Assembly (NCBI RefSeq): GCF_025502585.1
Contig: NZ_CP106679.1
Coordinates: 911,001-975,000 of the forward strand
DNA length: 64,000 nt
Direction of reading: 5' to 3'
Source: Reichenbachiella agarivorans
GTDB lineage: Bacteria > Bacteroidota > Bacteroidia > Cytophagales > Cyclobacteriaceae
Within the stretch, counting starts at the first letter, position 1; each line of letters begins with the position of its first letter. Position numbers and translations under genes: made by a program. The notes under the pieces are model-generated. The model was given only the letters and a program-made list of their open reading frames with translations. It was not told the DNA's origin and made no database searches. Positions 1 through 64,000 of the stretch are shown piece after piece.

Positions 1-256
1 GGCTAAAATCTCTCTCGTTGAGCATAAACGCGTTGAGGATCAATGCTACTGCAATAGATACCCCTACTGCGGAGACCATCATCACTTTGGACTCATTGTT
101 GAGCACGAAGCTGTATTTGCCCGAGCGATGTCCCATCACTGTGACAATCAACATGTAAACTATGTAATTCACACAAGCCATCAGTATAAGCACCAGCGCA
201 GATATGTGGGCAATGTATGTCCATGATTCTAAATAGTTAGTAGGTTCAGCATTCAT
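1..256 (-). CDS. Membrane protein of unknown function, partial at window edge
   Basis: The frame opens with ATG at 256 and runs off the left edge without a stop, so about 85 residues of the N-terminus are visible. It begins MNAEPTNYLESWTYIAHISA and has two hydrophobic stretches, about residues 14-36 and 57-75, separated by a short polar loop (GHRSGKYSFVLNNESK). This predicts an inner-membrane protein with at least two helices. It lies 62 bases after the map gene on the same strand and may be cotranscribed with it. I do not recognise the family, and the missing C-terminus prevents a better call. Confidence 0.6.
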   Translation of the reverse strand, partial: MNAEPTNYLESWTYIAHISALVLILMACVNYIVYMLIVTVMGHRSGKYSFVLNNESKVMMVSAVGVSIAVALILNAFMLNERDFS

Positions 257-318
257 AATTCGGGATAATTAGGATAAACAATAGACTAAAAATAACTAAA
301 AGCAACGAATATCTAGAA

Positions 319-1104
319 CTAGCTTTGTCCCATGCTCTTCAGTGCTTCTTCTATGTAACTAAATGTTGATAGAACTTCGGCTTTTCCATCCACTACAGCT
401 ACGTCATGTTCAAAATGTGCAGACGGTTTACGATCTCCAGTGATGATCGTCCACCCATCGGACAATTGCCTCACATCTTTAGTACCTAGATTGATCATCG
501 GTTCGATGGCGATGACAAGACCCTCTTTGATGACAGGACCTCTACCACGCTTGCCAAAATTGGGGACTTCAGGTCCTTCGTGCATTTTTCTACCCAAGCC
601 GTGTCCTACCAACTCTCTCACGACACCATAACCGTGTTTTTCGGCATGTTGCTGGATGGCAAAGCTGACATCACCTATTCGGTTGCCCTTTTTTACTTGA
701 GCTATGCCTAGGTCTAAGCATTCTTTGGTTACCTTGAGTAATTGCCGCACTTCTGGAGCTACCTCGCCGACTTCAAAAGTATAAGCATGATCACCATAAA
801 ACCCATTCTTCAACGCACCGCAATCAATGCTGATCACGTCTCCACTTTCGAGAGGACGGTTGTCAGGAATACCGTGGACTACCTGCTCATTGAGTGACAT
901 ACAAAGCGTATTGGGAAAATCATAGAGCCCCAAAAAACCAGGAATTGCACCATGATCTCGGATACAGGCCTCAGCCATTGTGTCAAGTTGTAGAGGCGTC
1001 ACTCCTGGTTTCACCTCAGCAGCCAACATTCCCAATGTTTTGGAAACAATGAGCGCACTCTCACGCATCAACTCTATTTCTTCTCTTGTTTTGTAATGAA
1101 TCAT
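319..1104 (-). CDS. map: Methionine aminopeptidase type I
   Basis: This 261-residue cytosolic metallopeptidase removes the initiator methionine from new proteins. All the expected ligands of the pita-bread fold are visible: His77 in VVHGIP, Asp94 in SIDCG, Asp105 in FYGDHA, His168 in VGHGLGR, Glu201 in IEPM and Glu232 in FEHD. The length matches type I enzymes, and there is no N-terminal SH3-like or zinc extension. The ATG at 1104 gives the canonical MIHYKTREEIELMR start. In many Bacteroidota map sits in the ribosomal protein cluster; here it is separate and followed by an unknown membrane protein, so it may be the sole copy or a second copy. Family identification is secure. Confidence 0.96.
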   Translation of the reverse strand: MIHYKTREEIELMRESALIVSKTLGMLAAEVKPGVTPLQLDTMAEACIRDHGAIPGFLGLYDFPNTLCMSLNEQVVHGIPDNRPLESGDVISIDCGALKNGFYGDHAYTFEVGEVAPEVRQLLKVTKECLDLGIAQVKKGNRIGDVSFAIQQHAEKHGYGVVRELVGHGLGRKMHEGPEVPNFGKRGRGPVIKEGLVIAIEPMINLGTKDVRQLSDGWTIITGDRKPSAHFEHDVAVVDGKAEVLSTFSYIEEALKSMGQS

Positions 1105-1160
1105 ATTGCTTTCATATTGTCAATCGGCAAAAGTATATCAAAATACAGTCCCCCTACAAC

Positions 1161-1211
1161 AAAAAACCCTGATCCAAACACCAAGCTCACTCGGTCCTCA
1201 GATCAGGGTTT
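1161..1211 (-). terminator. Rho-independent terminator after the SPOR/coiled-coil gene
   Basis: A perfect 11-base inverted repeat (AAACCCTGATC at 1164-1174 and its complement at 1201-1211) encloses a 26-base loop. On the minus strand it is followed by a run of U (A-run at 1161-1166). It lies just downstream of the gene ending at 1233. Confidence 0.65.
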
Positions 1212-1232
1212 GTATCCTGAATGGTGTAATAA

Positions 1233-1838
1233 TTATATTACCCCTTCTAAAACTTCTTTGATTGGCACTCTTTTGCCGTCTTTGTAAGCTACGATCCAAG
1301 CGTCCTTCACTCCCATTTCTCTTAGGTATTTTTTGAACGTATCTGCTTCCCAGTAATCCTTAAATACACCAATAGTGTATCTCATAGTTCCATCTTCACT
1401 GTCCACTTCGAAAGAAGGGTTTCCTTGAGAGAATTTAGATAAATCCTTTTGTTTGAAAGCCCCAATTTGGACTTTAAACAAAACTCCTTTTTGAGAAACG
1501 GTTCCCCTGCTTGCCAACCCCTCTTCTCCAGATCCTGATGAATTCTTCTTAGCTTCGGCCAATTCTTTTCTCAAACTAGATACTTGATCTTGATAATCTG
1601 AAATTTGATCATCCTTCTCTCTGAATTTACTGTCAAAATCAGCAGCCTCAGCTTTCAAGCTGCTCAACTGACCTTTCAGTGATTTGTTCTCTTCTAGCAG
1701 CGCCTTATATTGTTCTGGTGTCAGCGATTTGATTCTTTTTTTCCATTCTTTACTCTCACTTTTAGACATCTGTGCTGTAGCATCAAATGACATGCTTAGT
1801 GCTAGTAGAACAGAGAAAATTGCTAGTATACTCTTCAT
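1233..1838 (-). CDS. Secreted coiled-coil protein with SPOR-like C-terminal domain
   Basis: The 201-residue product has a Sec signal peptide (residues 1-22, ending in ATAQ), a coiled-coil stretch rich in K, E, Q and L at about residues 35-100, a Ser/Gly linker, and a C-terminal module of about 75 residues (FKVQIGAFKQ ... YTIGVFKDYWEADTFKKYL). The C-terminal module has the beta-alpha-beta pattern of SPOR domains, which bind denuded peptidoglycan in the periplasm. The coiled coil suggests oligomerisation or an envelope spacer role. It is a single gene with its own terminator. Related Bacteroidota proteins are usually annotated as Ezrin/radixin/moesin-like or SPOR proteins. The exact role is not known. 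Confidence 0.75.
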   Translation of the reverse strand: MKSILAIFSVLLALSMSFDATAQMSKSESKEWKKRIKSLTPEQYKALLEENKSLKGQLSSLKAEAADFDSKFREKDDQISDYQDQVSSLRKELAEAKKNSSGSGEEGLASRGTVSQKGVLFKVQIGAFKQKDLSKFSQGNPSFEVDSEDGTMRYTIGVFKDYWEADTFKKYLREMGVKDAWIVAYKDGKRVPIKEVLEGVI

Positions 1839-1935
1839 AATTTTATGATTTAATCCAATTTATAGTTACTAATGTACAAATATATTCATCTAATTAAAGT
1901 AATAATTAGACTTTTTTAGGCTATCTTTTAAAAGA

Positions 1936-3339
1936 TCAGTCCTTTAAGCTGCCCACCATATCCGCTGGGACGACCCATTCGTCAAACTGCTCATTGGTCA
2001 ATAACTCCAATTCCAAAGCAGCTTCTCTCAGTGTTTTCCCTTCTTTATGTGCCTTTTTTGCAATTTTAGCAGCATTTTCATATCCGATGTGTGGATTGAG
2101 TGCTGTCACCAACATCAAAGATTTTTCCAACTTGTCTGCAATCACAGGATAGTTCGGCTCGATACCTATGGCACAATGTTCATTGAACGATTCGCAAGCA
2201 TCCCCCAGCAATCTAGCGGAATTGAGCAAGTTATAAATCATCATTGGTTTGAACACATTCAGCTCAAAATGTCCCGTCATACCTCCTACTGAAATCGCCA
2301 CATCGTTACCGATTGCTTGAGCACAAACCATAGTCATGGCTTCACACTGGGTAGGGTTTACTTTGCCAGGCATGATTGACGATCCTGGTTCATTCTCTGG
2401 TATGGTGATTTCGCCGATTCCGCTTCTAGGTCCTGACGATAGCATTCTTATGTCGTTGGCAATTTTCATCAAACTCACAGCCAGTTGCTTCAATGCTCCA
2501 CTGCTCTCTACGATCGCATCGTGAGCCGCCAATGCTTCAAATTTGTTTTGTGCTGTGACCAATGGCAAACCAGAATGCTTGGCAATGATGCTAGCCACTA
2601 ATTCTGAATACCCCTTGGGTGTGTTCAAACCTGTACCAACTGCAGTACCTCCTAGTGCCAATTCTGACAAATGAGTGAGTGTATTGTTGATGGCTTTCAT
2701 CGCAAAATCCAATTGCGCTACATAGCCAGAAAACTCATGACCCAAAGTCAATGGAGTAGCGTCCATGAAATGGGTGCGACCGATTTTCACCACGTCTTTG
2801 AATGCTACTGCCTTCTCATTCAAAGTATCTCTGAGCATTTTAACTTTTGGCAGGGTAGTCTCCACGATCATCTTGTATCCTGCGATGTGCATCGCTGTAG
2901 GAAAGGTATCATTAGATGATTGTGACTTATTCACATCATCATTGGGATGGATAAATTTCTTTGCATCCATTAGGTTTCCACCCTTGATCACATGTGCTCT
3001 GTTGGCAATCACCTCATTGGCATTCATATTGGATTGGGTACCTGACCCTGTTTGCCACACAACCAAGGGGAATTGATCATCGAGTTTTCCTGCTAAAATC
3101 TCGTCGCAAACTTGTCCGATCAAATCAGACTTTTCTTTGTCAAGCACGCCCAATTGGCAATTGGCCTCAGCAGCAGATTTTTTCAGAATGGCAAAAGCTT
3201 TGATGATTTCATTAGGCATATGCATGCTCTCTCCACCAATCTTAAAATTCATTTTTGATCTTTGGGTTTGAGCACCCCAATATTTGTCAGCGGGGACTTG
3301 CACCTCGCCCATCGTGTCTTTTTCGATTCTGTATTCCAT
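1936..3339 (-). CDS. fumC: Fumarate hydratase, class II
   Basis: FumC interconverts fumarate and L-malate in the TCA cycle as a cytosolic homotetramer without iron-sulfur cluster. The fumarase/aspartase signature [11 protein letters not shown] is present at about residue 320, as are the substrate-binding [10 protein letters not shown]-like stretch ([14 protein letters not shown]) and the [12 protein letters not shown] region. I prefer the start at 3339 ([16 protein letters not shown]), which matches the usual N-terminus and gives 467 residues. An in-frame ATG ten codons upstream (3369) would add [10 protein letters not shown] and cannot be excluded. Class II rather than class I is clear from the fold signature. 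It is monocistronic as far as can be seen. Confidence 0.95.
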
Positions 3340-3491
3340 GTCGTATTTGTTTGAGTCAAAATTAATCATAGAATCACTAGAATCAACAAATAATGAGTTT
3401 CAAATAATCTTCAGTCAATCAAAGAACACAGACTGGGCTAAAGAAACCCGAATATCTCTAGCTACGCCACGAGCTGAGAGCTACACACAGA

Positions 3492-4019
3492 CTATAGTAT
3501 CTTGTTGATATAGTGCCAAAGCACCACACCTATGGTTACAGAAATATTGAGCGAGTGTTTGGTGCCGAATTGTGGGATCTCCAAACAGCCATCACTGGCG
3601 GTGACTACTGTTTGTTCCACTCCAAACACCTCATTACCAAAGACAAAGCAGTATTTACCACCGTCAATGGGATGAAAATCATTGAGCATCGTCGCACCTT
3701 CAGCCTGTTCAATCGAGAACACCGTCCAACCATCTGCTTGCAATTGTTTGACAAGAGCCGTCGTGTCCGCGGCATGTTCCCAAGCAACCGTTTCTGTGGA
3801 TCCCAGAGCTGTTTTGTTGATGTCACGATGTGGGGGGGTCCCTGTGATCCCACATAGATAAATCTTGCGTACATTGAATGCATCTGAGGTTCGAAAGGCA
3901 GATCCAACATTGTTCAAACTGCGAATATTGTCCAAAATAACAATTACGTCGTTCTTATCCTGTGCTATGAACTCCTCGACACTTGGACGGTTGAGCTCCT
4001 CATTTTTCAATTTTCGCAT
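3492..4019 (-). CDS. SpoU/TrmH-family RNA 2'-O-methyltransferase
   Basis: This is a SPOUT-fold, S-adenosylmethionine-dependent methyltransferase acting on tRNA or rRNA ribose 2'-OH. Motif 1 is NIRSLNNVGSAFRTSDAF, with the catalytic-type Arg in FRTSD. Motif 2 is FVFGNEVFGV, and motif 3 is LEIPQFGTKHSLNISVTIGVVLW, with the SLNxS knot residues. There is no extra RNA-binding domain, as in short TrmH/YjfH-like proteins. I prefer the start MRKLKNEELNR at 4019 (175 residues); the frame stays open to an ATG at 4064, which would add 15 residues of unlikely sequence. The specific RNA target cannot be told from sequence. Confidence 0.88.
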   Translation of the reverse strand: MRKLKNEELNRPSVEEFIAQDKNDVIVILDNIRSLNNVGSAFRTSDAFNVRKIYLCGITGTPPHRDINKTALGSTETVAWEHAADTTALVKQLQADGWTVFSIEQAEGATMLNDFHPIDGGKYCFVFGNEVFGVEQTVVTASDGCLEIPQFGTKHSLNISVTIGVVLWHYINKIL

Positions 4020-4222
4020 TTGTAAATTCATTGGCTGGCGCAAAGAAAAGGATAGTCTTTGCATTCTCTTAGCGATGAAGAAATAAAATCATCCGCTGGT
4101 CAAAATAGATAAACGCATCAGATTCAGGCTAAAAGAAAGAAATAATTGAATTCCTCTTTCTTTTCTTGGACAAGAGGATTTAACATTGCCAATAGGAAAA
4201 ACAGGTTAACACTAAAATTACC

Positions 4223-4546
4223 ATGACTATGTTTAAATCAATAGGTGCCTTTATCAGCGGTATTTTTACGCCAGAGCCAAAAGAATTGATCGTCAAAATC
4301 TCTAAAGCCAATCAAGAAGGTCTATACAAGTCTATCGAACTCGCTAAAAAAGTAGCTGAGGAACAAAAAAGACATGCCATTCTCGCCGAAAAAAGGGCTA
4401 TCAAACAAGCCGCTATTGACAAAAAACTTGCAGAAAAGAAAGCCAAGCTAGAAGCAAAAGAAGCTTCGAAAAAGGCCGCTCTTGAAGCGAAAGCTGCACA
4501 AAAGGCAGCGAAACTTAAGGAAAAAGAGGCTAAGCAGAAAGCTTAA
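4223..4546 (+). CDS. Small Lys/Ala/Glu-rich helical protein
   Basis: The 107-residue ORF starts MTMFKSIGAFISGIFTPEPKE, with a short hydrophobic N-terminal patch. From about residue 25 to the end it becomes an almost uninterrupted charged helix of K, A and E, with repeats such as KKLAEKKAKLEAKEA. This predicts a long single helix or coiled coil with strong positive charge. The first helix may be amphipathic and membrane-associated; no signal peptidase site is evident. It stands alone between two minus-strand genes and has a good terminator downstream. The function is unknown, and low-complexity composition makes homology claims unsafe. It is probably a real gene, since the frame is free of stops with a sensible ATG. 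Confidence 0.6.
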   Translation: MTMFKSIGAFISGIFTPEPKELIVKISKANQEGLYKSIELAKKVAEEQKRHAILAEKRAIKQAAIDKKLAEKKAKLEAKEASKKAALEAKAAQKAAKLKEKEAKQKA

Positions 4547-4623
4547 ACGCTGACCGCAACACACTGTCCTCTCCAAAATGAATTGAGCAGCGAGTATTGT
4601 GACAATGCTTGTTTGGCTTCAAC

Positions 4624-4663
4624 AAAAAAGGAACCCAAGCTTATCAGTTTGAGTTCCTTTTTT
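4624..4663. terminator. Bidirectional Rho-independent terminator
   Basis: An 11-base stem (AAAAAAGGAAC at 4624-4634 with GTTCCTTTTTT at 4652-4662) is flanked by A-runs and T-runs on both sides. It lies between the convergent small helical gene (plus) and accD (minus), so it can stop transcription from both. Confidence 0.75.
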
Positions 4664-4723
4664 TGTTTCTTCATTTCACATGATCAGGTGCAAAACGCAA
4701 GTGGATAGTGTTCAGCCATAAGC

Positions 4724-5563
4724 CTACTCCAACATCCCTAGCAAAGTGGTCAACTTGCTCTTGAGTGTCCGACGATCTACAATGAAATCTAAAAACCCGT
4801 GATCCTGTACAAACTCTGCACTTTGGAATCCTTTTGGCAAATCCTTGCCTATAGTCTCTCTAATAACCCTAGGGCCAGCAAATCCGATCAGCGAGCCTGG
4901 TTCTGCTATGTTGAAATCGCCCAACATCGCATAAGATGCCGTCACGCCTCCAGTAGTCGGATCCGTGAGCAAAGAGATATATGGAATCTTGGCCTCAGCC
5001 AACAATGCCAATCTTGCTGAGGTCTTGGCCATCTGCATCAATGAAAATCCTGCTTCCATCATTCTCGCACCGCCAGATTTGGAAATCATCAAGAAAGGAA
5101 TCTTGTGTTTCAATGAGTAATTGATCGCTCGTGCGATTTTTTCTCCCACCACAGATCCCATAGATCCTCCGATGAATCCAAAGTCCATACAGGCTACCAC
5201 CAAGGGTTTTCCATTCATCTTGCCCACGGCACTTCTGAGTGCATCCGTCAAGCCAGACTTTTTCTGTGTCGCGACGATTCTCGCAGGATATGGTTTCGTG
5301 TCAGTAAATTTGAGCGGGTCACCAGAAGACAACTCTGCATCCAATTCGGTGAATTTATTACCATCAAACAAAATCTCAAAGTATTCTTTGGATCCGATTC
5401 TTACATGATAATCATCCTCAGGGCTGACATATGCATTGTTTCGAAGCTCTCTCATATGGACGATCTTCCCGCTAGGGGTCTTGTACCACAATCCGTCGGG
5501 CGCTTCTTTTTTTGATTCTGTAGGCGTCTGAATGCCTTTATTTGTTCTTTTAAACCAAGCCAT
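4724..5563 (-). CDS. accD: Acetyl-CoA carboxylase carboxyltransferase subunit beta, zinc ribbon degenerate
   Basis: AccD with AccA transfers the carboxyl group from biotin-BCCP to acetyl-CoA, giving malonyl-CoA for fatty-acid synthesis. The crotonase-like core is intact: [20 protein letters not shown], the [12 protein letters not shown] oxyanion region, [17 protein letters not shown], and [12 protein letters not shown]. The start MAWFKR at 5563 is the usual one; the frame also has an ATG at 5587 adding MERTEKLI. What is odd is the N-terminal zinc ribbon: where four cysteines in two CxxC pairs are expected, the sequence reads [15 protein letters not shown] and [16 protein letters not shown], with no cysteine at any of the four places. 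The rest of the gene looks functional. Confidence 0.94.
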
Positions 5564-5663
5564 AATTAACTTTTCTGTCCTCTCCAATTCCCCGAAACCC
5601 GAGTTTTGAAGGATTGCAAAGATAGGAATTCAATTGAAGATATGTGATCGTAAAGATTGTTTT

Positions 5664-6884
5664 TTAGCCTTCTGTAGTTTGACCATCGACATAGTCTTGC
5701 AGATAGGCGTATTTAGGTGTCAAGACGCCATCTTTTGCCAAGGTGGCTCGTGCGATGACTTGTTCTCGATCTTCGCCGATCAAATGAGGAATCACATTGT
5801 TGACCAATTCATACCCAAAATCTTCTGAGGCATTGCGAGGGAGCTCACAGGGGAGATTATCCACTGCCATCACAGTAATATTGCCTTCATCAGATAGAGG
5901 TGGGGCGATTTTTCCTTGTGTAGGATCATAATCATAGATCGGATCTGAGATGGTAGCAGGCTGCACTGTAGAAGGGATGGACCCCTGAATATCACAAGTC
6001 ACATCTGCAATCACCTTGATACTAAAATCTCGCTGCGTCATGTGCTCACGCGTAAAAAGAACTGGTGCCTTAGGATGCCAATAGGCGCAAGCGATCAGTA
6101 CATCCGCAGAGGTGGCAAAATCCATAAATGTAGATTCAAAATCTTGTGGATTGGCAAAAAACTCAGCTCTACTAAACGCCCTCCCATCACTGTGCTGATG
6201 ATAGTCTCGGTTGTTGAGCTGACAATAAACTGGCTCACTGTATTCCTGATGGATGAATTTGTACGCTGACACACGTTTGATCCCAATACCGTTTAGAACT
6301 TCCATGGCCCCCTTGGCGACTCTACCTCCACCCGTAATCACTATTTTGATATTAGGCAGTTTGATTTGTTTAAATTCTGTTTTGAGATCATCCCAATCGA
6401 AACATTCGTGTGCTCTGCGAATATCGAAAAGGTTGTAGCGCTTGCCAAAAGTCCACAGTGCGTTGTATGCCCCTACCAATCCTGCATAGCGCCCAAATGC
6501 TATGATGCGCTGATTGGCGGTATTTGTTAAAGTTTCATAGTCTATGAGTGTGATGTTTTTCTTCAGTACTGCCCGCAACAAGTCACGGTTATAGGCTTGT
6601 TTTTTGATCGTGTGAGAGAAGAAAAAGTAGGTTTTGCTATCCATCAATTGTTCGATAGGGACTTCCTTGACACCAAATAGAATGTCACAATCTTCTACTG
6701 AATCTACCAGTTCGATCCCTGCCTTTGCATAATCATCATCCACAAAGCAGCGAATGTCACTGCGCATGCATACAATTTGCACATCAGGGTACTGCTCTTG
6801 GATCTGTTTGGCCTGATCAGGAGTCATAGGTACTCGCCTATCGACTGGAACTTTACCTTCTTTTAGTATTCCTATCTTGGGCAT
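5664..6884 (-). CDS. Saccharopine dehydrogenase-like / alanine dehydrogenase N-domain oxidoreductase
   Basis: The 406-residue protein has an alanine dehydrogenase/PNT-type N-terminal domain (MPKIGILKEGKVPVDRRVP; the KE..xxRRVP motif binds substrate) and a Rossmann domain with IVITGGGRVAKGAMEVL at about residues 181-197. Asp and His residues around VIADVTCDIQGSIPST match the catalytic region of lysine-forming saccharopine dehydrogenases (LYS1-type). The likely reaction is an NAD-dependent oxidative deamination or its reverse on an amino acid. Whether the substrate is saccharopine, alanine or another imino acid is not resolved. It is followed by accD 100 bases downstream on the same strand, though there is no functional link I can see. 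Confidence 0.75.
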   Translation of the reverse strand: MPKIGILKEGKVPVDRRVPMTPDQAKQIQEQYPDVQIVCMRSDIRCFVDDDYAKAGIELVDSVEDCDILFGVKEVPIEQLMDSKTYFFFSHTIKKQAYNRDLLRAVLKKNITLIDYETLTNTANQRIIAFGRYAGLVGAYNALWTFGKRYNLFDIRRAHECFDWDDLKTEFKQIKLPNIKIVITGGGRVAKGAMEVLNGIGIKRVSAYKFIHQEYSEPVYCQLNNRDYHQHSDGRAFSRAEFFANPQDFESTFMDFATSADVLIACAYWHPKAPVLFTREHMTQRDFSIKVIADVTCDIQGSIPSTVQPATISDPIYDYDPTQGKIAPPLSDEGNITVMAVDNLPCELPRNASEDFGYELVNNVIPHLIGEDREQVIARATLAKDGVLTPKYAYLQDYVDGQTTEG

Positions 6885-6953
6885 GGATTGTTGTTTTTGT
6901 TGTGTCCAAAGATGGCAAGAAGGAATGAATCTGCTATTAACTACCGAGACGAT

Positions 6954-7733
6954 TTACTCTAAAAAGTCGCCAAGTATAGAAGAAGCTTCTTTTTTGGAGT
7001 TTTTGCCATATGGTGCGATGGCCTGAATAAGTTTTCGGATAGGCATAGATTGCAGCCAAACTTTGCCAGTACCTCTAATTGTCGCTAAGAACATACCCTC
7101 ACCGCCAAACACCATAGATTTTAAACTACCCGATGATTCGATGTTGAAGTCCAGCGTAGATTCAAATGCCACGACACAACCAGTATCGATGCGCAAGGTC
7201 TCCCCATGCAATACTTTCTCGATCACTGTACCACCTGCATGTACGAAAGCCATGCCATCCCCCTGTAGTTTTTGGAGAATAAAGCCCTCACCTCCTAGAA
7301 GCCCCGAGCCAATCTTTCGGTTGAGGGTGATCGAAACTTTGGTGCCGAGAGCAGCGCATAAAAAGCCATCTTTCTGCACAATCAATTCCTGATTGGGTAA
7401 CTGCTGCAAGTCAATGGGAATCACTGTCCCTGGATAAGGAGCAGAAAATGCTACCTTTCTCTTGGCAGCACCTAGATTGGTAAAATGCGTCATAAAAAGA
7501 GACTCTCCAGTCAACACGCGTGTACCAGCAGACAAGAGCTTGCCCAAAAATCCCTGATCTGGACTAGAGCCATCACCCATTTTGGTTTCAAAATTGATGC
7601 CTTCTTCCATGTAGAGCATCGCGCCAGCTTCGGCAATAACTGTTTCACGAGGATCTAATTCTACCTCTACGATTTGAATGCTTTCGCCTTTGATTTCATA
7701 ATCAATTTCGTGACTTCTCATAGTAGTGTTCAC
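6954..7733 (-). CDS. AIM24/TIGR00266-family protein
   Basis: The 259-residue protein matches the AIM24 (mitochondrial biogenesis) family throughout. It shows repeated beta-strand segments with Gly-rich turns such as [42 protein letters not shown] and [22 protein letters not shown]. Proteins of this family form a TRAP-like beta barrel of repeated units; their biochemical function in bacteria is unknown. There is no signal peptide or membrane segment. It sits 10 bases after a 57-residue ORF and shares the gltX transcription unit. The start ATG at 7733 is followed soon by a second Met (residue 5), which is an alternative. Confidence 0.82.
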
Positions 7734-7742
7734 TTTTTGGTG

Positions 7743-7916
7743 TTACTTTAGACCTTCTCTGTCTTTGAGTTTTTTATCCTCTACATGCTCATTCAAAAAC
7801 TGATTGAGCTCATCAATATTCATAGAAGATTTGATCTCACCAAAACTATCTATGTTCAGTTCAAAGCCTTTGAGGGCAGAATTTACCTTGGGCTGTGTCG
7901 CTTTCTTTTTTTTCAT
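7743..7916 (-). CDS. Small conserved-looking 57-residue protein coupled to gltX
   Basis: Reading the minus strand between gltX and the AIM24 gene gives an ORF of 57 codons, starting MKKKKATQPKVNSALKGFEL and ending LKDREGLK. Its ATG overlaps the gltX TGA as ATGA (7913-7916), the classic pattern of translational coupling. It ends 9 bases before the AIM24 start at 7733, so three genes form a tight unit. The sequence is Lys-rich at the N-terminus, then has an acidic segment (FELNIDSFGEIKSSMNIDELNQFL) that predicts a helix. The function is unknown. Coding use is like its neighbours (A-ending Lys, no rare patterns). I judge it a real gene from spacing and overlap rather than from homology. Confidence 0.72.
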   Translation of the reverse strand: MKKKKATQPKVNSALKGFELNIDSFGEIKSSMNIDELNQFLNEHVEDKKLKDREGLK

Positions 7917-9451
7917 AAAGTAGAGGTCATGGAAGAAAATGACTCCATGGCCTTTTTTATACGATCAGCCACTTCATTTGTTCCTAAGACTTCCATGGTT
8001 TTCATCAAATCAGGCCCTCCAGCCTCACCTGTGACTGCCACGCGCAAAATTTGCATCACCATACCTGCCTTGGTGTCATTGGCGGCTAAAACCTCTTCAA
8101 ACACTGAATGAATCTCTTCTGCAGACAGTCCGTTCTTCTCCTTTAATCGAGCTGAAAAGGTCGTCAAGACAGATTGAGATAGGTCATTCCATTTCTTCTT
8201 GACCACTTTGTCATCAAAGCTATCGGGTGCAGAAAAGAAGAACTTTCCTTTAGAATATAACTCAGGGATGAAATCAATTCTTTCTTGGAGCAAAGCAGCT
8301 ATTTTCTTTGCGTTCTCTGTGGTACATTCTACTTGGTTTTCTTTGGTCTGAGACAAAAGCTCCGTAGCTAGCACTTCCACCGAACTAGTTCTGATATATT
8401 GTTGGTTGAACCAGATAGCCTTTTGAATGTCAAATTTGGCTCCTGATTTATTGATTCTTTCGATGGTGAATGCTTCAATCAGTTCATCCAAAGTAAAGAT
8501 TTCGTTTTCCGTCCCGGGATTCCATCCCAAGAAGGCCAAGAAATTAACAAAAGCATTGGATAGATAGCCCTCTTCTTTGAAGCCTTTGAGTTCTTCGTCC
8601 TGTCCTTGCCATGCCAATGGAAAAATAGGAAAACCATGCTTTTCTGCATCACGCTTACTCAACTTGCCATTACCATCAGGCTTGAGTAGCAGTGGCAAGT
8701 GCGCAAACTCTGGAATCTCATCTCCCCAACCCAAATACTGATAGAGCAACACGTGCAAGGGCGCAGAAGGCAACCACTCTTCTCCTCTGATCACATGAGT
8801 GATCTTCATCAGGTGATCATCTACGACGTTGGCCAGATGGTAGGTTGGCATGCCGTCGGACTTCATCAGCACCTTGTCATCCATGGTAGAGCTGTGTACA
8901 TTGACCCACCCTCTGACCATATCCTTGAGTCTTATATCTTCTTTGGCTGGTACTTTGATTCGCACTACATAGGCTTCTCCTGAATCCAATCTTTCTTTGA
9001 CCTCAGCTGCGGAGAGGGTCAAAGAGTTTTTCATGTTGTTTCTGGTGATGGAATTGTAGTTGAGCGAATTGGCCTTGGCAGCTTTCAACTCTTCGCGCAT
9101 CACGTCCAGTTCCTCCGGGGTATCAAAAGCGTAGTAGGCCTTGTCCTCTGCGAGCAACTGATCTACATATTGCTTGTATAAATCCTTTCTTTCGGATTGC
9201 TTGTAGGGGGCATAAGGGCCGCCTTGATCAGGACCTTCGTCAGGAACAATCCCGCACCAAGCCAATGAGTCTTTGATGTATTTTTCGGCACCCTCTACAA
9301 ACCTAGATTGGTCAGTATCTTCTATACGCAACAGGAATTTACCACCATGCTTTTTGGCAAACAGGTAGTTATACAATGCGGTACGAACTCCTCCTATATG
9401 CAATACTCCAGTTGGGCTGGGCGCAAATCTTACTCTAACTTCTTGACTCAT
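7913..9451 (-). CDS. gltX: Glutamyl-tRNA synthetase
   Basis: This class I aminoacyl-tRNA synthetase charges tRNA-Glu (and possibly tRNA-Gln if the organism uses the amidotransferase route). The HIGH motif is in PSPTGVLHIGGVRTALYNYL at residues 10-29 and the KMSKS equivalent is KLSKRD at about residue 265. The catalytic-domain insertion RIEDTDQSRFVEGAE and the C-terminal anticodon-binding domain are both present. At 512 residues it is the normal Bacteroidota length. Its stop overlaps the start of the 57-residue ORF. A terminator-like hairpin lies only 20 bases upstream of its start, which may matter for control. Confidence 0.96.
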   Translation of the reverse strand: MSQEVRVRFAPSPTGVLHIGGVRTALYNYLFAKKHGGKFLLRIEDTDQSRFVEGAEKYIKDSLAWCGIVPDEGPDQGGPYAPYKQSERKDLYKQYVDQLLAEDKAYYAFDTPEELDVMREELKAAKANSLNYNSITRNNMKNSLTLSAAEVKERLDSGEAYVVRIKVPAKEDIRLKDMVRGWVNVHSSTMDDKVLMKSDGMPTYHLANVVDDHLMKITHVIRGEEWLPSAPLHVLLYQYLGWGDEIPEFAHLPLLLKPDGNGKLSKRDAEKHGFPIFPLAWQGQDEELKGFKEEGYLSNAFVNFLAFLGWNPGTENEIFTLDELIEAFTIERINKSGAKFDIQKAIWFNQQYIRTSSVEVLATELLSQTKENQVECTTENAKKIAALLQERIDFIPELYSKGKFFFSAPDSFDDKVVKKKWNDLSQSVLTTFSARLKEKNGLSAEEIHSVFEEVLAANDTKAGMVMQILRVAVTGEAGGPDLMKTMEVLGTNEVADRIKKAMESFSSMTSTL

Positions 9452-9470
9452 TTTTGATTAATTATTCCTT

Positions 9471-9497
9471 CAAAAAAATACCGGATAGCATCCGGTA
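9471..9497 (-). terminator. Hairpin with U-run immediately upstream of gltX
   Basis: TACCGGAT (9479-ish) and its complement ATCCGGTA enclose a 3-base loop, and on the minus strand the stem is followed by seven U. This is a textbook intrinsic terminator, but it points into gltX with no minus-strand protein gene behind it. It must end either an unannotated small transcript or a gltX leader (attenuator). Confidence 0.6.
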
Positions 9498-9739
9498 GCG
9501 CAAAGGTCGATATTTTAATTTTCTTAGCTAACTGCAAGGCTGGAAATTTATAAAGGGAGGCGATTTTGGAGAGGGTATAATTACCTGCATTGCACCAGTA
9601 TGCCGGCCGGGAAGGATGTTCAAAAGGTTTGTTTGAGTCGCCTTTAGAAATACAACAGCGTGGAAGCTTAATTGCACGTGGATTCCAACCATATCTGAAA
9701 ATACAGAGTCTATGAGTTAGTAACTAATCCTAAAACATT
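9498..9739. other. Intergenic stretch with structured-looking sequence upstream of gltX
   Basis: There is no confident gene. On the minus strand one frame is open for about 79 codons into the gltX leader but lacks an ATG near its start. Several short inverted repeats are present: AGGCGA at 9558-9563 with TCGCCT at 9638-9643, GGTA/TACC around 9574-9585, and CCGGCCGG at 9603-9610. I compared it with tRNA, SRP RNA and T-box signatures and none fits. It could be a small RNA ending at the hairpin at 9471-9497, or a gltX leader. Confidence 0.3.
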
Positions 9740-10264
9740 ATGTATAAATACCGCTACACACTACTTCTTCTATCTTTGGCTATGCTAGGCTGTGTTGATG
9801 AACACTCCTCTCAAATCGAATCAAAGAGAACCCAACTGTTAGCCCACTGCGAATCCACCGATCGCTACAAGGACAATCAAATAATCGGAACCTGGGGATT
9901 GTATCCTGATCCCAATACAGGTTATTTTTCATTTACTGCTTACACTTTTACGTTCTACGAGGACGGTACTTTCGACATGCTGATCAATGGATTTACAGAT
10001 GCCATTAGTCTGGAGGATCCATGCGGATATACCTGGAAACATTATATCCATGGAGGTTTATTTAATAATGGTGACCAAAAATACTTCTGTGGCATCTACA
10101 CAGATGAGAAATATAAGGAACCAGCAGCCAACTGCAATGGAGATCAGTTTTATCACCAGATGTTCACGGTAGATGATATCAAAAACGAACAGCTTACCCT
10201 GATTTTTTATGAAACCCATAATGAAGAAGAGTATACTTACGAGGTGGTCTTGACAAAGGAATGA
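9740..10264 (+). CDS. Lipoprotein of unknown function
   Basis: The 174-residue product has an SPII signal (LLLLSLAMLGC, lipid-modified Cys18). The mature part starts with a short polar linker, then a domain with IIGTWGLYPDPNTGYFSF and YEDGTFDMLING. The GTW...F..DGTF pattern resembles lipocalin-like lipoproteins of Bacteroidota, in which a W in an early strand starts a small beta barrel. Four further cysteines (in HCEST, DPCGY, YFCGI and ANCNG) could form two disulfides, which fits export from the cytoplasm. The gene stands alone, divergent from gltX, next to decayed DNA, and may be a recent arrival. The function is unknown. Confidence 0.7.
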   Translation: MYKYRYTLLLLSLAMLGCVDEHSSQIESKRTQLLAHCESTDRYKDNQIIGTWGLYPDPNTGYFSFTAYTFTFYEDGTFDMLINGFTDAISLEDPCGYTWKHYIHGGLFNNGDQKYFCGIYTDEKYKEPAANCNGDQFYHQMFTVDDIKNEQLTLIFYETHNEEEYTYEVVLTKE

Positions 10265-11032
10265 TTCTGTAGTAAGGGTTGTTGGAAAAAGTAGATTCAG
10301 GATTTGCTATGTCTCTTCCAAAAGCAACATTAACCACGTCTGTAGGATGGGTATGCTATAGCTGGATTTTAGAGTTCTGGGGGAATATACATTTATAAAG
10401 GTTGAGCATGTTTATTTCCTGTTTAAAATCGTTTAGTAGTTCAATCATCGGACGTTTCTGATATTTACTCCACTTTTGATCCATATCACCTCATTTTTTT
10501 GATTTACAACAAATGAAATCCTTTTTGGTATCCCAATTATCGAATTCGCCCGAACTCGGTTTTTAGCACCTTCTAGAACAGACTCAACAATGACTGACTT
10601 GTATTATTCCAAGTGATCGTCTTCAAAGTCCTTTAAGAAAGGAGCATCTTTATCTCTATTATGTTGGATGTGCTCCAGTCTGTCCGCATATCACCGAATA
10701 TCACATAGCAATCAATGTCAGCGTTTCGTTCGATCTTCCTAAAAAGTCTGATGAATTACATGCAAAAAGCATGATATCAACACTATCTAATATATTTAGA
10801 AAACTGATTCTCGCCATAATCATTCAAGCTCCCACACAGTTGACTAGGTGCGTCATGTCCTAAAAAAACACTAGTTCAGTTTCATCCATAATGGAAGAGC
10901 CATATGTTTCCTCTCCAGATCTTGGATGAGTAAAATAATCCAAAGCGCTGAAAGCATCAAACATTTCGCAGAATCTGATCAATGGCAGTTGATTTTGGAA
11001 TGACCGTTAAGCAATGTATAGCATCACACTGT
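10265..11032. other. Gene-poor decayed stretch
   Basis: No intact ORF is found on either strand. On the minus strand, short open pieces with protein-like composition are interrupted by stops (for instance around 10560-10690, and 10861-11000 with MFDAFSALDYFTHPRSGEE), as expected of a decayed gene. Bases 10977-11009 match 35139-35171 at 30 of 33 positions, tying this stretch to the edge of the RHS fragment in the accessory island. I infer remnants of a mobile element but cannot name the family. Confidence 0.4.
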
Positions 11033-11063
11033 AAAACGGTCTCGCTGTAGTGAGACCGTTTTT
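11033..11063. terminator. Rho-independent terminator after the RidA gene
   Basis: An 11-base perfect stem (AAAACGGTCTC / GAGACCGTTTT) has an 8-base loop, with T-runs possible in both directions. It lies 23 bases past the RidA stop. Confidence 0.75.
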
Positions 11064-11085
11064 GTTTTGTAGTGCTTAGAGTTAA

Positions 11086-11466
11086 TTATGCGATGTAAGC
11101 GATGCAGGAGATCTCCACATTGACATTTTTGGGCAAAGCGCTTACTTCTACCGTTTCTCTGGCTGGAGGGTTGTCCAAGAAATATTGACCATACACCTCG
11201 TTGACCTTTGCAAAGTCCCCCATGTCTTTGACAAAGATGCCACACTTCACTACGTTCGAGAAATCAGCTCCAGCCTCTTTGAGGATGGCAGCTATATTTT
11301 TCATCACTTGGTGGGTTTCTTCTTCTATGCTAGACTTGATCAACTGAGTGGTCTCAGGATTGATAGGAATCTGTCCAGATACATAGAGTGTATTACCAGC
11401 TAAGATCGCTTGACTATATGGGCCTATTGGCTCAGGAGCGTGTTTGGTGTATATTACTTCGTGCAT
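11086..11466 (-). CDS. ridA: RidA-family enamine/imine deaminase
   Basis: RidA proteins hydrolyse reactive 2-aminoacrylate-type enamines that leak from PLP enzymes, in the cytosol as homotrimers. The product shows the family pattern: HAPEPIGPYSQAILAGNTLYVSGQIP at the N-terminus, the ILKEAGADFSNVVKCGIFV centre, and the C-terminal PARETVEVSALPKNVNVEISCIAY signature with the catalytic Arg. I chose the start MHEVIYTKHAP at 11466, which gives the usual 126 residues. The frame is open to 11529 but the extra 21 residues are not RidA-like. It is monocistronic. Confidence 0.92.
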   Translation of the reverse strand: MHEVIYTKHAPEPIGPYSQAILAGNTLYVSGQIPINPETTQLIKSSIEEETHQVMKNIAAILKEAGADFSNVVKCGIFVKDMGDFAKVNEVYGQYFLDNPPARETVEVSALPKNVNVEISCIAYIA

Positions 11467-11646
11467 ATTTGATTGTTTATTACAGTAGCTTTCTAGAAAT
11501 CTAGTTGCCCAAAGATAGCTATATGTCATTCTAATTATTAGTGCTTTTCAATCCTATAAAAACTCGCGTTTGTCTCTTTCTTATGGCTAAGGAAATTCGC
11601 TCCATCCAGAAACCAATTCTCAGAAGTGTCAGATAAAAATTGACAT

Positions 11647-11681
11647 AAAAAAAACCGAGCCATTAGACTCGGTTTTTTTTT
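11647..11681. terminator. Bidirectional terminator at the end of the susCD operon
   Basis: The stem AAAAAAAACCGAG (11647-11659) pairs with CTCGGTTTTTTTT (11668-11680). It lies 18 bases past the susD stop, and U-runs are present for either direction. Confidence 0.8.
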
Positions 11682-11698
11682 ATATCAATTATGTTGAA

Positions 11699-13285
11699 TC
11701 AATTGTAACCTGGATTTTGATTTAATCCTTTCAGAAGAGTCACATCAACCTGATATTTAGGGAACAAGTAATCCTTGGCTGGATTAAATGTTCTGTTTTC
11801 CAATGCTGGTGCAGCACCAGAGAAAACATTACCCATCTTTCTTCTTACAATATCATACCATCTACCTCCTTCGAAGGCAAGCTCCAATCTTCTCTCTTCC
11901 ACTACATCTTCCCAAGTCACTGTTCCAGAGATATCAGCAGGTACTGCACTCGGTGGGTATTTAGCGTCTCCAGCTCCAGCAGCAGCCCTTGCTCTGGCTC
12001 TCACCATATTCACATAGGTAACTGCAGATGCATTGTCTCCCAACTCTACTGCAGCTTCTGCAGCAATCAACAAGACCTCAGCGTATCTCAATATGATTTG
12101 CTTCGTATTTGAATCTCTCAAACTAGGACCTGTATTGACTCCATTTCTCAAACCAGACTCCCCAGTCGCTCTAAAGTACTTGGCAATATGCGGTCTTGCT
12201 ACGTTTTGAGAAATAGTTCCCCAGTTGGTATAAGAATAATTCTCCGCACCTTGATATGTAATAGCCGTATCTAAACTAACAGCCTTGCGGTAATCCTTGC
12301 CATTCCAAGTTGAGTAAACTGAAAGCTCAGGAACAAGTGCACTCCATCCAAAAGCATCAGTATGTAAGGCCTTGAATCTTTCATCACCTCTTGGACCAGT
12401 GATAGAAGTAACCTGATCTGTACCAGAATTCGAGCCCCCTAGGCTACCATCTACTTTTTCATATGAATCATTTGCATTGAATCGTAGTTCCCACAAGATC
12501 TCATTAGAAGAGACAGCAGGATCAAAAAGATCATAATAATCTGCTTCCAAACCTACATTGTACTTACCTGCATTATCAATGACCTCTTTAGCATTGTCAT
12601 AAGCCTTTTGCCACTCACCTCTAGTCAAGTAGACTGATGCTAACATACCATAGGCCGCTGCCTTTCCAGGGTGGAATCTATCTACTGGTACATCAGGTAA
12701 TCCTGCAGCTGCCAACTCCAAATCGCTAATAATACCTGCATAAATATCGTCTACTTCAGATTCTACTTCGTCGTAAGGGTTAAGAATATTAGAACCATCC
12801 ATGTATATGAATTTTCCATAAAGTCTAACCATAACATAATGGATATGTGCACGGATAAAATACGCCTGACCAACCACGCCATCAATTTCCTCTTGTGATC
12901 CAGACACTAAATCCTTAGCATTGATTACCTGATTAACCGCTGCCAAAATTTTGTAACCCATCGGCCAAGATATATCAACAAACGCATTGTTATTGACACT
13001 CATAGCCATCTTGTCACACTCCTGTCTATAGGCTGCAGTTGATGGATCTCCAATACCACACATGTCACCTCTGACCAAAAGAGCCAAAGATAATTTTCTC
13101 CCGTAGAAATTCTCGTCACATAAGAATGAATATGCACCATTCACTCCAGATTGCAAATCAGTTGGTGTATTAAACAACCCTTCGGGAGCCAAAACACTAG
13201 TTGGTCTTTCTTCTAAGTCCTCGCAAGACATCCCAAAGACCATCACTATGGCAAACATTGCCGATATTATATATGATTTTTTCAT
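11699..13285 (-). CDS. SusD/RagB-family outer-membrane glycan-binding lipoprotein
   Basis: The 528-residue SPII lipoprotein (Cys21 in FGMSCEDLEE) has the four-TPR SusD fold: N-terminal LEERPTSVLAPEGLFNTPTDLQSGVNGAY, the AYFIRAHIHYVMVRLYG helix, and the C-terminal ILRYAEVLLIAAEAAVELG and EERRLELAFEGGRWYDIVRR motifs. SusD proteins lie on the cell surface as a lid over the SusC channel and bind the polysaccharide. It follows susC by 48 bases on the same strand. The surrounding PL7, PL17 and uronate genes indicate alginate oligosaccharide as the ligand, which is inference from context. Cotranscription with susC from the operator-bearing promoter is likely. Confidence 0.95.
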   Translation of the reverse strand: MKKSYIISAMFAIVMVFGMSCEDLEERPTSVLAPEGLFNTPTDLQSGVNGAYSFLCDENFYGRKLSLALLVRGDMCGIGDPSTAAYRQECDKMAMSVNNNAFVDISWPMGYKILAAVNQVINAKDLVSGSQEEIDGVVGQAYFIRAHIHYVMVRLYGKFIYMDGSNILNPYDEVESEVDDIYAGIISDLELAAAGLPDVPVDRFHPGKAAAYGMLASVYLTRGEWQKAYDNAKEVIDNAGKYNVGLEADYYDLFDPAVSSNEILWELRFNANDSYEKVDGSLGGSNSGTDQVTSITGPRGDERFKALHTDAFGWSALVPELSVYSTWNGKDYRKAVSLDTAITYQGAENYSYTNWGTISQNVARPHIAKYFRATGESGLRNGVNTGPSLRDSNTKQIILRYAEVLLIAAEAAVELGDNASAVTYVNMVRARARAAAGAGDAKYPPSAVPADISGTVTWEDVVEERRLELAFEGGRWYDIVRRKMGNVFSGAAPALENRTFNPAKDYLFPKYQVDVTLLKGLNQNPGYN

Positions 13286-13333
13286 GATTTTATTTTTAAA
13301 AATTTACTGTTAGAATTGAGAATTAAGCCTTAC

Positions 13334-16300
13334 TTAGAAACCTAAGTTCAGACCAACAGTATAAGTTTTTACGTTAGGATATCCAGCATAGTCCAATCCT
13401 AGGTTTCTATTAGAATCTCCATCATTGGTTCCCTCTCCTTCGTTTCCATACGCAGTTTCTGGATCCAAGCCAGAATAGTTAGTAATCGTAAAGAGGTTTT
13501 GCGCACTTACATAAAATCTCAAAGATCTAACTCTTACTTTCTCTAAAACTGACTGAGGTACTGTATAGCCCAATGCAATATTTTTCAATCTTACATAGCT
13601 ACCATCTTCAACCCATCTAGAAGATATTTTTTGTGTTCTTGATGGATCTACAGAAGGAATTTTGCCATCTGGGTTATCAAATCTATATCTGTCTGCTGCA
13701 GTAGCAGAAGCATTAGCCGTACCTCTCATTGATTCCAATTCCATTCTAGTAATGTTCATCATGTCATTACCATGAACTCCCTGAATGAAAACATTCAAAT
13801 CAAAATTCTTATATGTAAGATCATTGTTGAATGACCATGTAAAGTCAGGGTGAGGATTACCTATTATTTTCTTATCCTTTTCTGTCAATGCACCATCGCC
13901 ATCCAAATCAGCAAATTGCTCACCTCCAATTTTTGCATCAGAACCTGTCAACAACACATCTCCAGGCTGTGTTACCCCTTCATAAACAAACCCATAGTAA
14001 ACACCAACTGGCTGACCTTCCTGTAGCAATTGCCATCCAGAATTAATATTGAAATGACCTGGAGTAGAGCTATATGATGATGTAGTAGTGTCTGGCAATG
14101 ACAATACTTGGTTTCTGTTCATTGAAAACACCAAGTTAGACGTCCATTTCAATTCTCCTACCAAATTTCTAGTGGTCAACATGAGTTCCACTCCTTGGTT
14201 TTGAACCTCACCGTAATTCTGTAATTGTACAGATGGAGTTGAATTCACACCAATAAATGATGGGATAGGTCTAAAAAAGAGCAAATCGGAAGTGATTTTA
14301 TCATAGTAATCGCCTGTTAAAGTCACACGATCACCAAATAGGCCCAAATCAAACCCAATATCCAATTGAGCTGTAGTTTCCCAAGTCAGATCAGGGTTAG
14401 CTACACTACCCAAAATCAAAGAACCTTCACCAACCATATTAGAATAACGAGGATCTAATGTAGCAAGTGACTGATAGGCGCCAATACCTTGGTTACCAGT
14501 CAATCCATAGCTACCTCTCAATTTAAAGTTTGAGATGGCATCAATTGATTGCATAAATGCCTCATCTCCTAAATTCCATGCAACTGCAGCAGATGGGAAA
14601 AATGCCCACTTGTTGTTCTTTGCAAAGTTTGATGCTCCATCATACCTAATTGTACCAGTCAATACATATTTGTCTGACAATGTATATTGCGCTCTAGAAT
14701 AATATGATTTCAAGATTCTAGTATCACGATAAGAAGTAGAAGGGTTAATACCTGCACCACTTTCTAGTAACCAGTAACCTGTACTCTCAGACAAGAAATC
14801 AGAAGCACTTGCTGTAAGGTTTTCACCTACTCTCTTCTGATAAGAATAACCATTCACCCAATTGATTCTATGAACACCTAACTCCTTATTGATAGTGAAA
14901 TAATTCTCTGTCAATAAGTTGGTTGATTTATCAAACTCCAATGAGGCATTACCAGTGGTTCCTCCTCTTTTTAATTGAGAAGATGCAAATTGTCCTTCTC
15001 TGTATGAAGTAACACCTGCCCCCAAAGTAGATTTGAAACTCAACCAATCCAATATTTTAATATCTACAAATCCATTGGCTTGGAAGCGATCTGTTACCTT
15101 TTCTCTATCCAATGAATTGGCAATATTTACAGGGTTATCAATGTTGTCACCGATTCTTGAAAAGTTGTAATTCCCATCAGCGTCAAGAGGTGCGGTATCT
15201 GGCTCCAGACGCATGGCAGCTCCAATCACACCTGTTGAAGCAGATCCCCCAGTTGATTCCTGTGTCAAGATACCTGTATCAGTACTTCTTCTGCCATATA
15301 GGTTCATCCCTACATTGATTCTGTCTGAAGCTTTTACCTGTACATTACTTGTAATTGAGTATCGCTCATAACCAGAGTTTAATACTACCCCTGTTTGATC
15401 ATATTGTGTAGCTGAAATATAAAACTTCGTGTTTTCACCCCCACCGCTTAATGATATTTGATTGTTCAAAATAGAACCCGCTTGGTAGATTTCATCCTGC
15501 CAGTCAGTATTCACTGTAGGGTCGTAGGCATAAGCTGGTAGAGCTTCTTTAATGTAGCTTTCGAAATCTTCTCCTTGAAGCAGATCCAATCTGTTGCTAG
15601 TTTGCTGATAAGAGTAAGAACTATTGAAGTCGATCTTTGTTTTGCCTACAGCTCCAGTCTTAGTAGTCACTAGTATTACACCATTGGCAGCTCTAGAACC
15701 ATAGATAGCAGTAGCGGAAGCATCTTTTAGGATTTCCATGGATGCGATATCAGCTGGAGGAGGCATTTCTCCACCTACGAATCCGTCCACGACAACAAGT
15801 GGCGCACTACTTGCATTGATAGAGCTACCTCCTCTGATCTTCATGCTCATTTCTGCACCAGGCTGGCCTCCATTGGTAGATTGAATTTGCACACCTGCAG
15901 CTCGTCCTTGTAAACCTTGAACTGCACTTAGCGTAGGGAATGCATTCAAATCTTCTGCTTTCACTGAAGACAATGATCCTGATACGTCACTCTTCTTGAC
16001 AGTACCGTATCCTACTACGACTACTTCTTCTAATTGCTTGTAATCAGGCTTAAGAGCCAAATCCACTACAGATCTACCAGCAACTGCTACCTCGGTCATT
16101 TCAAAACCAACGAAGCTAAATACTAATGTAGCTGATTCAGGAGCTGAGATACTGTATTTACCATCCAGATCAGTTACTGTACCATTGGATGTGCCTTTTA
16201 CCAATACAGTTGCTCCTGGAATAGTCTCTCCATCTTCGGAGGACGTCACGACACCTGTCACAGTACTCTGCGCAGATGACCAAAACGACATCAAACACAT

Positions 16301-16348
16301 GGCACCAATCGCCATGTATTTACTTTTTAATAGTAATAGTCTTTTCAT
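13334..16348 (-). CDS. SusC/RagA-family TonB-dependent receptor
   Basis: This 1004-residue outer-membrane transporter imports oligosaccharides using TonB energy. In order it has a signal peptide (cleavage after SSAQ, about residue 27), a carboxypeptidase-regulatory-like domain (VTGVVTSSEDGETIPGATVLVKGT), a TonB box region (LEEVVVVGYGT), a plug domain with the SusC signature MKIRGGSSINASSAPLVVVDG, a 22-strand barrel, and the C-terminal strand YTVGLNLGF ending in Phe. Its context with alginate lyases predicts alginate oligomers as substrate. A 26-base palindrome lies about 45 bases before the start codon, in operator position. Confidence 0.96.
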   Translation of the reverse strand: MKRLLLLKSKYMAIGAMCLMSFWSSAQSTVTGVVTSSEDGETIPGATVLVKGTSNGTVTDLDGKYSISAPESATLVFSFVGFEMTEVAVAGRSVVDLALKPDYKQLEEVVVVGYGTVKKSDVSGSLSSVKAEDLNAFPTLSAVQGLQGRAAGVQIQSTNGGQPGAEMSMKIRGGSSINASSAPLVVVDGFVGGEMPPPADIASMEILKDASATAIYGSRAANGVILVTTKTGAVGKTKIDFNSSYSYQQTSNRLDLLQGEDFESYIKEALPAYAYDPTVNTDWQDEIYQAGSILNNQISLSGGGENTKFYISATQYDQTGVVLNSGYERYSITSNVQVKASDRINVGMNLYGRRSTDTGILTQESTGGSASTGVIGAAMRLEPDTAPLDADGNYNFSRIGDNIDNPVNIANSLDREKVTDRFQANGFVDIKILDWLSFKSTLGAGVTSYREGQFASSQLKRGGTTGNASLEFDKSTNLLTENYFTINKELGVHRINWVNGYSYQKRVGENLTASASDFLSESTGYWLLESGAGINPSTSYRDTRILKSYYSRAQYTLSDKYVLTGTIRYDGASNFAKNNKWAFFPSAAVAWNLGDEAFMQSIDAISNFKLRGSYGLTGNQGIGAYQSLATLDPRYSNMVGEGSLILGSVANPDLTWETTAQLDIGFDLGLFGDRVTLTGDYYDKITSDLLFFRPIPSFIGVNSTPSVQLQNYGEVQNQGVELMLTTRNLVGELKWTSNLVFSMNRNQVLSLPDTTTSSYSSTPGHFNINSGWQLLQEGQPVGVYYGFVYEGVTQPGDVLLTGSDAKIGGEQFADLDGDGALTEKDKKIIGNPHPDFTWSFNNDLTYKNFDLNVFIQGVHGNDMMNITRMELESMRGTANASATAADRYRFDNPDGKIPSVDPSRTQKISSRWVEDGSYVRLKNIALGYTVPQSVLEKVRVRSLRFYVSAQNLFTITNYSGLDPETAYGNEGEGTNDGDSNRNLGLDYAGYPNVKTYTVGLNLGF

Positions 16349-16392
16349 AATTATTAGTTAAAAAATTTAGCAATTCACTCTAATTGGACGAT

Positions 16393-16418
16393 CAATTAAT
16401 TGGTCTACCAATTAATTG
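16393..16418. promoter_or_regulatory. GntR-type operator upstream of susC
   Basis: Twelve-base arms (CAATTAATTGGT / ACCAATTAATTG) surround a 2-base centre. The core ATTGGTCTACCAAT (16399-16412) is the best match to the motif repeated through the locus. It lies 45 bases before the susC ATG, and a TATATTGG box on the minus strand lies just upstream of it (about 16427-16434). A regulator bound here would block transcription start. Confidence 0.8.
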
Positions 16419-16720
16419 AGACGCCAATATAGATAATATCCAAATAAGTCCACAATGTTTTCAGAAAAAATCTGTGCTTTATGTAATCTGATCAAATTGA
16501 TTACCCGCTATACAATATAACTTCTTTCACACTCTCCATCAAGCGAAAACACCTCCCACTCCGTGAATTTTAGAATGCTGAATACAGCTTCAAGAGATTT
16601 AACAGATCAGCACGACACTTAGATTATGAAAAACTGTCTGCCTCAAATAATGTAAGTGCCTAATCCTTATGCCCTCACATCTATAACATTATAGGTCAGT
16701 ATCATGACAATTGATTTATT
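16419..16720. other. Divergent intergenic region between susC and the first PL7 gene
   Basis: This is AT-rich DNA between two operators. I see no ORF, RNA gene or terminator in it. It probably carries the distal part of the two divergent promoters. Confidence 0.5.
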
Positions 16721-16755
16721 TTGGTCAACCAATTTAATATTTTTTAATCAACCAA
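16720..16755. promoter_or_regulatory. Operator pair upstream of the first PL7 gene
   Basis: TTTGGTCAACCAAT at 16720-16733 matches the locus motif. A weaker second copy, TTAATCAACCAA at 16744-16755, follows with 23 bases centre to centre. A -7-type box TAGGTTTG (16779-16786) lies downstream, so the second site would cover the -33 region of the PL7 promoter. Confidence 0.7.
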
Positions 16756-16827
16756 TAGATAGTATTCTAATAAATAGTTAGGTTTGTTTCATTCATCTGG
16801 GAATGAAACAAGATTAAAAGAAAGATT

Positions 16828-18222
16828 ATGAAGCAGTATTTAATATTACTATCCAGTATTATATGCATCCTATTCCTTGTATTGACGGGGTGCAAAGAAG
16901 ATGAAGGCGAAACCCAAGAGCTACTCAGTGATGCCAAGCAAATAGAAACATTTGTTTTTGATGAATTTGACCCAATCATAACAGGTACCATCACAGCAGA
17001 CCATACAATTGAAATAACCGTTCCTTATGGTACAGATTTGACTAGCATTGTGCCTAGTATTAATATATCTAATTTAGCAACTGTATCTCCAGAATCAGGT
17101 GTCAGTCAAGACTTCACAAATCCAGTCAGCTATACAGTAACAGCAGAAGATGGCACAACACAGATCTATGTGGTGACAGCAGTGATTTCATTAAATGATG
17201 CCAAAGAAATCACCTCATTTATATTCAATGAACTTGATCCCGTTTCATCTGCCTACATAGAGGACGGTGAAATCAAGGCGTGGGTTCAAGTGGCAACAGA
17301 CGTCACGAATCTAGTCCCTACTATAGTCACTTCTGACAATGCTACAGTTTCACCCCTCTCTGGAGTAGGACAAGATTTTTCAACTCCTGTCACTTATACA
17401 GTCACAGCTGAAGATGGTACAACGCAGACTTATACAGTCACTGTAGTAGAAGAAATGGAGTTAGATGTAGATTCAGGCCCTGCCTTCAACTGGATCAATT
17501 GGTATCTATCAGTACCTATAGGCACTAGTGGGGCTACTTCTATCTATTATGAAGACATCGAAAACGATGCATTGAGTGATGAAGCATCCGAATACTTCTA
17601 TCTAAACGAAGATGATAGCTATACGATGTACACCAAGTTCACAGGACAAACTACCTCGGGGGTTTCTGGCATTAATGGTGGTAAGTATTGTAGAACAGAA
17701 TTAAGAGAGTACTGGAGAGGAAATCAAAATACAAATGACAACTGGTTTATGGATGGAAAAAGTTCGCATGCTATGGCTTCTACATTAAAAGTAGATTTCT
17801 GCAATGGTATCGGACAAACATACGTGGCACAGATACATGGAAAATCTACTTTTGGTGTGCCTGGCGATCCTGCAACAGTCAAAGTACTATGGGATAACGG
17901 CGAACTGCTGATCGAATATTACAGAAAGCCTACCCAAGAAGGTGACGAATGGACTAGCAAGTACATCTTCAAGAAGGATATTGGACAAGTGGACAATGAA
18001 ATCTTCACGATCAAACTCAAAGTTCAAAGAGGTGTACTCTACTATGCTCTGCACTGTGAAGCCAAGGACATTGATACTGAATACGTTGAACTATATGATT
18101 ATGCGGCTAATGGCTATGTACATCACAATTACTTCAAAACAGGCAATTACTTTAAATGGAACAGTGACATGACGGAAGACAGTCAGGTCACATTGTATTC
18201 TGTAAGAACAGCCCATAACTAG
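16828..18222 (+). CDS. Alginate lyase, PL7 family, with two DUF5018-like repeats
   Basis: The 464-residue lipoprotein (Cys22 in LVLTGCKEDEG) has two N-terminal repeats of about 85 residues (about 32-115 and 116-205). Each starts DAKxIxxFxFxExDP and ends PVxYTVTAEDGTTQxYxVT, the pattern of DUF5018-type beta domains. The C-terminal part (about 215-464) is a PL7 jelly roll with all three signature regions: RTELREYW, AQIHGKS and YFKTGNYFKW. PL7 enzymes cut alginate by beta-elimination, with Gln/His and Tyr in the catalytic centre. Surface anchoring is likely. It is followed by a close paralogue 146 bases downstream. M/G preference and endo/exo mode are not readable. Confidence 0.93.
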   Translation: MKQYLILLSSIICILFLVLTGCKEDEGETQELLSDAKQIETFVFDEFDPIITGTITADHTIEITVPYGTDLTSIVPSINISNLATVSPESGVSQDFTNPVSYTVTAEDGTTQIYVVTAVISLNDAKEITSFIFNELDPVSSAYIEDGEIKAWVQVATDVTNLVPTIVTSDNATVSPLSGVGQDFSTPVTYTVTAEDGTTQTYTVTVVEEMELDVDSGPAFNWINWYLSVPIGTSGATSIYYEDIENDALSDEASEYFYLNEDDSYTMYTKFTGQTTSGVSGINGGKYCRTELREYWRGNQNTNDNWFMDGKSSHAMASTLKVDFCNGIGQTYVAQIHGKSTFGVPGDPATVKVLWDNGELLIEYYRKPTQEGDEWTSKYIFKKDIGQVDNEIFTIKLKVQRGVLYYALHCEAKDIDTEYVELYDYAANGYVHHNYFKTGNYFKWNSDMTEDSQVTLYSVRTAHN

Positions 18223-18243
18223 TACTAAAAAATTAACAAAACT

Positions 18244-18336
18244 TCAGGGATTGATAAAAATGACGGCACTAGACATGATTTAACCACAAAAGAACGGGAA
18301 TCAATGTCATTAAGATCAAACACTATCAATTCCTGA
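18244..18336 (+). other. Long inverted repeat between the two PL7 genes
   Basis: Arms of 13 bases (18244-18256 and 18324-18336, 12 of 13 complementary) enclose a second, inner stem AATGAC (18259-18264) / GTCATT (18306-18311). No U-run follows. It lies in the 146-base gap between two tandem lyase genes and would form a stem-loop in a shared mRNA, perhaps affecting stability or the expression ratio. Confidence 0.45.
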
Positions 18337-18368
18337 AACACTTAATTCAGGTTAAATAAAATACGATA

Positions 18369-19826
18369 ATGAAACAATATTTACTATTACTATCAGGCAT
18401 AACGCTCCTATCAATAATCACACTTGTGAGCTGCAAGGAAGATGAAGGTGAAAAAATACTCAGTGATGCAAAGCAAATAGAATCATTTGAGTTCAATGAA
18501 TTGGATCCGATTATTACAGGAGTCATTTCTGAAAATAACATTGAACTTACTGTTCCTTATGGCACAGATTTGACTCAGCTAGTAAGCAGTATCACTATTT
18601 CAGACTTAGCTACAATTTCACCTGCTTCGGGCGTAGCCCAAGACTTTTCCGCTCCAGTGAATTATACAGTAACAGCGGAGGATGGTTCTACACAAGAATA
18701 TGTAGTGACCGTGATCACTGCAGAAAACCCTTTTGATGAATCGAAGGAAATACTGTCTTTCGTCTTCGCCGATCTGAATCCTGAAGTCGAGGCTCACATT
18801 GATGAAAAATACAAAGAAGCAGAAGCTTGGCTTCCGTTTCAATCAGACCGCACGAATCTAAAGCCAACCATTGTAGTTTCCGAAAAAGCGACCATTTCTC
18901 CAGCATCTGGCGAGAGTCAAGATTTTTCTTCTCCAGTTACTTACACTGTCACGGCTGAAGATGGAACAACACAGGAATACATAGTATCAGTTTTTGAAGA
19001 TGAAGATGAAACTGGATTTCCTCATGCCGTCCTCAATATGAGAGGTAAATGGAAAATAACATTGCCACTCAATAAATCCGACGAATATGTAACGGACAGC
19101 CATGCAGGTGATGCCAAAGAAATAAAACCAGAAGAACTCATCACTTATGAAGAGTTGACATACGGTTTTTTCAAAACAGTGCAACACCCAGATACCGATG
19201 AGTATGGAGTAGCTTTCTCAGCCAACTGTGGAGGAGAAAGAACCTCAACTGGCACACTTTACTCTAGGTCAGAACTGAGAGAATACAATAGAAATGGCGC
19301 CAGAGATTGGAGCAACGAAGGAAACACTCTTCATAAAATGGTTTTGCGTCAAGCCGTCACACAAGCCCCTACCAACAAACCTGAAGTAGCTGCCGGACAA
19401 ATTCACAATGGCGATGACCAAATTCTCATTCGATTCACTGGCAATGGCAGAGGTAGATATGATGCATACACTGATGGAGATGGAGATATCTGCACAGGGA
19501 CTATCACTGAGGCTGGAGATCCTAACAACAAGACTGGAGATTTAAGATGCTACTACGAAAACAGTAAGCGATATGTCGTACTGGATAACGACTATACACT
19601 AGGAGAAATATTCACTGTCGAAATCATTGCTCAAAACAATCAGGTAATCGTCAACTACAATGGTGAAAATAAATTGACCTGGGATGTCACTCTGAAAAAT
19701 TGCTACTTCAAAGCAGGTTGTTACTCACAATCGAGTTCAAAAAACCAATGCAATGGCAAAAGTTACCCTGATGATGATGTGGATGACTTGGCAGAGGTTG
19801 TTATCTACGATATGGAACTCTACTAA
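18369..19826 (+). CDS. Alginate lyase, PL7 family, second copy with two DUF5018-like repeats
   Basis: The 485-residue lipoprotein (Cys22 in TLVSCKEDEG) has the same plan as its upstream neighbour: two DUF5018-like repeats at about 28-115 and 120-212, then PL7. Its PL7 motifs are SRSELREYNR, GQIHNGDD and YFKAGCYSQSSS, closer to the classical form than those of the first copy (which has KTGNYFKW). The repeats are strongly alike between the two proteins, while the catalytic domains differ far more, so the pair is not a recent simple duplication or has diverged in specificity. It is probably a surface-exposed endo-lyase for another block type of alginate. There is no own operator motif in front, which suggests cotranscription from 16,780. 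Confidence 0.93.
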   Translation: MKQYLLLLSGITLLSIITLVSCKEDEGEKILSDAKQIESFEFNELDPIITGVISENNIELTVPYGTDLTQLVSSITISDLATISPASGVAQDFSAPVNYTVTAEDGSTQEYVVTVITAENPFDESKEILSFVFADLNPEVEAHIDEKYKEAEAWLPFQSDRTNLKPTIVVSEKATISPASGESQDFSSPVTYTVTAEDGTTQEYIVSVFEDEDETGFPHAVLNMRGKWKITLPLNKSDEYVTDSHAGDAKEIKPEELITYEELTYGFFKTVQHPDTDEYGVAFSANCGGERTSTGTLYSRSELREYNRNGARDWSNEGNTLHKMVLRQAVTQAPTNKPEVAAGQIHNGDDQILIRFTGNGRGRYDAYTDGDGDICTGTITEAGDPNNKTGDLRCYYENSKRYVVLDNDYTLGEIFTVEIIAQNNQVIVNYNGENKLTWDVTLKNCYFKAGCYSQSSSKNQCNGKSYPDDDVDDLAEVVIYDMELY

Positions 19827-19885
19827 TTTCAGCACTGCATTTTATTTAGATTGGAAGTTTTGAGTTTTATCATCTATGCTAATCA

Positions 19886-19922
19886 AGATGTAAACATTTG
19901 GAGCAATCAAATGTTTACATCT
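19886..19922 (+). other. Strong stem-loop after the second PL7 gene
   Basis: A perfect 15-base inverted repeat (AGATGTAAACATTTG and complement) has a 7-base loop, 60 bases past the PL7 stop. It is followed by CTAGCTTTATT, so there is no clean U-run. It may be a weak terminator or an mRNA 3'-end protecting hairpin. Confidence 0.55.
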
Positions 19923-19949
19923 ATCTCTAGCTTTATTACTCTCTTCCAT

Positions 19950-20092
19950 TTGGTATTCCAATATATTAATGTACCAATTTACAGCTTGACCGATAATATT
20001 GTCCCAAATCATCCATTTCTCAATATTTTTCAATTCTAAAACGTACTATTAGTTGTAAAAAAGGAATGTATTAATTAATTTGGTCTACCAAT
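19950..20092. promoter_or_regulatory. Operator cluster upstream of the first PKD gene
   Basis: The best site is TTTGGTCTACCAAT at 20079-20092, 63 bases before the PKD start. Two weaker copies lie upstream: TTGGTATTCCAA at 19950-19961 and TTAATGTACCAA at 19966-19977. The weak sites share the half ACCAA or CCAA with the strong one. Confidence 0.65.
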
Positions 20093-20154
20093 TTTTGGAA
20101 CACCATTTCATGTTCCAGTTAAGATTAGGAAAAATTACTATACTAAAATTAAGA

Positions 20155-21072
20155 ATGACTATGAAAAGAACGATTCTAACAAACAACAAGGTTGTAGCCT
20201 TCCTTTCAAAAGGTTTTGTAGCCTCAATAATGGCTATGAGTGTATTAATATTTGCCACTTCATGTGGCGAAGACGATGGTGGGGGGAAAAAAGTAGATCC
20301 TGTTGCTTCATTTACTGCTCAAGTAGAAGTATTTGAGGTCACTTTCTACAATACCTCTGAAGGAGCTGTAAGCTATGCTTGGAATTTTGGGGATGATGCA
20401 ACATCTACTGATCAAAATGTTATACACACCTACGCATCTCCAGGCGACTACACTGTTACATTGACTATCACTGGTGCTGATGGCACTACTTCTACTGCAG
20501 AGAATGTCGTTTCTATTGTAATCCCAGAAGCCGCATTCAAAAATGGAAACTTTGATTTATATGCTAGTGATAGCCCTGACTATCAATTGAATAATGATGA
20601 TTGGGAGCCTGTAGCAGAGAATGGATGGGTAATAGATGAAGCAGTATTTAGAGCTGGTGGTATGACTACTGACGGCAAGTTAGACGCAGAAGGCAACAAA
20701 ACCAATGGCATTAAATACAATGCTCCAAACAGAGGAGTTTACCAAGTGGTTGACGTTACTGTTGGAGCTACATACGAGGTTAAATTCGAGGCTACTACAG
20801 AGGCGCTAGATGTACCAGAAGTTGACCTAGCTACTTTTTATATGTTGAGTGAAATCATCACGAACAAAGATGGCGTAACAGATGCAAACACTTTAGGCAA
20901 AGTCTCTGTTCAAAGTGATCCAAATGGTGGTAAAACATCTTGGAAAACTTTCACATTTGAATTCACTGCTACAACTGACAAAGTTCTTTTCTTCGGAAAA
21001 TCTGTGGATCCAGTAGGATCAGACAGTAATCGTGAAGTTTGGTTTGACAACTTCGAGATCACGTTAAAATGA
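20155..21072 (+). CDS. PKD-domain surface lipoprotein, putative alginate-binding
   Basis: Starting at the ATG at 20155 (MTMKRTIL; ATG at 20161 is equally possible, and the frame is open from 20080), the product has about 305 residues. It carries an SPII signal (LIFATSCGEDDGG), one PKD domain (VASFTAQ ... YAWNFGDDATSTDQNVIHTYASPGDYTVTLTI) and a C-terminal domain of about 170 residues beginning FKNGNFDLYASDSPDYQ and ending VWFDNFEITLK. The last domain resembles carbohydrate-binding beta sandwiches and is shared with the next gene. Position after susCD-linked lyases suggests a SusE/F-like surface glycan-binding protein. No catalytic motif is seen. Confidence 0.8.
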   Translation: MTMKRTILTNNKVVAFLSKGFVASIMAMSVLIFATSCGEDDGGGKKVDPVASFTAQVEVFEVTFYNTSEGAVSYAWNFGDDATSTDQNVIHTYASPGDYTVTLTITGADGTTSTAENVVSIVIPEAAFKNGNFDLYASDSPDYQLNNDDWEPVAENGWVIDEAVFRAGGMTTDGKLDAEGNKTNGIKYNAPNRGVYQVVDVTVGATYEVKFEATTEALDVPEVDLATFYMLSEIITNKDGVTDANTLGKVSVQSDPNGGKTSWKTFTFEFTATTDKVLFFGKSVDPVGSDSNREVWFDNFEITLK

Positions 21073-21095
21073 TACCCTAGCAAAATATAGAATAC

Positions 21096-21130
21096 AAAAA
21101 GCATTGAGTTTGACTCAATGCTTTTTTTTT
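21096..21130 (+). terminator. Rho-independent terminator after the first PKD gene
   Basis: The stem GCATTGAGT / ACTCAATGC (21101-21109, 21113-21121) has a 3-base loop and is followed by nine T. Confidence 0.85.
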
Positions 21131-21256
21131 ACCTCTCCGTATTAGGACAGGTAAATTTGGCAAGATGGTGTAGTTATTTAGAAGAAATAAACTGAAGAAA
21201 TATACTGTTCCAATCCAAATTTATTCTCTCAAAAAAATTTGCGTCATATTTGGAAA

Positions 21257-21300
21257 ACCAATATATTGGTACACCAATCATTGGAAATCCAATGATTGGT
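21257..21300. promoter_or_regulatory. Operator cluster upstream of the second PKD gene
   Basis: The core site ATTGGTACACCAAT (21265-21278) fits the locus motif. It is embedded in further symmetry: ACCAATATATTGGT at 21257-21270 is a perfect palindrome, and ACCAATCATTGG (21273-21284) is repeated inverted at 21289-21300. This gives four ATTGG/CCAAT half-site pairs in 44 bases, 36 bases before the start codon. Confidence 0.7.
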
Positions 21301-21335
21301 ACTAATTACTATATATTTAACATGAAAGACAGATT

Positions 21336-22733
21336 ATGAAAAATTTTACTATTTTCAAAAAGCCATTATCAGGGCTAAAAACATTTACCATGATAATGGT
21401 ATTAGGAGTAGTCTTTACCGCGTGTAAAGACGATGATCCTAAACCAGGTACTGAGCCTGTAGCTAATTTCACCTCAGTGGTGGATGAGTTGAAAGTAACC
21501 TTCACCAACACTTCCACTGACGCGACATCTTACGCGTGGAACTTCGGTGACGATGCTACATCTACTGATGAGTCTCCTGTTCATACTTATGCAGAATCAG
21601 GAACTTATACCGTCACGCTCGTAGCAACTGATGACGATGAGCAATCAAACACAAAAACAGAATCTATCACAGTAGAAGTAGCTGTAGTTGGACCAACTGC
21701 TGGGTTCACTTCTGCGGCTGATTTCTTGGTAGTTACATTCACCAATACCTCAGAAAATGCAACCAGTTATGCTTGGACATTTGGTGATGACCAAACCTCT
21801 ACTGATGCTGCACCAGTGCATACTTATGCAGCGGCTGGTACGTACACCGTCACTTTGGTAGCTACAGGTGCCAACAATTTAACCAACACGACGACCGCTA
21901 GTATTACAGTTGAAGCATCAACTGAGCCAGTAGCAAGTTTTACCTCTGTAGCCAATGGACTTGAGGTGACATTTACCAACACATCCACTAATTCAACTAC
22001 CTATTCTTGGGATTTTGGGGTAGATGGTGACGATACAGACGTCTCTACAGACAAAGATCCCGTTTATACTTACGCTACAGATGGCACCTACACTGTTAAA
22101 TTGATAGCAAGTGATGACAATGGAACAACAAACGAAATTACTGCAGAAGTAACTGTGGCAGCTGCTGCTGTCCTTGTTGTAGAATTTAATAATGGCACAT
22201 TTGATTTGTATGCTAGTACTGATACAGAAAACTATCAGAAAAATAACGATATGTGGGAAGAGCCTGATGGATGGGATGACGCTAATTTCCAAGTAGGGGG
22301 AATGAGTACTGACGGTAAAAAAATTGGTGAGACTAAAACCAACGGTATCAAGTTTGCTGATGCATTACGAGGATTGTACCAAGAAATAGTGGTTGAAATA
22401 GGTACCTCATACACTGTTACCTTCGATGCCTCAACAGAAACATGGATTGATGGTGTGCAAGTAGATAAACTAAAAGCCTATTTGCTAACAGGCCCTATAA
22501 CTTCTGAAACGCAAATAATTGATGACGGGGGTGCAAGTGATAACGTTTATACGTCTGTTACAGCTAAGAGTCCCGTATTGCAAGCAGATGCTACTAAATC
22601 TGGATGGGTCACTTATACAATGAACTTCACAGCAGAAACGACGTCTTTGGTCTTCTTTTTGAAGAGCATTGATCCAGCAGCTGATAGTAATAATGAGAGC
22701 TGGTTGGACAACATCATCATTACTAAGGATTAA
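21336..22733 (+). CDS. Surface lipoprotein with three PKD domains, putative alginate-binding
   Basis: The 465-residue product starts MKNFTIFKKPL and has an SPII signal (VVFTACKDDDPKP). Three PKD domains follow in tandem (about 40-115, 120-200 and 205-290), each with the YxWxFG and PVxTYxxxGTYTVxLxA patterns. A C-terminal domain (about 290-465) opens EFNNGTFDLYASTDTENYQ and ends ESWLDNIIITKD. That domain is clearly homologous to the one in the preceding gene (shared NGxFDLYAS, GGMxTDGK, TNGIK, RGxYQ, FFxKSxDP). PKD repeats act as rigid spacers that lift the binding domain off the membrane. Its own operator cluster and the terminator between the two PKD genes suggest separate transcription. Confidence 0.82.
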   Translation: MKNFTIFKKPLSGLKTFTMIMVLGVVFTACKDDDPKPGTEPVANFTSVVDELKVTFTNTSTDATSYAWNFGDDATSTDESPVHTYAESGTYTVTLVATDDDEQSNTKTESITVEVAVVGPTAGFTSAADFLVVTFTNTSENATSYAWTFGDDQTSTDAAPVHTYAAAGTYTVTLVATGANNLTNTTTASITVEASTEPVASFTSVANGLEVTFTNTSTNSTTYSWDFGVDGDDTDVSTDKDPVYTYATDGTYTVKLIASDDNGTTNEITAEVTVAAAAVLVVEFNNGTFDLYASTDTENYQKNNDMWEEPDGWDDANFQVGGMSTDGKKIGETKTNGIKFADALRGLYQEIVVEIGTSYTVTFDASTETWIDGVQVDKLKAYLLTGPITSETQIIDDGGASDNVYTSVTAKSPVLQADATKSGWVTYTMNFTAETTSLVFFLKSIDPAADSNNESWLDNIIITKD

Positions 22734-22753
22734 TTAATATTAATCCTATAATT

Positions 22754-22786
22754 AAAAGCCGCTTAGAAACCCTAAGCGGCTTTTTT
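22754..22786 (+). terminator. Rho-independent terminator after the second PKD gene
   Basis: AAAAGCCGCTTAG (22754-22766) pairs with CTAAGCGGCTTTT (22772-22784), followed by T. It is 20 bases past the stop, so the esterase gene behind it is probably reached only by read-through or its own promoter. Confidence 0.85.
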
Positions 22787-22818
22787 CTAACCAAACCTGA
22801 GAAAAAATTGCATTAAAA

Positions 22819-23829
22819 ATGAAAAAGATAGCCCCTCTATTCACTTTACTTGCTTTCATTGTTTTTGCTTCATGTTTGCATGAAATCATTTATTCTGACG
22901 ATACTCAATTTGCACCCTATCAACAAAATCCACCATTCACACTTCCAGACAATAGTACCTTTTATCAAAATATCCCCTATGATCAACATGAAAGGAATCA
23001 ATTAGATATTTTCCTACCCGCCCCATCGAATGGAAACTCCTCACCATTGCTAATCATTATTCATGGAGGTGGTTTTGTACAGGGAGATAAAAAACAAGCA
23101 TACTCCAGCTCTTACCACCGCCATTTGATCAATAATTTATTGTCCAAAAACATAGCCGTGTCTACCATCAATTACCGCTATGTAGATGACAATGGAGGCA
23201 TCATGAGAAGCATCAATGATTGTAAAAGAGCCTTGCAGTTTATCAAACACCACCGCGATTCTTTAGGCATAAACAGCTCCAAAATCATCCTAATGGGAAG
23301 CTCTGCGGGCGCTGGGACAGCACTGTATATCGGACTAAGCAGTGACTTAGCCGACCTCACTAGTGCAGAGCCCATACTACACCAGTCTACCCAAGTACTA
23401 GGAGTCATAGGCACCGAAACACAAGCTACCTATGATATAGCCAAATGGGATCAATTGGTATTTTCAACGTACCAAACACTAGGATTTAATCATCAAGACA
23501 TAATATCCATCATCGGAAAATCTAGAATTGAACAATACCTTGGAGCGAAGGATACAGACGTGAATTCTGATGAAACATGGGGTTCTCACCTAGATATACT
23601 GAGTCTGATGACTACCGATGATCCAGAAATCTACATTGCCAACCAAAAAATTGCCAATAGTGTCCCTACAAATAGTTCAGAGCTATACCATCATCCGTTA
23701 CATGCCAAAGTACTGATGGATAAGGCAAAGGAAGCTGGTCTTTCTTCCAGATTTTACATTCCAGAACTGGATATTGACACCCGGGATGAGGAGTCGATAG
23801 AAGATTTTATCTTAAGAAAACTATTGTAA
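22819..23829 (+). CDS. Alpha/beta-hydrolase lipoprotein, esterase-like
   Basis: The 336-residue lipoprotein (Cys19 in IVFASCLHE) carries the BD-FAE/carboxylesterase pattern: the oxyanion HGGGF motif at about residue 76, INYRYV, and the nucleophile elbow GSSAGAG (Ser at about 157). A C-terminal histidine candidate lies in YHHPLHAK at about 292. It hydrolyses an ester; the substrate is not known. Being the last plus-strand gene of the alginate cluster, it could remove O-acetyl groups from mannuronate or act on another ester in algal cell walls, but this is only context. No operator of the locus type is in front of it. Confidence 0.75.
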   Translation: MKKIAPLFTLLAFIVFASCLHEIIYSDDTQFAPYQQNPPFTLPDNSTFYQNIPYDQHERNQLDIFLPAPSNGNSSPLLIIIHGGGFVQGDKKQAYSSSYHRHLINNLLSKNIAVSTINYRYVDDNGGIMRSINDCKRALQFIKHHRDSLGINSSKIILMGSSAGAGTALYIGLSSDLADLTSAEPILHQSTQVLGVIGTETQATYDIAKWDQLVFSTYQTLGFNHQDIISIIGKSRIEQYLGAKDTDVNSDETWGSHLDILSLMTTDDPEIYIANQKIANSVPTNSSELYHHPLHAKVLMDKAKEAGLSSRFYIPELDIDTRDEESIEDFILRKLL

Positions 23830-23940
23830 AAGGTAGGAAAAAATCATCCCCATGCAAGAATGAATAAACTGCCGTTCATAAAAGCCCACACTAGCCAATT
23901 AATTATCAGTCTTAATTCCAATTGAAACGTTGTAATAGGA

Positions 23941-23983
23941 TAAAAGAAAAGGGAGATCTCGTTGAGATCTCCCTTTTCTTTTA
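23941..23983. terminator. Bidirectional terminator between the esterase and SDR genes
   Basis: A perfect 20-base stem (23941-23960 and 23964-23983) has a GTT loop. It starts TAAAAGAAAAGGGAG, so both strands end in T-rich arms. It closes the plus-strand gene at 23829 and the minus-strand operon at 24029. Confidence 0.85.
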
Positions 23984-24028
23984 TAACATCTTTAAATAAA
24001 AATTATTCACTCAATTGTGCAAACAATA

Positions 24029-24790
24029 TTAGATTCCTAAAGCCTGACCTCCACCAATTTGGATCGTCTCTGCTGTAATGAAAGATGCATCATTGCTAGC
24101 AAGGAATGCTACGACAGAAGCAACCTCTTCTGCTTCGCCTAATCTACCCAACAAAATGCTGTTCTTCCATGTAGCAAATACTTCAGGCTTAGTTTCCTTT
24201 ATTTGCGCGTGGAATGGAGTATCAATTGTTCCAGGTGATACGGCATTTACTCTGATTCCATACTCAGCCAAGTCTTTAGCCAATGCTCTTGTAATTGCAT
24301 GAACTCCAGCTTTAGAAGTACCATAAACACCAGCGCCTGGTCCACCTGCATTCCAACCTGCGTTAGATGTGTAATTGATGATTGAAGCATTCTCACCCTT
24401 TTTAAGGAATGGAATGGCAGCTCTTGAAGCAAAAAATACTGAATCAAGGTTGAGAGCCATCACGAATCTGTAAAATTCTGTTGTCATTTCTTCAAACCTA
24501 GCTCTTCCTCCAAGTCCACCTGCATTGTTTACAAGAAGATCAATTTTACCGTACTTTTCACCGATTTTAGTAATGTTTTCTGTTACAGCTTCATCGCTAG
24601 TCACATCAAACCCAACATATTCAGCCTTTATACCTTCTGCAGCTAACTCCTCTACGCATTTAGCTCCTTTTTCATCCTCAATGCCGTTTAAAACAACAGT
24701 GTAGCCATCTTTACCTAATCGTTTGGCTACTGCGAAACCGATTCCACCTGTGGCTCCCGTTACTACTGCTACTTTACCTTCTAATTTCAT
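24029..24790 (-). CDS. SDR-family oxidoreductase, probable DEH (4-deoxy-L-erythro-5-hexoseulose uronate) reductase
   Basis: The 253-residue classical short-chain dehydrogenase has the NAD(P)-binding TGATGGIG at residues 12-19, NNAGG at about 89, the catalytic Ser in NYTSNAG, and YGTSK with Tyr and Lys at about 157-161. In alginate pathways an SDR reduces DEH to 2-keto-3-deoxygluconate in the cytosol. This gene is the last of a minus-strand operon PL17, cupin, MFS, SDR, which supports that role strongly by context. The sequence alone gives only the SDR class, and cofactor choice (NADH or NADPH) is not certain. It lies 25 bases after the MFS gene. Confidence 0.85.
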   Translation of the reverse strand: MKLEGKVAVVTGATGGIGFAVAKRLGKDGYTVVLNGIEDEKGAKCVEELAAEGIKAEYVGFDVTSDEAVTENITKIGEKYGKIDLLVNNAGGLGGRARFEEMTTEFYRFVMALNLDSVFFASRAAIPFLKKGENASIINYTSNAGWNAGGPGAGVYGTSKAGVHAITRALAKDLAEYGIRVNAVSPGTIDTPFHAQIKETKPEVFATWKNSILLGRLGEAEEVASVVAFLASNDASFITAETIQIGGGQALGI

Positions 24791-24815
24791 AGTTGTATAA
24801 ATTTAATATCTAGTT

Positions 24816-26081
24816 CTATTTTATTTCTATTCTCTTAATTTCCTTACATAGTACAAATATTGCAATCACACTCAATGGCACGAATGCACCAATGATCACA
24901 AATGCTGGCGTGTATGAAGTCTCCGTAATGAATGGGATGAGGAAATTCATTCCTATCACACAGAAAAGACCAACTGTCCCTCCAAATCCAGCCAATGCAC
25001 CCACAGATTTTCCGCTCAACAAATCACTAGGGATAGTCTGTACATTGCTAATTGAAAACTGAAAGCCAAACAGGACAACAGCCACAATACCTACAAACTT
25101 TTCAGGTGTATCTGCCATGAAAATGGTAGCTAGCAATCCCAAAAACATAAGTACCGCGCCAATGGAAATAGTTGTTTTTCGTGCCTTATCTACTCCCTTT
25201 CCTTGTGAGATCAGCTTTCCAGCGAACCATCCACCTGCCATACTACCAATAGCTGCACCTACATAAGGTACCCATGCAAACATCCCGATTTCTTTAACAT
25301 CAAAACCATATGTGTCAGCCAAGTAAATAGGCATCCATCCTGCAAACAACCACCACAGTGGCTCTAGAAAGAATCGAGATGCAGGTACAGACCAAGCTTC
25401 TTTGTGAGATAAAATCTCACGCAAAGACAATACTCGTTCTTCCTCATCGCTAGTCTGAGCAGGCTGATCAGATAATATATGATCTTGCTCTTCTTTGGTA
25501 ATCCAAGGGTGCTTCTTAGGAGCAGCCTTGTTGATGATCAACCATGGAATCACCCATAGCAATACCAAACTACCAACTATCACAAATGTCAATCTCCACC
25601 CATATCCAAGATATAGCATGGCAATAAGCGGTGGTGCAATCACAGATCCCATAGAGGCCCCAGCATTGAATATACCTTGTGCCATGGCTCTCTCCTTTGC
25701 GGGAAACCACTCTGCATTACTCTTCACGGCTCCAGGCCAATTACCCGCTTCGGATACGCCGAGCATCACTCTGAACAATCCAAATGACATGAGTCCTGAT
25801 GCCACCGCATGCAAAGCAGTCGAGGCTCCCCAAGCCATAATACTGACGACATAGCCCATTCGAGTGCCTATTTTATCAAACATCCTCCCCGAGACTGACT
25901 GCCCAATAGCATAGGCCACCATAAACACATTCAACATGATAGAGTAATGATGCTTAGTAAATCCAAGCTCTTCTGATATACCAGGCCACATCACACTGAT
26001 AGCCGTCCTGTCAATGTAGTTGATTACCGTCGCTATAAAAATCAACACTATAATCCACCACCTTAGTCCTTTTACTTTCAT
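24816..26081 (-). CDS. MFS transporter, hexuronate/DEH type (ACS family)
   Basis: The 421-residue protein has 12 predicted transmembrane helices and the anion:cation symporter (ExuT-like) pattern: N-terminal WWIIVLIFIATVINYIDRTAISVMWP, the loop 2-3 motif GRMFDKIGTRMGY, and the EAGNWPGAVKSNAEWFPAKERA region typical of hexuronate and glucarate transporters. It would import unsaturated monouronates or DEH across the inner membrane by proton symport. Position between KdgF-like cupin and SDR supports this substrate. Start ATG at 26081; it is 66 bases after the cupin stop. Confidence 0.88.
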   Translation of the reverse strand: MKVKGLRWWIIVLIFIATVINYIDRTAISVMWPGISEELGFTKHHYSIMLNVFMVAYAIGQSVSGRMFDKIGTRMGYVVSIMAWGASTALHAVASGLMSFGLFRVMLGVSEAGNWPGAVKSNAEWFPAKERAMAQGIFNAGASMGSVIAPPLIAMLYLGYGWRLTFVIVGSLVLLWVIPWLIINKAAPKKHPWITKEEQDHILSDQPAQTSDEEERVLSLREILSHKEAWSVPASRFFLEPLWWLFAGWMPIYLADTYGFDVKEIGMFAWVPYVGAAIGSMAGGWFAGKLISQGKGVDKARKTTISIGAVLMFLGLLATIFMADTPEKFVGIVAVVLFGFQFSISNVQTIPSDLLSGKSVGALAGFGGTVGLFCVIGMNFLIPFITETSYTPAFVIIGAFVPLSVIAIFVLCKEIKRIEIK

Positions 26082-26147
26082 GTTCTAATATTTAGTCTTT
26101 CAATTCCAGTTGCAAACACTGTGTATTGCACTGCTTAGTACCCTAGC

Positions 26148-26519
26148 TTATTTATTTCCAAAATATGATACTTCACCTCCCTCAAGAAAATCCTCTCGTA
26201 CGGGGCTAAACACATCAATAAGTATCCCTGCTTCTAGACAAACTGCACTATGAAGTACATTTGGTTCCATGTAGATACCATCGCCAGCTTTTACAATTTG
26301 CTTTTCTCCACCTACAGTAAACTCAAATTTACCTGCGGCACAATAAGTAGACTGTGTATGAAAATGAGCGTGAGGCGACCCCAAAGCACCTGCTTCGAAT
26401 TTGACCTGTACCATCATGATCTGATTGTCATATCCTAAGAATTTACGAGAAACCCCTCCTCCCAATTCTTCCCATTCCATCTTATCAGCTAAAATAAATT
26501 TGTCACTAAACCTCTTCAT
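26148..26519 (-). CDS. kdgF: KdgF-like cupin, unsaturated uronate linearisation
   Basis: The 123-residue single-domain cupin has the metal-binding pattern in SPHAHFHTQSTY (His50, His52, His54/Gln56) and a later His90 in EPNVLHSAVC, as in KdgF. KdgF proteins convert the cyclic 4,5-unsaturated uronate released by alginate or pectin lyases to its linear keto form (DEH). The N-terminal MKRFSDKFILADKMEWEELGGGVSRKFLGYDN fits the family. It lies between PL17 and the MFS transporter, the expected order of use. No signal peptide, so it acts in the cytosol. Confidence 0.88.
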   Translation of the reverse strand: MKRFSDKFILADKMEWEELGGGVSRKFLGYDNQIMMVQVKFEAGALGSPHAHFHTQSTYCAAGKFEFTVGGEKQIVKAGDGIYMEPNVLHSAVCLEAGILIDVFSPVREDFLEGGEVSYFGNK

Positions 26520-26564
26520 AATATTCGTTTGTTAATCGCTTTTACTTGTCAGCAAACCATACGT

Positions 26565-28892
26565 CTACTTGACTTGATAATAATAAGGCCCTGTCCAGAC
26601 CAATTTTTCTGCATCAATTTCTATTTCGTGTGTTGTATCTGTGCCATTGTCCAAGCGGCATACAACCAATCTGAGCTCAGATCCCCCCGTATGTCTGATA
26701 CTCAAGGCAATGAATTCCTCGGATTGAAAAGTAATGGAGATGTTATCGACCATAGAAAAGGCATTGGTAGAAAACTCACTCACTGGCGAATACTGTCCAT
26801 GTGACTCCAATACAGAAGCAAAAACCGCATTTTTGGCTTGTCTTCTCAACATAAACATCGGATCAGAACGTAGGTTGTGATGTGGATCATTGGCTCCTAT
26901 TCTACCCAACAAAAACTCATCGCCATCACCTGTCACAGCAGTCCAAGAATAAAATTTATAATCCTGCATCCAAGTCATCTTGGTATTGGATGGCAACTGA
27001 TCTGAGCGGCCTTCTTCCCAAATATGCTGGTAGCCATTTTTCTCACCCATTGGCTGGAGTGTCGCGTTTGTCTTGTAATTTGAATTGCTAGACAAAATCT
27101 GTCCGAAATAATAGTAGGGTAAATCGTAACTATGTGACTCAACTGCACGCACATCAAACAGATCTATAACGAGCGGCTTTTCAAACAATGAATCTGCGAC
27201 GAGACAAATGGTTCTCTGCATAGCGACCCCTTCATAGGCATTTACATCTTTGGCACTAGCTATCTGAATATCAGAGCGGTTCTTATCAAAGAAAAATCGA
27301 TCTGAATGATGGAGATTGGCTTTGTCTATTTTACCTCCATAGTTGGTGTTTTGATCCACTACCAGCGTATTGTGAGCAATCGTTTGCTTCGAAAAAGTCT
27401 TGTTTTCTTTGAGGTATCCTCCCCCATCCTTTTGTTCAATATTAACAAATCTCGCCACCCCATAATCCTGTAGCACTTCATCGCCATTTTCATACAGCGA
27501 ATAAGAAAGTTTGTCATAGTGACCATGTCCCATTCCTTGGGCAGTGTATTTCAATACAGCGTTGATATCTCCACCACTGTGATTCATTCTGAGGATGCCT
27601 ACACCACCTTCGCTACCGTCAGCTCCATCTCTCAGCTCCAAAGACTTGGGAATGAATGGTTTGGCTTTACCCTGAGTGATAGCTTGCGCCACACTAAAGC
27701 CCGTAGCATCCAAGAGTACTTTTTCTTGTTTTTCTGCTATAGAAAGTAGCTCAGGGTTTTGACCCGCAAAATGATACACAATATCTACTGCAGACACGAG
27801 TTCTCTGGAGTAATAAGACATGCCCTTTTGCGCATCATTGATCGGATAAAATTCCCCATCACTGTCTGCTAGATTGACCAGTGCATATACAGCTTTGGCC
27901 AAGATATTTTCTCTATGTTCGAATATTTTCAAATCAGGTCTGGCATTCTCAAGGCTCGCTGCAAATACCACAAAAGGATAAATTGCATACCGCTGATAAT
28001 AGGGACCTTCGGCATAAAAGCCATCAGGTGAGAACAGCATATCCATCTGTGCCAAGAAGCCTGCTCTATTTTGACCAGGAGCCAAAATACTGCCTCCGTC
28101 GTTATCCTTGACACCCACTGCCAAAGTATCAATTTCTAATCCATACAAAGCACGTTGAATCAATTCTTCGTCCTTCATTACCAAGCCCATCATGCCTACA
28201 CCTGCACAGGCCCAAGTACTATGATTATGAATACGGTTAAAGAACTGGGGATTTTCTACCGAAAGAAAATCTGCGTAGGGTCTGAATAAGTTTTTCTCTA
28301 GATTTTCTTTCTGCTCCTCATTCAACCAATCATATATACAATCATAGGCCTGGCTTGTGTACACCATCCAGTTGGCATCATTAAGAGACTGCCAAAAAAG
28401 CTTACCTCTAGTATAGGATTTTTCACTTGGGTGCAACGACAAGGTAGGGAAGAGTTTCGCATATTGCAGTAGCATATCATGGATATAAACAGCATATTTC
28501 TCATTACCAGTGATCATGAAAAGATTACCTGCCTTTTGCATGGTCAAGTAGTTCAGCTTGTGACGCTCATGGGTATATCCACCTGCCAAATCCTGAGGTA
28601 CAGGAACCTCTATACCGTTGGCAATCTCCTGTTCCACTTGCCTCATCGCCTCTTGAATTGATTCATTGAACAAAGGAATATTTTTATACTCCTTTTGAAT
28701 CAAAGCAAGAGACTGTTTATCAAACAAAATACTTTGGTGATTCAAACCCACTGTTGTCTTTTGTTCCTGACTGCATGATGCCATGACGCACAACAGCAGC
28801 AGGTTCAAACACCCAATAAGCACTATACGATGTACTACTAAATCTATCTTCACTATACGATCACTCATATTCAATTTCCTAGTCTTTATCAT
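26565..28892 (-). CDS. Oligoalginate lyase, PL17 family
   Basis: The 775-residue lipoprotein (Cys40 in LLCVMASC) has an N-terminal alpha/alpha toroid (about 60-400) and a C-terminal heparinase II/III-like beta-sandwich domain (about 430-770). The PL17 catalytic residues known from Alg17c have counterparts: Asn223-His224 in IHNHSTW and Tyr298/299 in AEGPYYQRY, with His in GMGHGHYDKL. PL17 enzymes degrade alginate oligomers from the end to unsaturated monouronate. The lipobox suggests periplasmic or surface anchoring. The start may be 28892 or the second Met at 28868 (MSDRIVKIDL). It is the first gene of the PL17-kdgF-MFS-SDR operon. Confidence 0.92.
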   Translation of the reverse strand: MIKTRKLNMSDRIVKIDLVVHRIVLIGCLNLLLLCVMASCSQEQKTTVGLNHQSILFDKQSLALIQKEYKNIPLFNESIQEAMRQVEQEIANGIEVPVPQDLAGGYTHERHKLNYLTMQKAGNLFMITGNEKYAVYIHDMLLQYAKLFPTLSLHPSEKSYTRGKLFWQSLNDANWMVYTSQAYDCIYDWLNEEQKENLEKNLFRPYADFLSVENPQFFNRIHNHSTWACAGVGMMGLVMKDEELIQRALYGLEIDTLAVGVKDNDGGSILAPGQNRAGFLAQMDMLFSPDGFYAEGPYYQRYAIYPFVVFAASLENARPDLKIFEHRENILAKAVYALVNLADSDGEFYPINDAQKGMSYYSRELVSAVDIVYHFAGQNPELLSIAEKQEKVLLDATGFSVAQAITQGKAKPFIPKSLELRDGADGSEGGVGILRMNHSGGDINAVLKYTAQGMGHGHYDKLSYSLYENGDEVLQDYGVARFVNIEQKDGGGYLKENKTFSKQTIAHNTLVVDQNTNYGGKIDKANLHHSDRFFFDKNRSDIQIASAKDVNAYEGVAMQRTICLVADSLFEKPLVIDLFDVRAVESHSYDLPYYYFGQILSSNSNYKTNATLQPMGEKNGYQHIWEEGRSDQLPSNTKMTWMQDYKFYSWTAVTGDGDEFLLGRIGANDPHHNLRSDPMFMLRRQAKNAVFASVLESHGQYSPVSEFSTNAFSMVDNISITFQSEEFIALSIRHTGGSELRLVVCRLDNGTDTTHEIEIDAEKLVWTGPYYYQVK

Positions 28893-28896
28893 GCAG

Positions 28897-28986
28897 TTGA
28901 TTAACCCAGCTCACGCTAGACACTTTTCATAAAGTGCATTTTGAGTCTGTCAGCAAAGTATTGGCGGACTTTCATCCACCAATATT
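28897..28986. promoter_or_regulatory. Degenerate operator-like sites upstream of the PL17 operon
   Basis: TTGATTAACCCA at 28897-28908 matches the locus motif TTGGTnnACCAA at 9 of 10 defined positions less one more at the right arm, directly before the PL17 start. Further upstream, arms at 28957-28968 and 28975-28986 (10 of 12 complementary, each with ATTGG or CCAAT) form a wider palindrome. Neither is a perfect site, so regulation of this operon by the same protein is less certain. Confidence 0.4.
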
Positions 28987-29277
28987 CACATTCAAACTAA
29001 TTATTAATTGTAACCCAAATCTTATTAGAGATATACCAAAATTGAGTTTTGCAAATCTGAATGGACATCAGAATGGCACTGTGACCAGGAGAGATTCTAA
29101 TAAAATATAGTCGACCTGTAGAATTACAGATAATTACTATATTTGTAATGGTGATTAATCTAATTCAATGAAGATACCGACGGCCAAATTGATATTTATA
29201 TTGATGTGATTATCCCTCCTAAATGGATTAGCACTTGGTTAATCCATTTTTTTTGCACTAACTTTTTAGTACCCCTT
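28987..29277. other. Intergenic region between PL17 and gntR
   Basis: No ORF is present. It holds a plus-strand -7-type box and a plus-oriented terminator, listed separately as a candidate small RNA. The rest is AT-rich without clear signals. Confidence 0.4.
29138..29254 (+). ncRNA. Candidate small RNA on the plus strand
   Basis: A Bacteroidota -7 box TATATTTG (29138-29145) is followed about 100 bases later by an intrinsic terminator: AAATGGATTA (29221-29230), 9-base loop, TAATCCATTT (29240-29249), and a T-run to 29254. The hairpin is oriented for plus-strand transcription, although both neighbouring genes are on the minus strand. No ORF lies inside. I see no good -33 element. This is a candidate only. 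Confidence 0.3.
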
Positions 29278-30018
29278 TTATTTTTTTCTCTTCTTAAGAT
29301 TAAATTGTTCCACTTGTAGCGTATTTGAAAAATCCAATATATCGCTAAGGTGATCCCTCATCGCCTGAGTAGCCTTTTCAATATCCTGCTCTTTTATGTA
29401 GAACAATATTCTTTCGTGCAACTCCAATGCCGTGTCAGACCTTCCATCCCCACAAGCATCTAGTTCTCTATAATTTGTCAAAATATCGGGCGTAATCACC
29501 AACATCAACGATTTAAGCACCGAATTTTTACTAGCCTCTGCAATACTCAAGTGAAACATCAAATCCTCATCTACCGCATGAATACCTGCATCCTTTTTTT
29601 TCTTATAAGCAGCCAGAGCACTTTCAATATTTTCAATATCCTCCTCTGTCCTGTTTTGTGCAGCCAAAGCAGCAGCATTGGTTTCCAATATAACTCTGGT
29701 CTCTACGAGAGATCTAAAATCTTTCACTTCAAGTCTCAAAACATCTGAAATCAAACCTTCCAGGGCTGTCATTCCTAGTCCAGCAACGACTGTCCCACTT
29801 TGTGGAAGTGTCTTGAGGATCCCATAAAATTCAAGCTTTTTTATCGCATCCCTTACATGTGATCGACCGATACCAAAAACTTCACAAAGCTTCCTTTCTG
29901 GTGGAAGTTTATCTCCTGGTTTGAGTTGACCAGAAGTGATTAACTCCTTTATTTGGTTGATAATCTTATCTACTGGTGTTTCGATTACGATTTGTGTGAA
30001 GTTATTTAACAATTCCAT
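29278..30018 (-). CDS. FadR-subfamily GntR transcriptional regulator
   Basis: The 246-residue protein has an N-terminal winged helix (VDKIINQIKELITSGQLKPGDKLPPERKLCEVFGIGRSHVRDAIKKLE, about 17-64) and a C-terminal all-helical FCD ligand domain (about 95-230). The FCD domain includes the usual metal-site residues (Asp in DEDLMFH, and later His in HERIL and MRDHLSD). FCD regulators typically bind sugar acids and recognise TGGTnnACCA-like palindromes. The window holds six such palindromes, one of them directly upstream of this gene, so I infer it is the local repressor, released by a uronate or KDG-like ligand, and autoregulated. Confidence 0.92.
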   Translation of the reverse strand: MELLNNFTQIVIETPVDKIINQIKELITSGQLKPGDKLPPERKLCEVFGIGRSHVRDAIKKLEFYGILKTLPQSGTVVAGLGMTALEGLISDVLRLEVKDFRSLVETRVILETNAAALAAQNRTEEDIENIESALAAYKKKKDAGIHAVDEDLMFHLSIAEASKNSVLKSLMLVITPDILTNYRELDACGDGRSDTALELHERILFYIKEQDIEKATQAMRDHLSDILDFSNTLQVEQFNLKKRKK

Positions 30019-30041
30019 TCGTTATTTGTTGACCCATTGTT

Positions 30042-30057
30042 AATTGGTTGACCAATT
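30042..30057. promoter_or_regulatory. Operator upstream of gntR (autoregulation)
   Basis: AATTGGTTGACCAATT is a palindrome with 7-base arms, 24 bases before the gntR ATG at 30018. It contains the core ATTGGTnnACCAAT. Confidence 0.75.
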
Positions 30058-30328
30058 TAGTTATTTATTACCCAAGGACAAATTTTTTAAGAAAAATTTT
30101 ATTTTCTAACAAAATATATCACAGGCAATTTACCATCAAAAACCATATTTTGCTATTCATAAAGTAGCTTTTTAGCTACGTCATGCCTGTGACAAACACG
30201 TGAGAAACAATCTCTTATTTTGATTTCAGGTCTTTTTTTGCGACATTCACTTTTGGTTAACCAATAATTGACATTCCAGTTTTTGGGAAGCCAAAAGAAA
30301 GACTATTTTTTAACTATTAAAAATTATT
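30058..30328. promoter_or_regulatory. Divergent control region gntR / third PL7 gene
   Basis: It contains the operator core TTTGGTTAACCAAT (30252-30265) 64 bases before the PL7 start, and an additional short palindrome TTTTGG/CCAAAA at 30281-30296. Separate symmetry of a different kind is also present: TCACAGGCA (30119-30127) and its complement at 30184-30192, and GTAGCT/AGCTAC at 30164-30179. The last two may be binding sites of another regulator. Confidence 0.6.
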
Positions 30329-32116
30329 ATGAAAAACTACCTGTTTAGATGGGGGGACTTTTATCAAAGTTTCGTCATCACAATCTTAGTTGCTGCCTTA
30401 GCCATAGGCTTTCAAGCATGCGACGAAAATCTTGATTTACAAGAACAAGATTTACTATTAAACTCACCATTAGCAGCTGGTGACCAAGTAAGTATCACCA
30501 ATCCAGGGTTTGAGAGTAATTGGTCCGGATGGATCGATACAGACCCTTCGGCAACATCAAGTGACGCACATTCAGGATCCAAATCAGCTAAAATCACAGG
30601 GTCTAGTGGCAAATTCGAGCAAAGCATTGCAGTCAAACAAAACACTGACTACACACTCTCTGCCTATATTTTGGAAGCGGGTATTATTGGAGCCCAAGTT
30701 GGCAATAGCAACTTTAGTGATGGAGGAGATTACAGTGATTGGACTCAAGTATCTGTAACCTTCAACTCTGGATCGAACAGCGCTATCACAATCTATGGTG
30801 CATACGGTGGTGATACAGGGCGTTTCGATGATTTTGTACTAACAGAAGGCGGCAACACCGATGGAGGTGATGACGATGACGACAATGACCCAACAGATCC
30901 GACCACAGGAGAGCTATCCATCTCTAGTGTATCGGCCAGTGCCAATGATGGTAACGTCCCTGCCAATGCCATTGATGAAGACCCAAATCTATCTACCAGA
31001 TGGTCTGCGAATGGTTCAGGGCAGTACATTACTTTTGACCTTGGATCATCTCAAACGGTAAGCAGTATCAAAATTGCTTGGTACAAGGGTAACGAGAGAA
31101 GTTCTTCGTTCAAAATCCGAATCGGCGATAGTACTTCTAACCTCACAGAGGTACTTTCAGCAAGCTCATCGGGCAGTACCTTAGGATTAGAGACCTACAA
31201 CTTTGAAAGCACCACTGGACGATATGTACGCATCACTTGCCTTGGCAATTCTGCAAATACGTGGAACAGCATCACTGATGTAGAAATCTATGGACAGGCA
31301 CAAGATGGAGGTACTGATCCAGACCCAGATCCAGACCCAGTTGACCCTGATCCTGTAGATCCTACTGAGCCTGGTACAGCAAACATCCCTTCTGATCTGA
31401 TGGAAAATTGTAACCAATGGAAAATCACGTATCCAGATGGTGTAGAGGACAAAACATTGTGTGGCGAAAGCAACAATGAATATTTCTATGTCAACAACGA
31501 TAAAAATGCCATCGTATTTAGAGTGCCAATCAGAAGCAACAATGGCTCTACCCCCAATTCAAATTACATCCGTTCTGAATTGAGAGAAAGAACAGAATCT
31601 GGCAGCTCAGATATCTACTGGACTACTAGCGGAAAACATGTAGTATATGTGGAGCAAGCCATTACACACCTGCCGATGAATAAAGACCACTTGGTTGCCA
31701 CACAAATTCATGGTAACAAAGCAGATGGTATTGATGACGCCATGGTCATGAGACTTGAGGGTTCTCATTTATTCCTAAGCTTCAACGGTGGCAAACTCAG
31801 AAGTGACGTGACGATCAAGTCTAACTATACATTGGGAACCAAACATGAGGTAATCTTTGAGGTAATAGACGGTAAACACTACTGCTACTACAGTGAAGAT
31901 GGCAATCTGGCCAGTGCCTATGCAAGTGGCAATGCCTCTAGCTACTTAATTAAAGACGGAAGCAACTCGTATGTCATGAACAAAAGCTACGGTGAAGCTT
32001 ACTTTAAAGTAGGTAACTATACGCAGAGTAATGCAAACGAAGAAGGCAGTGATACAGGCAACCCAAATAACTATGGGGAGGTCTTAGTATATGACTTCTC
32101 TGTGTCACATCAATAG
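30329..32116 (+). CDS. Modular alginate lyase: CBM, CBM32-like (F5/8C), PL7
   Basis: The 595-residue lipoprotein (Cys31 in GFQACDEN) has three modules. First, a carbohydrate-binding beta sandwich (about 55-175: ITNPGFESNWSGW ... GRFDDFVLTEG, CBM4/9- or CBM16-like). Second, after an Asp-rich linker, an F5/8 type C/CBM32-like domain (about 195-330: ANAIDEDPNLSTRWSA, QYITFDLG, TGRYVRIT). Third, after a DPDPDP linker, a PL7 catalytic domain (about 350-595) with RSELRE, TQIHGNK and YFKVGNYTQSN. It is an alginate endo-lyase aimed at solid or wall-bound polymer. It has its own operator, divergent from gntR, and a terminator behind it. Confidence 0.94.
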   Translation: MKNYLFRWGDFYQSFVITILVAALAIGFQACDENLDLQEQDLLLNSPLAAGDQVSITNPGFESNWSGWIDTDPSATSSDAHSGSKSAKITGSSGKFEQSIAVKQNTDYTLSAYILEAGIIGAQVGNSNFSDGGDYSDWTQVSVTFNSGSNSAITIYGAYGGDTGRFDDFVLTEGGNTDGGDDDDDNDPTDPTTGELSISSVSASANDGNVPANAIDEDPNLSTRWSANGSGQYITFDLGSSQTVSSIKIAWYKGNERSSSFKIRIGDSTSNLTEVLSASSSGSTLGLETYNFESTTGRYVRITCLGNSANTWNSITDVEIYGQAQDGGTDPDPDPDPVDPDPVDPTEPGTANIPSDLMENCNQWKITYPDGVEDKTLCGESNNEYFYVNNDKNAIVFRVPIRSNNGSTPNSNYIRSELRERTESGSSDIYWTTSGKHVVYVEQAITHLPMNKDHLVATQIHGNKADGIDDAMVMRLEGSHLFLSFNGGKLRSDVTIKSNYTLGTKHEVIFEVIDGKHYCYYSEDGNLASAYASGNASSYLIKDGSNSYVMNKSYGEAYFKVGNYTQSNANEEGSDTGNPNNYGEVLVYDFSVSHQ

Positions 32117-32132
32117 CAACCAGCACACAAAC

Positions 32133-32173
32133 AAAAAGGAGGCTGTCTCAAAGTATGAGATAGCCTCCTTTTT
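32133..32173 (+). terminator. Rho-independent terminator after the third PL7 gene
   Basis: AAAAAGGAGGCTGTCTCA (32133-32150) pairs with TGAGATAGCCTCCTTTTT (32156-32173), with one G-U pair and a 5-base loop. It marks the right end of the alginate locus. Confidence 0.85.
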
Positions 32174-32274
32174 CATTTCTACTCTAGCATCTTCACTGTA
32201 TGTATCACCGCATTTACACGTGTCCGCCTGAGGAGGGAAATGCTCCCACGTTGCTCTACTCAAAATAGAAAGGA

Positions 32275-32329
32275 GTAGTCTCAGACATACACCTAGGGTT
32301 TTCCTTCCATTCTATGATCAGGTGGGGGG
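32275..32329 (+). repeat. Direct repeat, left copy
   Basis: About 49 of 55 bases match the copy at 33351-33405. It begins GTAGTCTCAGACATAC and ends in a G-run. The two copies flank the toxin/antitoxin pair, the RHS fragment and the broken transposase. Confidence 0.75.
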
Positions 32330-32341
32330 GCGTGGTTATTA

Positions 32342-32638
32342 CTAATATGGTTTGGGTTCTTGTTTGACGTGACGGATTCTCAATATTCGTATTTGAGTAT
32401 CTGTTACCCGATAAGCTACTCTATAACTATGTGTTTCAAAAGCTCTATGATCTCCTTTATTCTCTGATTTAAACTTATCTGGGGGATATCGTTCTGGTTG
32501 TTCTTGTATCCCTTCAATCGCAGATAAAACTGCGGCTTCAACTAGTTCAGCATTTTGATAAGATTCTAGACTGATATTTTTAAGTGCGCTAGCAAAAGAC
32601 TTTGAGGGTCTTGTGTTCCAGACTATTTTTTTCTCCAT
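32342..32638 (-). CDS. RelE/ParE-family toxin (type II toxin-antitoxin)
   Basis: The 98-residue basic protein has the RelE/ParE fold pattern: an N-terminal strand KIVWNTRPSKSFASALKNI, helices with AVLSAIEGIQEQPERYPPDK, and the C-terminal strands HRAFETHSYRVAYRVTDTQIRILRIRHVKQEP. Arg and His residues near the end are where RelE toxins have their active or ribosome-contacting side chains. Its start lies inside the last codons of the upstream 74-residue gene (16-base overlap), the usual antitoxin-first order. The target (ribosome-bound mRNA or gyrase) cannot be decided. Confidence 0.82.
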   Translation of the reverse strand: MEKKIVWNTRPSKSFASALKNISLESYQNAELVEAAVLSAIEGIQEQPERYPPDKFKSENKGDHRAFETHSYRVAYRVTDTQIRILRIRHVKQEPKPY

Positions 32639-32847
32639 GCACTGATTTCCTTGACCGCTTGCTGATGTGTTATGTATTCTCCTCTATCAATGGCTGCATC
32701 AGCCTCATCCAATTCCTTGTTGTATTGTTCGATACTGATGTGTTGATGCTCTTCTTTCCACTTGGATAGTTCCTTGATTATTTTTTGATCATGGACAGTA
32801 GCGAGCCACTCCATTAATTCCAGTTTTAAAGCTTGTGCAGTAGTCAT
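32623..32847 (-). CDS. Antitoxin partner of the RelE/ParE toxin
   Basis: The 74-residue protein is predicted all-helical (MTTAQALKLELMEWLATVHDQKIIKEL ... DEADAAIDRGEYITHQQAVKEI). It resembles the small antitoxins (YafQ/RelE-associated, often with an EADAAIDRGEYITH-like segment) found before RelE/ParE toxins in Bacteroidota. The C-terminal part probably wraps the toxin. I see no clear DNA-binding domain, so control of the operon may be weak or supplied by the N-terminal helices. It overlaps the toxin by 16 bases. Confidence 0.78.
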   Translation of the reverse strand: MTTAQALKLELMEWLATVHDQKIIKELSKWKEEHQHISIEQYNKELDEADAAIDRGEYITHQQAVKEISAWRKK

Positions 32848-32898
32848 ATTAAAATGCTTTTATACAAAGTAACGATTTATCTTCATATTTTGATCTAT

Positions 32899-33000
32899 TT
32901 ATAGGGGGTGATATTGCTGTACTTCTTCAATCTGGTAGTTGTTGTCAAACACTAGGTAGTTGAGATAGACCTTGGGTGCGTTAGCGGGGGGACAATAAAA
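32899..33000 (-). pseudogene. RHS-repeat protein fragment
   Basis: A short open piece translates as PPANAPKVYLNYLVFDNNYQ and ends at a stop 14 codons later. The stretch VFDNNYQ is identical to the start of the RHS tip at 35135, and PPANAPK..LNYLVFD is typical of Bacteroidota RHS proteins just before the core end. It is a displaced fragment and not a gene. Confidence 0.6.
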
Positions 33001-33011
33001 CCTCCTATCTC

Positions 33012-33263
33012 TCAAAGGCTTTGTATTTTCTTCACCGCAATGCAATTGCTGTTTTTCCACCACTTTCCAAAATGTTTCAGTCGCATCACAGATGCGCCCG
33101 AGCTGGAATAAATTTCCATCCCTTTATTTTTTCGACAATAATCCAGACTCTCCAACATCAAATCAAAATACCTGTCTCGCACAAATACATCCAACCAATA
33201 AACCGTGGCAAAACTGATAAAATACAATCCCTCCGGATTATGAAACTTGTATTTCCTACTCAT
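33012..33263 (-). pseudogene. Truncated REP-associated tyrosine transposase (RAYT, IS200-like Y1 family)
   Basis: The first 50 or so residues, MSRKYKFHNPEGLYFISFAT and on to YFDLMLESLDYCRKNKGMEIY, match the N-terminus of REP-associated Y1 transposases. The sequence then leaves the family where the metal-binding HUH motif (HVH) should follow, and continues with unrelated SSSGASVMRLKHFGKW. The HUH and catalytic Tyr are both missing, so the enzyme is dead. Intact family members are about 180 residues. Confidence 0.75.
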
Positions 33264-33350
33264 TACCTAAATCTAATTGATCCAAAGTAATATCTGTTGA
33301 CTTTCTATCTCAAGAACGTAAAGCACAAGCTACAAGCTTGCGCCAGCGGG

Positions 33351-33405
33351 GTAGTCTCAGACATACGACTAGGGTTTTTCTTCTATTCTAAGATCAGGTG
33401 GGGGA
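33351..33405 (+). repeat. Direct repeat, right copy
   Basis: Same orientation as the copy at 32275-32329, with about six mismatches in 55. Placement beside a RAYT remnant makes a REP-like origin possible. Confidence 0.75.
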
Positions 33406-33424
33406 GTTTCTGTTATATAATTAG

Positions 33425-34078
33425 CTATTTCAAATAATCAATTTCAAACTCCGTACTATAATAATGGGTATCATATTTAATACTATAGGTGCCGAATCCA
33501 TAATTATCAAGGTCAAACTCAACAATGCTCCCTTCAGAATACTGACTTTCAAAAACGGTTCTCCCTTCCTTTCTTATTTTCAACTCAATTAAACCACCTT
33601 CCGTACGGAATAAAACAACATTGTTACTTCTAGAAGAGACCTCAAAATCACCCCCAGAATAATCACTATTCAAAATTTTTGCATACCTTTTTATTACATA
33701 TCTATAATCCTTAACCAAACCTTTTTGCCTAACTCCAAAAGTAATAAACCAATATGGGTACTTTTCAGAAGCCTCTTTCGGAAACAGAATATCCAATTCA
33801 GTTTTCTTCTTCAAACTAATTATTTGACCATTCCATCTTTCAGATTCATAATAAACTTCCCCCAGATTGTTATCAATCTCAATTTTAACCAACTCACCCT
33901 TTATCTTATTGAAGTTTATACTAAGCACAAGTGTGTCTTTATCTGCAAAGTCATTTAGAGATAATTGCATATTATCAATTTCACCATTGACCTTTGATAA
34001 GATTTGAGCATTCAAATCCATCACAATGGATTGTAGCAAAGTCAACAACACAACTAGCCTTTTAATATGTTCTATCAT
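33425..34078 (-). CDS. Secreted protein of unknown function, possible immunity partner of the RHS tip
   Basis: The 217-residue product starts MIEHIKRLVVLLTLLQSIVM and has a predicted Sec signal peptide (cleavage near DLNAQ, residue 25). The rest is rich in beta strands (VKIEIDNNLGEVYYES, IELKIRKEGRTVFESQYSEGSIVEFDLDNYGFGTYSIKYD), ending in a strand pair that resembles Bacteroidota secretion-tail-like sandwiches. Its ATG overlaps the end of the RHS tip gene by 17 bases, so the two are translated as a unit. Polymorphic toxin genes are regularly followed by their immunity gene, so this is the inferred role. I know no family for it. Confidence 0.6.
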   Translation of the reverse strand: MIEHIKRLVVLLTLLQSIVMDLNAQILSKVNGEIDNMQLSLNDFADKDTLVLSINFNKIKGELVKIEIDNNLGEVYYESERWNGQIISLKKKTELDILFPKEASEKYPYWFITFGVRQKGLVKDYRYVIKRYAKILNSDYSGGDFEVSSRSNNVVLFRTEGGLIELKIRKEGRTVFESQYSEGSIVEFDLDNYGFGTYSIKYDTHYYSTEFEIDYLK

Positions 34079-35135
34079 ATGTGTCTCTCTTTTCTATCTT
34101 ATTAAAAATCCTGAACCTGTTTTTTTCTGTCCGAATTACATCAGTTTCATTAACGGCTCTTTGTTCTTCTTCAGGGGCAGTTTTTCCTGCTTTACCTTTT
34201 TCGATTGCAACTGCATGAGAAATTTCATGATCAATACCTGTTCCAACGTTTATTATATCACCTTTCTTTTGGAAATCCTTCATTTGATCTAAATCCAATC
34301 TTATAAGTGTACCATCGCCCTCTCCGTTATTATGATTATTCGCTGGTTTATTTCCCCTCCATTCATCTATCTCTTTTTGTCCATCGCCCTCTGGAAAAAC
34401 CATATCTCCATTTTCATTAAACTCAACTTTTGGTGGTTCTGGTCTATCATTTTCCCATTTCTCCAATCCAGCTGGTACTACCTTGCTTTTCCTTCCACTG
34501 TTATTTTGGATTACGTGTAAATTTGCATCCTTCCCCATTAGAGTTTTAATGTTAGACCTAGCTTTTTTTGACAAAACAAAACTCGCAGCCATATTTGCAA
34601 CCACCCTCATTTTGAATAACAAATTCGTAGATTTATTGTCTGCAAACCGAATTTCTTTCCCATCGGGATCAACATATTTCAAAGGGTTATTAGCTACATA
34701 ATTGTATGGTGACAAATTTTTATACCTATCAGCTAATGGATCAATATTGAACCATCTAGCTAACGATGGATCTAACATCCTAGCCCCATAATCATACCAC
34801 CCAGTCTCTTCCAGTTCCTCTTTCCCGTTGAACTTAAAAAGATTTTCAATACCGCTCGAATACGAGTTAAAAGTAAGCCCAAAAGGATAGTAATCATCCT
34901 TCTGCACAATGGGTGTGTGCTGCTGTACTACTTTGAAATCGTCAAAGAACACATCGATCGGATCGGTCGTGCCGTTTTCGTTCGATAGGTAAATATAGAC
35001 ATATCCTGCTTCTGCTATCGTGATGCTGTGAGACAAATGTTCATGATCGACATCTGTCCCATCCTCAGCTGCTGCCTCTGTCACTTGCTGGAAACCTGAC
35101 TGGCCCAGTACCAGTTGGTAGTTGTTGTCAAACAC
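34062..35135 (-). CDS. Orphan RHS C-terminal tip with HExxH metallopeptidase-like toxin domain, N-terminally truncated
   Basis: The open frame starts with GTG at 35135; an in-frame stop lies about 14 codons upstream, so the long RHS repeat region is missing. Residues 1-160 are the end of an RHS core, closing with the hallmark YDYGARMLDPSLARWFNIDPLAD ... PYNYVANNPLKYVDPDG. The variable tip follows: a linker of about 130 residues and then DHEISHAVAIEKG (HExxH at 303-307), with PEEEQRAVNETDVIR downstream supplying a candidate third ligand. This arrangement resembles M91/NleD-like effector peptidases. It is probably a displaced orphan tip and may be silent unless joined to an RHS core. Confidence 0.7.
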   Translation of the reverse strand: MFDNNYQLVLGQSGFQQVTEAAAEDGTDVDHEHLSHSITIAEAGYVYIYLSNENGTTDPIDVFFDDFKVVQQHTPIVQKDDYYPFGLTFNSYSSGIENLFKFNGKEELEETGWYDYGARMLDPSLARWFNIDPLADRYKNLSPYNYVANNPLKYVDPDGKEIRFADNKSTNLLFKMRVVANMAASFVLSKKARSNIKTLMGKDANLHVIQNNSGRKSKVVPAGLEKWENDRPEPPKVEFNENGDMVFPEGDGQKEIDEWRGNKPANNHNNGEGDGTLIRLDLDQMKDFQKKGDIINVGTGIDHEISHAVAIEKGKAGKTAPEEEQRAVNETDVIRTEKNRFRIFNKIEKRDTYDRTY

Positions 35136-35138
35136 CAG

Positions 35139-35171
35139 GATCGATGGCAGTTGATTTTGGATTGACCCTTA
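35139..35171. repeat. 33-base sequence shared with 10977-11009
   Basis: Thirty of 33 bases agree (core TGGCAGTTGATTTTGG). It lies between the RHS tip and the 22-base repeat array, and its partner lies in the decayed stretch before the RidA gene, 24 kb away, in the same orientation. Confidence 0.7.
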
Positions 35172-35177
35172 CTTCAG

Positions 35178-35287
35178 CTCCCATGTAAGCTTACATCAGA
35201 TCCCAAGATAGCTTACATGGAGGCTCAAGTAAGCTTACTTAGAGGGTCATATAAGCTATCATGAAGGCTATAGTAAGCTTACTTTAG
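35178..35287. repeat. Array of five 22-base repeats with palindromic cores
   Basis: Five units follow each other with exact 22-base spacing; the central AGCT occurs at 35188, 35210, 35232, 35254 and 35276. Units 1, 3 and 5 have a perfect palindrome GTAAGCTTAC with matching flanks (ATGTAAGCTTACAT in unit 1, AAGTAAGCTTACTT in unit 3). Units 2 and 4 carry one or two changes (GATAGCTTAC, ATAAGCTAT). There is no gene inside, and 22 is not a multiple of three. The unit length is close to two helical turns. Confidence 0.85.
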
Positions 35288-35392
35288 AGTACTGCCTCCC
35301 AAACTACCTTAAAATCCTCGTTTAGAAGGAGATAGGGTATGAAAATCCTCTCGTTTTTTTAACATGTTTTGACCTAGTCAAAGTCTCAAATG

Positions 35393-37231
35393 TTACTCCA
35401 CAGTCACAGATTTGGCCAAATTTCTTGGCTGATCGACATTGCAACCTCGCATGATAGCTATGTGATAGCTCAACAATTGCAGAGGAACGACAGAAACCAA
35501 CGGCATCAGTGCTTCATCACATTTTGGCACTTCGATCACGTAATCTGCCATCTTGGGGATCAAAACATCCCCCTCTGTGACTACTGCTATGACAATACCC
35601 TTTCTTGCTTTGACTTCTTGGATGTTTGATACGATCTTGTCATACGAACTGTCTCTTGTCGCGATTACCACCACTGGCATTTCTTCATCAATCAAAGCAA
35701 TCGGCCCATGCTTCATCTCTGCGGCAGGGTATCCTTCTGCATGGATATAAGAAATCTCCTTAAGCTTCAAAGCACCTTCAAGAGCAACTGGGAAATTGTA
35801 CCCTCTACCCAAGTACAAAAAGTTGCGCGCGTCTTTGAAGAGACTGGCGATGTATTCAATCTTATCATTGCTAGCCAATACCTTTCTGATTTTGTCAGGA
35901 ATACAAGCAAGGTCTGTCAACAATTCTTTGAGTCTAGCATCAGTGATAGTCTTTTTCCTGACCGCCACCGACAGAATAATCATGATCAAAACAGAAAGTT
36001 GACCTGTAAATGCTTTTGTACTAGCCACACCTATCTCTGGGCCTGTGTGCAAATAGGCTCCTTCGTGTGAAGCTCTTGAGATAGAGGACCCTACTACGTT
36101 GACCACACCTAGGATGATAGCCCCCCTCGACTTGGCCAGCTCTATGGCAGCCAAAGTATCGGCCGTTTCTCCTGATTGAGAAATAGCAATCACCACATCT
36201 CCTTTATTGATAACGGGGTTTCGGTACCTAAACTCAGAGGCATATTCTACCTCAACAGGGATTCTACAGAATTCTTCGAAGAGATATTCTGCGACCAAGC
36301 CAGAGTGCCAGCTGGTACCGCAGGCGATGATGATGATTCGATTGGCCTCCGTCAAAGCATCCGCATATTCTCTGATACCTCCAAGTGTGATTTTTGAGTT
36401 CTTGGCATCTAATCTACCCCTCATACTGTCCGCGATCGAATTGGGCTGCTCAAATATCTCTTTGAGCATGAAATGCTCGTATCCACCCTTTTCGATTTCA
36501 TCCAGCTCCAACTCCACCTTTTGGATGTAGGGTGTGAGTTCTTCATTCTCAATGCTTGTGATCTTAAACCCGTCACGGTTGATTACAGCAATTTCTTCGT
36601 CGTTCAGATATACTACTTCATCAGTATATTCAATGATAGGTGTAGCATCTGATGCAACAAAGTATTCTTCCTTACCTATACCCAATACCATGGGACTACC
36701 TTTCCTAGCGGCAATCAGTTGATCAGGGTTGTCTTGATCCATGATCACTATGGCATATGCTCCCTCAATGGTAAACAGTGCCTGACGAACAGCAGCTTCT
36801 AGAGAAAGGTTGTTGTGTGTTTTGATATCTTCGATGAAAGTGATCAACACCTCTGTATCCGTCTCACTTACAAAAGAGTACCCTTTGGATATCAATTCCT
36901 TTTTGAGCGCATTGTAATTTTCAATAATCCCATTGTGGATGATCGAAAGTTGCTTGCTGCTGGAGAAATGTGGGTGAGCATTGATATCGTTTGGTTCTCC
37001 ATGCGTTGCCCAACGAGTGTGTCCTATTCCAATCGTGCTTTTCAACGACTTCCCTGCCAATGAATTCTCTAACTCAGCAACCTTCCCTACCTTTTTAAAT
37101 ATCTGCAACTGACCATCCTGGTGTACGGAGACACCTGTACTGTCATAGCCACGATATTCCAATCTTTTGAGTCCTTTGATGATCAGAGGGTAAGCTTCTT
37201 GATTACCAAGATAAGCGACTATACCACACAT
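35393..37231 (-). CDS. glmS: Glutamine-fructose-6-phosphate aminotransferase (isomerizing)
   Basis: GlmS makes glucosamine-6-phosphate from fructose-6-phosphate and glutamine, the first step to UDP-GlcNAc for the cell wall. The N-terminal glutamine amidotransferase domain starts MCGIVAYLG with the catalytic Cys2 and has HTRWATHG at about residue 73. Two SIS domains follow (about 290-420 and 460-600) with SQSGETADT and the C-terminal LAKSVTVE. The length of 612 is normal. It is the last gene of a GT5-like, DUF4270, glmS operon (5 bases from DUF4270). No glmS ribozyme signature is expected or seen in this phylum. Confidence 0.97.
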   Translation of the reverse strand: MCGIVAYLGNQEAYPLIIKGLKRLEYRGYDSTGVSVHQDGQLQIFKKVGKVAELENSLAGKSLKSTIGIGHTRWATHGEPNDINAHPHFSSSKQLSIIHNGIIENYNALKKELISKGYSFVSETDTEVLITFIEDIKTHNNLSLEAAVRQALFTIEGAYAIVIMDQDNPDQLIAARKGSPMVLGIGKEEYFVASDATPIIEYTDEVVYLNDEEIAVINRDGFKITSIENEELTPYIQKVELELDEIEKGGYEHFMLKEIFEQPNSIADSMRGRLDAKNSKITLGGIREYADALTEANRIIIIACGTSWHSGLVAEYLFEEFCRIPVEVEYASEFRYRNPVINKGDVVIAISQSGETADTLAAIELAKSRGAIILGVVNVVGSSISRASHEGAYLHTGPEIGVASTKAFTGQLSVLIMIILSVAVRKKTITDARLKELLTDLACIPDKIRKVLASNDKIEYIASLFKDARNFLYLGRGYNFPVALEGALKLKEISYIHAEGYPAAEMKHGPIALIDEEMPVVVIATRDSSYDKIVSNIQEVKARKGIVIAVVTEGDVLIPKMADYVIEVPKCDEALMPLVSVVPLQLLSYHIAIMRGCNVDQPRNLAKSVTVE

Positions 37232-37236
37232 GCGCC

Positions 37237-38664
37237 TTAATTAGGTTTTGAATAAAATACTTTTACTTTGATCCCGTCCTTTGGGATTACTGTTTGGTTC
37301 ACTTTGCCCAGATCTACTGGCATGACCACTACTTTGTTGTACACTTCCTCATTTACATCCTCTGGTTCAGCGAAAATATACCCGTTAGCAATCGAATGAC
37401 CAAAAAATGTGGCAGCACCACGATAAGAAAAACTAGTTGTGTCAATAGCCAAACTCAACAAATCCAGTGCTCCTGTCAAATACCCAATATCTTTCAAAAC
37501 CCCAGTATTGTATATATCATTTGTTGTTAGACCTTGGACATTTATCTGAGTGCTATCGCCCACAAAATAAAGTCTCACTTGAGACACTTTTTCATCGAGC
37601 GTAGTTTCCTCTCCGTCTGTAGGCAGTTCAAATTCCAAATTATTGATCTGAATCAGTTCTTGCTCATCACCACGAAGAAAATCAACAAGAGGTTGCATAT
37701 CGATTTTCGGATAAATACCAGCTGCCGCATTGAGATAGACATTGCCATCATCCACATCGAAATTCCCAAGATTAGTTATACCTGTACCTATCAAACTACC
37801 TGTTCGGTCCGTCGTAATTTTATTATACTTTGCAGCAGATGCAGAGAGCGAAAAATTAACTGCAAGACTATCGAAGTAAACTGAGTCGGCTTTGTTACTA
37901 TCTGGTCCCACGATATGATAATGCACATTGAGTGCAGTATATCCTGTAGAGGTAAACCCAATAATTGACGTATTATCATCTCCCCCTCCAATGGCAATAC
38001 CTTTGAAATCAGTAGCAAGCAGAGTAGCTCTATTAGATTGTCTGGCAATATCAAACAATCGATCGCCCCATTCCCTTTTCAAATAGAACTTGACAGTATC
38101 CACAGTTTCATTCACAATAGAATCTAAGCGCGGTACAAACGAAAATTCATTTCCAGCTTCGAGAGGTAAAATAGGCGTGTTAAATTTTGACAAATAGTAA
38201 ACACCTGAAAATAGTTGATCATCGACTTCATAGACACGAATGGTCTGCGCCTTTATAGACTCCTTGCTATGGATATAATCATACCCCAAAGTCAATACTG
38301 TCGAATCCACTACATAAGAGTACCAAAGTGTATCTACAACCAATGGAGACGTAGATACAGTATCCAGTTTGAACCCTAGACTTTGAATCCCAGATGTCGT
38401 AGACAGTTGATTGTACGACATAGCACTAGTCTTGCCATACACATCATCCGTGACTGACCCTACCAACAACCTAGTATTTCCACTGGTTCTAAGGCTATCA
38501 ATAAAGACATTTTGCGCAGGCAAGTATATTTCTTCATAAAAAACTCCTGATGCCACGCCATCAGGATCCAATCCCAAGCCAACTTCACTAGGATCCTCAC
38601 ACGAAAAAATGAAAAAGGCTGCGAATGTCAACAGCCCTAAACAATTTTTATCCAACAAGCTCAT
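37237..38664 (-). CDS. DUF4270 lipoprotein
   Basis: The 475-residue protein has an SPII signal (FFIFSCEDPSE, Cys22), followed by the DUF4270 pattern: GLGLDPDGVASGVFYEEIYLPAQNVFIDSLRTSG and LLVGSVTDDVYGKTSAMSYNQL near the N-terminus, and a long beta-rich region. DUF4270 proteins are conserved outer-membrane-associated lipoproteins of Bacteroidota with unknown function. In this phylum they are regularly found between a glycogen-synthase-like gene and glmS, exactly as here. Overlaps the end of the upstream gene by 17 bases. Confidence 0.85.
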   Translation of the reverse strand: MSLLDKNCLGLLTFAAFFIFSCEDPSEVGLGLDPDGVASGVFYEEIYLPAQNVFIDSLRTSGNTRLLVGSVTDDVYGKTSAMSYNQLSTTSGIQSLGFKLDTVSTSPLVVDTLWYSYVVDSTVLTLGYDYIHSKESIKAQTIRVYEVDDQLFSGVYYLSKFNTPILPLEAGNEFSFVPRLDSIVNETVDTVKFYLKREWGDRLFDIARQSNRATLLATDFKGIAIGGGDDNTSIIGFTSTGYTALNVHYHIVGPDSNKADSVYFDSLAVNFSLSASAAKYNKITTDRTGSLIGTGITNLGNFDVDDGNVYLNAAAGIYPKIDMQPLVDFLRGDEQELIQINNLEFELPTDGEETTLDEKVSQVRLYFVGDSTQINVQGLTTNDIYNTGVLKDIGYLTGALDLLSLAIDTTSFSYRGAATFFGHSIANGYIFAEPEDVNEEVYNKVVVMPVDLGKVNQTVIPKDGIKVKVFYSKPN

Positions 38665-39460
38665 TATATAAATTGTAGTACGAATCTAAGTAGTTAGCGT
38701 CTTTTTGTATTGTTTCAACTTTTTTGTTCTTTGGTGCATTATTAATCAACTTGTCAATAATGTCACCAGCTTCTTCTTTGGACTTGATCACAGCATCTGC
38801 ATACTCCATACCCAACCTTACGAATCCCTCAAAGTCTGCTGATCTTAAATGATCCAACATGCTTTCATCGATATCCATCATCATCGCCTTGCTGATCAAA
38901 TCATCATTGAACTTGTGCTCAAAAGAGTTCCCATAGATGTTGTAGATAGATTTAGCATTTTTGAAAATCGGATCGTTTTTGTAGGTTGTCTTCAAATACA
39001 ACGGGATGAAACTAGTCATCCAATCATTGCAATGAACGATATCAGGTGCCCAACCCAGCTTTTTCACTGTTTCCAAGGCGCCTTTACAGAAAAAGATGGC
39101 TCTTTCGTCGTTGTCTTCGTGGAATTTCTCCTCCTTATCAACAAATACAGATTTTCTGTGAAAATAATCTTCATTGTCAATAAAGTAAACTTGCAATTTG
39201 GCATTGGGGATAGAAGCTACCTTGATGATCAAAGGCTTTTCTTCATCTCCTACCGAAATGTTTATTCCAGATAATCTTACTACTTCGTGTAATCTATTCT
39301 TTCTTTCATTGATTAAACCGAATCTTGGGACCAAAATTCGTATTTCCATTCCTCGCTCCTGCATGGCCTGTGGTAAGGCTCTAACATAATCGGCCACTTC
39401 TGTGGTCTGTAAAAATGGGTTTATTTCATTTGCAACGTAGAGTATTTTATACTGTGACAT
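38648..39460 (-). CDS. Glycogen/starch synthase N-terminal (GT5) domain protein
   Basis: The 270-residue protein corresponds to the ADP-glucose-synthase N-terminal Rossmann domain: YKILYVANEINPFLQTTEVADYVRALPQAM (KxGG-like region changed to QTTEVAD), RILVPRFGLIN, and WAPDIVHCNDWMTSFIPLYL. The second GT-B domain is missing, and the Lys-Gly-Gly donor-binding motif is not conserved, so it is unlikely to be a standard glycogen synthase. It heads the operon with DUF4270 and glmS and is divergent from panC, an arrangement common in Bacteroidota. The real function is unknown. Confidence 0.8.
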   Translation of the reverse strand: MSQYKILYVANEINPFLQTTEVADYVRALPQAMQERGMEIRILVPRFGLINERKNRLHEVVRLSGINISVGDEEKPLIIKVASIPNAKLQVYFIDNEDYFHRKSVFVDKEEKFHEDNDERAIFFCKGALETVKKLGWAPDIVHCNDWMTSFIPLYLKTTYKNDPIFKNAKSIYNIYGNSFEHKFNDDLISKAMMMDIDESMLDHLRSADFEGFVRLGMEYADAVIKSKEEAGDIIDKLINNAPKNKKVETIQKDANYLDSYYNLYNELVG

Positions 39461-39578
39461 AAACCTTTATTTTTAAATGTTATTGTTTCAAAATGACCAC
39501 AAAATTACACTATTTTTGGATCATTTTCAACTAAAATGGCTTTTAACATCAAAAGACATCTTAGTTATACCTTCTCTT

Positions 39579-40433
39579 ATGAAAGTAATACACAGTATTT
39601 TAGAGCTGAGATCAATTCTTAAAACGCAAAGACTAGAAGGTAAATCCATTGGTCTGGTAGCAACTATGGGGGCGCTTCATCAAGGCCACCTCAGCCTGCT
39701 CACACATAGCGTGGCTCAAAATGACCTGACTGTTTGTAGCATTTTTGTCAATCCGATACAGTTCAACAATCCCGAAGATTTGAAAAAATATCCTCGACAA
39801 GAACAAAAGGACTTGGATATGCTAAGGGAAGGCAATTGTGATTTGGTATTCATCCCCTCTACTGATGAAATGTATGAGCAAACAACCATGATTCAATTCA
39901 ACTTTGGACACTTAGAAACAGTGCTGGAAGGTGAATTCAGACCTGGCCACTTTTCAGGTGTAGGGGTTGTGGTTTCCAAACTATTCAATATCATTCAGCC
40001 AGATAGAGCCTACTTTGGACAAAAGGATTTGCAACAATTGGCTGTGATCAAAAGACTAACCGTGGAATTAAACTTCCCTGTGGAGGTCATAGGAGTGCCC
40101 ATCATGCGTGAGTCCAATGGACTAGCAATGAGCTCTAGGAATTTGAGGCTTTCTGACTCAGAAAAGGAAACAGCTGCACAATTGTATCAATCGATGCTCA
40201 AAACAAAAGACCTTATCGCCAGTGGGGTATCGTTCGCAGACGCCATTGAAAACACAAAAAATGAAATCATGTCTCTCGACAATCTCAACCTAGAATATCT
40301 AGAGATTGTAGCATCAGATACCATGAAAGTTCTACAAAACGCACATGACACCACAGATGTTTCTATTTGTGCTGCAGCATATGTGAGTGGTGTGAGAATA
40401 ATTGATAACTTGTATTTAAAACAGAAAAATTGA
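39579..40433 (+). CDS. panC: Pantothenate synthetase
   Basis: PanC joins pantoate and beta-alanine with ATP in the cytosol to give pantothenate, the CoA precursor. The signature motifs are HQGHLSL (HIGH-like, ATP binding), FVNPIQFNNPEDLKKYPR, GQKDLQQLAVI, and GLAMSSRN near residue 185. I chose ATG at 39579 (MKVIHSILELRSIL), which gives the usual 284 residues; the frame is open 34 codons further upstream to 39477, into the divergent promoter region. Its stop overlaps the start of the next gene by 4 bases. Confidence 0.95.
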   Translation: MKVIHSILELRSILKTQRLEGKSIGLVATMGALHQGHLSLLTHSVAQNDLTVCSIFVNPIQFNNPEDLKKYPRQEQKDLDMLREGNCDLVFIPSTDEMYEQTTMIQFNFGHLETVLEGEFRPGHFSGVGVVVSKLFNIIQPDRAYFGQKDLQQLAVIKRLTVELNFPVEVIGVPIMRESNGLAMSSRNLRLSDSEKETAAQLYQSMLKTKDLIASGVSFADAIENTKNEIMSLDNLNLEYLEIVASDTMKVLQNAHDTTDVSICAAAYVSGVRIIDNLYLKQKN

Positions 40434-41440
40434 AAACTTCAACAGTTGTAAAATTTAGCGTTTCACTTATTCTAGGCGGACTGATTTTCTACTTTGTATT
40501 TCGAAATGTTTCATTCGATGATTTTAGCGAGAAACTTTCTGAAGTGAACTATTGGTGGGTCTGGTTATCCATGGCACTGTCGATAGTGAGTCATTTGTTC
40601 AGATCCTACCGTTGGAATTTGGTATTAAAACCCTTAGGGTATGAAGTGACGCTTTGGAGAACATTTTTAGCTCTGATGACAGGATACCTAGCCAACTTGG
40701 CCTTCCCAAGATTGGGAGAGGTCACCAGGTGTGGTGTATTGAAACGCATCGATTCTGTACCCATCAGCGTAGGATTCGGCTCTGTCATTACCGAACGAGT
40801 ATTAGATTTTCTAATTCTACTGAGTCTCGTTGCGCTGGACTTATTGGTTGAGTTTGACAAAATTTTTCAATATTTCATGACCTCTGTCAGATGGGAAGAT
40901 TGGAAAGAAAAAAAAGAACTCATCTTCGGCATTGGTGCTTTGCTGGCCATATGTGGTGTGATTGGCATACTTGGACTCAGATATGTGCTGAGCAAAGAAT
41001 TCAACAATGCTACATTCAACAAATTGAAAGGTAAATTCTTAGAAATATTAGATGGTCTCTGGTCCATCCGAAAAGTGGAAAGTCCCGTAGGCTATATCCT
41101 ATCCACTATTGCTATTTGGGTACTATATTATTTGATGAGCTATGTGATTTTCTATTCCATGGATGAAACCATGGGACTTGGATTTGGCGCAGGGCTATCG
41201 ATATTGGCAGCAGCAGGTGTATCCATGGCGATGCCTGTACAAGGAGGAATTGGTGCCTACCACGCATTGGTCAGCGGTGTACTCGTCATTTATGGAGTAG
41301 GTGCTACGACAGGCTTGTTTTTTGCCACTTTGTTGCACACCTCTCAGGTCATCATGATCATTGTCGTAGGAGGTGCCTGCCTAGGAATCAGTCTTTTTGT
41401 GCCTAAAAGAAATAAAACAGAAAAGGAAGTAATAACGTAA
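40430..41440 (+). CDS. Flippase-like / lysylphosphatidylglycerol synthase transmembrane (UPF0104) protein
   Basis: The 336-residue integral membrane protein has about eight predicted helices and the UPF0104 (YbhN, AglD/MprF N-terminal like) pattern: SLILGGLIFYFVFRNVSFDDF, RSYRWNLVLKPLGYEVTLWRTFLALMTGYLANLAFPRLGEVTRCGVLKR, and late MAMPVQGGIGAYHALVSG. The start is TTG at 40430 in the TTGA overlap with panC. Such proteins move lipids or lipid-linked groups across the inner membrane; the substrate here is unknown. Confidence 0.85.
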   Translation: MKTSTVVKFSVSLILGGLIFYFVFRNVSFDDFSEKLSEVNYWWVWLSMALSIVSHLFRSYRWNLVLKPLGYEVTLWRTFLALMTGYLANLAFPRLGEVTRCGVLKRIDSVPISVGFGSVITERVLDFLILLSLVALDLLVEFDKIFQYFMTSVRWEDWKEKKELIFGIGALLAICGVIGILGLRYVLSKEFNNATFNKLKGKFLEILDGLWSIRKVESPVGYILSTIAIWVLYYLMSYVIFYSMDETMGLGFGAGLSILAAAGVSMAMPVQGGIGAYHALVSGVLVIYGVGATTGLFFATLLHTSQVIMIIVVGGACLGISLFVPKRNKTEKEVIT

Positions 41441-41486
41441 TGTGATTTTGAAGTTCATTTGCTAAATAATTATAATCCACAGCGAT

Positions 41487-42176
41487 ATGATAGTAATATT
41501 AATAGTGTTCATGATAGTTGGCTTTTTCGTCAGTAGTCGACTGAAAAGCAAATTTAAAAAGTACTCACAGGTGGGACTTAAATCTGGCTTGTCAGGACGT
41601 GAAATTGCGGAATTGATGCTACGAGACAACGGAATCTATGATGTAAAAGTCATGTCCGTAGAAGGTCAATTGACAGATCATTATAACCCAGGCAACAAAA
41701 CTGTAAACCTAAGCCCAGAAGTGTATGGTGGACGAAGTGCGGCAGCAGCAGCTGTGGCTTCACATGAGTGCGGACACGCCGTACAGCATGCCACTGCCTA
41801 TAGCTTCTTGGAGTTCAGATCTGCGATGGTCCCTATCCAAAACCTAAGCGCCAAGGTTCTAAATTTTCTCATGATAGGCATGTTCTTGTTCGGAAGCATG
41901 GTCTACTCCATGGGACTCGATACGATCTTTCTAGTAGTGGTAATTGCGCAAGGAGTAATCACCTTGTTTGCTTTGGTGACATTACCAGTAGAATTTGATG
42001 CGAGCAAACGTGCATTGGCTTGGATAGATGAGCGTGGCATTGTGACCAAAGAAGAGCATGTCATGGCCAAGGATGCTTTGCACTGGGCAGCTATGACCTA
42101 TGTCGTAGCAGCGATATCGGCAATTACACAATTGCTCTACTTCGTCATGATGTTTATGGGAGCCAATAGAGATTAA
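41487..42176 (+). CDS. Membrane zinc metallopeptidase (YugP/Zn_peptidase_2 family)
   Basis: The 229-residue protein has an N-terminal membrane anchor (MIVILIVFMIVGFFVSS), the metallopeptidase motif HECGHAVQH at about residue 93 and a pair of later membrane helices (FLMIGMFLFGSMVYSM and IFLVVVIAQGVITLFALVTL). The downstream VEFDASKRALAWIDERG supplies the third zinc ligand and is typical of the family. Its physiological substrates are not known. It is 46 bases after the flippase-like gene and ends at a terminator. Confidence 0.9.
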   Translation: MIVILIVFMIVGFFVSSRLKSKFKKYSQVGLKSGLSGREIAELMLRDNGIYDVKVMSVEGQLTDHYNPGNKTVNLSPEVYGGRSAAAAAVASHECGHAVQHATAYSFLEFRSAMVPIQNLSAKVLNFLMIGMFLFGSMVYSMGLDTIFLVVVIAQGVITLFALVTLPVEFDASKRALAWIDERGIVTKEEHVMAKDALHWAAMTYVVAAISAITQLLYFVMMFMGANRD

Positions 42177-42198
42177 TCTATTAAATAAGAATTGACTG

Positions 42199-42226
42199 AA
42201 GACCTGAGAAATCGGGTCTTTTTTTT
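42199..42226 (+). terminator. Rho-independent terminator after the zinc peptidase gene
   Basis: AAGACCTGA (42199-42207) and TCGGGTCTT (42212-42220) enclose a GAAA loop and are followed by six more T. Confidence 0.8.
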
Positions 42227-42306
42227 GTTTGTCTGATAAAAAGTATGCGTGCATACTATTAAATATTTTGGATTCATTATTTTCACCACAACATCAATCG
42301 AATATT

Positions 42307-43446
42307 ATGGACTTTCAATACACAGAAGAGCAAATGGCTGTAAGAGAAGCCGCTAGAGAGTTTGCACAAAACGAGCTCCTACCAGGAGTAATAGACCGTG
42401 ATGAACATCAAAAATTCCCCGCCGAGCAAATAAAAATGATGGGTGAATTGGGATTTTTGGGCATGATGGTCAAGCCCGAGTATGGAGGTGGAGGCATGGA
42501 CACCGTCTCCTATGTCTTGGCTATGGAAGAAATATCCAAAATAGATGCGTCCTGCTCCGTATCGATGTCTGTCAACAATTCTTTGGTCTGCTGGGGATTA
42601 GAAAAATATGGTACTGCCGAGCAAAAAGAAAAATACCTCAAGCCGCTCGCTTCTGGTCAAATCATCGGTGCTTTTGCCCTATCTGAGCCAGAGGCAGGCT
42701 CTGATGCCACCTCTCAACGTACTACCGCTGAAGACAAAGATGATCATTATCTGCTGAACGGAACAAAGAACTGGATCACCAATGGTAGTTCCGCTTCTGT
42801 ATATATTGTGATCGCCCAGACACACCCAGACAAAAAACACAAAGGCATCAATGCGCTGATTGTCGAAAAAGGTCAATCTGGTTTCACCATTGGACCCAAA
42901 GAAAATAAAATGGGTATTAGGGGTTCTGACACCCATTCATTGATGTTTTCGGATGTCAAAGTTCCTAAAGAAAACAGAATTGGAGATGACGGTTTTGGGT
43001 TCAGCTTTGCCATGCAGGTACTCAATGGTGGTAGAATTGGTATCGCATCCCAGGCTTTGGGGATCGCCTCTGGTGCCCTCGAACTCTCGATCAAATATGC
43101 AAAAGAGCGTAAAGCGTTTGGCAAGTCCATCTCTGATCATCAAGCCATCCAGTTCAAACTCTCAAAAATGGCAACTGAGATAGAGGCAGCCCGATTGCTG
43201 ATCCTCCAAGCAGCCATGAAAAAAGACCGTGGAGAATCTTTCGTCAAAGAAGCTGCCATGGCCAAATTATTTGCTTCTCAGACAGCCATGGATGCGACCA
43301 TTGAGGCTGTACAGATACATGGAGGTTACGGCTATGTCAAGGAGTACCATGTAGAAAGATTGATGCGAGATGCCAAGATTACTCAGATATACGAAGGCAC
43401 CTCTGAAATTCAAAACATTGTAATTGCACGAGAATTATTGAAATAA
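42307..43446 (+). CDS. Acyl-CoA dehydrogenase
   Basis: This FAD enzyme makes the alpha,beta-double bond in acyl-CoA (fatty-acid beta-oxidation or branched-chain amino-acid breakdown). Family motifs: AFALSEPEAGSDATS, the YEGTSEIQ segment near the C-terminus with the region holding the catalytic Glu, and QIHGGYGYVKEY. With ATG at 42307 (MDFQYTEEQMAVREAAREF) the product has 379 residues, the usual length; a longer frame to 42229 starts with unrelated residues. Short-chain or butyryl type is likely by length and similarity pattern; exact chain length is not readable. Confidence 0.93.
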   Translation: MDFQYTEEQMAVREAAREFAQNELLPGVIDRDEHQKFPAEQIKMMGELGFLGMMVKPEYGGGGMDTVSYVLAMEEISKIDASCSVSMSVNNSLVCWGLEKYGTAEQKEKYLKPLASGQIIGAFALSEPEAGSDATSQRTTAEDKDDHYLLNGTKNWITNGSSASVYIVIAQTHPDKKHKGINALIVEKGQSGFTIGPKENKMGIRGSDTHSLMFSDVKVPKENRIGDDGFGFSFAMQVLNGGRIGIASQALGIASGALELSIKYAKERKAFGKSISDHQAIQFKLSKMATEIEAARLLILQAAMKKDRGESFVKEAAMAKLFASQTAMDATIEAVQIHGGYGYVKEYHVERLMRDAKITQIYEGTSEIQNIVIARELLK

Positions 43447-43569
43447 TATAAATGATTGGGCATTGCATGAGAGTCATTTCCTTTGTGTTTTTTTAAGTAA
43501 ATATTAGATTTATACAATAGAATATTTGATATTTGTCAATATTCGAAGGTAAATCCTAAATAAGTCACA

Positions 43570-44490
43570 GTGGAAGACTACAACAAAATCATAGAGTCGC
43601 TCGGAGTTAGATTTATATCGGCTAAGAATATTAATATTTTACAGCCGGTTACAATTGAAAATTATTACGATGTAGAGAACGTATTTCTCTATGTACACAA
43701 AGGCGAAGTTTCTTTTGGGAAGGAAAAGGAAGTCGTATCCGAGAGCGAGATTTTATTTGTACCAGGAGGAAAAATGGTCTCCATTACCTACGGTACTGGT
43801 CAGGCCATCAATTTATCCAATGATGACTTCATCAATAGCCGAGAGAAATACTTCCAAAACAATGAGAAGTTTACTCCTAAGCTGGAAAATGACAATGTCA
43901 CCATGATTAATTTTGAAGCAAAGGTCTTTGACACGGTCAACTTCTTCGCTTCGTTGGACATTCCACCATTTGTCATCCGAAACAACAACAAATTGATTTC
44001 ATTGGCAAAGCAAATTGTGAGTGAAATATATGCTGATCTACCAGGAAAGGCCAGAGTTGTCAAGTTACAGACCGATCAAGTCGTAGTAGAATTGATCCGT
44101 CACATCCTAGAGCAAGGCCTATTTGTAGAACAGTTGGCGACCAATTCTACCTACTTCAAAGACCCTCGATTAATAGACATCTTCTCTTACATCAAAGATA
44201 ACCTCAGAGACGATTTGTCCAACAAAGCGCTGGCCAATGTTGCCAACGTATCTGAAGATTATGTAGGACAATATTTCAAAATGCTAACTGGTATCAACCC
44301 ACAAGACTACATCGAGTACCAACGCATGGAGATGGCTGTCAACATGCTACGCACTTCTAAGAAAAGTATCCGAGAAATAGGGAAAGAGGTAGGATTCAAA
44401 GACACTGCCTATTTCTGCAGACGCTTCAAAATGATGTTTGGGATTCCCGCAGGTAAGATGAGACGCAGAGAATCACTGATGAATGTCTAA
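43570..44490 (+). CDS. AraC-family transcriptional regulator
   Basis: The 306-residue protein starts with GTG at 43570 (MEDYNKIIESLGVRF). It has a beta-rich N-terminal part (about 1-90, cupin-like: VFLYVHKGEVSFGKEKEVVSESEILFVPGGK), a helical middle part, and two C-terminal helix-turn-helix motifs (about 205-300): SNKALANVANVSEDYVGQYFKMLTG and SIREIGKEVGFKDTAYFCRRFKMMFG. The target genes and the ligand are unknown; the neighbouring acyl-CoA dehydrogenase is 120 bases upstream on the same strand. It overlaps the convergent GGGPS-like gene by 18 bases. Confidence 0.9.
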   Translation: MEDYNKIIESLGVRFISAKNINILQPVTIENYYDVENVFLYVHKGEVSFGKEKEVVSESEILFVPGGKMVSITYGTGQAINLSNDDFINSREKYFQNNEKFTPKLENDNVTMINFEAKVFDTVNFFASLDIPPFVIRNNNKLISLAKQIVSEIYADLPGKARVVKLQTDQVVVELIRHILEQGLFVEQLATNSTYFKDPRLIDIFSYIKDNLRDDLSNKALANVANVSEDYVGQYFKMLTGINPQDYIEYQRMEMAVNMLRTSKKSIREIGKEVGFKDTAYFCRRFKMMFGIPAGKMRRRESLMNV

Positions 44491-45237
44491 GGTAGCATTC
44501 ATGCTATTGATTTTGTCCGAAGCTTCGATGAGTAAACTGTAATCATTCTCCAGTGCATTGCCGATCACAACCATGTCAGCTCCAGCTTCCAAAGCCAATC
44601 CTACTTTACTGATCGAATTCAGCCCGCCTCCAACGACCAGAGGTACAGATATAGACCTAGATACCGTTGATATGATCTTCTGTGGAATTGCCTTTTGCGC
44701 ACCGCTCCCTGCATCCAAATAGATCGTTCTCAGTCCCAACATCTCTCCTGCCATCGCTGTACATGCGGCAATGGTCGGCTTGTCCGAAGGTATCGGGGTT
44801 GTATTACTCATATAACTGGCTGAGGTTGCTGGTCCAGAGTTGACTAACATGTAACCCATTGGGATGATTTCTAATTTGCTCTTCTTGAGAATGGGTGCAG
44901 CCAACACATGTTGTCCTATGAGGAAATCAGGGTTTCTTCCAGAGATAAGCGACAGCAGCAAAATGGCATCTGCATTAGAATCGATTTGAATGTTGTTGCC
45001 TGGAAAAATCAGTACTGGAATATTCGTGTTTGATTTGATGATCGAAATGACCTTAGAAAAATTATCATTTGTAATCAAACTCCCTCCCACAAACAGAAAA
45101 TCAACTTTGTTTTCCGTACAGAGATGGATGGTTTGAATCAGACTAGAGGAATCCTCTACCTTATCTGGGTCGATGAGTATCGCAAGAGATTTCCTGTTGA
45201 CCTTTTTATTTTCTACCAGTTGATTGAGTAGGCTCAT
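44473..45237 (-). CDS. Geranylgeranylglyceryl phosphate synthase-like (PcrB/GGGPS) protein
   Basis: The TIM-barrel prenyltransferase joins glycerol-1-phosphate and a polyprenyl diphosphate. Typical motifs: AILIDPDKVEDS (Asp of the metal site), FLFVGGSLIT, FPGNN, GYMLVNSGPATSASYM, TIYLDAGSGA, and VPLVVGGGLNS with AGADMVVIGNAL for the phosphate. GGGPS-like proteins of this type are known in Bacteroidota and in archaea (group II). The exact prenyl length in this organism is unknown. The alternative ATG at 45243 adds two residues. It overlaps the next upstream minus-strand gene by 32 bases and shares its last 18 bases with araC. Confidence 0.9.
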   Translation of the reverse strand: MSLLNQLVENKKVNRKSLAILIDPDKVEDSSSLIQTIHLCTENKVDFLFVGGSLITNDNFSKVISIIKSNTNIPVLIFPGNNIQIDSNADAILLLSLISGRNPDFLIGQHVLAAPILKKSKLEIIPMGYMLVNSGPATSASYMSNTTPIPSDKPTIAACTAMAGEMLGLRTIYLDAGSGAQKAIPQKIISTVSRSISVPLVVGGGLNSISKVGLALEAGADMVVIGNALENDYSLLIEASDKINSMNATLDIHQ

Positions 45238-45574
45238 TGTCATTTGCTTCTAGTTTGTTGCTCAATTTCTCAATAGCGATTGGGAGCAGGCTCTTGAGAG
45301 CCAATGTGAGGATAGACTGACTGATCATGCTGGCAGCCTTAGGTGGTCCAGACTTTATCTTAGTTTTGACTTTGGGACTAGGTCGTGAAGGCGAGACTAG
45401 TTTATAAATCAGATATCCTCCAGCCAAACCAGCCGCTATAGCTCCAACTACCGTGAGACTCTTTTTCAAGTTTTTTTCCAATTCTTGTGCCTCATAGTCC
45501 AAGTCACCTATAAGTTCCCTTTCCTCTCTCTGTAGTTTGCTTTTACGTGACAAGAGTTGCTGATTATTCTTCAT
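45206..45574 (-). CDS. Small membrane-anchored protein of unknown function
   Basis: The 122-residue protein has a charged N-terminal coiled-coil stretch (LSRKSKLQREERELIGDLDYEAQELEKNLKKS), one transmembrane helix (TVVGAIAAGLAGGYLIYKLV) and a basic C-terminal half with a second amphipathic helix (ILTLALKSLLPIAIEKLSNKL). It overlaps the holin-like gene upstream by 11 bases and the GGGPS-like gene downstream. A three-gene membrane-lipid-linked unit is suggested by the overlaps. No family recognised. Confidence 0.72.
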   Translation of the reverse strand: MKNNQQLLSRKSKLQREERELIGDLDYEAQELEKNLKKSLTVVGAIAAGLAGGYLIYKLVSPSRPSPKVKTKIKSGPPKAASMISQSILTLALKSLLPIAIEKLSNKLEANDNEPTQSTGRK

Positions 45575-45926
45575 TTGATTCTTCTTTCGAGCTAAAATTT
45601 TCCATCAATTTATCCTCAAAAAAGGACTTCAAATTTCCTGATTTCAGAAGATAAAGTACAATTAATAAAAACAAGAGATAAATCCCCGCCACGATAATAA
45701 ACCCCAAATAGGTACTGGCTAGTAATTGATTGAATAAAAATGCCATGCCCATGCTGACAAAAAATACAACTAATCCTCCAATGAGAATAATGATAAAATA
45801 GGCGATCACTTGCGCCAGCGCATTGGAAATTTGAGTAGTCATATCAAGCTTGAACAACTCAATCTTGACCTTGACATAGTCTGATAGGGCGCTTTTTATT
45901 TTATTGATATTAAGTATATCTATCAC
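45564..45926 (-). CDS. Phage holin superfamily III / YqjE-type membrane protein
   Basis: The 120-residue protein has an amphipathic N-terminus (NINKIKSALSDYVKVKIELFKLDM), then two transmembrane helices (VIAYFIIILIGGLVVFFVSMGMAFLF and YLGFIIVAGIYLLFLLIVLYLL) and an acidic tail. This matches the Holin-X/phage-holin-3-6 family, whose members in bacteria are mostly chromosomal membrane proteins with no proven holin activity. It is the first gene of the short operon ending with the GGGPS-like gene. Confidence 0.78.
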   Translation of the reverse strand: MIDILNINKIKSALSDYVKVKIELFKLDMTTQISNALAQVIAYFIIILIGGLVVFFVSMGMAFLFNQLLASTYLGFIIVAGIYLLFLLIVLYLLKSGNLKSFFEDKLMENFSSKEESNEE

Positions 45927-45981
45927 GTGTAGAATGCTTTTTATGAGCTATAAATATAAGTGAAATGCGATAGAAGTAAAT

Positions 45982-47421
45982 CTATTTTATGCCTGAGAAT
46001 ATTGGGGTTATGCCTATATCCCACAAAAGAGGCATAATTATGTACACGAAAAGCGTAATCAACAGGATTGACAGCATATTCAGAAAAACTCCTGCTCTAA
46101 TCATATCCTTCATTGTCAAATGTCCACTCCCAAACACAATGGCATTGGGCGGTGTAGCTACTGGCAGCATAAATGCACAAGAAGCCGCCAATATAGCCCC
46201 AACCATGAGGTAATATGGGTGAATGTGCATGGCAATGGCCAAAGCTGCCAAAATTGGCAAAACCATACTCGCCGTGGCGACATTGGAAGTAAGTTCCGTT
46301 AGGAAATTGACCAAAGTCACAATGACCACAATCACGAGAAGCAGCGGTACAGCTTGAAGATGATTCAGTGAATTTCCAATCCAAGTGGCCAAATCTGTCT
46401 TGATAAAAGCATTAGCAATGGACAATCCTCCTCCAAAAAGCAATAGCACCCCCCATGGAATCTTTTTGGTAGTCTTCCAATCCAACAGTTTCCCTCCCTT
46501 GGTATCTGGAATGATAAAAAGCAACATTGCACCAGCTATCGCTATAATCGTGTCATCCAATGCAGGAATGAACCGGTTCAAAACATACTCTCTACTAATC
46601 CAACTAAATGCAACCAGTCCAAAAATCACAAGTACCCTCTTCTCTTCAGCAGAAAGCCGCCCAAGGTTATCCAATTTAACCTGAATCCCTAAGTCTCTAC
46701 TTTGGTTGTCACCAGAACGGTACAGTACTTTGGTAAGGACAAACCATGTCAGGGCAATCATACAAATTGAAAACGGTAACCCAAATAGCATCCATTCTCC
46801 AAATGATATTTCAATTCCCAAACTCTCTTTGACCACACTGGCAAAAACAATATTGGGCGGAGTGCCTACCAAAGTAGCCATTCCTCCGATGGAAGCAGAA
46901 TAGGCGATTGCTAATAATAGGGACTTAGAAAACCGTTTGTCTCCATTTAAATTGGCGATCACTGATAGGCCAATCGGCAGCATCATCAAGGTAGAAGCGG
47001 TGTTGGAAATCCACATGGACAGAAAGCCAGTAGCAATCATAAATCCCAAAACAACCTGACTGGGCTTGCTACCAATTAGCAAAATGATGTTGAGAGCGAT
47101 TCTGGTATGAAGATTCCATTTCTCAATCGCTAATGCTATGATAAAGCCACCAAGAAAAAGAAAAATGAGTGGATGTGCATACGGAAAAGTAGTTTCTTTG
47201 ATCGGGAGTACGCCCAAAAGAGGAAAAAGCAAAATTGGTAGCAGTGCAGTTGCTTCTATGGCGATTGCCTCGGTCATCCACCACCAACCAATCCATGCTG
47301 TAGAAGCCAAAACTGCCCGTCCTTGATCAGACAAGCCCTCAATCTCAAAGCCAAAATAGATCAGTAGAAACAACAAAGGCCCTAATAACACCTTGATTAT
47401 TTTCTGACCATAGGCTGTCAT
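45982..47421 (-). CDS. DASS/SLC13-family sodium:anion symporter
   Basis: The 479-residue inner-membrane protein has about 11-12 helices and the signature of divalent-anion sodium symporters: the two SNT-type clamshell motifs, MWISNTASTLMMLPIGLSV at about 130 and LTELTSNVATASMVLPILAALA at about 395, plus WWMTEAIAIEATALLPILLFPLLG. Substrates of the family are dicarboxylates (succinate, malate), citrate or sulfate; SNT motifs point to dicarboxylates. It overlaps the M20 hydrolase gene by 4 bases and is probably translated together with it. Confidence 0.93.
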   Translation of the reverse strand: MTAYGQKIIKVLLGPLLFLLIYFGFEIEGLSDQGRAVLASTAWIGWWWMTEAIAIEATALLPILLFPLLGVLPIKETTFPYAHPLIFLFLGGFIIALAIEKWNLHTRIALNIILLIGSKPSQVVLGFMIATGFLSMWISNTASTLMMLPIGLSVIANLNGDKRFSKSLLLAIAYSASIGGMATLVGTPPNIVFASVVKESLGIEISFGEWMLFGLPFSICMIALTWFVLTKVLYRSGDNQSRDLGIQVKLDNLGRLSAEEKRVLVIFGLVAFSWISREYVLNRFIPALDDTIIAIAGAMLLFIIPDTKGGKLLDWKTTKKIPWGVLLLFGGGLSIANAFIKTDLATWIGNSLNHLQAVPLLLVIVVIVTLVNFLTELTSNVATASMVLPILAALAIAMHIHPYYLMVGAILAASCAFMLPVATPPNAIVFGSGHLTMKDMIRAGVFLNMLSILLITLFVYIIMPLLWDIGITPIFSGIK

Positions 47422-48608
47422 GCTGACAGTTCATTGAGGGCTATCCATGCCATGAGTCCTGGACCTAACGCAAGCGCATCTTCGTCTATATCAAAAGTAG
47501 AAGTATGCACTGGAGAAATGATGTTTTTCTCTTCATTTCGCGTCCCTAAACGGTAAAAACAAGCACTGGTTTTTTGGGAATAATAGGCAAAATCCTCCGC
47601 ACCCATCCACACATCCAGATCTACGACATTCTCTTCCCCTAAATACTGAATAGCCGCTTGTCGCGCTCTTTCGGTCAGTTCTGGTTGATTTTCGAGGTAG
47701 GGATACCCTACCTGGATATTAAAATCACAGTATCCTCCCATAGATTCGGCCAGACCTGATGCCAGTTTTTTCATGCGAGCGTGTGCTTCCTTTCTCCACT
47801 TTTCATCAAGTGTTCTAAAAGTACCTTCAATCTTCACTTCACTAGGTATGACATTGGTTGCACCCATAGCCATGACTTTACCGAAAGTCAATACACTAGG
47901 CGTAATGGGTTTTGCCATACGGCTAACTACCTGCTGCAAGGCAACTATGATGTGCGAAGCAATTAATACTGTATCCACACACATTTCAGGCAAAGCACCG
48001 TGACCACCTTTGCCACGTACTGTGACATAAATTTCATCTGCACTGGCCATGTACATCCCTTTTCGGAATCCTACTTTTCCTACTGGAATGAGCGGCATGA
48101 CATGCTGCCCAAAAATGGATTCAGGACGAGGGTTTTTCAGTATTCCTTCTTTGATCATGAGGGAAGCGCCGCCTGGAAAGACTTCTTCTCCTGGTTGAAA
48201 AATAAATTTGACCGTCCCTTCAAAATCATTTTTTAGTTCATTGATGATTCTGAGAGTAGACATCAATGATGAAGTATGAACATCATGCCCACAGGCATGC
48301 ATCACGCCTGGATTCTTAGATTTGTACGATTTTAAGCTTTCTTCCTTGATTGGCAGGGCGTCCATGTCTGCTCTCAAGGCAGTGACTTTCTTCTCTGGAT
48401 TTTTGCCTTCGATGATCGCTTCTATACCATTTCCAGCAATGCCTGTTCTGTATTTTACTCCTAGTTTGTCCAAGGTTGCGATGACAAACGCAGCGGTTTC
48501 TGTTTCTTCAAAAGATAATTCTGGATTGGCATGCAGGTGTCTTCTGTTAGCAATCGTGTCTTCATGAAATGACTCAGAGAGTGATTTTATCTTATTGATC
48601 AAATCCAT
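47418..48608 (-). CDS. M20-family amidohydrolase (N-acyl amino acid hydrolase type)
   Basis: The 396-residue protein has the M20D pattern: HRHLHANPELSFEE at the N-terminus, HACGHDVHTSSLM with metal-binding His and Asp, FQPGEEVFPGGASLMIKEG with the catalytic Glu pair, and WMGAEDFAYYSQK. Such enzymes release amino acids from N-acyl derivatives (hippurate, IAA-amino acid or N-acetyl compounds). The exact substrate is unknown. No signal peptide. Coupled with the DASS transporter, a role in uptake and use of an organic acid or amide is possible, though not shown. Confidence 0.92.
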   Translation of the reverse strand: MDLINKIKSLSESFHEDTIANRRHLHANPELSFEETETAAFVIATLDKLGVKYRTGIAGNGIEAIIEGKNPEKKVTALRADMDALPIKEESLKSYKSKNPGVMHACGHDVHTSSLMSTLRIINELKNDFEGTVKFIFQPGEEVFPGGASLMIKEGILKNPRPESIFGQHVMPLIPVGKVGFRKGMYMASADEIYVTVRGKGGHGALPEMCVDTVLIASHIIVALQQVVSRMAKPITPSVLTFGKVMAMGATNVIPSEVKIEGTFRTLDEKWRKEAHARMKKLASGLAESMGGYCDFNIQVGYPYLENQPELTERARQAAIQYLGEENVVDLDVWMGAEDFAYYSQKTSACFYRLGTRNEEKNIISPVHTSTFDIDEDALALGPGLMAWIALNELSA

Positions 48609-48741
48609 AGGTAAATTTTGGCTAAGGTAATCAATTTACACTTTTACCGTGTTCGACTTTTGTTCAAAGTCTATAAAATTGAATGATCTCCAACAAGCTG
48701 TTTGAATAATTGCGAAAATCACAATTTCCGTAATATCAATA

Positions 48742-49281
48742 CTAATCTCGCAATGGAATCCTGTCTGGAATCAAGACAGCTCTTGAAAAAGAAGCTTTCA
48801 GGGTATTATAATCACGATTAGCCTCTAATTTGGAGTAATACTTACCCACTCTTACTTTGTAATTTGGCTGATCATAAATCACTCGTGGCTTCTGATCCTC
48901 CAGCAAATCATAGGCTCTACTTTTGTACCCATTGGCGTCATCTCTGCTGTTGCCAGAATAAATCTGAATCGTAAAGCCATCTACATAATTGACGTCCTTT
49001 CGAGAAGCAATGATGATGTTGGTCACACTATCCAAATCCGCATGGATATCATGCGTAGGCTCCACATCTTCTACCTCTGTCACAGTAGGATTTGTGACCA
49101 CAGCCGATTCCTCGGTGGGTGCGACCTCTGTCGTGCTGTAATCATTTCTGTAAATGGACAAATCTTCGTTGTACGAACTGCTGCTGGCTGTTTTGGCACT
49201 AGGGGCACAAAACTGCAGCAGCGTAGCAATGGTGATGATTGGAAACACAGCCAGCGGATTAATATGACGATAGTTTTTCAA
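48742..49281 (-). CDS. SPOR-domain lipoprotein-like protein
   Basis: The 179-residue protein has a hydrophobic export signal (FPIITIATLLQFCAPSAK; Cys25 is a possible lipid site although the residue before it is Phe), an acidic Ser/Thr/Glu-rich linker (about 35-95), and a C-terminal SPOR domain (FTIQIYSGNSRDDANGYKSRAYDLL ... YKVRVGKYYSKLEANRDYNTLKASF). It should bind septal peptidoglycan in the periplasm. It is the gene after secA (24 bases), and transcription together is likely. Confidence 0.85.
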   Translation of the reverse strand: MKNYRHINPLAVFPIITIATLLQFCAPSAKTASSSSYNEDLSIYRNDYSTTEVAPTEESAVVTNPTVTEVEDVEPTHDIHADLDSVTNIIIASRKDVNYVDGFTIQIYSGNSRDDANGYKSRAYDLLEDQKPRVIYDQPNYKVRVGKYYSKLEANRDYNTLKASFSRAVLIPDRIPLRD

Positions 49282-49305
49282 TGTTCTAAAGATAATCTTT
49301 ATGAA

Positions 49306-52300
49306 TTAATTTTCGATGACTACACAACTGTTACTAGCCACATCAGCCTCTACACTCTTGAATTTGACGTCTTTCTTGATTGTACCATCTGCATATTGTA
49401 CAGAAACTTTGTCATTTCGACCATAGATCTTTTGTGATTTGATAGGGGCAGTCTTCTCTACGGGTGCAGTTCTGTTGCCATTTCCTGCAGAATTCCCTCC
49501 TAAAGCTGAACCCGACTCCTCCTTGCTTTCCTTGTAGTTTTGAGACACACGCTGGCGTCTAGCCTCTTGCACCTGATCTGGATTTTGTACAGGTATTTCT
49601 GCCTTGGTCAGGAAAGAAACGGTGTCTTCGTTGACTCTTGCGATAAACTGCTTGAACATCTGATAAGACTCAAACTTATACACCAACAATGGGTCCTTCT
49701 GTTCGTGTACAGCCATTCTCACCGATTGTTTCAAATCATCCATTTCTCTAAGATGTTCTTTCCAACTCTGATCAATGATTGCTAGCGCGATAAGTTTCTC
49801 CATTTGTTTGATCAACTCACGGCCTTCCGTTTCTACCACCTTTTCTAGGTTGGCTACCACGCCGATTTGTTTTTGACCATCTGAAAATGGCACTTGCACC
49901 TCCTTGAACGTGGCTCCACGCTCGTTCAAGATATTTCTCATGATCGGCAAGGATCTCTCAGCCACATGCTTGTTCTTTGCTCTGTAGTTGACAAGTGCCT
50001 CATGGTACAAAGTGTCCGTCAACTTATTTTGATCGCTTGAAGCAAAAACCTCTTGGGTTGCTTTGCTATCCAAGCCAAGAATACTCAACGCGTTGAGCTT
50101 GAAACCATTGTAATCATTGGCATTCTTCGCATTGAACACCAATTCCTCCGTAGTATCATACATCATATTGAGGATATCTAGATCCAACCTCTCTCCAAAC
50201 AGCGCATTCTTACGACGTGAATAGATTACTTCTCGTTGAGAGTTCATGACATCATCATACTCCAAAAGATGCTTTCTACTCGCAAAGTTATTTTCCTCTA
50301 CTTTCTTCTGCGCTCTTTCGATGGATTTGGTAATCATACTGTGCTGGATTACCTCTCCTTCTTCCAGTCCCAATCTGTCCATGATCTTGGCGATTCTGTC
50401 TGAACCGAATAGACGCATGAGGTTGTCTTCCAGAGACACAAAGAATTGTGAAGAACCGACGTCTCCCTGACGACCAGATCGCCCTCTAAGCTGTCTATCC
50501 ACACGTCTTGACTCGTGTCTTTCCGTACCGATGATGGCTAATCCACCAGCTGCCATAGATTCTTTGGTCAGTTTAATATCTGTACCACGACCCGCCATGT
50601 TGGTAGCGATCGTGACAGTGCCTGGCTTACCTGCTTCAGCCACTACATCTGCTTCTCTGGCGTGTTGCTTTGCATTCAGTACTTGATGCTGAATACCCTT
50701 CATGTTGAGCATTCTGCTCACGAGTTCCGATATTTCTACAGATGTCGTACCGACCAAGACAGGACGTCCTGCTTTGGACAAGTTGACAATTTCATCCGCC
50801 ACAGCATTGAACTTTTCACGCATGGTTTTGAACACCATGTCTTCTCTATCGTCCCGTTGCATCGGACGATTGGTTGGGATGACAATGACGTCCATTTTGT
50901 AGATTTCCCAGAATTCCCCTGCCTCTGTCTCCGCAGTACCCGTCATACCAGCTAGTTTGTGGTACATCCTGAAATAATTCTGCAAGGTGACAGTAGCATA
51001 GGTCTGCGTGGCATCCTCTACTTTGACATTTTCCTTGGCTTCTATCGCTTGATGTAGGCCATCAGAATATCTACGGCCATCCATGGCACGTCCTGTCTGC
51101 TCATCAACGATCATTACCTTGCCATCCACTACGATGTATTCGGTATCTTTTTCGAACAACGAATAAGCCTTCAAGAGTTGGTTGACTGAGTGAATTCTTT
51201 GTGCCTTAGCAGAATAATCACGTACCAAAGCTTCCTTCTGATGCAGCATATCACTTTCGGAAAGCGTAGAATCATTTTCCAGTCTCGCGATTTCCATCCC
51301 AATATCTGGGAGAATAAAGAATGTAGGATCTTCCCCAGAACCTGTGATCAGATCAATACCATTGTCAGTCAGTTCGATACCATTGGTTTTTTCATCAATG
51401 GTAAAATAAAGAGGTGCATCTGCCTCTGGCATCAGTTTTTGATTGTCTGCCAGATAAATATTTTCGGTCTTTTGGAGAATCTGACGCATGCCAGTCTCAC
51501 TTAAGAATTTGATCAAAGGTTTGTACTTCGGCAGCCCTCTAAAGGCTCTAAAAAGTGCCAGTCCTCCTTCGTTTTCATCACCACTGGCGATTTTCTTCTT
51601 GGCTTCATTTAGAAACTGAGAAACCTCTTTCTTTTGTGCCTCTACTAGTTTGGCTACCCTTGGTTTGAGTTCGTAAAACTCATGCTCATTTCCTTTTGGA
51701 ATAGGACCAGAAATAATCAGCGGTGTTCTCGCATCATCAATCAAAACCGAATCTACCTCATCGACCATGGCATAATGATATTTCCTTTGAACCAGTTCGT
51801 CTGGGTGACGCGCCATGTTGTCTCTCAGGTAATCAAAGCCAAACTCGTTGTTTGTACCGTAGACAATGTCACACTTATAAGCTTGTCGCCTTTCAGGAGA
51901 ATTGGCCTGGTATTTATCGATACAATCGATCGTCAGTCCATGGAATTCAAATATCGGTGCGTTCCACTCCGCATCTCTTTTGGCGAGGTAATCGTTGACT
52001 GTGATCACATGTACACCTTGTCCTGATAGACCATTGAGGAATGCTGGAAGAGTAGCTACGAGGGTTTTACCTTCACCTGTCATCATCTCAGCAATCTTAC
52101 CTTGGTGGAGAACCACTCCCCCTATCAACTGTACGTCGTAGTGGATCATTTTCCAAACTACGTCTACTCCAGAGGCCTTCCATTTGTTGTGCCAGATGGC
52201 TGTCTCTCCTTGAATTTCTACGTTAGGTTTTTTGGCTGCAATGGCTTTGTCCATCATGGTAGCCTGTACAACCAGCTTCTCATTGACCGTCAATCTACGA

Positions 52301-52668
52301 GCCGTATCCTTCACTATCGCAAAAGCTTGAGGAAGTATAGAAAGGAGTACTTCTTCCAGACTTTTATCTCTTTCCTTGGCGAGTTTATCTATTTGTGCAA
52401 ATACAGCCTCTTTGTCATTGATTTCCATCTCTGGATTGTCAGCAATGGTAGCATGATGAGCAGCGATCTGATCATCGATACTTTTGAGGTGTGCAGTGAT
52501 TTTATCTTTTAATTCTTGAGTCTTGCCTCTGAGCTGATCGTCAGACAGTGAAGCAAGTTTTTCATATTCACCATTGATTAAATCTACATAAGGCATCAGC
52601 TCTTTGATATCTCTATCTGCTTTCGTTCCAAATACTTTTGCAATGCCCTTGGTTAATATATCCAACAT
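49306..52668 (-). CDS. secA: Preprotein translocase ATPase SecA, atypical C-terminus
   Basis: SecA drives proteins through SecYEG. The 1120-residue protein has Walker A [15 protein letters not shown], the [20 protein letters not shown] region, the second RecA domain with [12 protein letters not shown] and GRSGRQGD, and the helical scaffold/wing domains. It is longer than the E. coli protein (901) owing to insertions in the N-terminal and nucleotide-binding region, as usual in Bacteroidota. The C-terminus does not have the zinc motif CxCxSGxxxxxCHG. It ends [19 protein letters not shown] and 22 further residues, so the GRND of the SEC-C motif is kept but the cysteines are gone. Confidence 0.97.
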   Translation of the reverse strand: [1120 protein letters not shown]

Positions 52669-52843
52669 AAAATGTAGTGATTAAATAAAGAGGTAAATTT
52701 AATTTCTTTTTGATTCTTGCCTACCTATTCATGTTTTATTCCCAGAAGAAATTTAACGAAAGGACACAATGAATCCATGACAGAGATTCATTGAAAATCT
52801 TGCCAAAAGAAAAAACAAAGACAAATTGACAGAGATGTACCCT

Positions 52844-53611
52844 TTATAGGCTGATAGTACCTTGGAATACTTGTACCGCTGGACCTATGAGATGAATGTT
52901 GGTGAAACCGCCATTTTTCTTCTCGAACTGCACTTGTAGATTACCTCCTTTGGATTGCACATGGATGGGACTCATCAAGCCTTTGTCTGCCGCGGCTAAA
53001 CAAGACGCTGTGATTCCTGTGCCGCATGACAATGTTTCATCCTCCACTCCTCTTTCGTAGGTGCGGACAAAAACCTGATGCTGGTTGATCACTTCTACAA
53101 AATTCACATTGGTGCCGTGGGGCTTGTATTGCTCAGAATATCGGATGGTCGCTCCTTGCTTTACCACGGGAGACTCTTCTACTCGTTCTACAAAAATGAT
53201 GTGGTGGGGCGAGCCATTGTTGAGGAAATAATGATCTTCAAACTTAGCTGGAGCTGCCTGATCTTTCATTTTCAAATGGACAATCTCCTCTTTGATTTGA
53301 GCAGAGTACTCACCGTCTATTGTTTGAAAATTAGTGCTATCGGAGATGATACCTAGGAACTTGGCAAAGTTCACCGCACAGCGACTGCCATTGCCACAAA
53401 GACTTTTGCTGCCATCGGCATTGAAATAAACCATTTCAAAATCCAAATTCGGGTGATTCTCAATGAGAATCAGACCATCTGCCCCAATCCCCGTTCTACG
53501 ATTGCATAAGGTCGCGATGTGCTCAATATCATGCGCAAAGACATTTTCCCGGTTGTCTATCATGATGAAGTCATTGCCAGTGCCTTGGTATTTGTAGAAA
53601 TTAATCGACAT
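52844..53611 (-). CDS. dapF: Diaminopimelate epimerase
   Basis: DapF converts LL- to meso-diaminopimelate, without cofactor, for lysine and peptidoglycan. Both catalytic cysteines are in place: GNGSRCAVNF at about residue 77 and LSCGTGITASCL at about 205. The N-terminal FYKYQGTGNDFIMIDNR and RRTGIGADGLILIE match the family. The 255-residue length is normal. It is single, upstream of rplS on the same strand with a terminator not seen after it. Confidence 0.95.
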   Translation of the reverse strand: MSINFYKYQGTGNDFIMIDNRENVFAHDIEHIATLCNRRTGIGADGLILIENHPNLDFEMVYFNADGSKSLCGNGSRCAVNFAKFLGIISDSTNFQTIDGEYSAQIKEEIVHLKMKDQAAPAKFEDHYFLNNGSPHHIIFVERVEESPVVKQGATIRYSEQYKPHGTNVNFVEVINQHQVFVRTYERGVEDETLSCGTGITASCLAAADKGLMSPIHVQSKGGNLQVQFEKKNGGFTNIHLIGPAVQVFQGTISL

Positions 53612-53668
53612 AGAAGAATGATAATCTAAGGTTGATACGATTTTAGACTAAGCTGGTTTGGACTATAA

Positions 53669-53699
53669 AAAAAGCCATTCATCTCATGATGAATGGCTT
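53669..53699 (-). terminator. Rho-independent terminator after rplS
   Basis: AAGCCATTCATC (53672-53683) and GATGAATGGCTT (53688-53699) enclose a TCAT loop; an A-run at 53667-53673 gives U on the minus strand. It ends the rpsP-rimM-trmD-rplS operon. Confidence 0.85.
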
Positions 53700-53721
53700 C
53701 AGATCTTTCAAGACTGAAGAA

Positions 53722-54075
53722 TTATAGTTTATCCTTAATTCTAGCAGCTTTACCTTTTCTTCCTCTTAGGTAATAAAGTTTCGCTCTTCTCACTTTACCT
53801 TTTCTCAATACCTCGATCTTGTCGATGTTTGGTGAAGCTAATGGGAAAATTCTTTCTACAGCGATCCCGTTAGAGATTTTTCTTACAGTGAAAGTCTCAC
53901 CAGTCGTGTTAGAATTTTTTCTCTGCATGACTGTTCCTTGGAACTGCTGGATTCTTTCTTTAGTCCCTTCAGTGATTTTCACGTGAATATTAACGGTATC
54001 ACCAGGGCCGAACGAAGGAGCTGACTCTCTTCTTTCTTTATATTCTTCTTCGATAAGTTTTATTAACTCGCTCAT
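53722..54075 (-). CDS. rplS: 50S ribosomal protein L19
   Basis: The 117-residue L19 lies at the 30S-50S interface. It has the family pattern: [76 protein letters not shown]. It is the last gene of the conserved rpsP-rimM-trmD-rplS operon, 119 bases after trmD. Confidence 0.97.
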
Positions 54076-54194
54076 TATATTAGCTTTTATGCCTTCTCAA
54101 AATTCGGACTGCAAATATAGGAAATATTATTTTTAAATTAAATCATGGATTCAAATATAATTCATTGAATCTCTGATCTTTTTTACCTGATCAG

Positions 54195-54884
54195 TTAGTT
54201 ATTACTTTCATCTCCTAATAAATCAGGTCGTTTTTGTCTGGTACGCTTCACGGCTTGATCAAATCTCCAATCATTGATTTTGGCCTCATGGCCTGATGTC
54301 AAGACCTCTGGTACAGCCCACCCCTTGTAATCCGCAGGTCTAGTATAGACTGGCGGGGCAACAAGATTGTCCTGAAACGAATCCGTCAATGCTGATGTCT
54401 CGTCATTCATCACTCCTGGAAGCAATCGAATAATCGAGTCTGCAACCACTGCAGCGGCCAACTCACCTCCTGTCAACACATAGTTGCCAATACTGATCTC
54501 TCTTGTCACCAGATGCTCCCTCACTCTCTCGTCCACACCTTTGTAATGTCCACAGAGCAAGATCATGTTCTGATGCAAACTCAACTCATTGGAAATACCC
54601 TGAGATAGCAACTCGCCATCTGGACTCATATATATGATATCATCATAGCTTCTCTCTGCCTTGAGTTTCGAAATGCATTTGTCTATCGGTTCTATCATCA
54701 ACACCATACCTGCTCCGCCGCCAAAAGCATAATCATCGATTTGATTATGCTTGTTGACTGCATAGTCTCTCAGATTATGAATATGGATTTGTGCAAGGCC
54801 TTTGTCCTCAGCACGCTTGAGTATGCTTTGATCCACAGTACCCTTGAACATCTCTGGTAGACAGGTAATAATATCAATTCTCAT
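54195..54884 (-). CDS. trmD: tRNA (guanine-37-N1)-methyltransferase
   Basis: TrmD methylates G37 beside the anticodon and prevents frameshifting. This is a SPOUT fold with the trefoil knot in [27 protein letters not shown] and [18 protein letters not shown], where the SAM adenine and G36-G37 are bound. The 229 residues are the usual length. It overlaps rimM by 11 bases. Confidence 0.97.
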
Positions 54885-55407
54885 TGTCTTCTAGATATAC
54901 ATCTATGAGCCCTTCGGGCAAATTGGCATGAATTAACTTTTGGTCAAAATCCACAGACAGAATGATTTCATCGTTGATTGGAATCATGACTTCATGGCCC
55001 ATATGTGTCAAAGAAATTAGGTTTTGAGGAGCGATTTCGTACACGCTATCTACAATCCCTATTTCTTTGCCCTCATCCAATAGCATCAATCCGACCAGTT
55101 GATGGAAATAATACTCGCCATCCTCAAGAGGAGGGAGATTATCCAACGGAAGATGCAATTCACAACCTACCAATTTCTCGGCATCTTCTAGTGCATTGAC
55201 ATCCTCAAACTTGGTGATTGACTTTCTTGGGTTGACCTGTATGTATTCCAAAAAAAATGGAACCAGTGTATTGCCTTGTTTCACAAACACTGATTCCAAA
55301 TCTTGATAATCGTAAGGATCGTCCACATCCAAAAAAATCTGGATTTCACCCTTCAATCCGTGAGTCTTGATCACATAGCCTAACTGGTAGCAATCGTCGA
55401 CTCTCAT
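54874..55407 (-). CDS. rimM: Ribosome maturation factor RimM
   Basis: RimM assists maturation of the 30S head, binding S19. The 177-residue protein has an N-terminal RimM domain ([26 protein letters not shown]) and a PRC-barrel domain ([30 protein letters not shown] ... [27 protein letters not shown]). It lies 6 bases after rpsP and overlaps trmD. Confidence 0.95.
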
Positions 55408-55413
55408 AAAACC

Positions 55414-55989
55414 TTATTCAGCTGCTTTTTCTTCTTCCGCTGCTGGGGCTTCTTCAGTAGTCTCAGCTACAGGTGCTTCTTCAGTGGCCTCCGCCGCTGG
55501 TGCTTCTTCAACCTCAGCCACTTCTTCCACTACGACTTGCTTTTTAGCAATCTCCTCGGCTCTAGCTGCGTTTACTTTAGCTTCTGCTTCCAATCTTGCC
55601 TTTCTATCAGCTGCCTGATTTTTAGCTAGATCATCTGCAGTACCTTTTACTTTAGACTCTTTTTCACTCCACCATGCATCAAATTTAGCATCTGCTGCTT
55701 CCTGAGTAATAGCTCCTTTGTTCACACCAACTTGCAAATGCTTTCTGAACATTACACCTTGATCTGAAAGGATTTTTTTGGCCGTTTCTGTTGGGATCGC
55801 ACCATTCAAAACCCATTGAGTAGCACTTTCAATATTGATATTGACGTATGCTGGGTTTTGATTTGGGTTGAAAGTACCCAACTTCTCGATAAATTTACCA
55901 TCACGTGGTGCTCGAGCGTCCGCTACAACTACGTCGTAGATCGGTTGTTTTTTTCGGCCTCTTCTGGCCAATCTGATTTTTACTGCCAT
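55414..55989 (-). CDS. rpsP: 30S ribosomal protein S16 with long Ala/Glu-rich C-terminal tail
   Basis: S16 is an early assembly protein of the 30S body. The N-terminal core (about 1-85; [40 protein letters not shown]) is canonical. The tail (about 110-191) is a lysine-rich helix and then [13 protein letters not shown]-like repeats, common in Bacteroidota S16 but absent from E. coli (82 residues). It is the first gene of the operon, with a promoter box 56 bases before the start. Confidence 0.96.
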
Positions 55990-56010
55990 TGTATTTAATG
56001 TTAAATGATC

Positions 56011-56025
56011 GCGGATCGCGTCCGC
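56011..56025 (-). promoter_or_regulatory. Short hairpin in the rpsP leader
   Basis: GCGGA and TCCGC, loop CGCGT on the plus strand, 22 bases before the rpsP start codon. In its neighbourhood GATCGCG occurs twice in tandem. It could take part in translational feedback by S16 or be chance. Confidence 0.25.
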
Positions 56026-56044
56026 ATTTATTTAAAAAAGTCCG

Positions 56045-56052
56045 CAAATATA
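56045..56052 (-). promoter_or_regulatory. Putative rpsP operon promoter -7 box
   Basis: On the minus strand the sequence is TATATTTG, matching the Bacteroidota -7 consensus TAnnTTTG, with TTTAC about 19 bases further upstream as a -33 element. It implies a leader of about 50 bases. Confidence 0.45.
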
Positions 56053-56349
56053 GATTATTTATTTCTGAGAAGTAAATGATATACACTGAATTATATCAAC
56101 CAGACCAGAAAACAGGATAAAGTATTCACTTGCAAAAAGTCTCATTGAGTTGGCCATAGAAGCCCATTTGGAATTTTAAATCATATATCTTAAAAATAAT
56201 TGCCTTTACAACATGTTTTATTTTTACCTTATCAAGCGGGTATCTTGCTCCCACAGGGTCATTTGCAGGTTAAAACCTTTTCAAATTTCAATTTTAGACT
56301 ATTATTCGATAAAGCGAATATACGGTTTTCAAATAAAAATAATAGCTTA
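56053..56349. other. Divergent intergenic region rpsP / sucA
   Basis: AT-rich DNA without an ORF or RNA gene that I can recognise. It carries the two divergent promoters. Confidence 0.5.
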
Positions 56350-56357
56350 TATATTTG
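56350..56357 (+). promoter_or_regulatory. Putative sucA promoter -7 box
   Basis: TATATTTG fits TAnnTTTG. A TTTTC at 56326-56330 stands about 19 bases upstream as the possible -33 element. The start codon is 26 bases downstream. Confidence 0.4.
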
Positions 56358-56382
56358 TCCCCGTTAAATCTAAATTGATGTG

Positions 56383-59121
56383 ATGGACAAATTTACTTAT
56401 ATCGCAAACGCACATACCAATGTGATCGACGATATGTACCAATCGTATAAAGAAAACCCTGAGTCTGTTGATATTACTTGGCAGCGTTTTTTTGAAGGGT
56501 ACGACTTCTCTCTAGCCAAATTTGGAGAGAATGGAGCAACAGCAGCATCTCCTGCTACTACCAGTACTTCTGCAGCTATTTCTAACAAAGAAATAGCCGT
56601 AAGAGATCTCATACATGCATATAGATCAAGAGGTCACTTAAAATCTACCACCAACCCAGTCAGAGAAAGAAAGGATAGAACGGCCTTGCTGGAAATCGAA
56701 GATTTCGGTTTGACATCTGCTGATTTGGACACAGAATTTGAATGTGGCAATTTGATCGGAATTGGCAAAGCACCCTTGAGGAAGATTGTAGCTTCGCTAC
56801 AAGAAATCTACACTGGTTCTGTTGGGTTTGAGTACATGTACATCCGCAAGCCAGAAATCGTAGATTGGTTCAAAGAAAAAATAGAAAGAGAGGCATTGCA
56901 ATACAATCCTCCTATCGAAGAGAAAAAACAAATCCTATCCAAACTCAATGAGGCGGTAGCATTTGAAAACTTCCTACATACCAAATACCTCGGTCAAAAA
57001 AGATTCTCACTAGAAGGTGGTGAGACCACAATCCCTGCTATGGACGCACTCATTACTAAAAGTGCAGAACTGGGAGTAGAAGAAGTGGTCATCGGTATGG
57101 CTCACCGTGGTAGATTGAATGTCCTAGTAAATATCATGGGCAAAACCTACGAACAGGTCTTCAACGAATTTGAAGGATCATTCGCTCCAGATCAGACGAT
57201 GGGTGATGGTGACGTAAAATACCATATGGGGTTCTCGTCTCAAGTGGTGACCCCATCAGGGCATGAGGTCAATCTAAAATTGGCTCCAAACCCATCTCAC
57301 CTCGAAGCTGTAAATCCAGTAGTAGAAGGTTTTGTCAGATCCAAAATTGACAACCTATACCTAGACAGTAAAAAGGCAATGCCTATTCTGATCCATGGTG
57401 ATGCTGCTCTTGCTGGTCAGGGTATCGGTTATGAATTGATCCAGATGTCCAAATTAGACGCCTATGCAACAGGCGGTACCATTCATTTCATCATCAACAA
57501 CCAAGTAGGTTTCACGACTGACTTTGATGAGGCTAGATCGAGTATATACTGTACTGATTTGGCTAAAACTGTGGATGCACCAGTGCTGCACGTCAATGGT
57601 GACAAACCTGAGGCAGTGGTGTTCTGTATGAAAATGGCTGCAGAATACAGACAAAAATTCCAAGGAGATATATTCATTGACATGGTATGCTACAGACGTC
57701 ATGGACACAATGAAGCGGATGAACCTAAGTTTACTCAGCCCTCTCTCTATAATATTATATCCAAACATGCCAACCCAAGAGAAATCTACAACAAATCTCT
57801 CATCGAAAGAGGTGATGTTGATGCAAGTCTGGCTGTGAAAATGGACACGGAATTTAAGGAATTGCTCCAAGACCGACTCAACATGGTCAAGCAGGAAAAA
57901 TTGCCTTATGTTCTTCAAGAAACTGAAAAGGAGTTCTCAGAAATGAGATTGTCCCGACCAGAAGATTTTGATGTGTCACCAGATACGGCCATCAGCCAAG
58001 ATTATATCAACAAAGTTGGTAAAGCGTTGAGTGCTGTTCCTAAAGGTTTTAAACCAATCAAGCAGATCGAAAAAGTGCTAAAACAGCGCAAGGAAATGTT
58101 CTTTGACAAGAAGGAACTCAACTGGGCTTCTGCTGAACTTCTGGCTTACGGTTCGTTGCAATTGGATGGCAAGGTAGTAAGAATGTCAGGACAAGATTGT
58201 AAGAGAGGCACTTTCTCTCACCGTCATGCAGTGGTGAGAGACATGAACACCAATGCCCCTTATAGCTTCTTGGATCATATAGAAGGATCGGAGAGAAAAT
58301 TCAATATCTTCAATTCACATTTATCCGAGTTTGGAGTTTTGGGTTTTGAATTTGGTTATGCCATGGCAGATCCAAATGCGGTAGTTATTTGGGAAGCACA
58401 ATTTGGTGATTTTGCCAATGGTGCTCAAGTCATGATCGACCAGTTCATTTCTTGCTCTTATACAAAATGGAGAAGAATGAACAGCCTAGTAATGTTATTG
58501 CCGCATGGCTATGAAGGCCAAGGGCCAGAGCACTCCAATGCGCGACCAGAAAGATATTTGCAGCTGGCGTCTGGAAACAACATGTATATCTGTAACTTGA
58601 CCAAGCCGTCAAATTACTTCCACATGATCAGAAGACAAATGGCACTGCCATTTAGAATGCCGTGTATCTTGATGTCGCCTAAATCATTGTTTAGACATCC
58701 TTTGGTCGTGTCTCCTTTGGAAGAATTCACTAATAGTAGATTCCAAGAGGTGATTGGGGACGATTACGCAGATGCCAAAAAAGTCTCAAAAGTCTTGCTA
58801 TGTACGGGTAAAGTTTACTTTGACTTGCTCGAAAAACAGCAAAAAGACAAGAGAAAGGATGTGGCAATCATCAGAGTTGAGCAATTGCATCCATTCCCTA
58901 AAAAACAAGTGATGGCAGAGCTAGACAAATACAAGGTGGACATGGTACACTGGGTACAAGAAGAACCAGAAAACATGGGCGCTTGGTCATTTATGTTGAG
59001 GACGTTTAGAGAAGTGAAGAAAGACGTGATTTCTAGAAAATCCGCTGCTTCTCCAGCAACTGGATACTCCAAAGTACACAAACAAGAGCAGGAAGACATC
59101 ATGAATGCTGCCTTCGCCTAA
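56383..59121 (+). CDS. sucA: 2-oxoglutarate dehydrogenase E1 component
   Basis: This thiamine-diphosphate enzyme decarboxylates 2-oxoglutarate in the TCA cycle. The 912-residue protein has the N-terminal DMYQSYKENPESVDITWQRFFEGY (E1o-specific, E2 contact), the ThDP site GMAHRGRLNVLVN, IHGDAALAGQGIGYE and the transketolase-like C-terminal part (QFGDFANGAQVMIDQF, LLPHGYEGQGPEHSNARPER). ATG at 56383 (MDKFTYIAN) is preferred over GTG at 56380. It heads sucA-sucB-(four-helix bundle)-lpd. Confidence 0.97.
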   Translation: MDKFTYIANAHTNVIDDMYQSYKENPESVDITWQRFFEGYDFSLAKFGENGATAASPATTSTSAAISNKEIAVRDLIHAYRSRGHLKSTTNPVRERKDRTALLEIEDFGLTSADLDTEFECGNLIGIGKAPLRKIVASLQEIYTGSVGFEYMYIRKPEIVDWFKEKIEREALQYNPPIEEKKQILSKLNEAVAFENFLHTKYLGQKRFSLEGGETTIPAMDALITKSAELGVEEVVIGMAHRGRLNVLVNIMGKTYEQVFNEFEGSFAPDQTMGDGDVKYHMGFSSQVVTPSGHEVNLKLAPNPSHLEAVNPVVEGFVRSKIDNLYLDSKKAMPILIHGDAALAGQGIGYELIQMSKLDAYATGGTIHFIINNQVGFTTDFDEARSSIYCTDLAKTVDAPVLHVNGDKPEAVVFCMKMAAEYRQKFQGDIFIDMVCYRRHGHNEADEPKFTQPSLYNIISKHANPREIYNKSLIERGDVDASLAVKMDTEFKELLQDRLNMVKQEKLPYVLQETEKEFSEMRLSRPEDFDVSPDTAISQDYINKVGKALSAVPKGFKPIKQIEKVLKQRKEMFFDKKELNWASAELLAYGSLQLDGKVVRMSGQDCKRGTFSHRHAVVRDMNTNAPYSFLDHIEGSERKFNIFNSHLSEFGVLGFEFGYAMADPNAVVIWEAQFGDFANGAQVMIDQFISCSYTKWRRMNSLVMLLPHGYEGQGPEHSNARPERYLQLASGNNMYICNLTKPSNYFHMIRRQMALPFRMPCILMSPKSLFRHPLVVSPLEEFTNSRFQEVIGDDYADAKKVSKVLLCTGKVYFDLLEKQQKDKRKDVAIIRVEQLHPFPKKQVMAELDKYKVDMVHWVQEEPENMGAWSFMLRTFREVKKDVISRKSAASPATGYSKVHKQEQEDIMNAAFA

Positions 59122-59158
59122 TTAAATAGAGTTTTAAAAAAATTGAAAACATAGAAAT

Positions 59159-60691
59159 ATGATTGAGGTTAAAATACCAACAGTTGGAGAGTCGATCACG
59201 GAAGTGACTATTTCCCAATGGACCAAAAAGGACGGTGACTATGTCGAAATGGACGAAGTGATCTGTGAATTGGAATCTGACAAGGCTACTTTTGAGTTGA
59301 ACGCTGAAGCGGCAGGTACGCTAAGCATCAAAGTAGAAGAAGGCGAGACCATCGAAATCGGCACCATAGTATGTACCATAGATGAAAGTGGAAGCCAAGG
59401 CAAATCTACCAAGGCCGCTGAAGCAGCTCCTGCAGCAAAAAGTGCTGAAAAAAGCAAACCATCATCTGGTGGAGGCAAAACTGGTGAAATTTACACCATG
59501 ATTGTACCTACTGTGGGGGAATCGATTACAGAAGTGACCGTTGGCTCATGGGTGAAACAAGATGGCGACATGGTGGAATTGGACGAAATCATCGCTGAAA
59601 TCGAATCTGACAAGGCAACCTTCGAATTGACTGCTGAGGCAAGAGGCATCTTGCAGATCGTGGCTCAAGAAGGTGATACCATCGAGATTGGTGGCGAAAT
59701 CTGCAAAATAGAAGTGATAGAAGGCGATGCACCTGTAGCAAAAGCTGAAACAAGTTCTGCTCCTGCTGCCAGTACGGGGGGTAATTACGCAGAAGGTCAC
59801 GCTTCTCCTGCAGCGGCCAAAATTTTGGCTGAAAAAGGAATCGATGCTAAGGGAATCAAAGGCACTGGCGTAGATGGCAGAATCACCAAAGAAGATGCAC
59901 TTGCTGCTCAAAAATCTAAACCAGCAGCTGCTCCAGCAAAACCTGCTGCTGCAGAAGCCAAAGCAGCTGCTGCTCCATCTTTTGGTGTAAGCCGTGAGCA
60001 AACAAGAAAAAAATTGACTCCTTTGAGAAAGACTGTTTCTCGTCGATTGGTGTCTGTGAAAAATGAAACGGCAATGTTGACTACTTTCAACGAAGTAGAC
60101 ATGAAGCCTATCATGGATCTCCGTAAGAAGTACAAGGACGCATTCAAAGACAAATACGAAGTAGGTCTTGGATTCATGTCTTTCTTCATCAAAGCATCAT
60201 GTATGGCGCTACAGGAATGGCCTGCAGTCAATGCCCAAATCGATGGAGACGAGATCGTGTACAATGACTACTGTGACGTATCTATCGCTGTATCAGCACC
60301 GAAAGGATTGGTGGTACCAGTGATCAGAAATGCAGAGTCTTTGTCCTTCAATCAGATTGAGAGCGAAGTGGTAAGATTGGCAGTCAAAGCAAGAGACAAC
60401 AAGCTCAGCATCGACGAGATGCAGGGTGGTACCTTCACCGTGACCAACGGCGGTATCTTCGGTTCTATGCTCTCAACTCCGATCATCAATGCGCCACAAG
60501 CAGCGATACTAGGCATGCACAACATCGTAGAGAGACCTGTAGCGATCAACGGACAAGTGGAGATCAGACCGATCATGTACTTGGCACTGTCCTACGACCA
60601 CAGAATCATCGATGGACGCGAGTCCGTCAGCTTCTTAGTTAGAGTGAAGCAGTTGTTGGAAGATCCAGCTAGGTTGATGCTTGGCATATAA
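59159..60691 (+). CDS. sucB: Dihydrolipoamide succinyltransferase (E2) with two lipoyl domains
   Basis: E2 of the 2-oxoglutarate dehydrogenase complex transfers the succinyl group to CoA. The 510-residue protein has two lipoyl domains (about 1-77 and 115-192; lipoyl-lysines in [10 protein letters not shown] and [10 protein letters not shown]), an E3/E1-binding domain (about 218-255, [32 protein letters not shown]), an Ala/Pro linker, and a catalytic domain with [11 protein letters not shown] near the end. The second lipoyl domain is unusual compared with the one-domain E. coli SucB. It is 37 bases after sucA. Confidence 0.96.
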
Positions 60692-60750
60692 GTATTGAGA
60701 TTTGAGTATTGTGTATTGAGATTAGTTATGTATTGGGATAACGTATTGAT
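60691..60750 (+). repeat. TATTGAG-type short repeats before the four-helix-bundle gene
   Basis: AGTATTGAG, GAGTATTG, GTATTGAG and TATTGGG follow each other directly after the sucB stop. These are in inverse orientation to the CTCAATA tract at 61156-61185, so the small gene between them is framed by inverted simple repeats. Confidence 0.65.
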
Positions 60751-60786
60751 GTTGTTATCTTAACTCTTGAAACCAAATCTAATTTT

Positions 60787-61137
60787 ATGCACAATTACAA
60801 GGAACTCAATGTATGGAAGAAGTCTGTTGATTTAGCAGTTAAGGTTTATCAAGAGACTTCTTCATTTCCATCAGATGAGAAGTATGGTATGACGAGTCAA
60901 ATAAGAAGGTGTTCTGTATCCATTTCTTCTAATATTGCTGAGGGATCAGGAAGATCCACAGACAAAGATTTCAATCTTTTCTTGGGATACTCCTACGGAA
61001 GCTCATGTGAACTAGAAACTCAATTGATAGTTTCTAATCGAGTTGGTTTGCTGGGGGATGATAAATTCAAGGGATTAAATAATGACATTCAGGAAATCCA
61101 AAAAATGCTTTTTAGCCTAAGGAATTCCTTAAAATAA
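60787..61137 (+). CDS. Four-helix bundle protein (23S rRNA intervening-sequence / Avd-like family)
   Basis: The 116-residue protein has the complete family pattern: YKELNVWKKSVDLAVKVYQETSSFPSDEKYGMTSQIRRCSVSISSNIAEGSGR, then FNLFLGYSYGSSCELETQLIVSNRVGLL and a last helix IQEIQKMLFSLRNSLK. Such proteins form pentameric four-helix bundles; they are encoded in 23S rRNA intervening sequences, in diversity-generating retroelements (Avd) and, in Bacteroidota, at many unrelated sites. Function of the stand-alone type is unknown. It separates sucB from lpd and is framed by inverted simple repeats, so it looks inserted. Confidence 0.88.
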   Translation: MHNYKELNVWKKSVDLAVKVYQETSSFPSDEKYGMTSQIRRCSVSISSNIAEGSGRSTDKDFNLFLGYSYGSSCELETQLIVSNRVGLLGDDKFKGLNNDIQEIQKMLFSLRNSLK

Positions 61138-61155
61138 TAAAGAGTAGCAGAGTGT

Positions 61156-61185
61156 CTCAATACTCAATACTCAGTACTCAATACT
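61156..61185 (+). repeat. CTCAATA heptamer tandem repeat
   Basis: Four 7-base units (CTCAATA, CTCAATA, CTCAGTA, CTCAATA) plus CT end 6 bases before the lpd start. They are the inverse of the TATTGAG repeats at 60691-60720. In the mRNA the two tracts could pair around the small gene. Confidence 0.75.
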
Positions 61186-61191
61186 AAAAAA

Positions 61192-62586
61192 ATGAAATAC
61201 GACGTAACCGTAATCGGATCGGGTCCTGGTGGATATGTTGCAGCCATCAGAGCGGCACAATTAGGATTCAAAGTAGCTATTGTAGAAAAATACAGCACCT
61301 TGGGTGGTACATGTCTCAACGTGGGATGTATTCCTTCTAAGGCATTGTTGGATTCTTCTGAGCATTTTCACAATGCACAGCATACCTTCAAAGAGCATGG
61401 TATTGACATTCCTGCTCCAAAAGTGAATTTCACACAGATGATTGCCCGCAAGGGGGATGTCGTGAAACAAAACGTGGAAGGCATTGCCTACTTGATGAAA
61501 AAGAACAAGATCGATGTGTTTACCGGTCACGGTTCTTTTGTCAATAAAAACACAATCAAAGTCGCAGGAGAGAAAAACGAAGAAATCTCTACAGATAAAG
61601 TGATCATCGCGACAGGTTCAAAACCTTCTTCTTTGCCTTTTATCAAAATTGATAAGAAGAGAATCATCACCAGCACAGAGGCCTTGGTGATGAAAGAGAT
61701 ACCAAAGCACTTGGTTATCATCGGTGGTGGTGTGATTGGATTGGAGTTGGGTTCGGTCTATGCGAGATTGGGAGCTGAGGTTTCGGTGGTGGAGTATTTC
61801 GATAGAATCATTCCAGGCATGGACGGTACCATGTCTAAAGAATTGACCAAGTCCTTGAAGAAACTCGGCATGAACTTCTACCTCAAGCACAAGGTGACTA
61901 GCGTAGAAGCCAAAGACAAAGAAGTAATCGTCAAAGCTGACACACCAAAAGGAGAAGTCTTGGAGCTCAAAGGAGATTACTGTTTGGTATCAGTAGGCAG
62001 ACGCGCATATACGGACAACTTGGCTCTAGAGAATGTAGGCATCCAAACCGACAAAGCAGGTAGAATCGAAACCGACGCTCACCTGAGAACGAGCGTAGAC
62101 AACATCTATGCGATCGGTGACGTGGTGAAAGGTGCCATGTTGGCTCACAAGGCTGAGGAAGAAGGCGTATTCGTCGCAGAGACGATGGCTGGTCAGAAGC
62201 CACACATCAACTACAACTTGATCCCTGGTGTCGTGTACACATGGCCAGAGGTAGCAGGTGTAGGACAGACCGAGGAGCAACTCAAAGAAGCGGGTGTGGC
62301 ATACAAGACTGGTTCGTTCCCGTACAAAGCACTGGGAAGAGCGAGAGCAAGTATGGATACCGATGGCTTGGTCAAGGTCTTGGCAGATAAAACTACCGAC
62401 GAAATTTTAGGTCTGCACATCATCGGTGCGAGAGCTGCAGATATGATTGCTGCGGGCGTCACTGCGATGGAGTTCAGAGCATCTGCAGAGGACGTATCGC
62501 GCATGTCGCATGCACACCCGACCTATATGGAGGCAGTCAAAGAAGCCTGCCTAGCAGCTACCGAAGACAGACCGATCCACATGTAA
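61192..62586 (+). CDS. lpdA: Dihydrolipoyl dehydrogenase (E3)
   Basis: E3 reoxidises dihydrolipoamide with FAD and NAD+. The 464-residue protein has the FAD site IGSGPGGYVAAIRAAQLG, redox disulfide GGTCLNVGCIPSK, NAD site IIGGGVIGLELGSVYARLG, AIGDVV, and the C-terminal active-site HAHPTYMEAVKEA (His/Glu pair, from the other subunit). It lies behind the four-helix-bundle gene in the suc operon. The 3' third of the gene has higher GC than the surroundings, without breaking the frame. Confidence 0.97.
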   Translation: MKYDVTVIGSGPGGYVAAIRAAQLGFKVAIVEKYSTLGGTCLNVGCIPSKALLDSSEHFHNAQHTFKEHGIDIPAPKVNFTQMIARKGDVVKQNVEGIAYLMKKNKIDVFTGHGSFVNKNTIKVAGEKNEEISTDKVIIATGSKPSSLPFIKIDKKRIITSTEALVMKEIPKHLVIIGGGVIGLELGSVYARLGAEVSVVEYFDRIIPGMDGTMSKELTKSLKKLGMNFYLKHKVTSVEAKDKEVIVKADTPKGEVLELKGDYCLVSVGRRAYTDNLALENVGIQTDKAGRIETDAHLRTSVDNIYAIGDVVKGAMLAHKAEEEGVFVAETMAGQKPHINYNLIPGVVYTWPEVAGVGQTEEQLKEAGVAYKTGSFPYKALGRARASMDTDGLVKVLADKTTDEILGLHIIGARAADMIAAGVTAMEFRASAEDVSRMSHAHPTYMEAVKEACLAATEDRPIHM

Positions 62587-62608
62587 GAATTAGGTTTGAA
62601 ACAAGTAG

Positions 62609-62645
62609 AAGCCCTTGTCCAGCAATTGGTCAAGGGCTTTTTATT
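62609..62645. terminator. Rho-independent terminator after lpdA
   Basis: AAGCCCTTG (62609-62617) pairs with CAAGGGCTT (62631-62639), loop 13 bases with two more possible pairs, followed by TTTTATT. Confidence 0.75.
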
Positions 62646-62678
62646 TTCCATTCTAGATTTTTTGTCTAATGTCTAAAA

Positions 62679-62936
62679 TTATTTCCCAATAGAACCCATC
62701 ACACGGCTCATGAAGCCATTGAGGGCGTCTTTCTCTGGAGTACCTGATTTGATTTCTTTGTTGACCTCTAGGGCACCATACATGTTGGACAATAGCTCGG
62801 CGATCACTTCTACTTCTTCGTCTTTGATTCCTTTGGCATCTGCCATGTGCTCTAGAAAATCGATGGTCTCGTGCACCCAATCCTCGTCATGTTCGTGGAT
62901 GAAGGCCAGGGTATGCTTGATGATAGGTAATTTCAT
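62679..62936 (-). CDS. Small conserved protein (DUF6952-like)
   Basis: The 85-residue acidic helical protein MKLPIIKHTLAFIHEHDEDW continues as a run of three predicted helices (ETIDFLEHMADAKGIKDEEVEVIAELLSNMYGALEVNKEI) and ends with NGFMSRVMGSIGK. It resembles a small family conserved in Bacteroidota (I recall it as DUF6952; not verified). No signal peptide or membrane segment. The function is unknown; it stands alone, convergent with lpdA. Confidence 0.68.
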   Translation of the reverse strand: MKLPIIKHTLAFIHEHDEDWVHETIDFLEHMADAKGIKDEEVEVIAELLSNMYGALEVNKEIKSGTPEKDALNGFMSRVMGSIGK

Positions 62937-63124
62937 ATCTGTAGTTCTTTATTTTGATTCTAGTGATGTCGCAATATTAGGCATCTCTTGCAGTGTGTAG
63001 GAGATATTTTCATCAATAAAATTAATCATGCCATAGGTAATCATCGAGGACTTCAGCAGGTCAGCATATCATCATAGGGGGAAATCTACTGGATATAGAG
63101 AAGTGTTTACCTCTGCTGTACAAA

Positions 63125-63430
63125 TCATGTCACGCCTTGTGCCGAGAAAGCTAAACATAAGCCAATCTGCCTACTAGGTCCGACTATCTGGACTTGCAAC
63201 AAAAAAATGGACAAATAGTTAAGCGCATTTTGAATAATTATCTTTCCCAAATTCATTGGGTGTTTATAGCCTAGATAGGCATGTTTCCTTTTTCTATTGT
63301 ACCAAACTTCAATGAATTCAAATATTTGAGTTTTAGCTTGAAGGATACTGTAGTAATTGACATGGCTGACCATTTCAGACTTGAGTATTTCGAAAAAGCT
63401 TTCAGCAACAGCCCCCCTACTCAGCCATAC
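63125..63430 (-). mobile_element. IS3-family transposase (OrfB) C-terminal remnant
   Basis: In frame from about 63430 the minus strand reads GAVAESFFEILKSEMVSHVN, then QAKTQIFEFIEVWYNRKRKHAYLGYKHPMN, the last part of the IS3 OrfB integrase core with the final catalytic Glu (in AVAESFF) and the NRKRxHxxLGYxxP tail. Upstream there is a stop after a few codons, and the first two Asp residues of the DDE triad are missing. It is a dead fragment of about 100 residues out of about 280. No terminal inverted repeats are recognisable. Confidence 0.8.
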
Positions 63431-63560
63431 ACATTATTCACTTGGTATTTGATTTTCAAAGGAGCTCATGAAATCGCAGGTTCGGCAAAGCCAATGCCTC
63501 GCATTTGCCAAATCACTCAAGGCAAGTATACAAATGCTTAAAATATTCTACCCCGTCAAT

Positions 63561-63929
63561 TCAATCCTCCCCAACTAAATAATCCAAAGCTGCCGATTTA
63601 GTATCAAAGGGCTGCATGCCCTTTGCGCTACTGAGGGCATTGTATCCATTGAGTAGGATTCGTTTGATACCACTGATACCGATTGCGGCACTTTTGGTGG
63701 TTTTGGTTTGGTAGATTTTGTCTCTGCTTTCTTTAGCCAGTCTCATATACTCCGAACTGCCATGAGCATGTGTGTAGTCAAACAGGATCAGCAGGTGCTT
63801 GTCAGGCTGTGCCAAGAGATAATCCGTACTCTGCACAACCATATCCAGCATGTCCTGTTTGTTGCGACAACCTTCGTAATCTACGAATATAATTTTCTTT
63901 CCTTGGTGGGTGATTTGTGTGATAGGCAT
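63561..63929 (-). CDS. STAS-like protein of unknown function
   Basis: The 122-residue cytosolic protein MPITQITHQGKKIIFVDYEG has alternating strands and helices (MLDMVVQSTDYLLAQPDKHLLILFDYTHAHGSSEYMRLAKES ... KSAAIGISGIKRILLNGYNAL), ending FDTKSAALDYLVGED. The order fits a SpoIIAA/STAS-like fold of the kind seen in Bacteroidota proteins that start with this motif. No partner genes (kinase, phosphatase) are adjacent. Function not known. Confidence 0.65.
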   Translation of the reverse strand: MPITQITHQGKKIIFVDYEGCRNKQDMLDMVVQSTDYLLAQPDKHLLILFDYTHAHGSSEYMRLAKESRDKIYQTKTTKSAAIGISGIKRILLNGYNALSSAKGMQPFDTKSAALDYLVGED

Positions 63930-64000
63930 AAGTCAGGTTTTTTTGATAAATAAGAATTTAACAAAAAAATAGACAAATGCATTTGAAGGAATAAAGAATA

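Follow-up and report, generated by a model that had tools for sequence, protein, structure and literature searches.

The alginate gene cluster

The window, a 64-kb stretch of the Reichenbachiella genome, carries genes for the use of alginate, a major polysaccharide of brown seaweed. As listed in Table 1, they encode a susC/susD pair, PL7-type lyases, PKD-domain proteins, an operon headed by a PL17-like lyase, and a regulator of the GntR family. In this seaweed-digesting marine organism the alginate genes appear, from their promoter sequences, to be controlled through one repressor.

Table 1. Genes and predicted regulatory features of the cluster (window positions; R1 E, E value with operator model R1)
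Feature	Position	Strand	Remarks
susD-type surface protein	11699-13285	-	Pfam
susC-type TonB-dependent receptor	13334-16348	-	Pfam
susC operator array	16383-16428		Strong 16399-16412, weaker 16383-16396 and 16415-16428; step 16; R1 E 0.0032
PL7a operator	16720-16733 (span 16720-16756)		Weaker copy 16743-16756, offset 23; R1 E 0.39
PL7a and PL7b alginate lyases	16828-18222, 18369-19826	+	Pfam Alginate_lyase2
Additional array 5' of PKD1	19949-19978		11/12 and 10/12 copies, step 16; new relative to the earlier note
PKD1 operator pair	20079-20107		Step 15; R1 E 0.0021
PKD-domain proteins PKD1, PKD2	20161-21072, 21336-22733	+	Pfam
PKD2 operator triple	21249-21293		21249, 21265, 21280; steps 16 and 15; R1 E 0.0098
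PL17-like lyase (26565-28892), KdgF-like cupin, MFS transporter, SDR	24029-28892	-	Lacks a good operator; probably read through from gntR
Candidate structured small RNA gene	29138-29256	+	Convergent with gntR; -7 box TATATTTG at 29138-29145
gntR, predicted AusR-like repressor with FCD domain, 246 aa	29278-30018	-	Pfam GntR 1.9e-17, FCD 2.9e-23
gntR-leader operator	30043-30056		Weaker copy at 30024
PL7c operator	30252-30295		Weaker copies 30267 (8/12), 30282 (10/12); step 15
PL7c, third PL7-type alginate lyase	30329-32116	+	Pfam

Palindromic sites in the window and the genome

An earlier note on this DNA described one palindrome at six promoters and read it as the mark of an alginate regulon of the local FadR-type GntR protein. 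All six palindromes are present where it placed them, with no seventh exact match in the window. The scan gave nine strand-rows, equal to six places, against a mean of 0.09 and a maximum of 2 in 100 dinucleotide shuffles. The sites vary, as claimed, only in the first base (A or T) and the two central bases, and they lie close to start codons, from ~24 to ~94 bases from the ATG (susC ~50, PL7a ~94, PKD1 ~68, PKD2 ~57, gntR ~24, PL7c ~63). The ATG of PKD1 is at 20161; its listed open reading frame begins at a TTG.

Genome-wide the motif is rare. The pattern WTTGGTNNACCAAW occurs 9 times in 4,474,154 bases, versus once for a reversed control pattern; eight of these sites precede alginate genes and one precedes a chemoreceptor. 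No exact site was found for PL7b. Three of the exact sites fall outside the window; neither these nor the weaker tandem copies beside strong sites figure in the earlier note. When one mismatch is allowed, 114 sites are found versus 51 for the control, and lone weak sites therefore carry little meaning. Lists of one-mismatch operators were rejected as sole evidence for being this noisy. In the genome stretches examined, 17 of the 22 distinct sites matching at least 11/12 positions are within open frames of at least 100 codons.

The sequence TTGGT-NN-ACCAA agrees with the FadR-subfamily consensus as described in PMC4494728 (TKGT and ACMA boxes with GT and AC 2-3 nt apart). The assignment to the FadR type stands, but the GT..AC spacing is 2 nt rather than the 3 nt given in the earlier note; the same description gives both spacings among FadR-subfamily groups. 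We infer that the palindrome is bound by the local GntR protein.

The GntR regulator and its own leader

The regulator has an N-terminal GntR winged helix and a C-terminal FCD domain, both above the Pfam cut-off, and the genome holds a single match to it at E<=1e-20. Four FCD residues (D152, H156, H201 and H223) are invariant in 64/64 rows of an alignment of the window protein with those of 63 of the 65 ortholog loci (two proteins of less than 200 aa were dropped). This D-H-H-H set is presumably a metal site. Together with the likeness to AusR of Zobellia, it suggests repression that would be released by a ligand of the uronate or KDG type.

Comparison across several Bacteroidota orders places the putative operator in the leaders of gntR orthologs. 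Within 200 bp upstream of gntR a site of at least 11/12 is found in 51 of the 65 loci (0.58 in shuffles) and an exact one in 31 (0.02 in shuffles), with 14 leaders lacking a site of at least 11/12; these counts are not all independent, because the loci partly overlap genomes G148, G124, G118, G006 and G075, and L186 and L187 share one assembly. Autoregulation, proposed earlier from the site in the leader of gntR itself, is therefore strongly indicated.

In gntR leaders, comparison shows the predicted operator coinciding with the -7 box. On the gene strand the gntR operator of the window is preceded by TAA, which gives TAAATTGG over a -7-like box. Among 50 of the 51 leaders (one repeat dropped), TA stands at -4 of 16/20 sites that begin with T and at -3 of 13/30 that begin with A, where the background is ~0.1. 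The overlap is thus present in under half of the A-first sites.

Operator arrays

The predicted operators are arranged as arrays in which successive copies are offset by 15-16 bp, or by 13 bp in one other family, and comparison shows many strong operators accompanied by a weaker copy 15-16 bp away. For example, 35 exact sites from this genome and the family loci have 20 mates at 15 or 16 bp versus 0.47 in shuffled sequence, and 18 at other offsets versus 7.05. In the ortholog gntR leaders, mates at 14-16 bp number 29 versus 1.35 in shuffles, and those at other offsets 16 versus 9.9. Weaker boxes beside strong palindromes have been reported for 13 FadR-subfamily groups (PMC4494728). As described there, those neighbours are half-sites, in a set without Bacteroidetes FadR-subfamily proteins; here, in contrast, they are whole palindromes, mostly 15-16 bp away. 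The step rule makes cooperative binding directly testable.

Extent of the regulon

Operator model R1 was trained on 23 leaders from outside the genus. These came from 34 operator pairs, none from a locus titled Reichenbachiella, after removal of three identical copies, five pairs of total score 19, and L158, L165 and L193 of score 20. With the best 150 first-look candidates scored per genome, R1 gave 11 distinct places in this genome at E<=3. Ten of them are regulon promoters, including those of distant PL6 and PL7 genes and of the chemoreceptor, and one place, C1:2825093, is within a coding frame. In the same search (E<=3) R1 had no match at the PL6 promoters C1:3436219 and C1:4296576. Genes with a preceding site in this genome comprise those for susC, PL7, PKD and PL6 proteins, plus a single chemoreceptor gene.

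The proposal of a local GntR regulon is borne out in that the motif tracks the gntR orthologs, but it needs amending. More than six promoters are involved, with PL6, PL7 and chemoreceptor promoters elsewhere in the genome; the operators are arrays; and the PL17-KdgF-MFS-SDR operon has no good operator.

That operon is probably read through from gntR. Among 24 loci (the 26 counted for neighbours of the candidate RNA, below, minus two with a PL6 neighbour), a site of at least 11/12 occurs in every gntR leader and in none of the gaps between gntR and the next gene. It is somewhat unlikely that the operon is served instead, without read-through, by another regulator or by a degenerate operator of its own, such as the 10/12 copy at 28970 upstream of PL17. 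The gap between gntR and PL17, at 385 bp and with a hairpin in it, would suit such an arrangement, but the empty gaps of the 24 comparable loci speak against it, and two aligned relatives do not conserve the stretch that holds the 28970 copy.

A probable chemoreceptor promoter

The site at C1:71772 lies ~110-120 bp from the start of the chemoreceptor gene (C1:67898-71662 here) in both genomes compared. In both, its divergent neighbours are ABC-type and FtsX/MacB-type genes, so position alone is not fully decisive, and the site could serve these transporter genes with no role for the chemoreceptor. We consider this unlikely, as the ABC start is farther off (~240-255 bp in both genomes) and the sensor half of the chemoreceptor resembles glycan-sensing hybrid two-component sensors, and therefore fits a polysaccharide regulon. 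The leader of this genome's second Reg_prop chemoreceptor gene (C1:487230) holds no site matching 11/12 or better. Among the papers listed in literature searches, none deals, by its title or abstract opening, with a chemoreceptor under alginate control, and none of the papers searched has both Reg_prop and MCPsignal. If the chemoreceptor does belong to the regulon, it would tie alginate digestion to movement, and so feeding to behaviour in gliding bacteria.

A candidate RNA gene beside the repressor

The candidate RNA sits between the gntR and PL17 units with a -7 box and terminator of its own, and without an operator. Its start is estimated near 29151, and a terminator stem at 29221-29249 is followed by a T tract. 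The 14 best family matches, three of them from training species of the model, are all 3' of gntR. Measurements were made on 31 matches chosen for this position. This choice excluded L300-L304, further copies of loci already included (L138, L139, L156), and weak matches at other places (L140, L150, L078 and an additional, incomplete match in L147). In this window the RNA has PL17 as its divergent neighbour; over 26 of the 31 matches (L291, L305, L141, L152 and L161 left out) it is susC in 20, PL17 in 4 and PL6 in 2.

In the alignment, two-sided changes occur in 27 of 32 pairs (16.4 in shuffles). Paired cells make up 90.8%, versus 72.3% in shuffled alignments and 24-48% when slid, a share inflated by the fitting of alignment A5 to the structure. 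It is quite improbable that 29138-29256 is a terminator, attenuator or tiny peptide of the gntR transcript or its surroundings rather than a plus-strand RNA gene. A hairpin at the 3' end of gntR could act for both strands, and a plus-strand open reading frame of 13 codons can be read in this genome, but its length is not kept among relatives (12 and 10 codons in two of them). Several features point to the plus strand: 25 of the 31 matches carry an exact -7 box at their 5' end, the 3' tail is T-rich, and the alignment has 74 G-U versus 14 A-C cells. The body also folds better on this strand (mean z -2.17 versus -0.75 for the reverse strand, 22 matches), and 18 of its 19 pairs show two-sided changes.

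Of the six weaker family matches to model R2 (E 0.001-0.005), five have no gntR nearby and were excluded from membership; one of these five, L302, rose to E 8e-5 with model R3. At E<=0.5, R3 had no match in eight loci that hold gntR (L073-L076, L090, L092, L101, L103), in those searched of L169-L202, or in L277-L285. A search of positions 10000-33000 against Rfam 15 gave no family at the gathering threshold, although the RNA may have been sighted elsewhere before; at a loose threshold the best match was RF02454 ncr982 (31.8 bits versus 50, E 0.0032). When the RNA body was paired with 19 leaders by duplexfold, no target exceeded shuffles (best z -0.95, susC).

A proposed mechanism

The explanation that we think very likely as a whole is that the palindromes are operators of a local AusR-type GntR/FCD repressor, with autoregulated read-through and a conserved RNA between the units. 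GntR dimers would bind side by side on the arrays, covering the -7 box and start site and so shutting the promoters, and an alginate-derived sugar acid in the FCD domain would free them. One autoregulated promoter would read gntR together with the downstream PL17 operon (elsewhere susCD). The structured RNA on the opposite strand would most likely tune the downstream operon or the gntR transcription that passes into it. That some other regulator binds the palindromes, gntR being merely a neighbour and target, is hard to credit: palindromes of the TGGT/ACCA type recur in many FadR-subfamily groups, as described in PMC4494728, but this motif travels with gntR orthologs across orders, the genome has only the one match to the 29278-30018 protein at E<=1e-20, and the palindrome agrees with the consensus of the FadR subfamily.

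Control by the local repressor can be carried one step further, to a reading that we offer tentatively and rate as plausible rather than probable. Cytophagales AusR-type regulators may have a dedicated, structured RNA partner of ~105 nt, made in the direction of the repressor gene from a promoter of its own, that sets how far the repressor transcript extends into susCD or PL17, in a regulon that also switches on a chemoreceptor bearing a glycan-sensor-like domain. The RNA partner being encoded at the repressor, alginate use would then be controlled at two levels, by protein and by RNA, from one spot. If true, a conserved RNA tied to one repressor family would bring RNA-level control to polysaccharide use beyond gut Bacteroides, in which RNAs of this kind are currently being worked out. 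The mapped regulon supplies a list of promoters for testing in a second bacterial order.

Comparison with known systems

This kind of regulon is already known. AusR of Zobellia galactanivorans, reportedly described by Dudek et al. in 2020, is a GntR repressor whose operators occur singly or in groups of up to three. According to the accounts in PMC8286568, PMC8073546 and PMC7874173, it controls most of the alginate genes, and the system shares with the one here its single, double or triple operator copies and its PL7, PL6, PL17, SusD-like and PKD proteins. The window likewise has gntR with an alginate locus and promoters bearing one to three operator copies. Compared by description, the present system differs in belonging to the Cytophagales, in its 15-16 bp steps, in its chemoreceptor promoter and in the candidate RNA gene next to the repressor. 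Alginate loci and operators of a similar kind also occur in family f55 (47-49% identity).

DonS-type antisense RNAs are found at Bacteroides polysaccharide loci (PMC7366714, PMC10994844). From those descriptions, DonS resembles the candidate RNA in being a short RNA divergent to susC of a polysaccharide locus, as in 20 of the 26 matches here. The candidate RNA, in contrast, lies between a repressor gene and susC or PL17, is tied to one regulator family, and keeps a conserved core and a covarying fold from genus to genus.

NanR of E. coli offers another parallel, as a GntR-type sugar-acid repressor of which several dimers occupy repeated operators and whose DNA binding is weakened by the sugar acid (PMC8012715). 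As described there, NanR reads GGTATA repeats and requires an N-terminal extension of 32 residues, whereas here the repeated unit is a whole palindrome and the GntR domain starts after only ~16 residues.

Regulon

From its gene set, assigned by Pfam domains, the region is predicted to be an alginate utilisation locus. It contains susC, susD, three PL7-type lyases (PL7a, PL7b and PL7c), two PKD proteins (PKD1 and PKD2) and an esterase-like gene, together with an SDR, an MFS transporter, a KdgF-like cupin, a PL17-like lyase and a GntR/FCD regulator (gntR); the PL17 and KdgF labels are interpretations of the domains. The nearest titled relatives of the regulator are from Reichenbachiella agariperforans (87%) and R. 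faecimaris (74%), and the protein is found at E<=1e-60 in 17 of 395 genomes of a class-wide sample. An earlier note had read six palindromes as an autoregulated regulon of this FadR-type protein. All six stand where it placed them, in numbers far above chance, and its motif bears up in the whole genome (a single contig of 4,474,154 bases), with nine exact copies versus one of the reversed control pattern. The three exact copies outside the window are included in the table.

Operators, the candidate RNA and the chemoreceptor (C1, whole-genome positions; L, fetched loci; others, within the window)
Feature	Location	Strand	Remark
gntR	29278-30018	-	GntR/FCD regulator
Candidate structured RNA gene	29138-29256	+	convergent with gntR; conserved block in gntR-PL17 gap
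susC array	16383/16399/16415
PKD1 pair	20079/20094
PKD2 array	21249/21265/21280
PL7c array	30252/30267/30282
Exact site	C1:1261415		before operon of TIM-barrel and PL6-type genes (Pfam)
Exact site	C1:3436219		before another PL6-type gene (Pfam)
Exact site	C1:71772		before chemoreceptor gene
Chemoreceptor	C1:67898-71662
Same chemoreceptor in fetched locus, glycan-sensor-like Reg_prop/Y_Y_Y part	L010 1896-5663	-	site L010 5773-5786
13-bp-step operators before susC, family f55	L277 18458-18497, L278 2933-2959, L279 2637-2663, L280 18121-18160

R1, a model of paired operators that uses sequence only, was derived from 23 leaders from outside the genus and run on eight genus genomes. At E<=3 it gives 19 rows in the genome of R. 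agarivorans, representing 11 distinct places: before PKD1, susC, PKD2, gntR, PL7c, PL7a, the chemoreceptor (C1:71772), two PL6 genes (C1:159984 and C1:1261409; the PL6 label is read from Pfam Chondroitinas_B) and a PL7 gene (C1:171953), with one inside a coding frame (C1:2825093). At this threshold R1 has no match at the PL6 promoters C1:3436219, which has one exact site, and C1:4296576, whose site pair came from a pattern search. The operator array at C1:171953-171980 precedes two adjoining PL7-type lyases that each carry a ricin-type lectin domain (L137 4142-6844, plus strand). In the relative G068, R1 finds eight places. Seven precede PKD1, susC, PL7c, two PL6 genes, gntR and the chemoreceptor ortholog (E 0.078), and the eighth falls within a coding frame; the exact sites before its PL7a and PL7b are absent from the R1 matches listed. 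R. agariperforans has exact or 11/12 sites (matching core positions) before susC, PL7a, PL6/PL7b, PKD1, gntR and PL7c. By sequence comparison this is a genuine regulon, of the kind controlled by AusR, the Zobellia alginate GntR repressor, in a variant whose operator step, promoter overlap, chemoreceptor and, above all, RNA deserve bench work.

Operator step and promoter overlap

Weaker copies stand one step from several of the strong sites; different offsets occur at PL7a (23) and gntR (19). Around 35 exact sites, taken from this genome and family loci, mates of at least 9/12 number 20 at 15 or 16 bp versus 0.47 in shuffled flanks (largest 3), and 18 versus 7.05 at all remaining offsets. The 200 bp before gntR were scanned in 65 ortholog loci, assigned by title to Cytophagales, Saprospirales, Bacteroidales and others: a site of at least 11/12 is present in 51 (shuffles 0.58), and mates at 14-16 bp number 29 versus 1.35 shuffled. 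In four of the 17 class-wide genomes with the protein, all of family f55 and with comparable alginate loci and a GntR protein of 47-49% identity, the operators before susC repeat every 13 bp. According to excerpts of the respective papers, Zobellia AusR operators occur in "single, double or triple copies" (PMC7874173) and weak extra boxes are known for GntR proteins in general (PMC4494728). No earlier description of a fixed step, or of its change between families, was met in the passages on AusR and GntR operators that were consulted.

In gntR leaders the operator coincides with a predicted promoter. Among the 20 T-first sites, 16 have TA exactly four bases ahead of the site (background 0.11), giving TAnnTTTG, which we take to be the Bacteroidota -7 box; among the 30 A-first sites, 13 have it three bases ahead (background 0.10). 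A bound dimer would cover both the -7 box and the start, a possible mechanism of repression. Residues D152, H156, H201 and H223 of the regulator are invariant across all 64 aligned rows and presumably form the FCD metal site. FCD domains bind carboxylates, and by analogy with AusR we infer that the ligand may be an alginate breakdown product.

The best site of the PL17-KdgF-MFS-SDR operon is a 10/12 copy at 28970, in a stretch with no conservation in the two relatives aligned. Across 24 loci, sites of at least 11/12 occur in none of the gaps between gntR and the next operon, versus all 24 gntR leaders. The simplest reading is that this operon would be transcribed by read-through from the autoregulated gntR promoter.

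Candidate RNA

The candidate RNA is a block conserved among three species; its plus strand starts with TATATTTG (29138) and ends in a hairpin of 12 pairs and a T tract after it. R2, a covariance model trained on these three species, matches at E<=0.01 in 20 of 196 family genomes. Each of the best 14 matches (E<=1.3e-4), three of which are the training species themselves, sits at a gntR ortholog, as does one of the remaining six. In 31 matches that were measured, each located 3' of a gntR, the strand is always opposite to that gene, and the RNA ends -17 to +57 bp from the gntR stop codon in 28 and 95-147 bp from it in three weaker ones. An exact -7 box is present at the 5' end in 25 of the 31, and an operator of at least 10/12 within 80 bp upstream in none. 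The next homologous gene past the 5' end is divergent in 26 of 26 loci (susC 20, PL17 4, PL6 2). One genome (L094) has two gntR copies with an RNA copy at each (8242-8351 and 12067-12189), and the two seem to have been duplicated as a pair.

In a 24-row alignment, itself fitted to the structure, two-sided changes occur in 27 of 32 pairs, versus 16.4 shuffled and 6-14 slid; outside the terminator the figure is 18 of 19. The core GATACCGATCGCCAAATTGATATT is nearly invariant in 11 rows picked from one subgroup, and rows outside the subgroup with this core have a different loop. No Rfam family reaches its threshold. A second model (R3) at E<=0.5 has no match in eight other gntR-holding family loci, in the searched loci of L169-L202 or in L277-L285. 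An R3 match at L302 1546-1642 (E 8e-5), with no gntR ortholog in the 3 kb of sequence covered, is a possible stray homolog.

The position of the candidate RNA resembles that of Bacteroides DonS and its related antisense RNAs, which are reported to be divergent from susC and partly anticorrelated with it, with positive correlations also on record (PMC7366714, PMC10994844). Here the RNA lies antisense to the DNA that separates gntR from the next operon, so it might influence read-through or the 5' region of susC/PL17; a simple search for pairing partners gave no target.

Chemoreceptor

The chemoreceptor combines Reg_prop and Y_Y_Y sensor repeats with a HAMP and an MCP signalling domain. For the sensor part the matches are to solved hybrid two-component sensors (4a2l, E 3.4e-90), and for the tail to known chemoreceptors; CheW-domain genes are present in the genome. 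A paralog in this genome, built alike (L135 5530-9306, plus strand), has a leader without a site of at least 11/12. The C1:71772 site is assigned to the chemoreceptor by distance, because both this genome and G068 have a divergent ABC gene beyond it. A full-length close form is found in two of the eight genus genomes, this one and G068 (72% identity), and in the latter a pair of sites precedes the ortholog.
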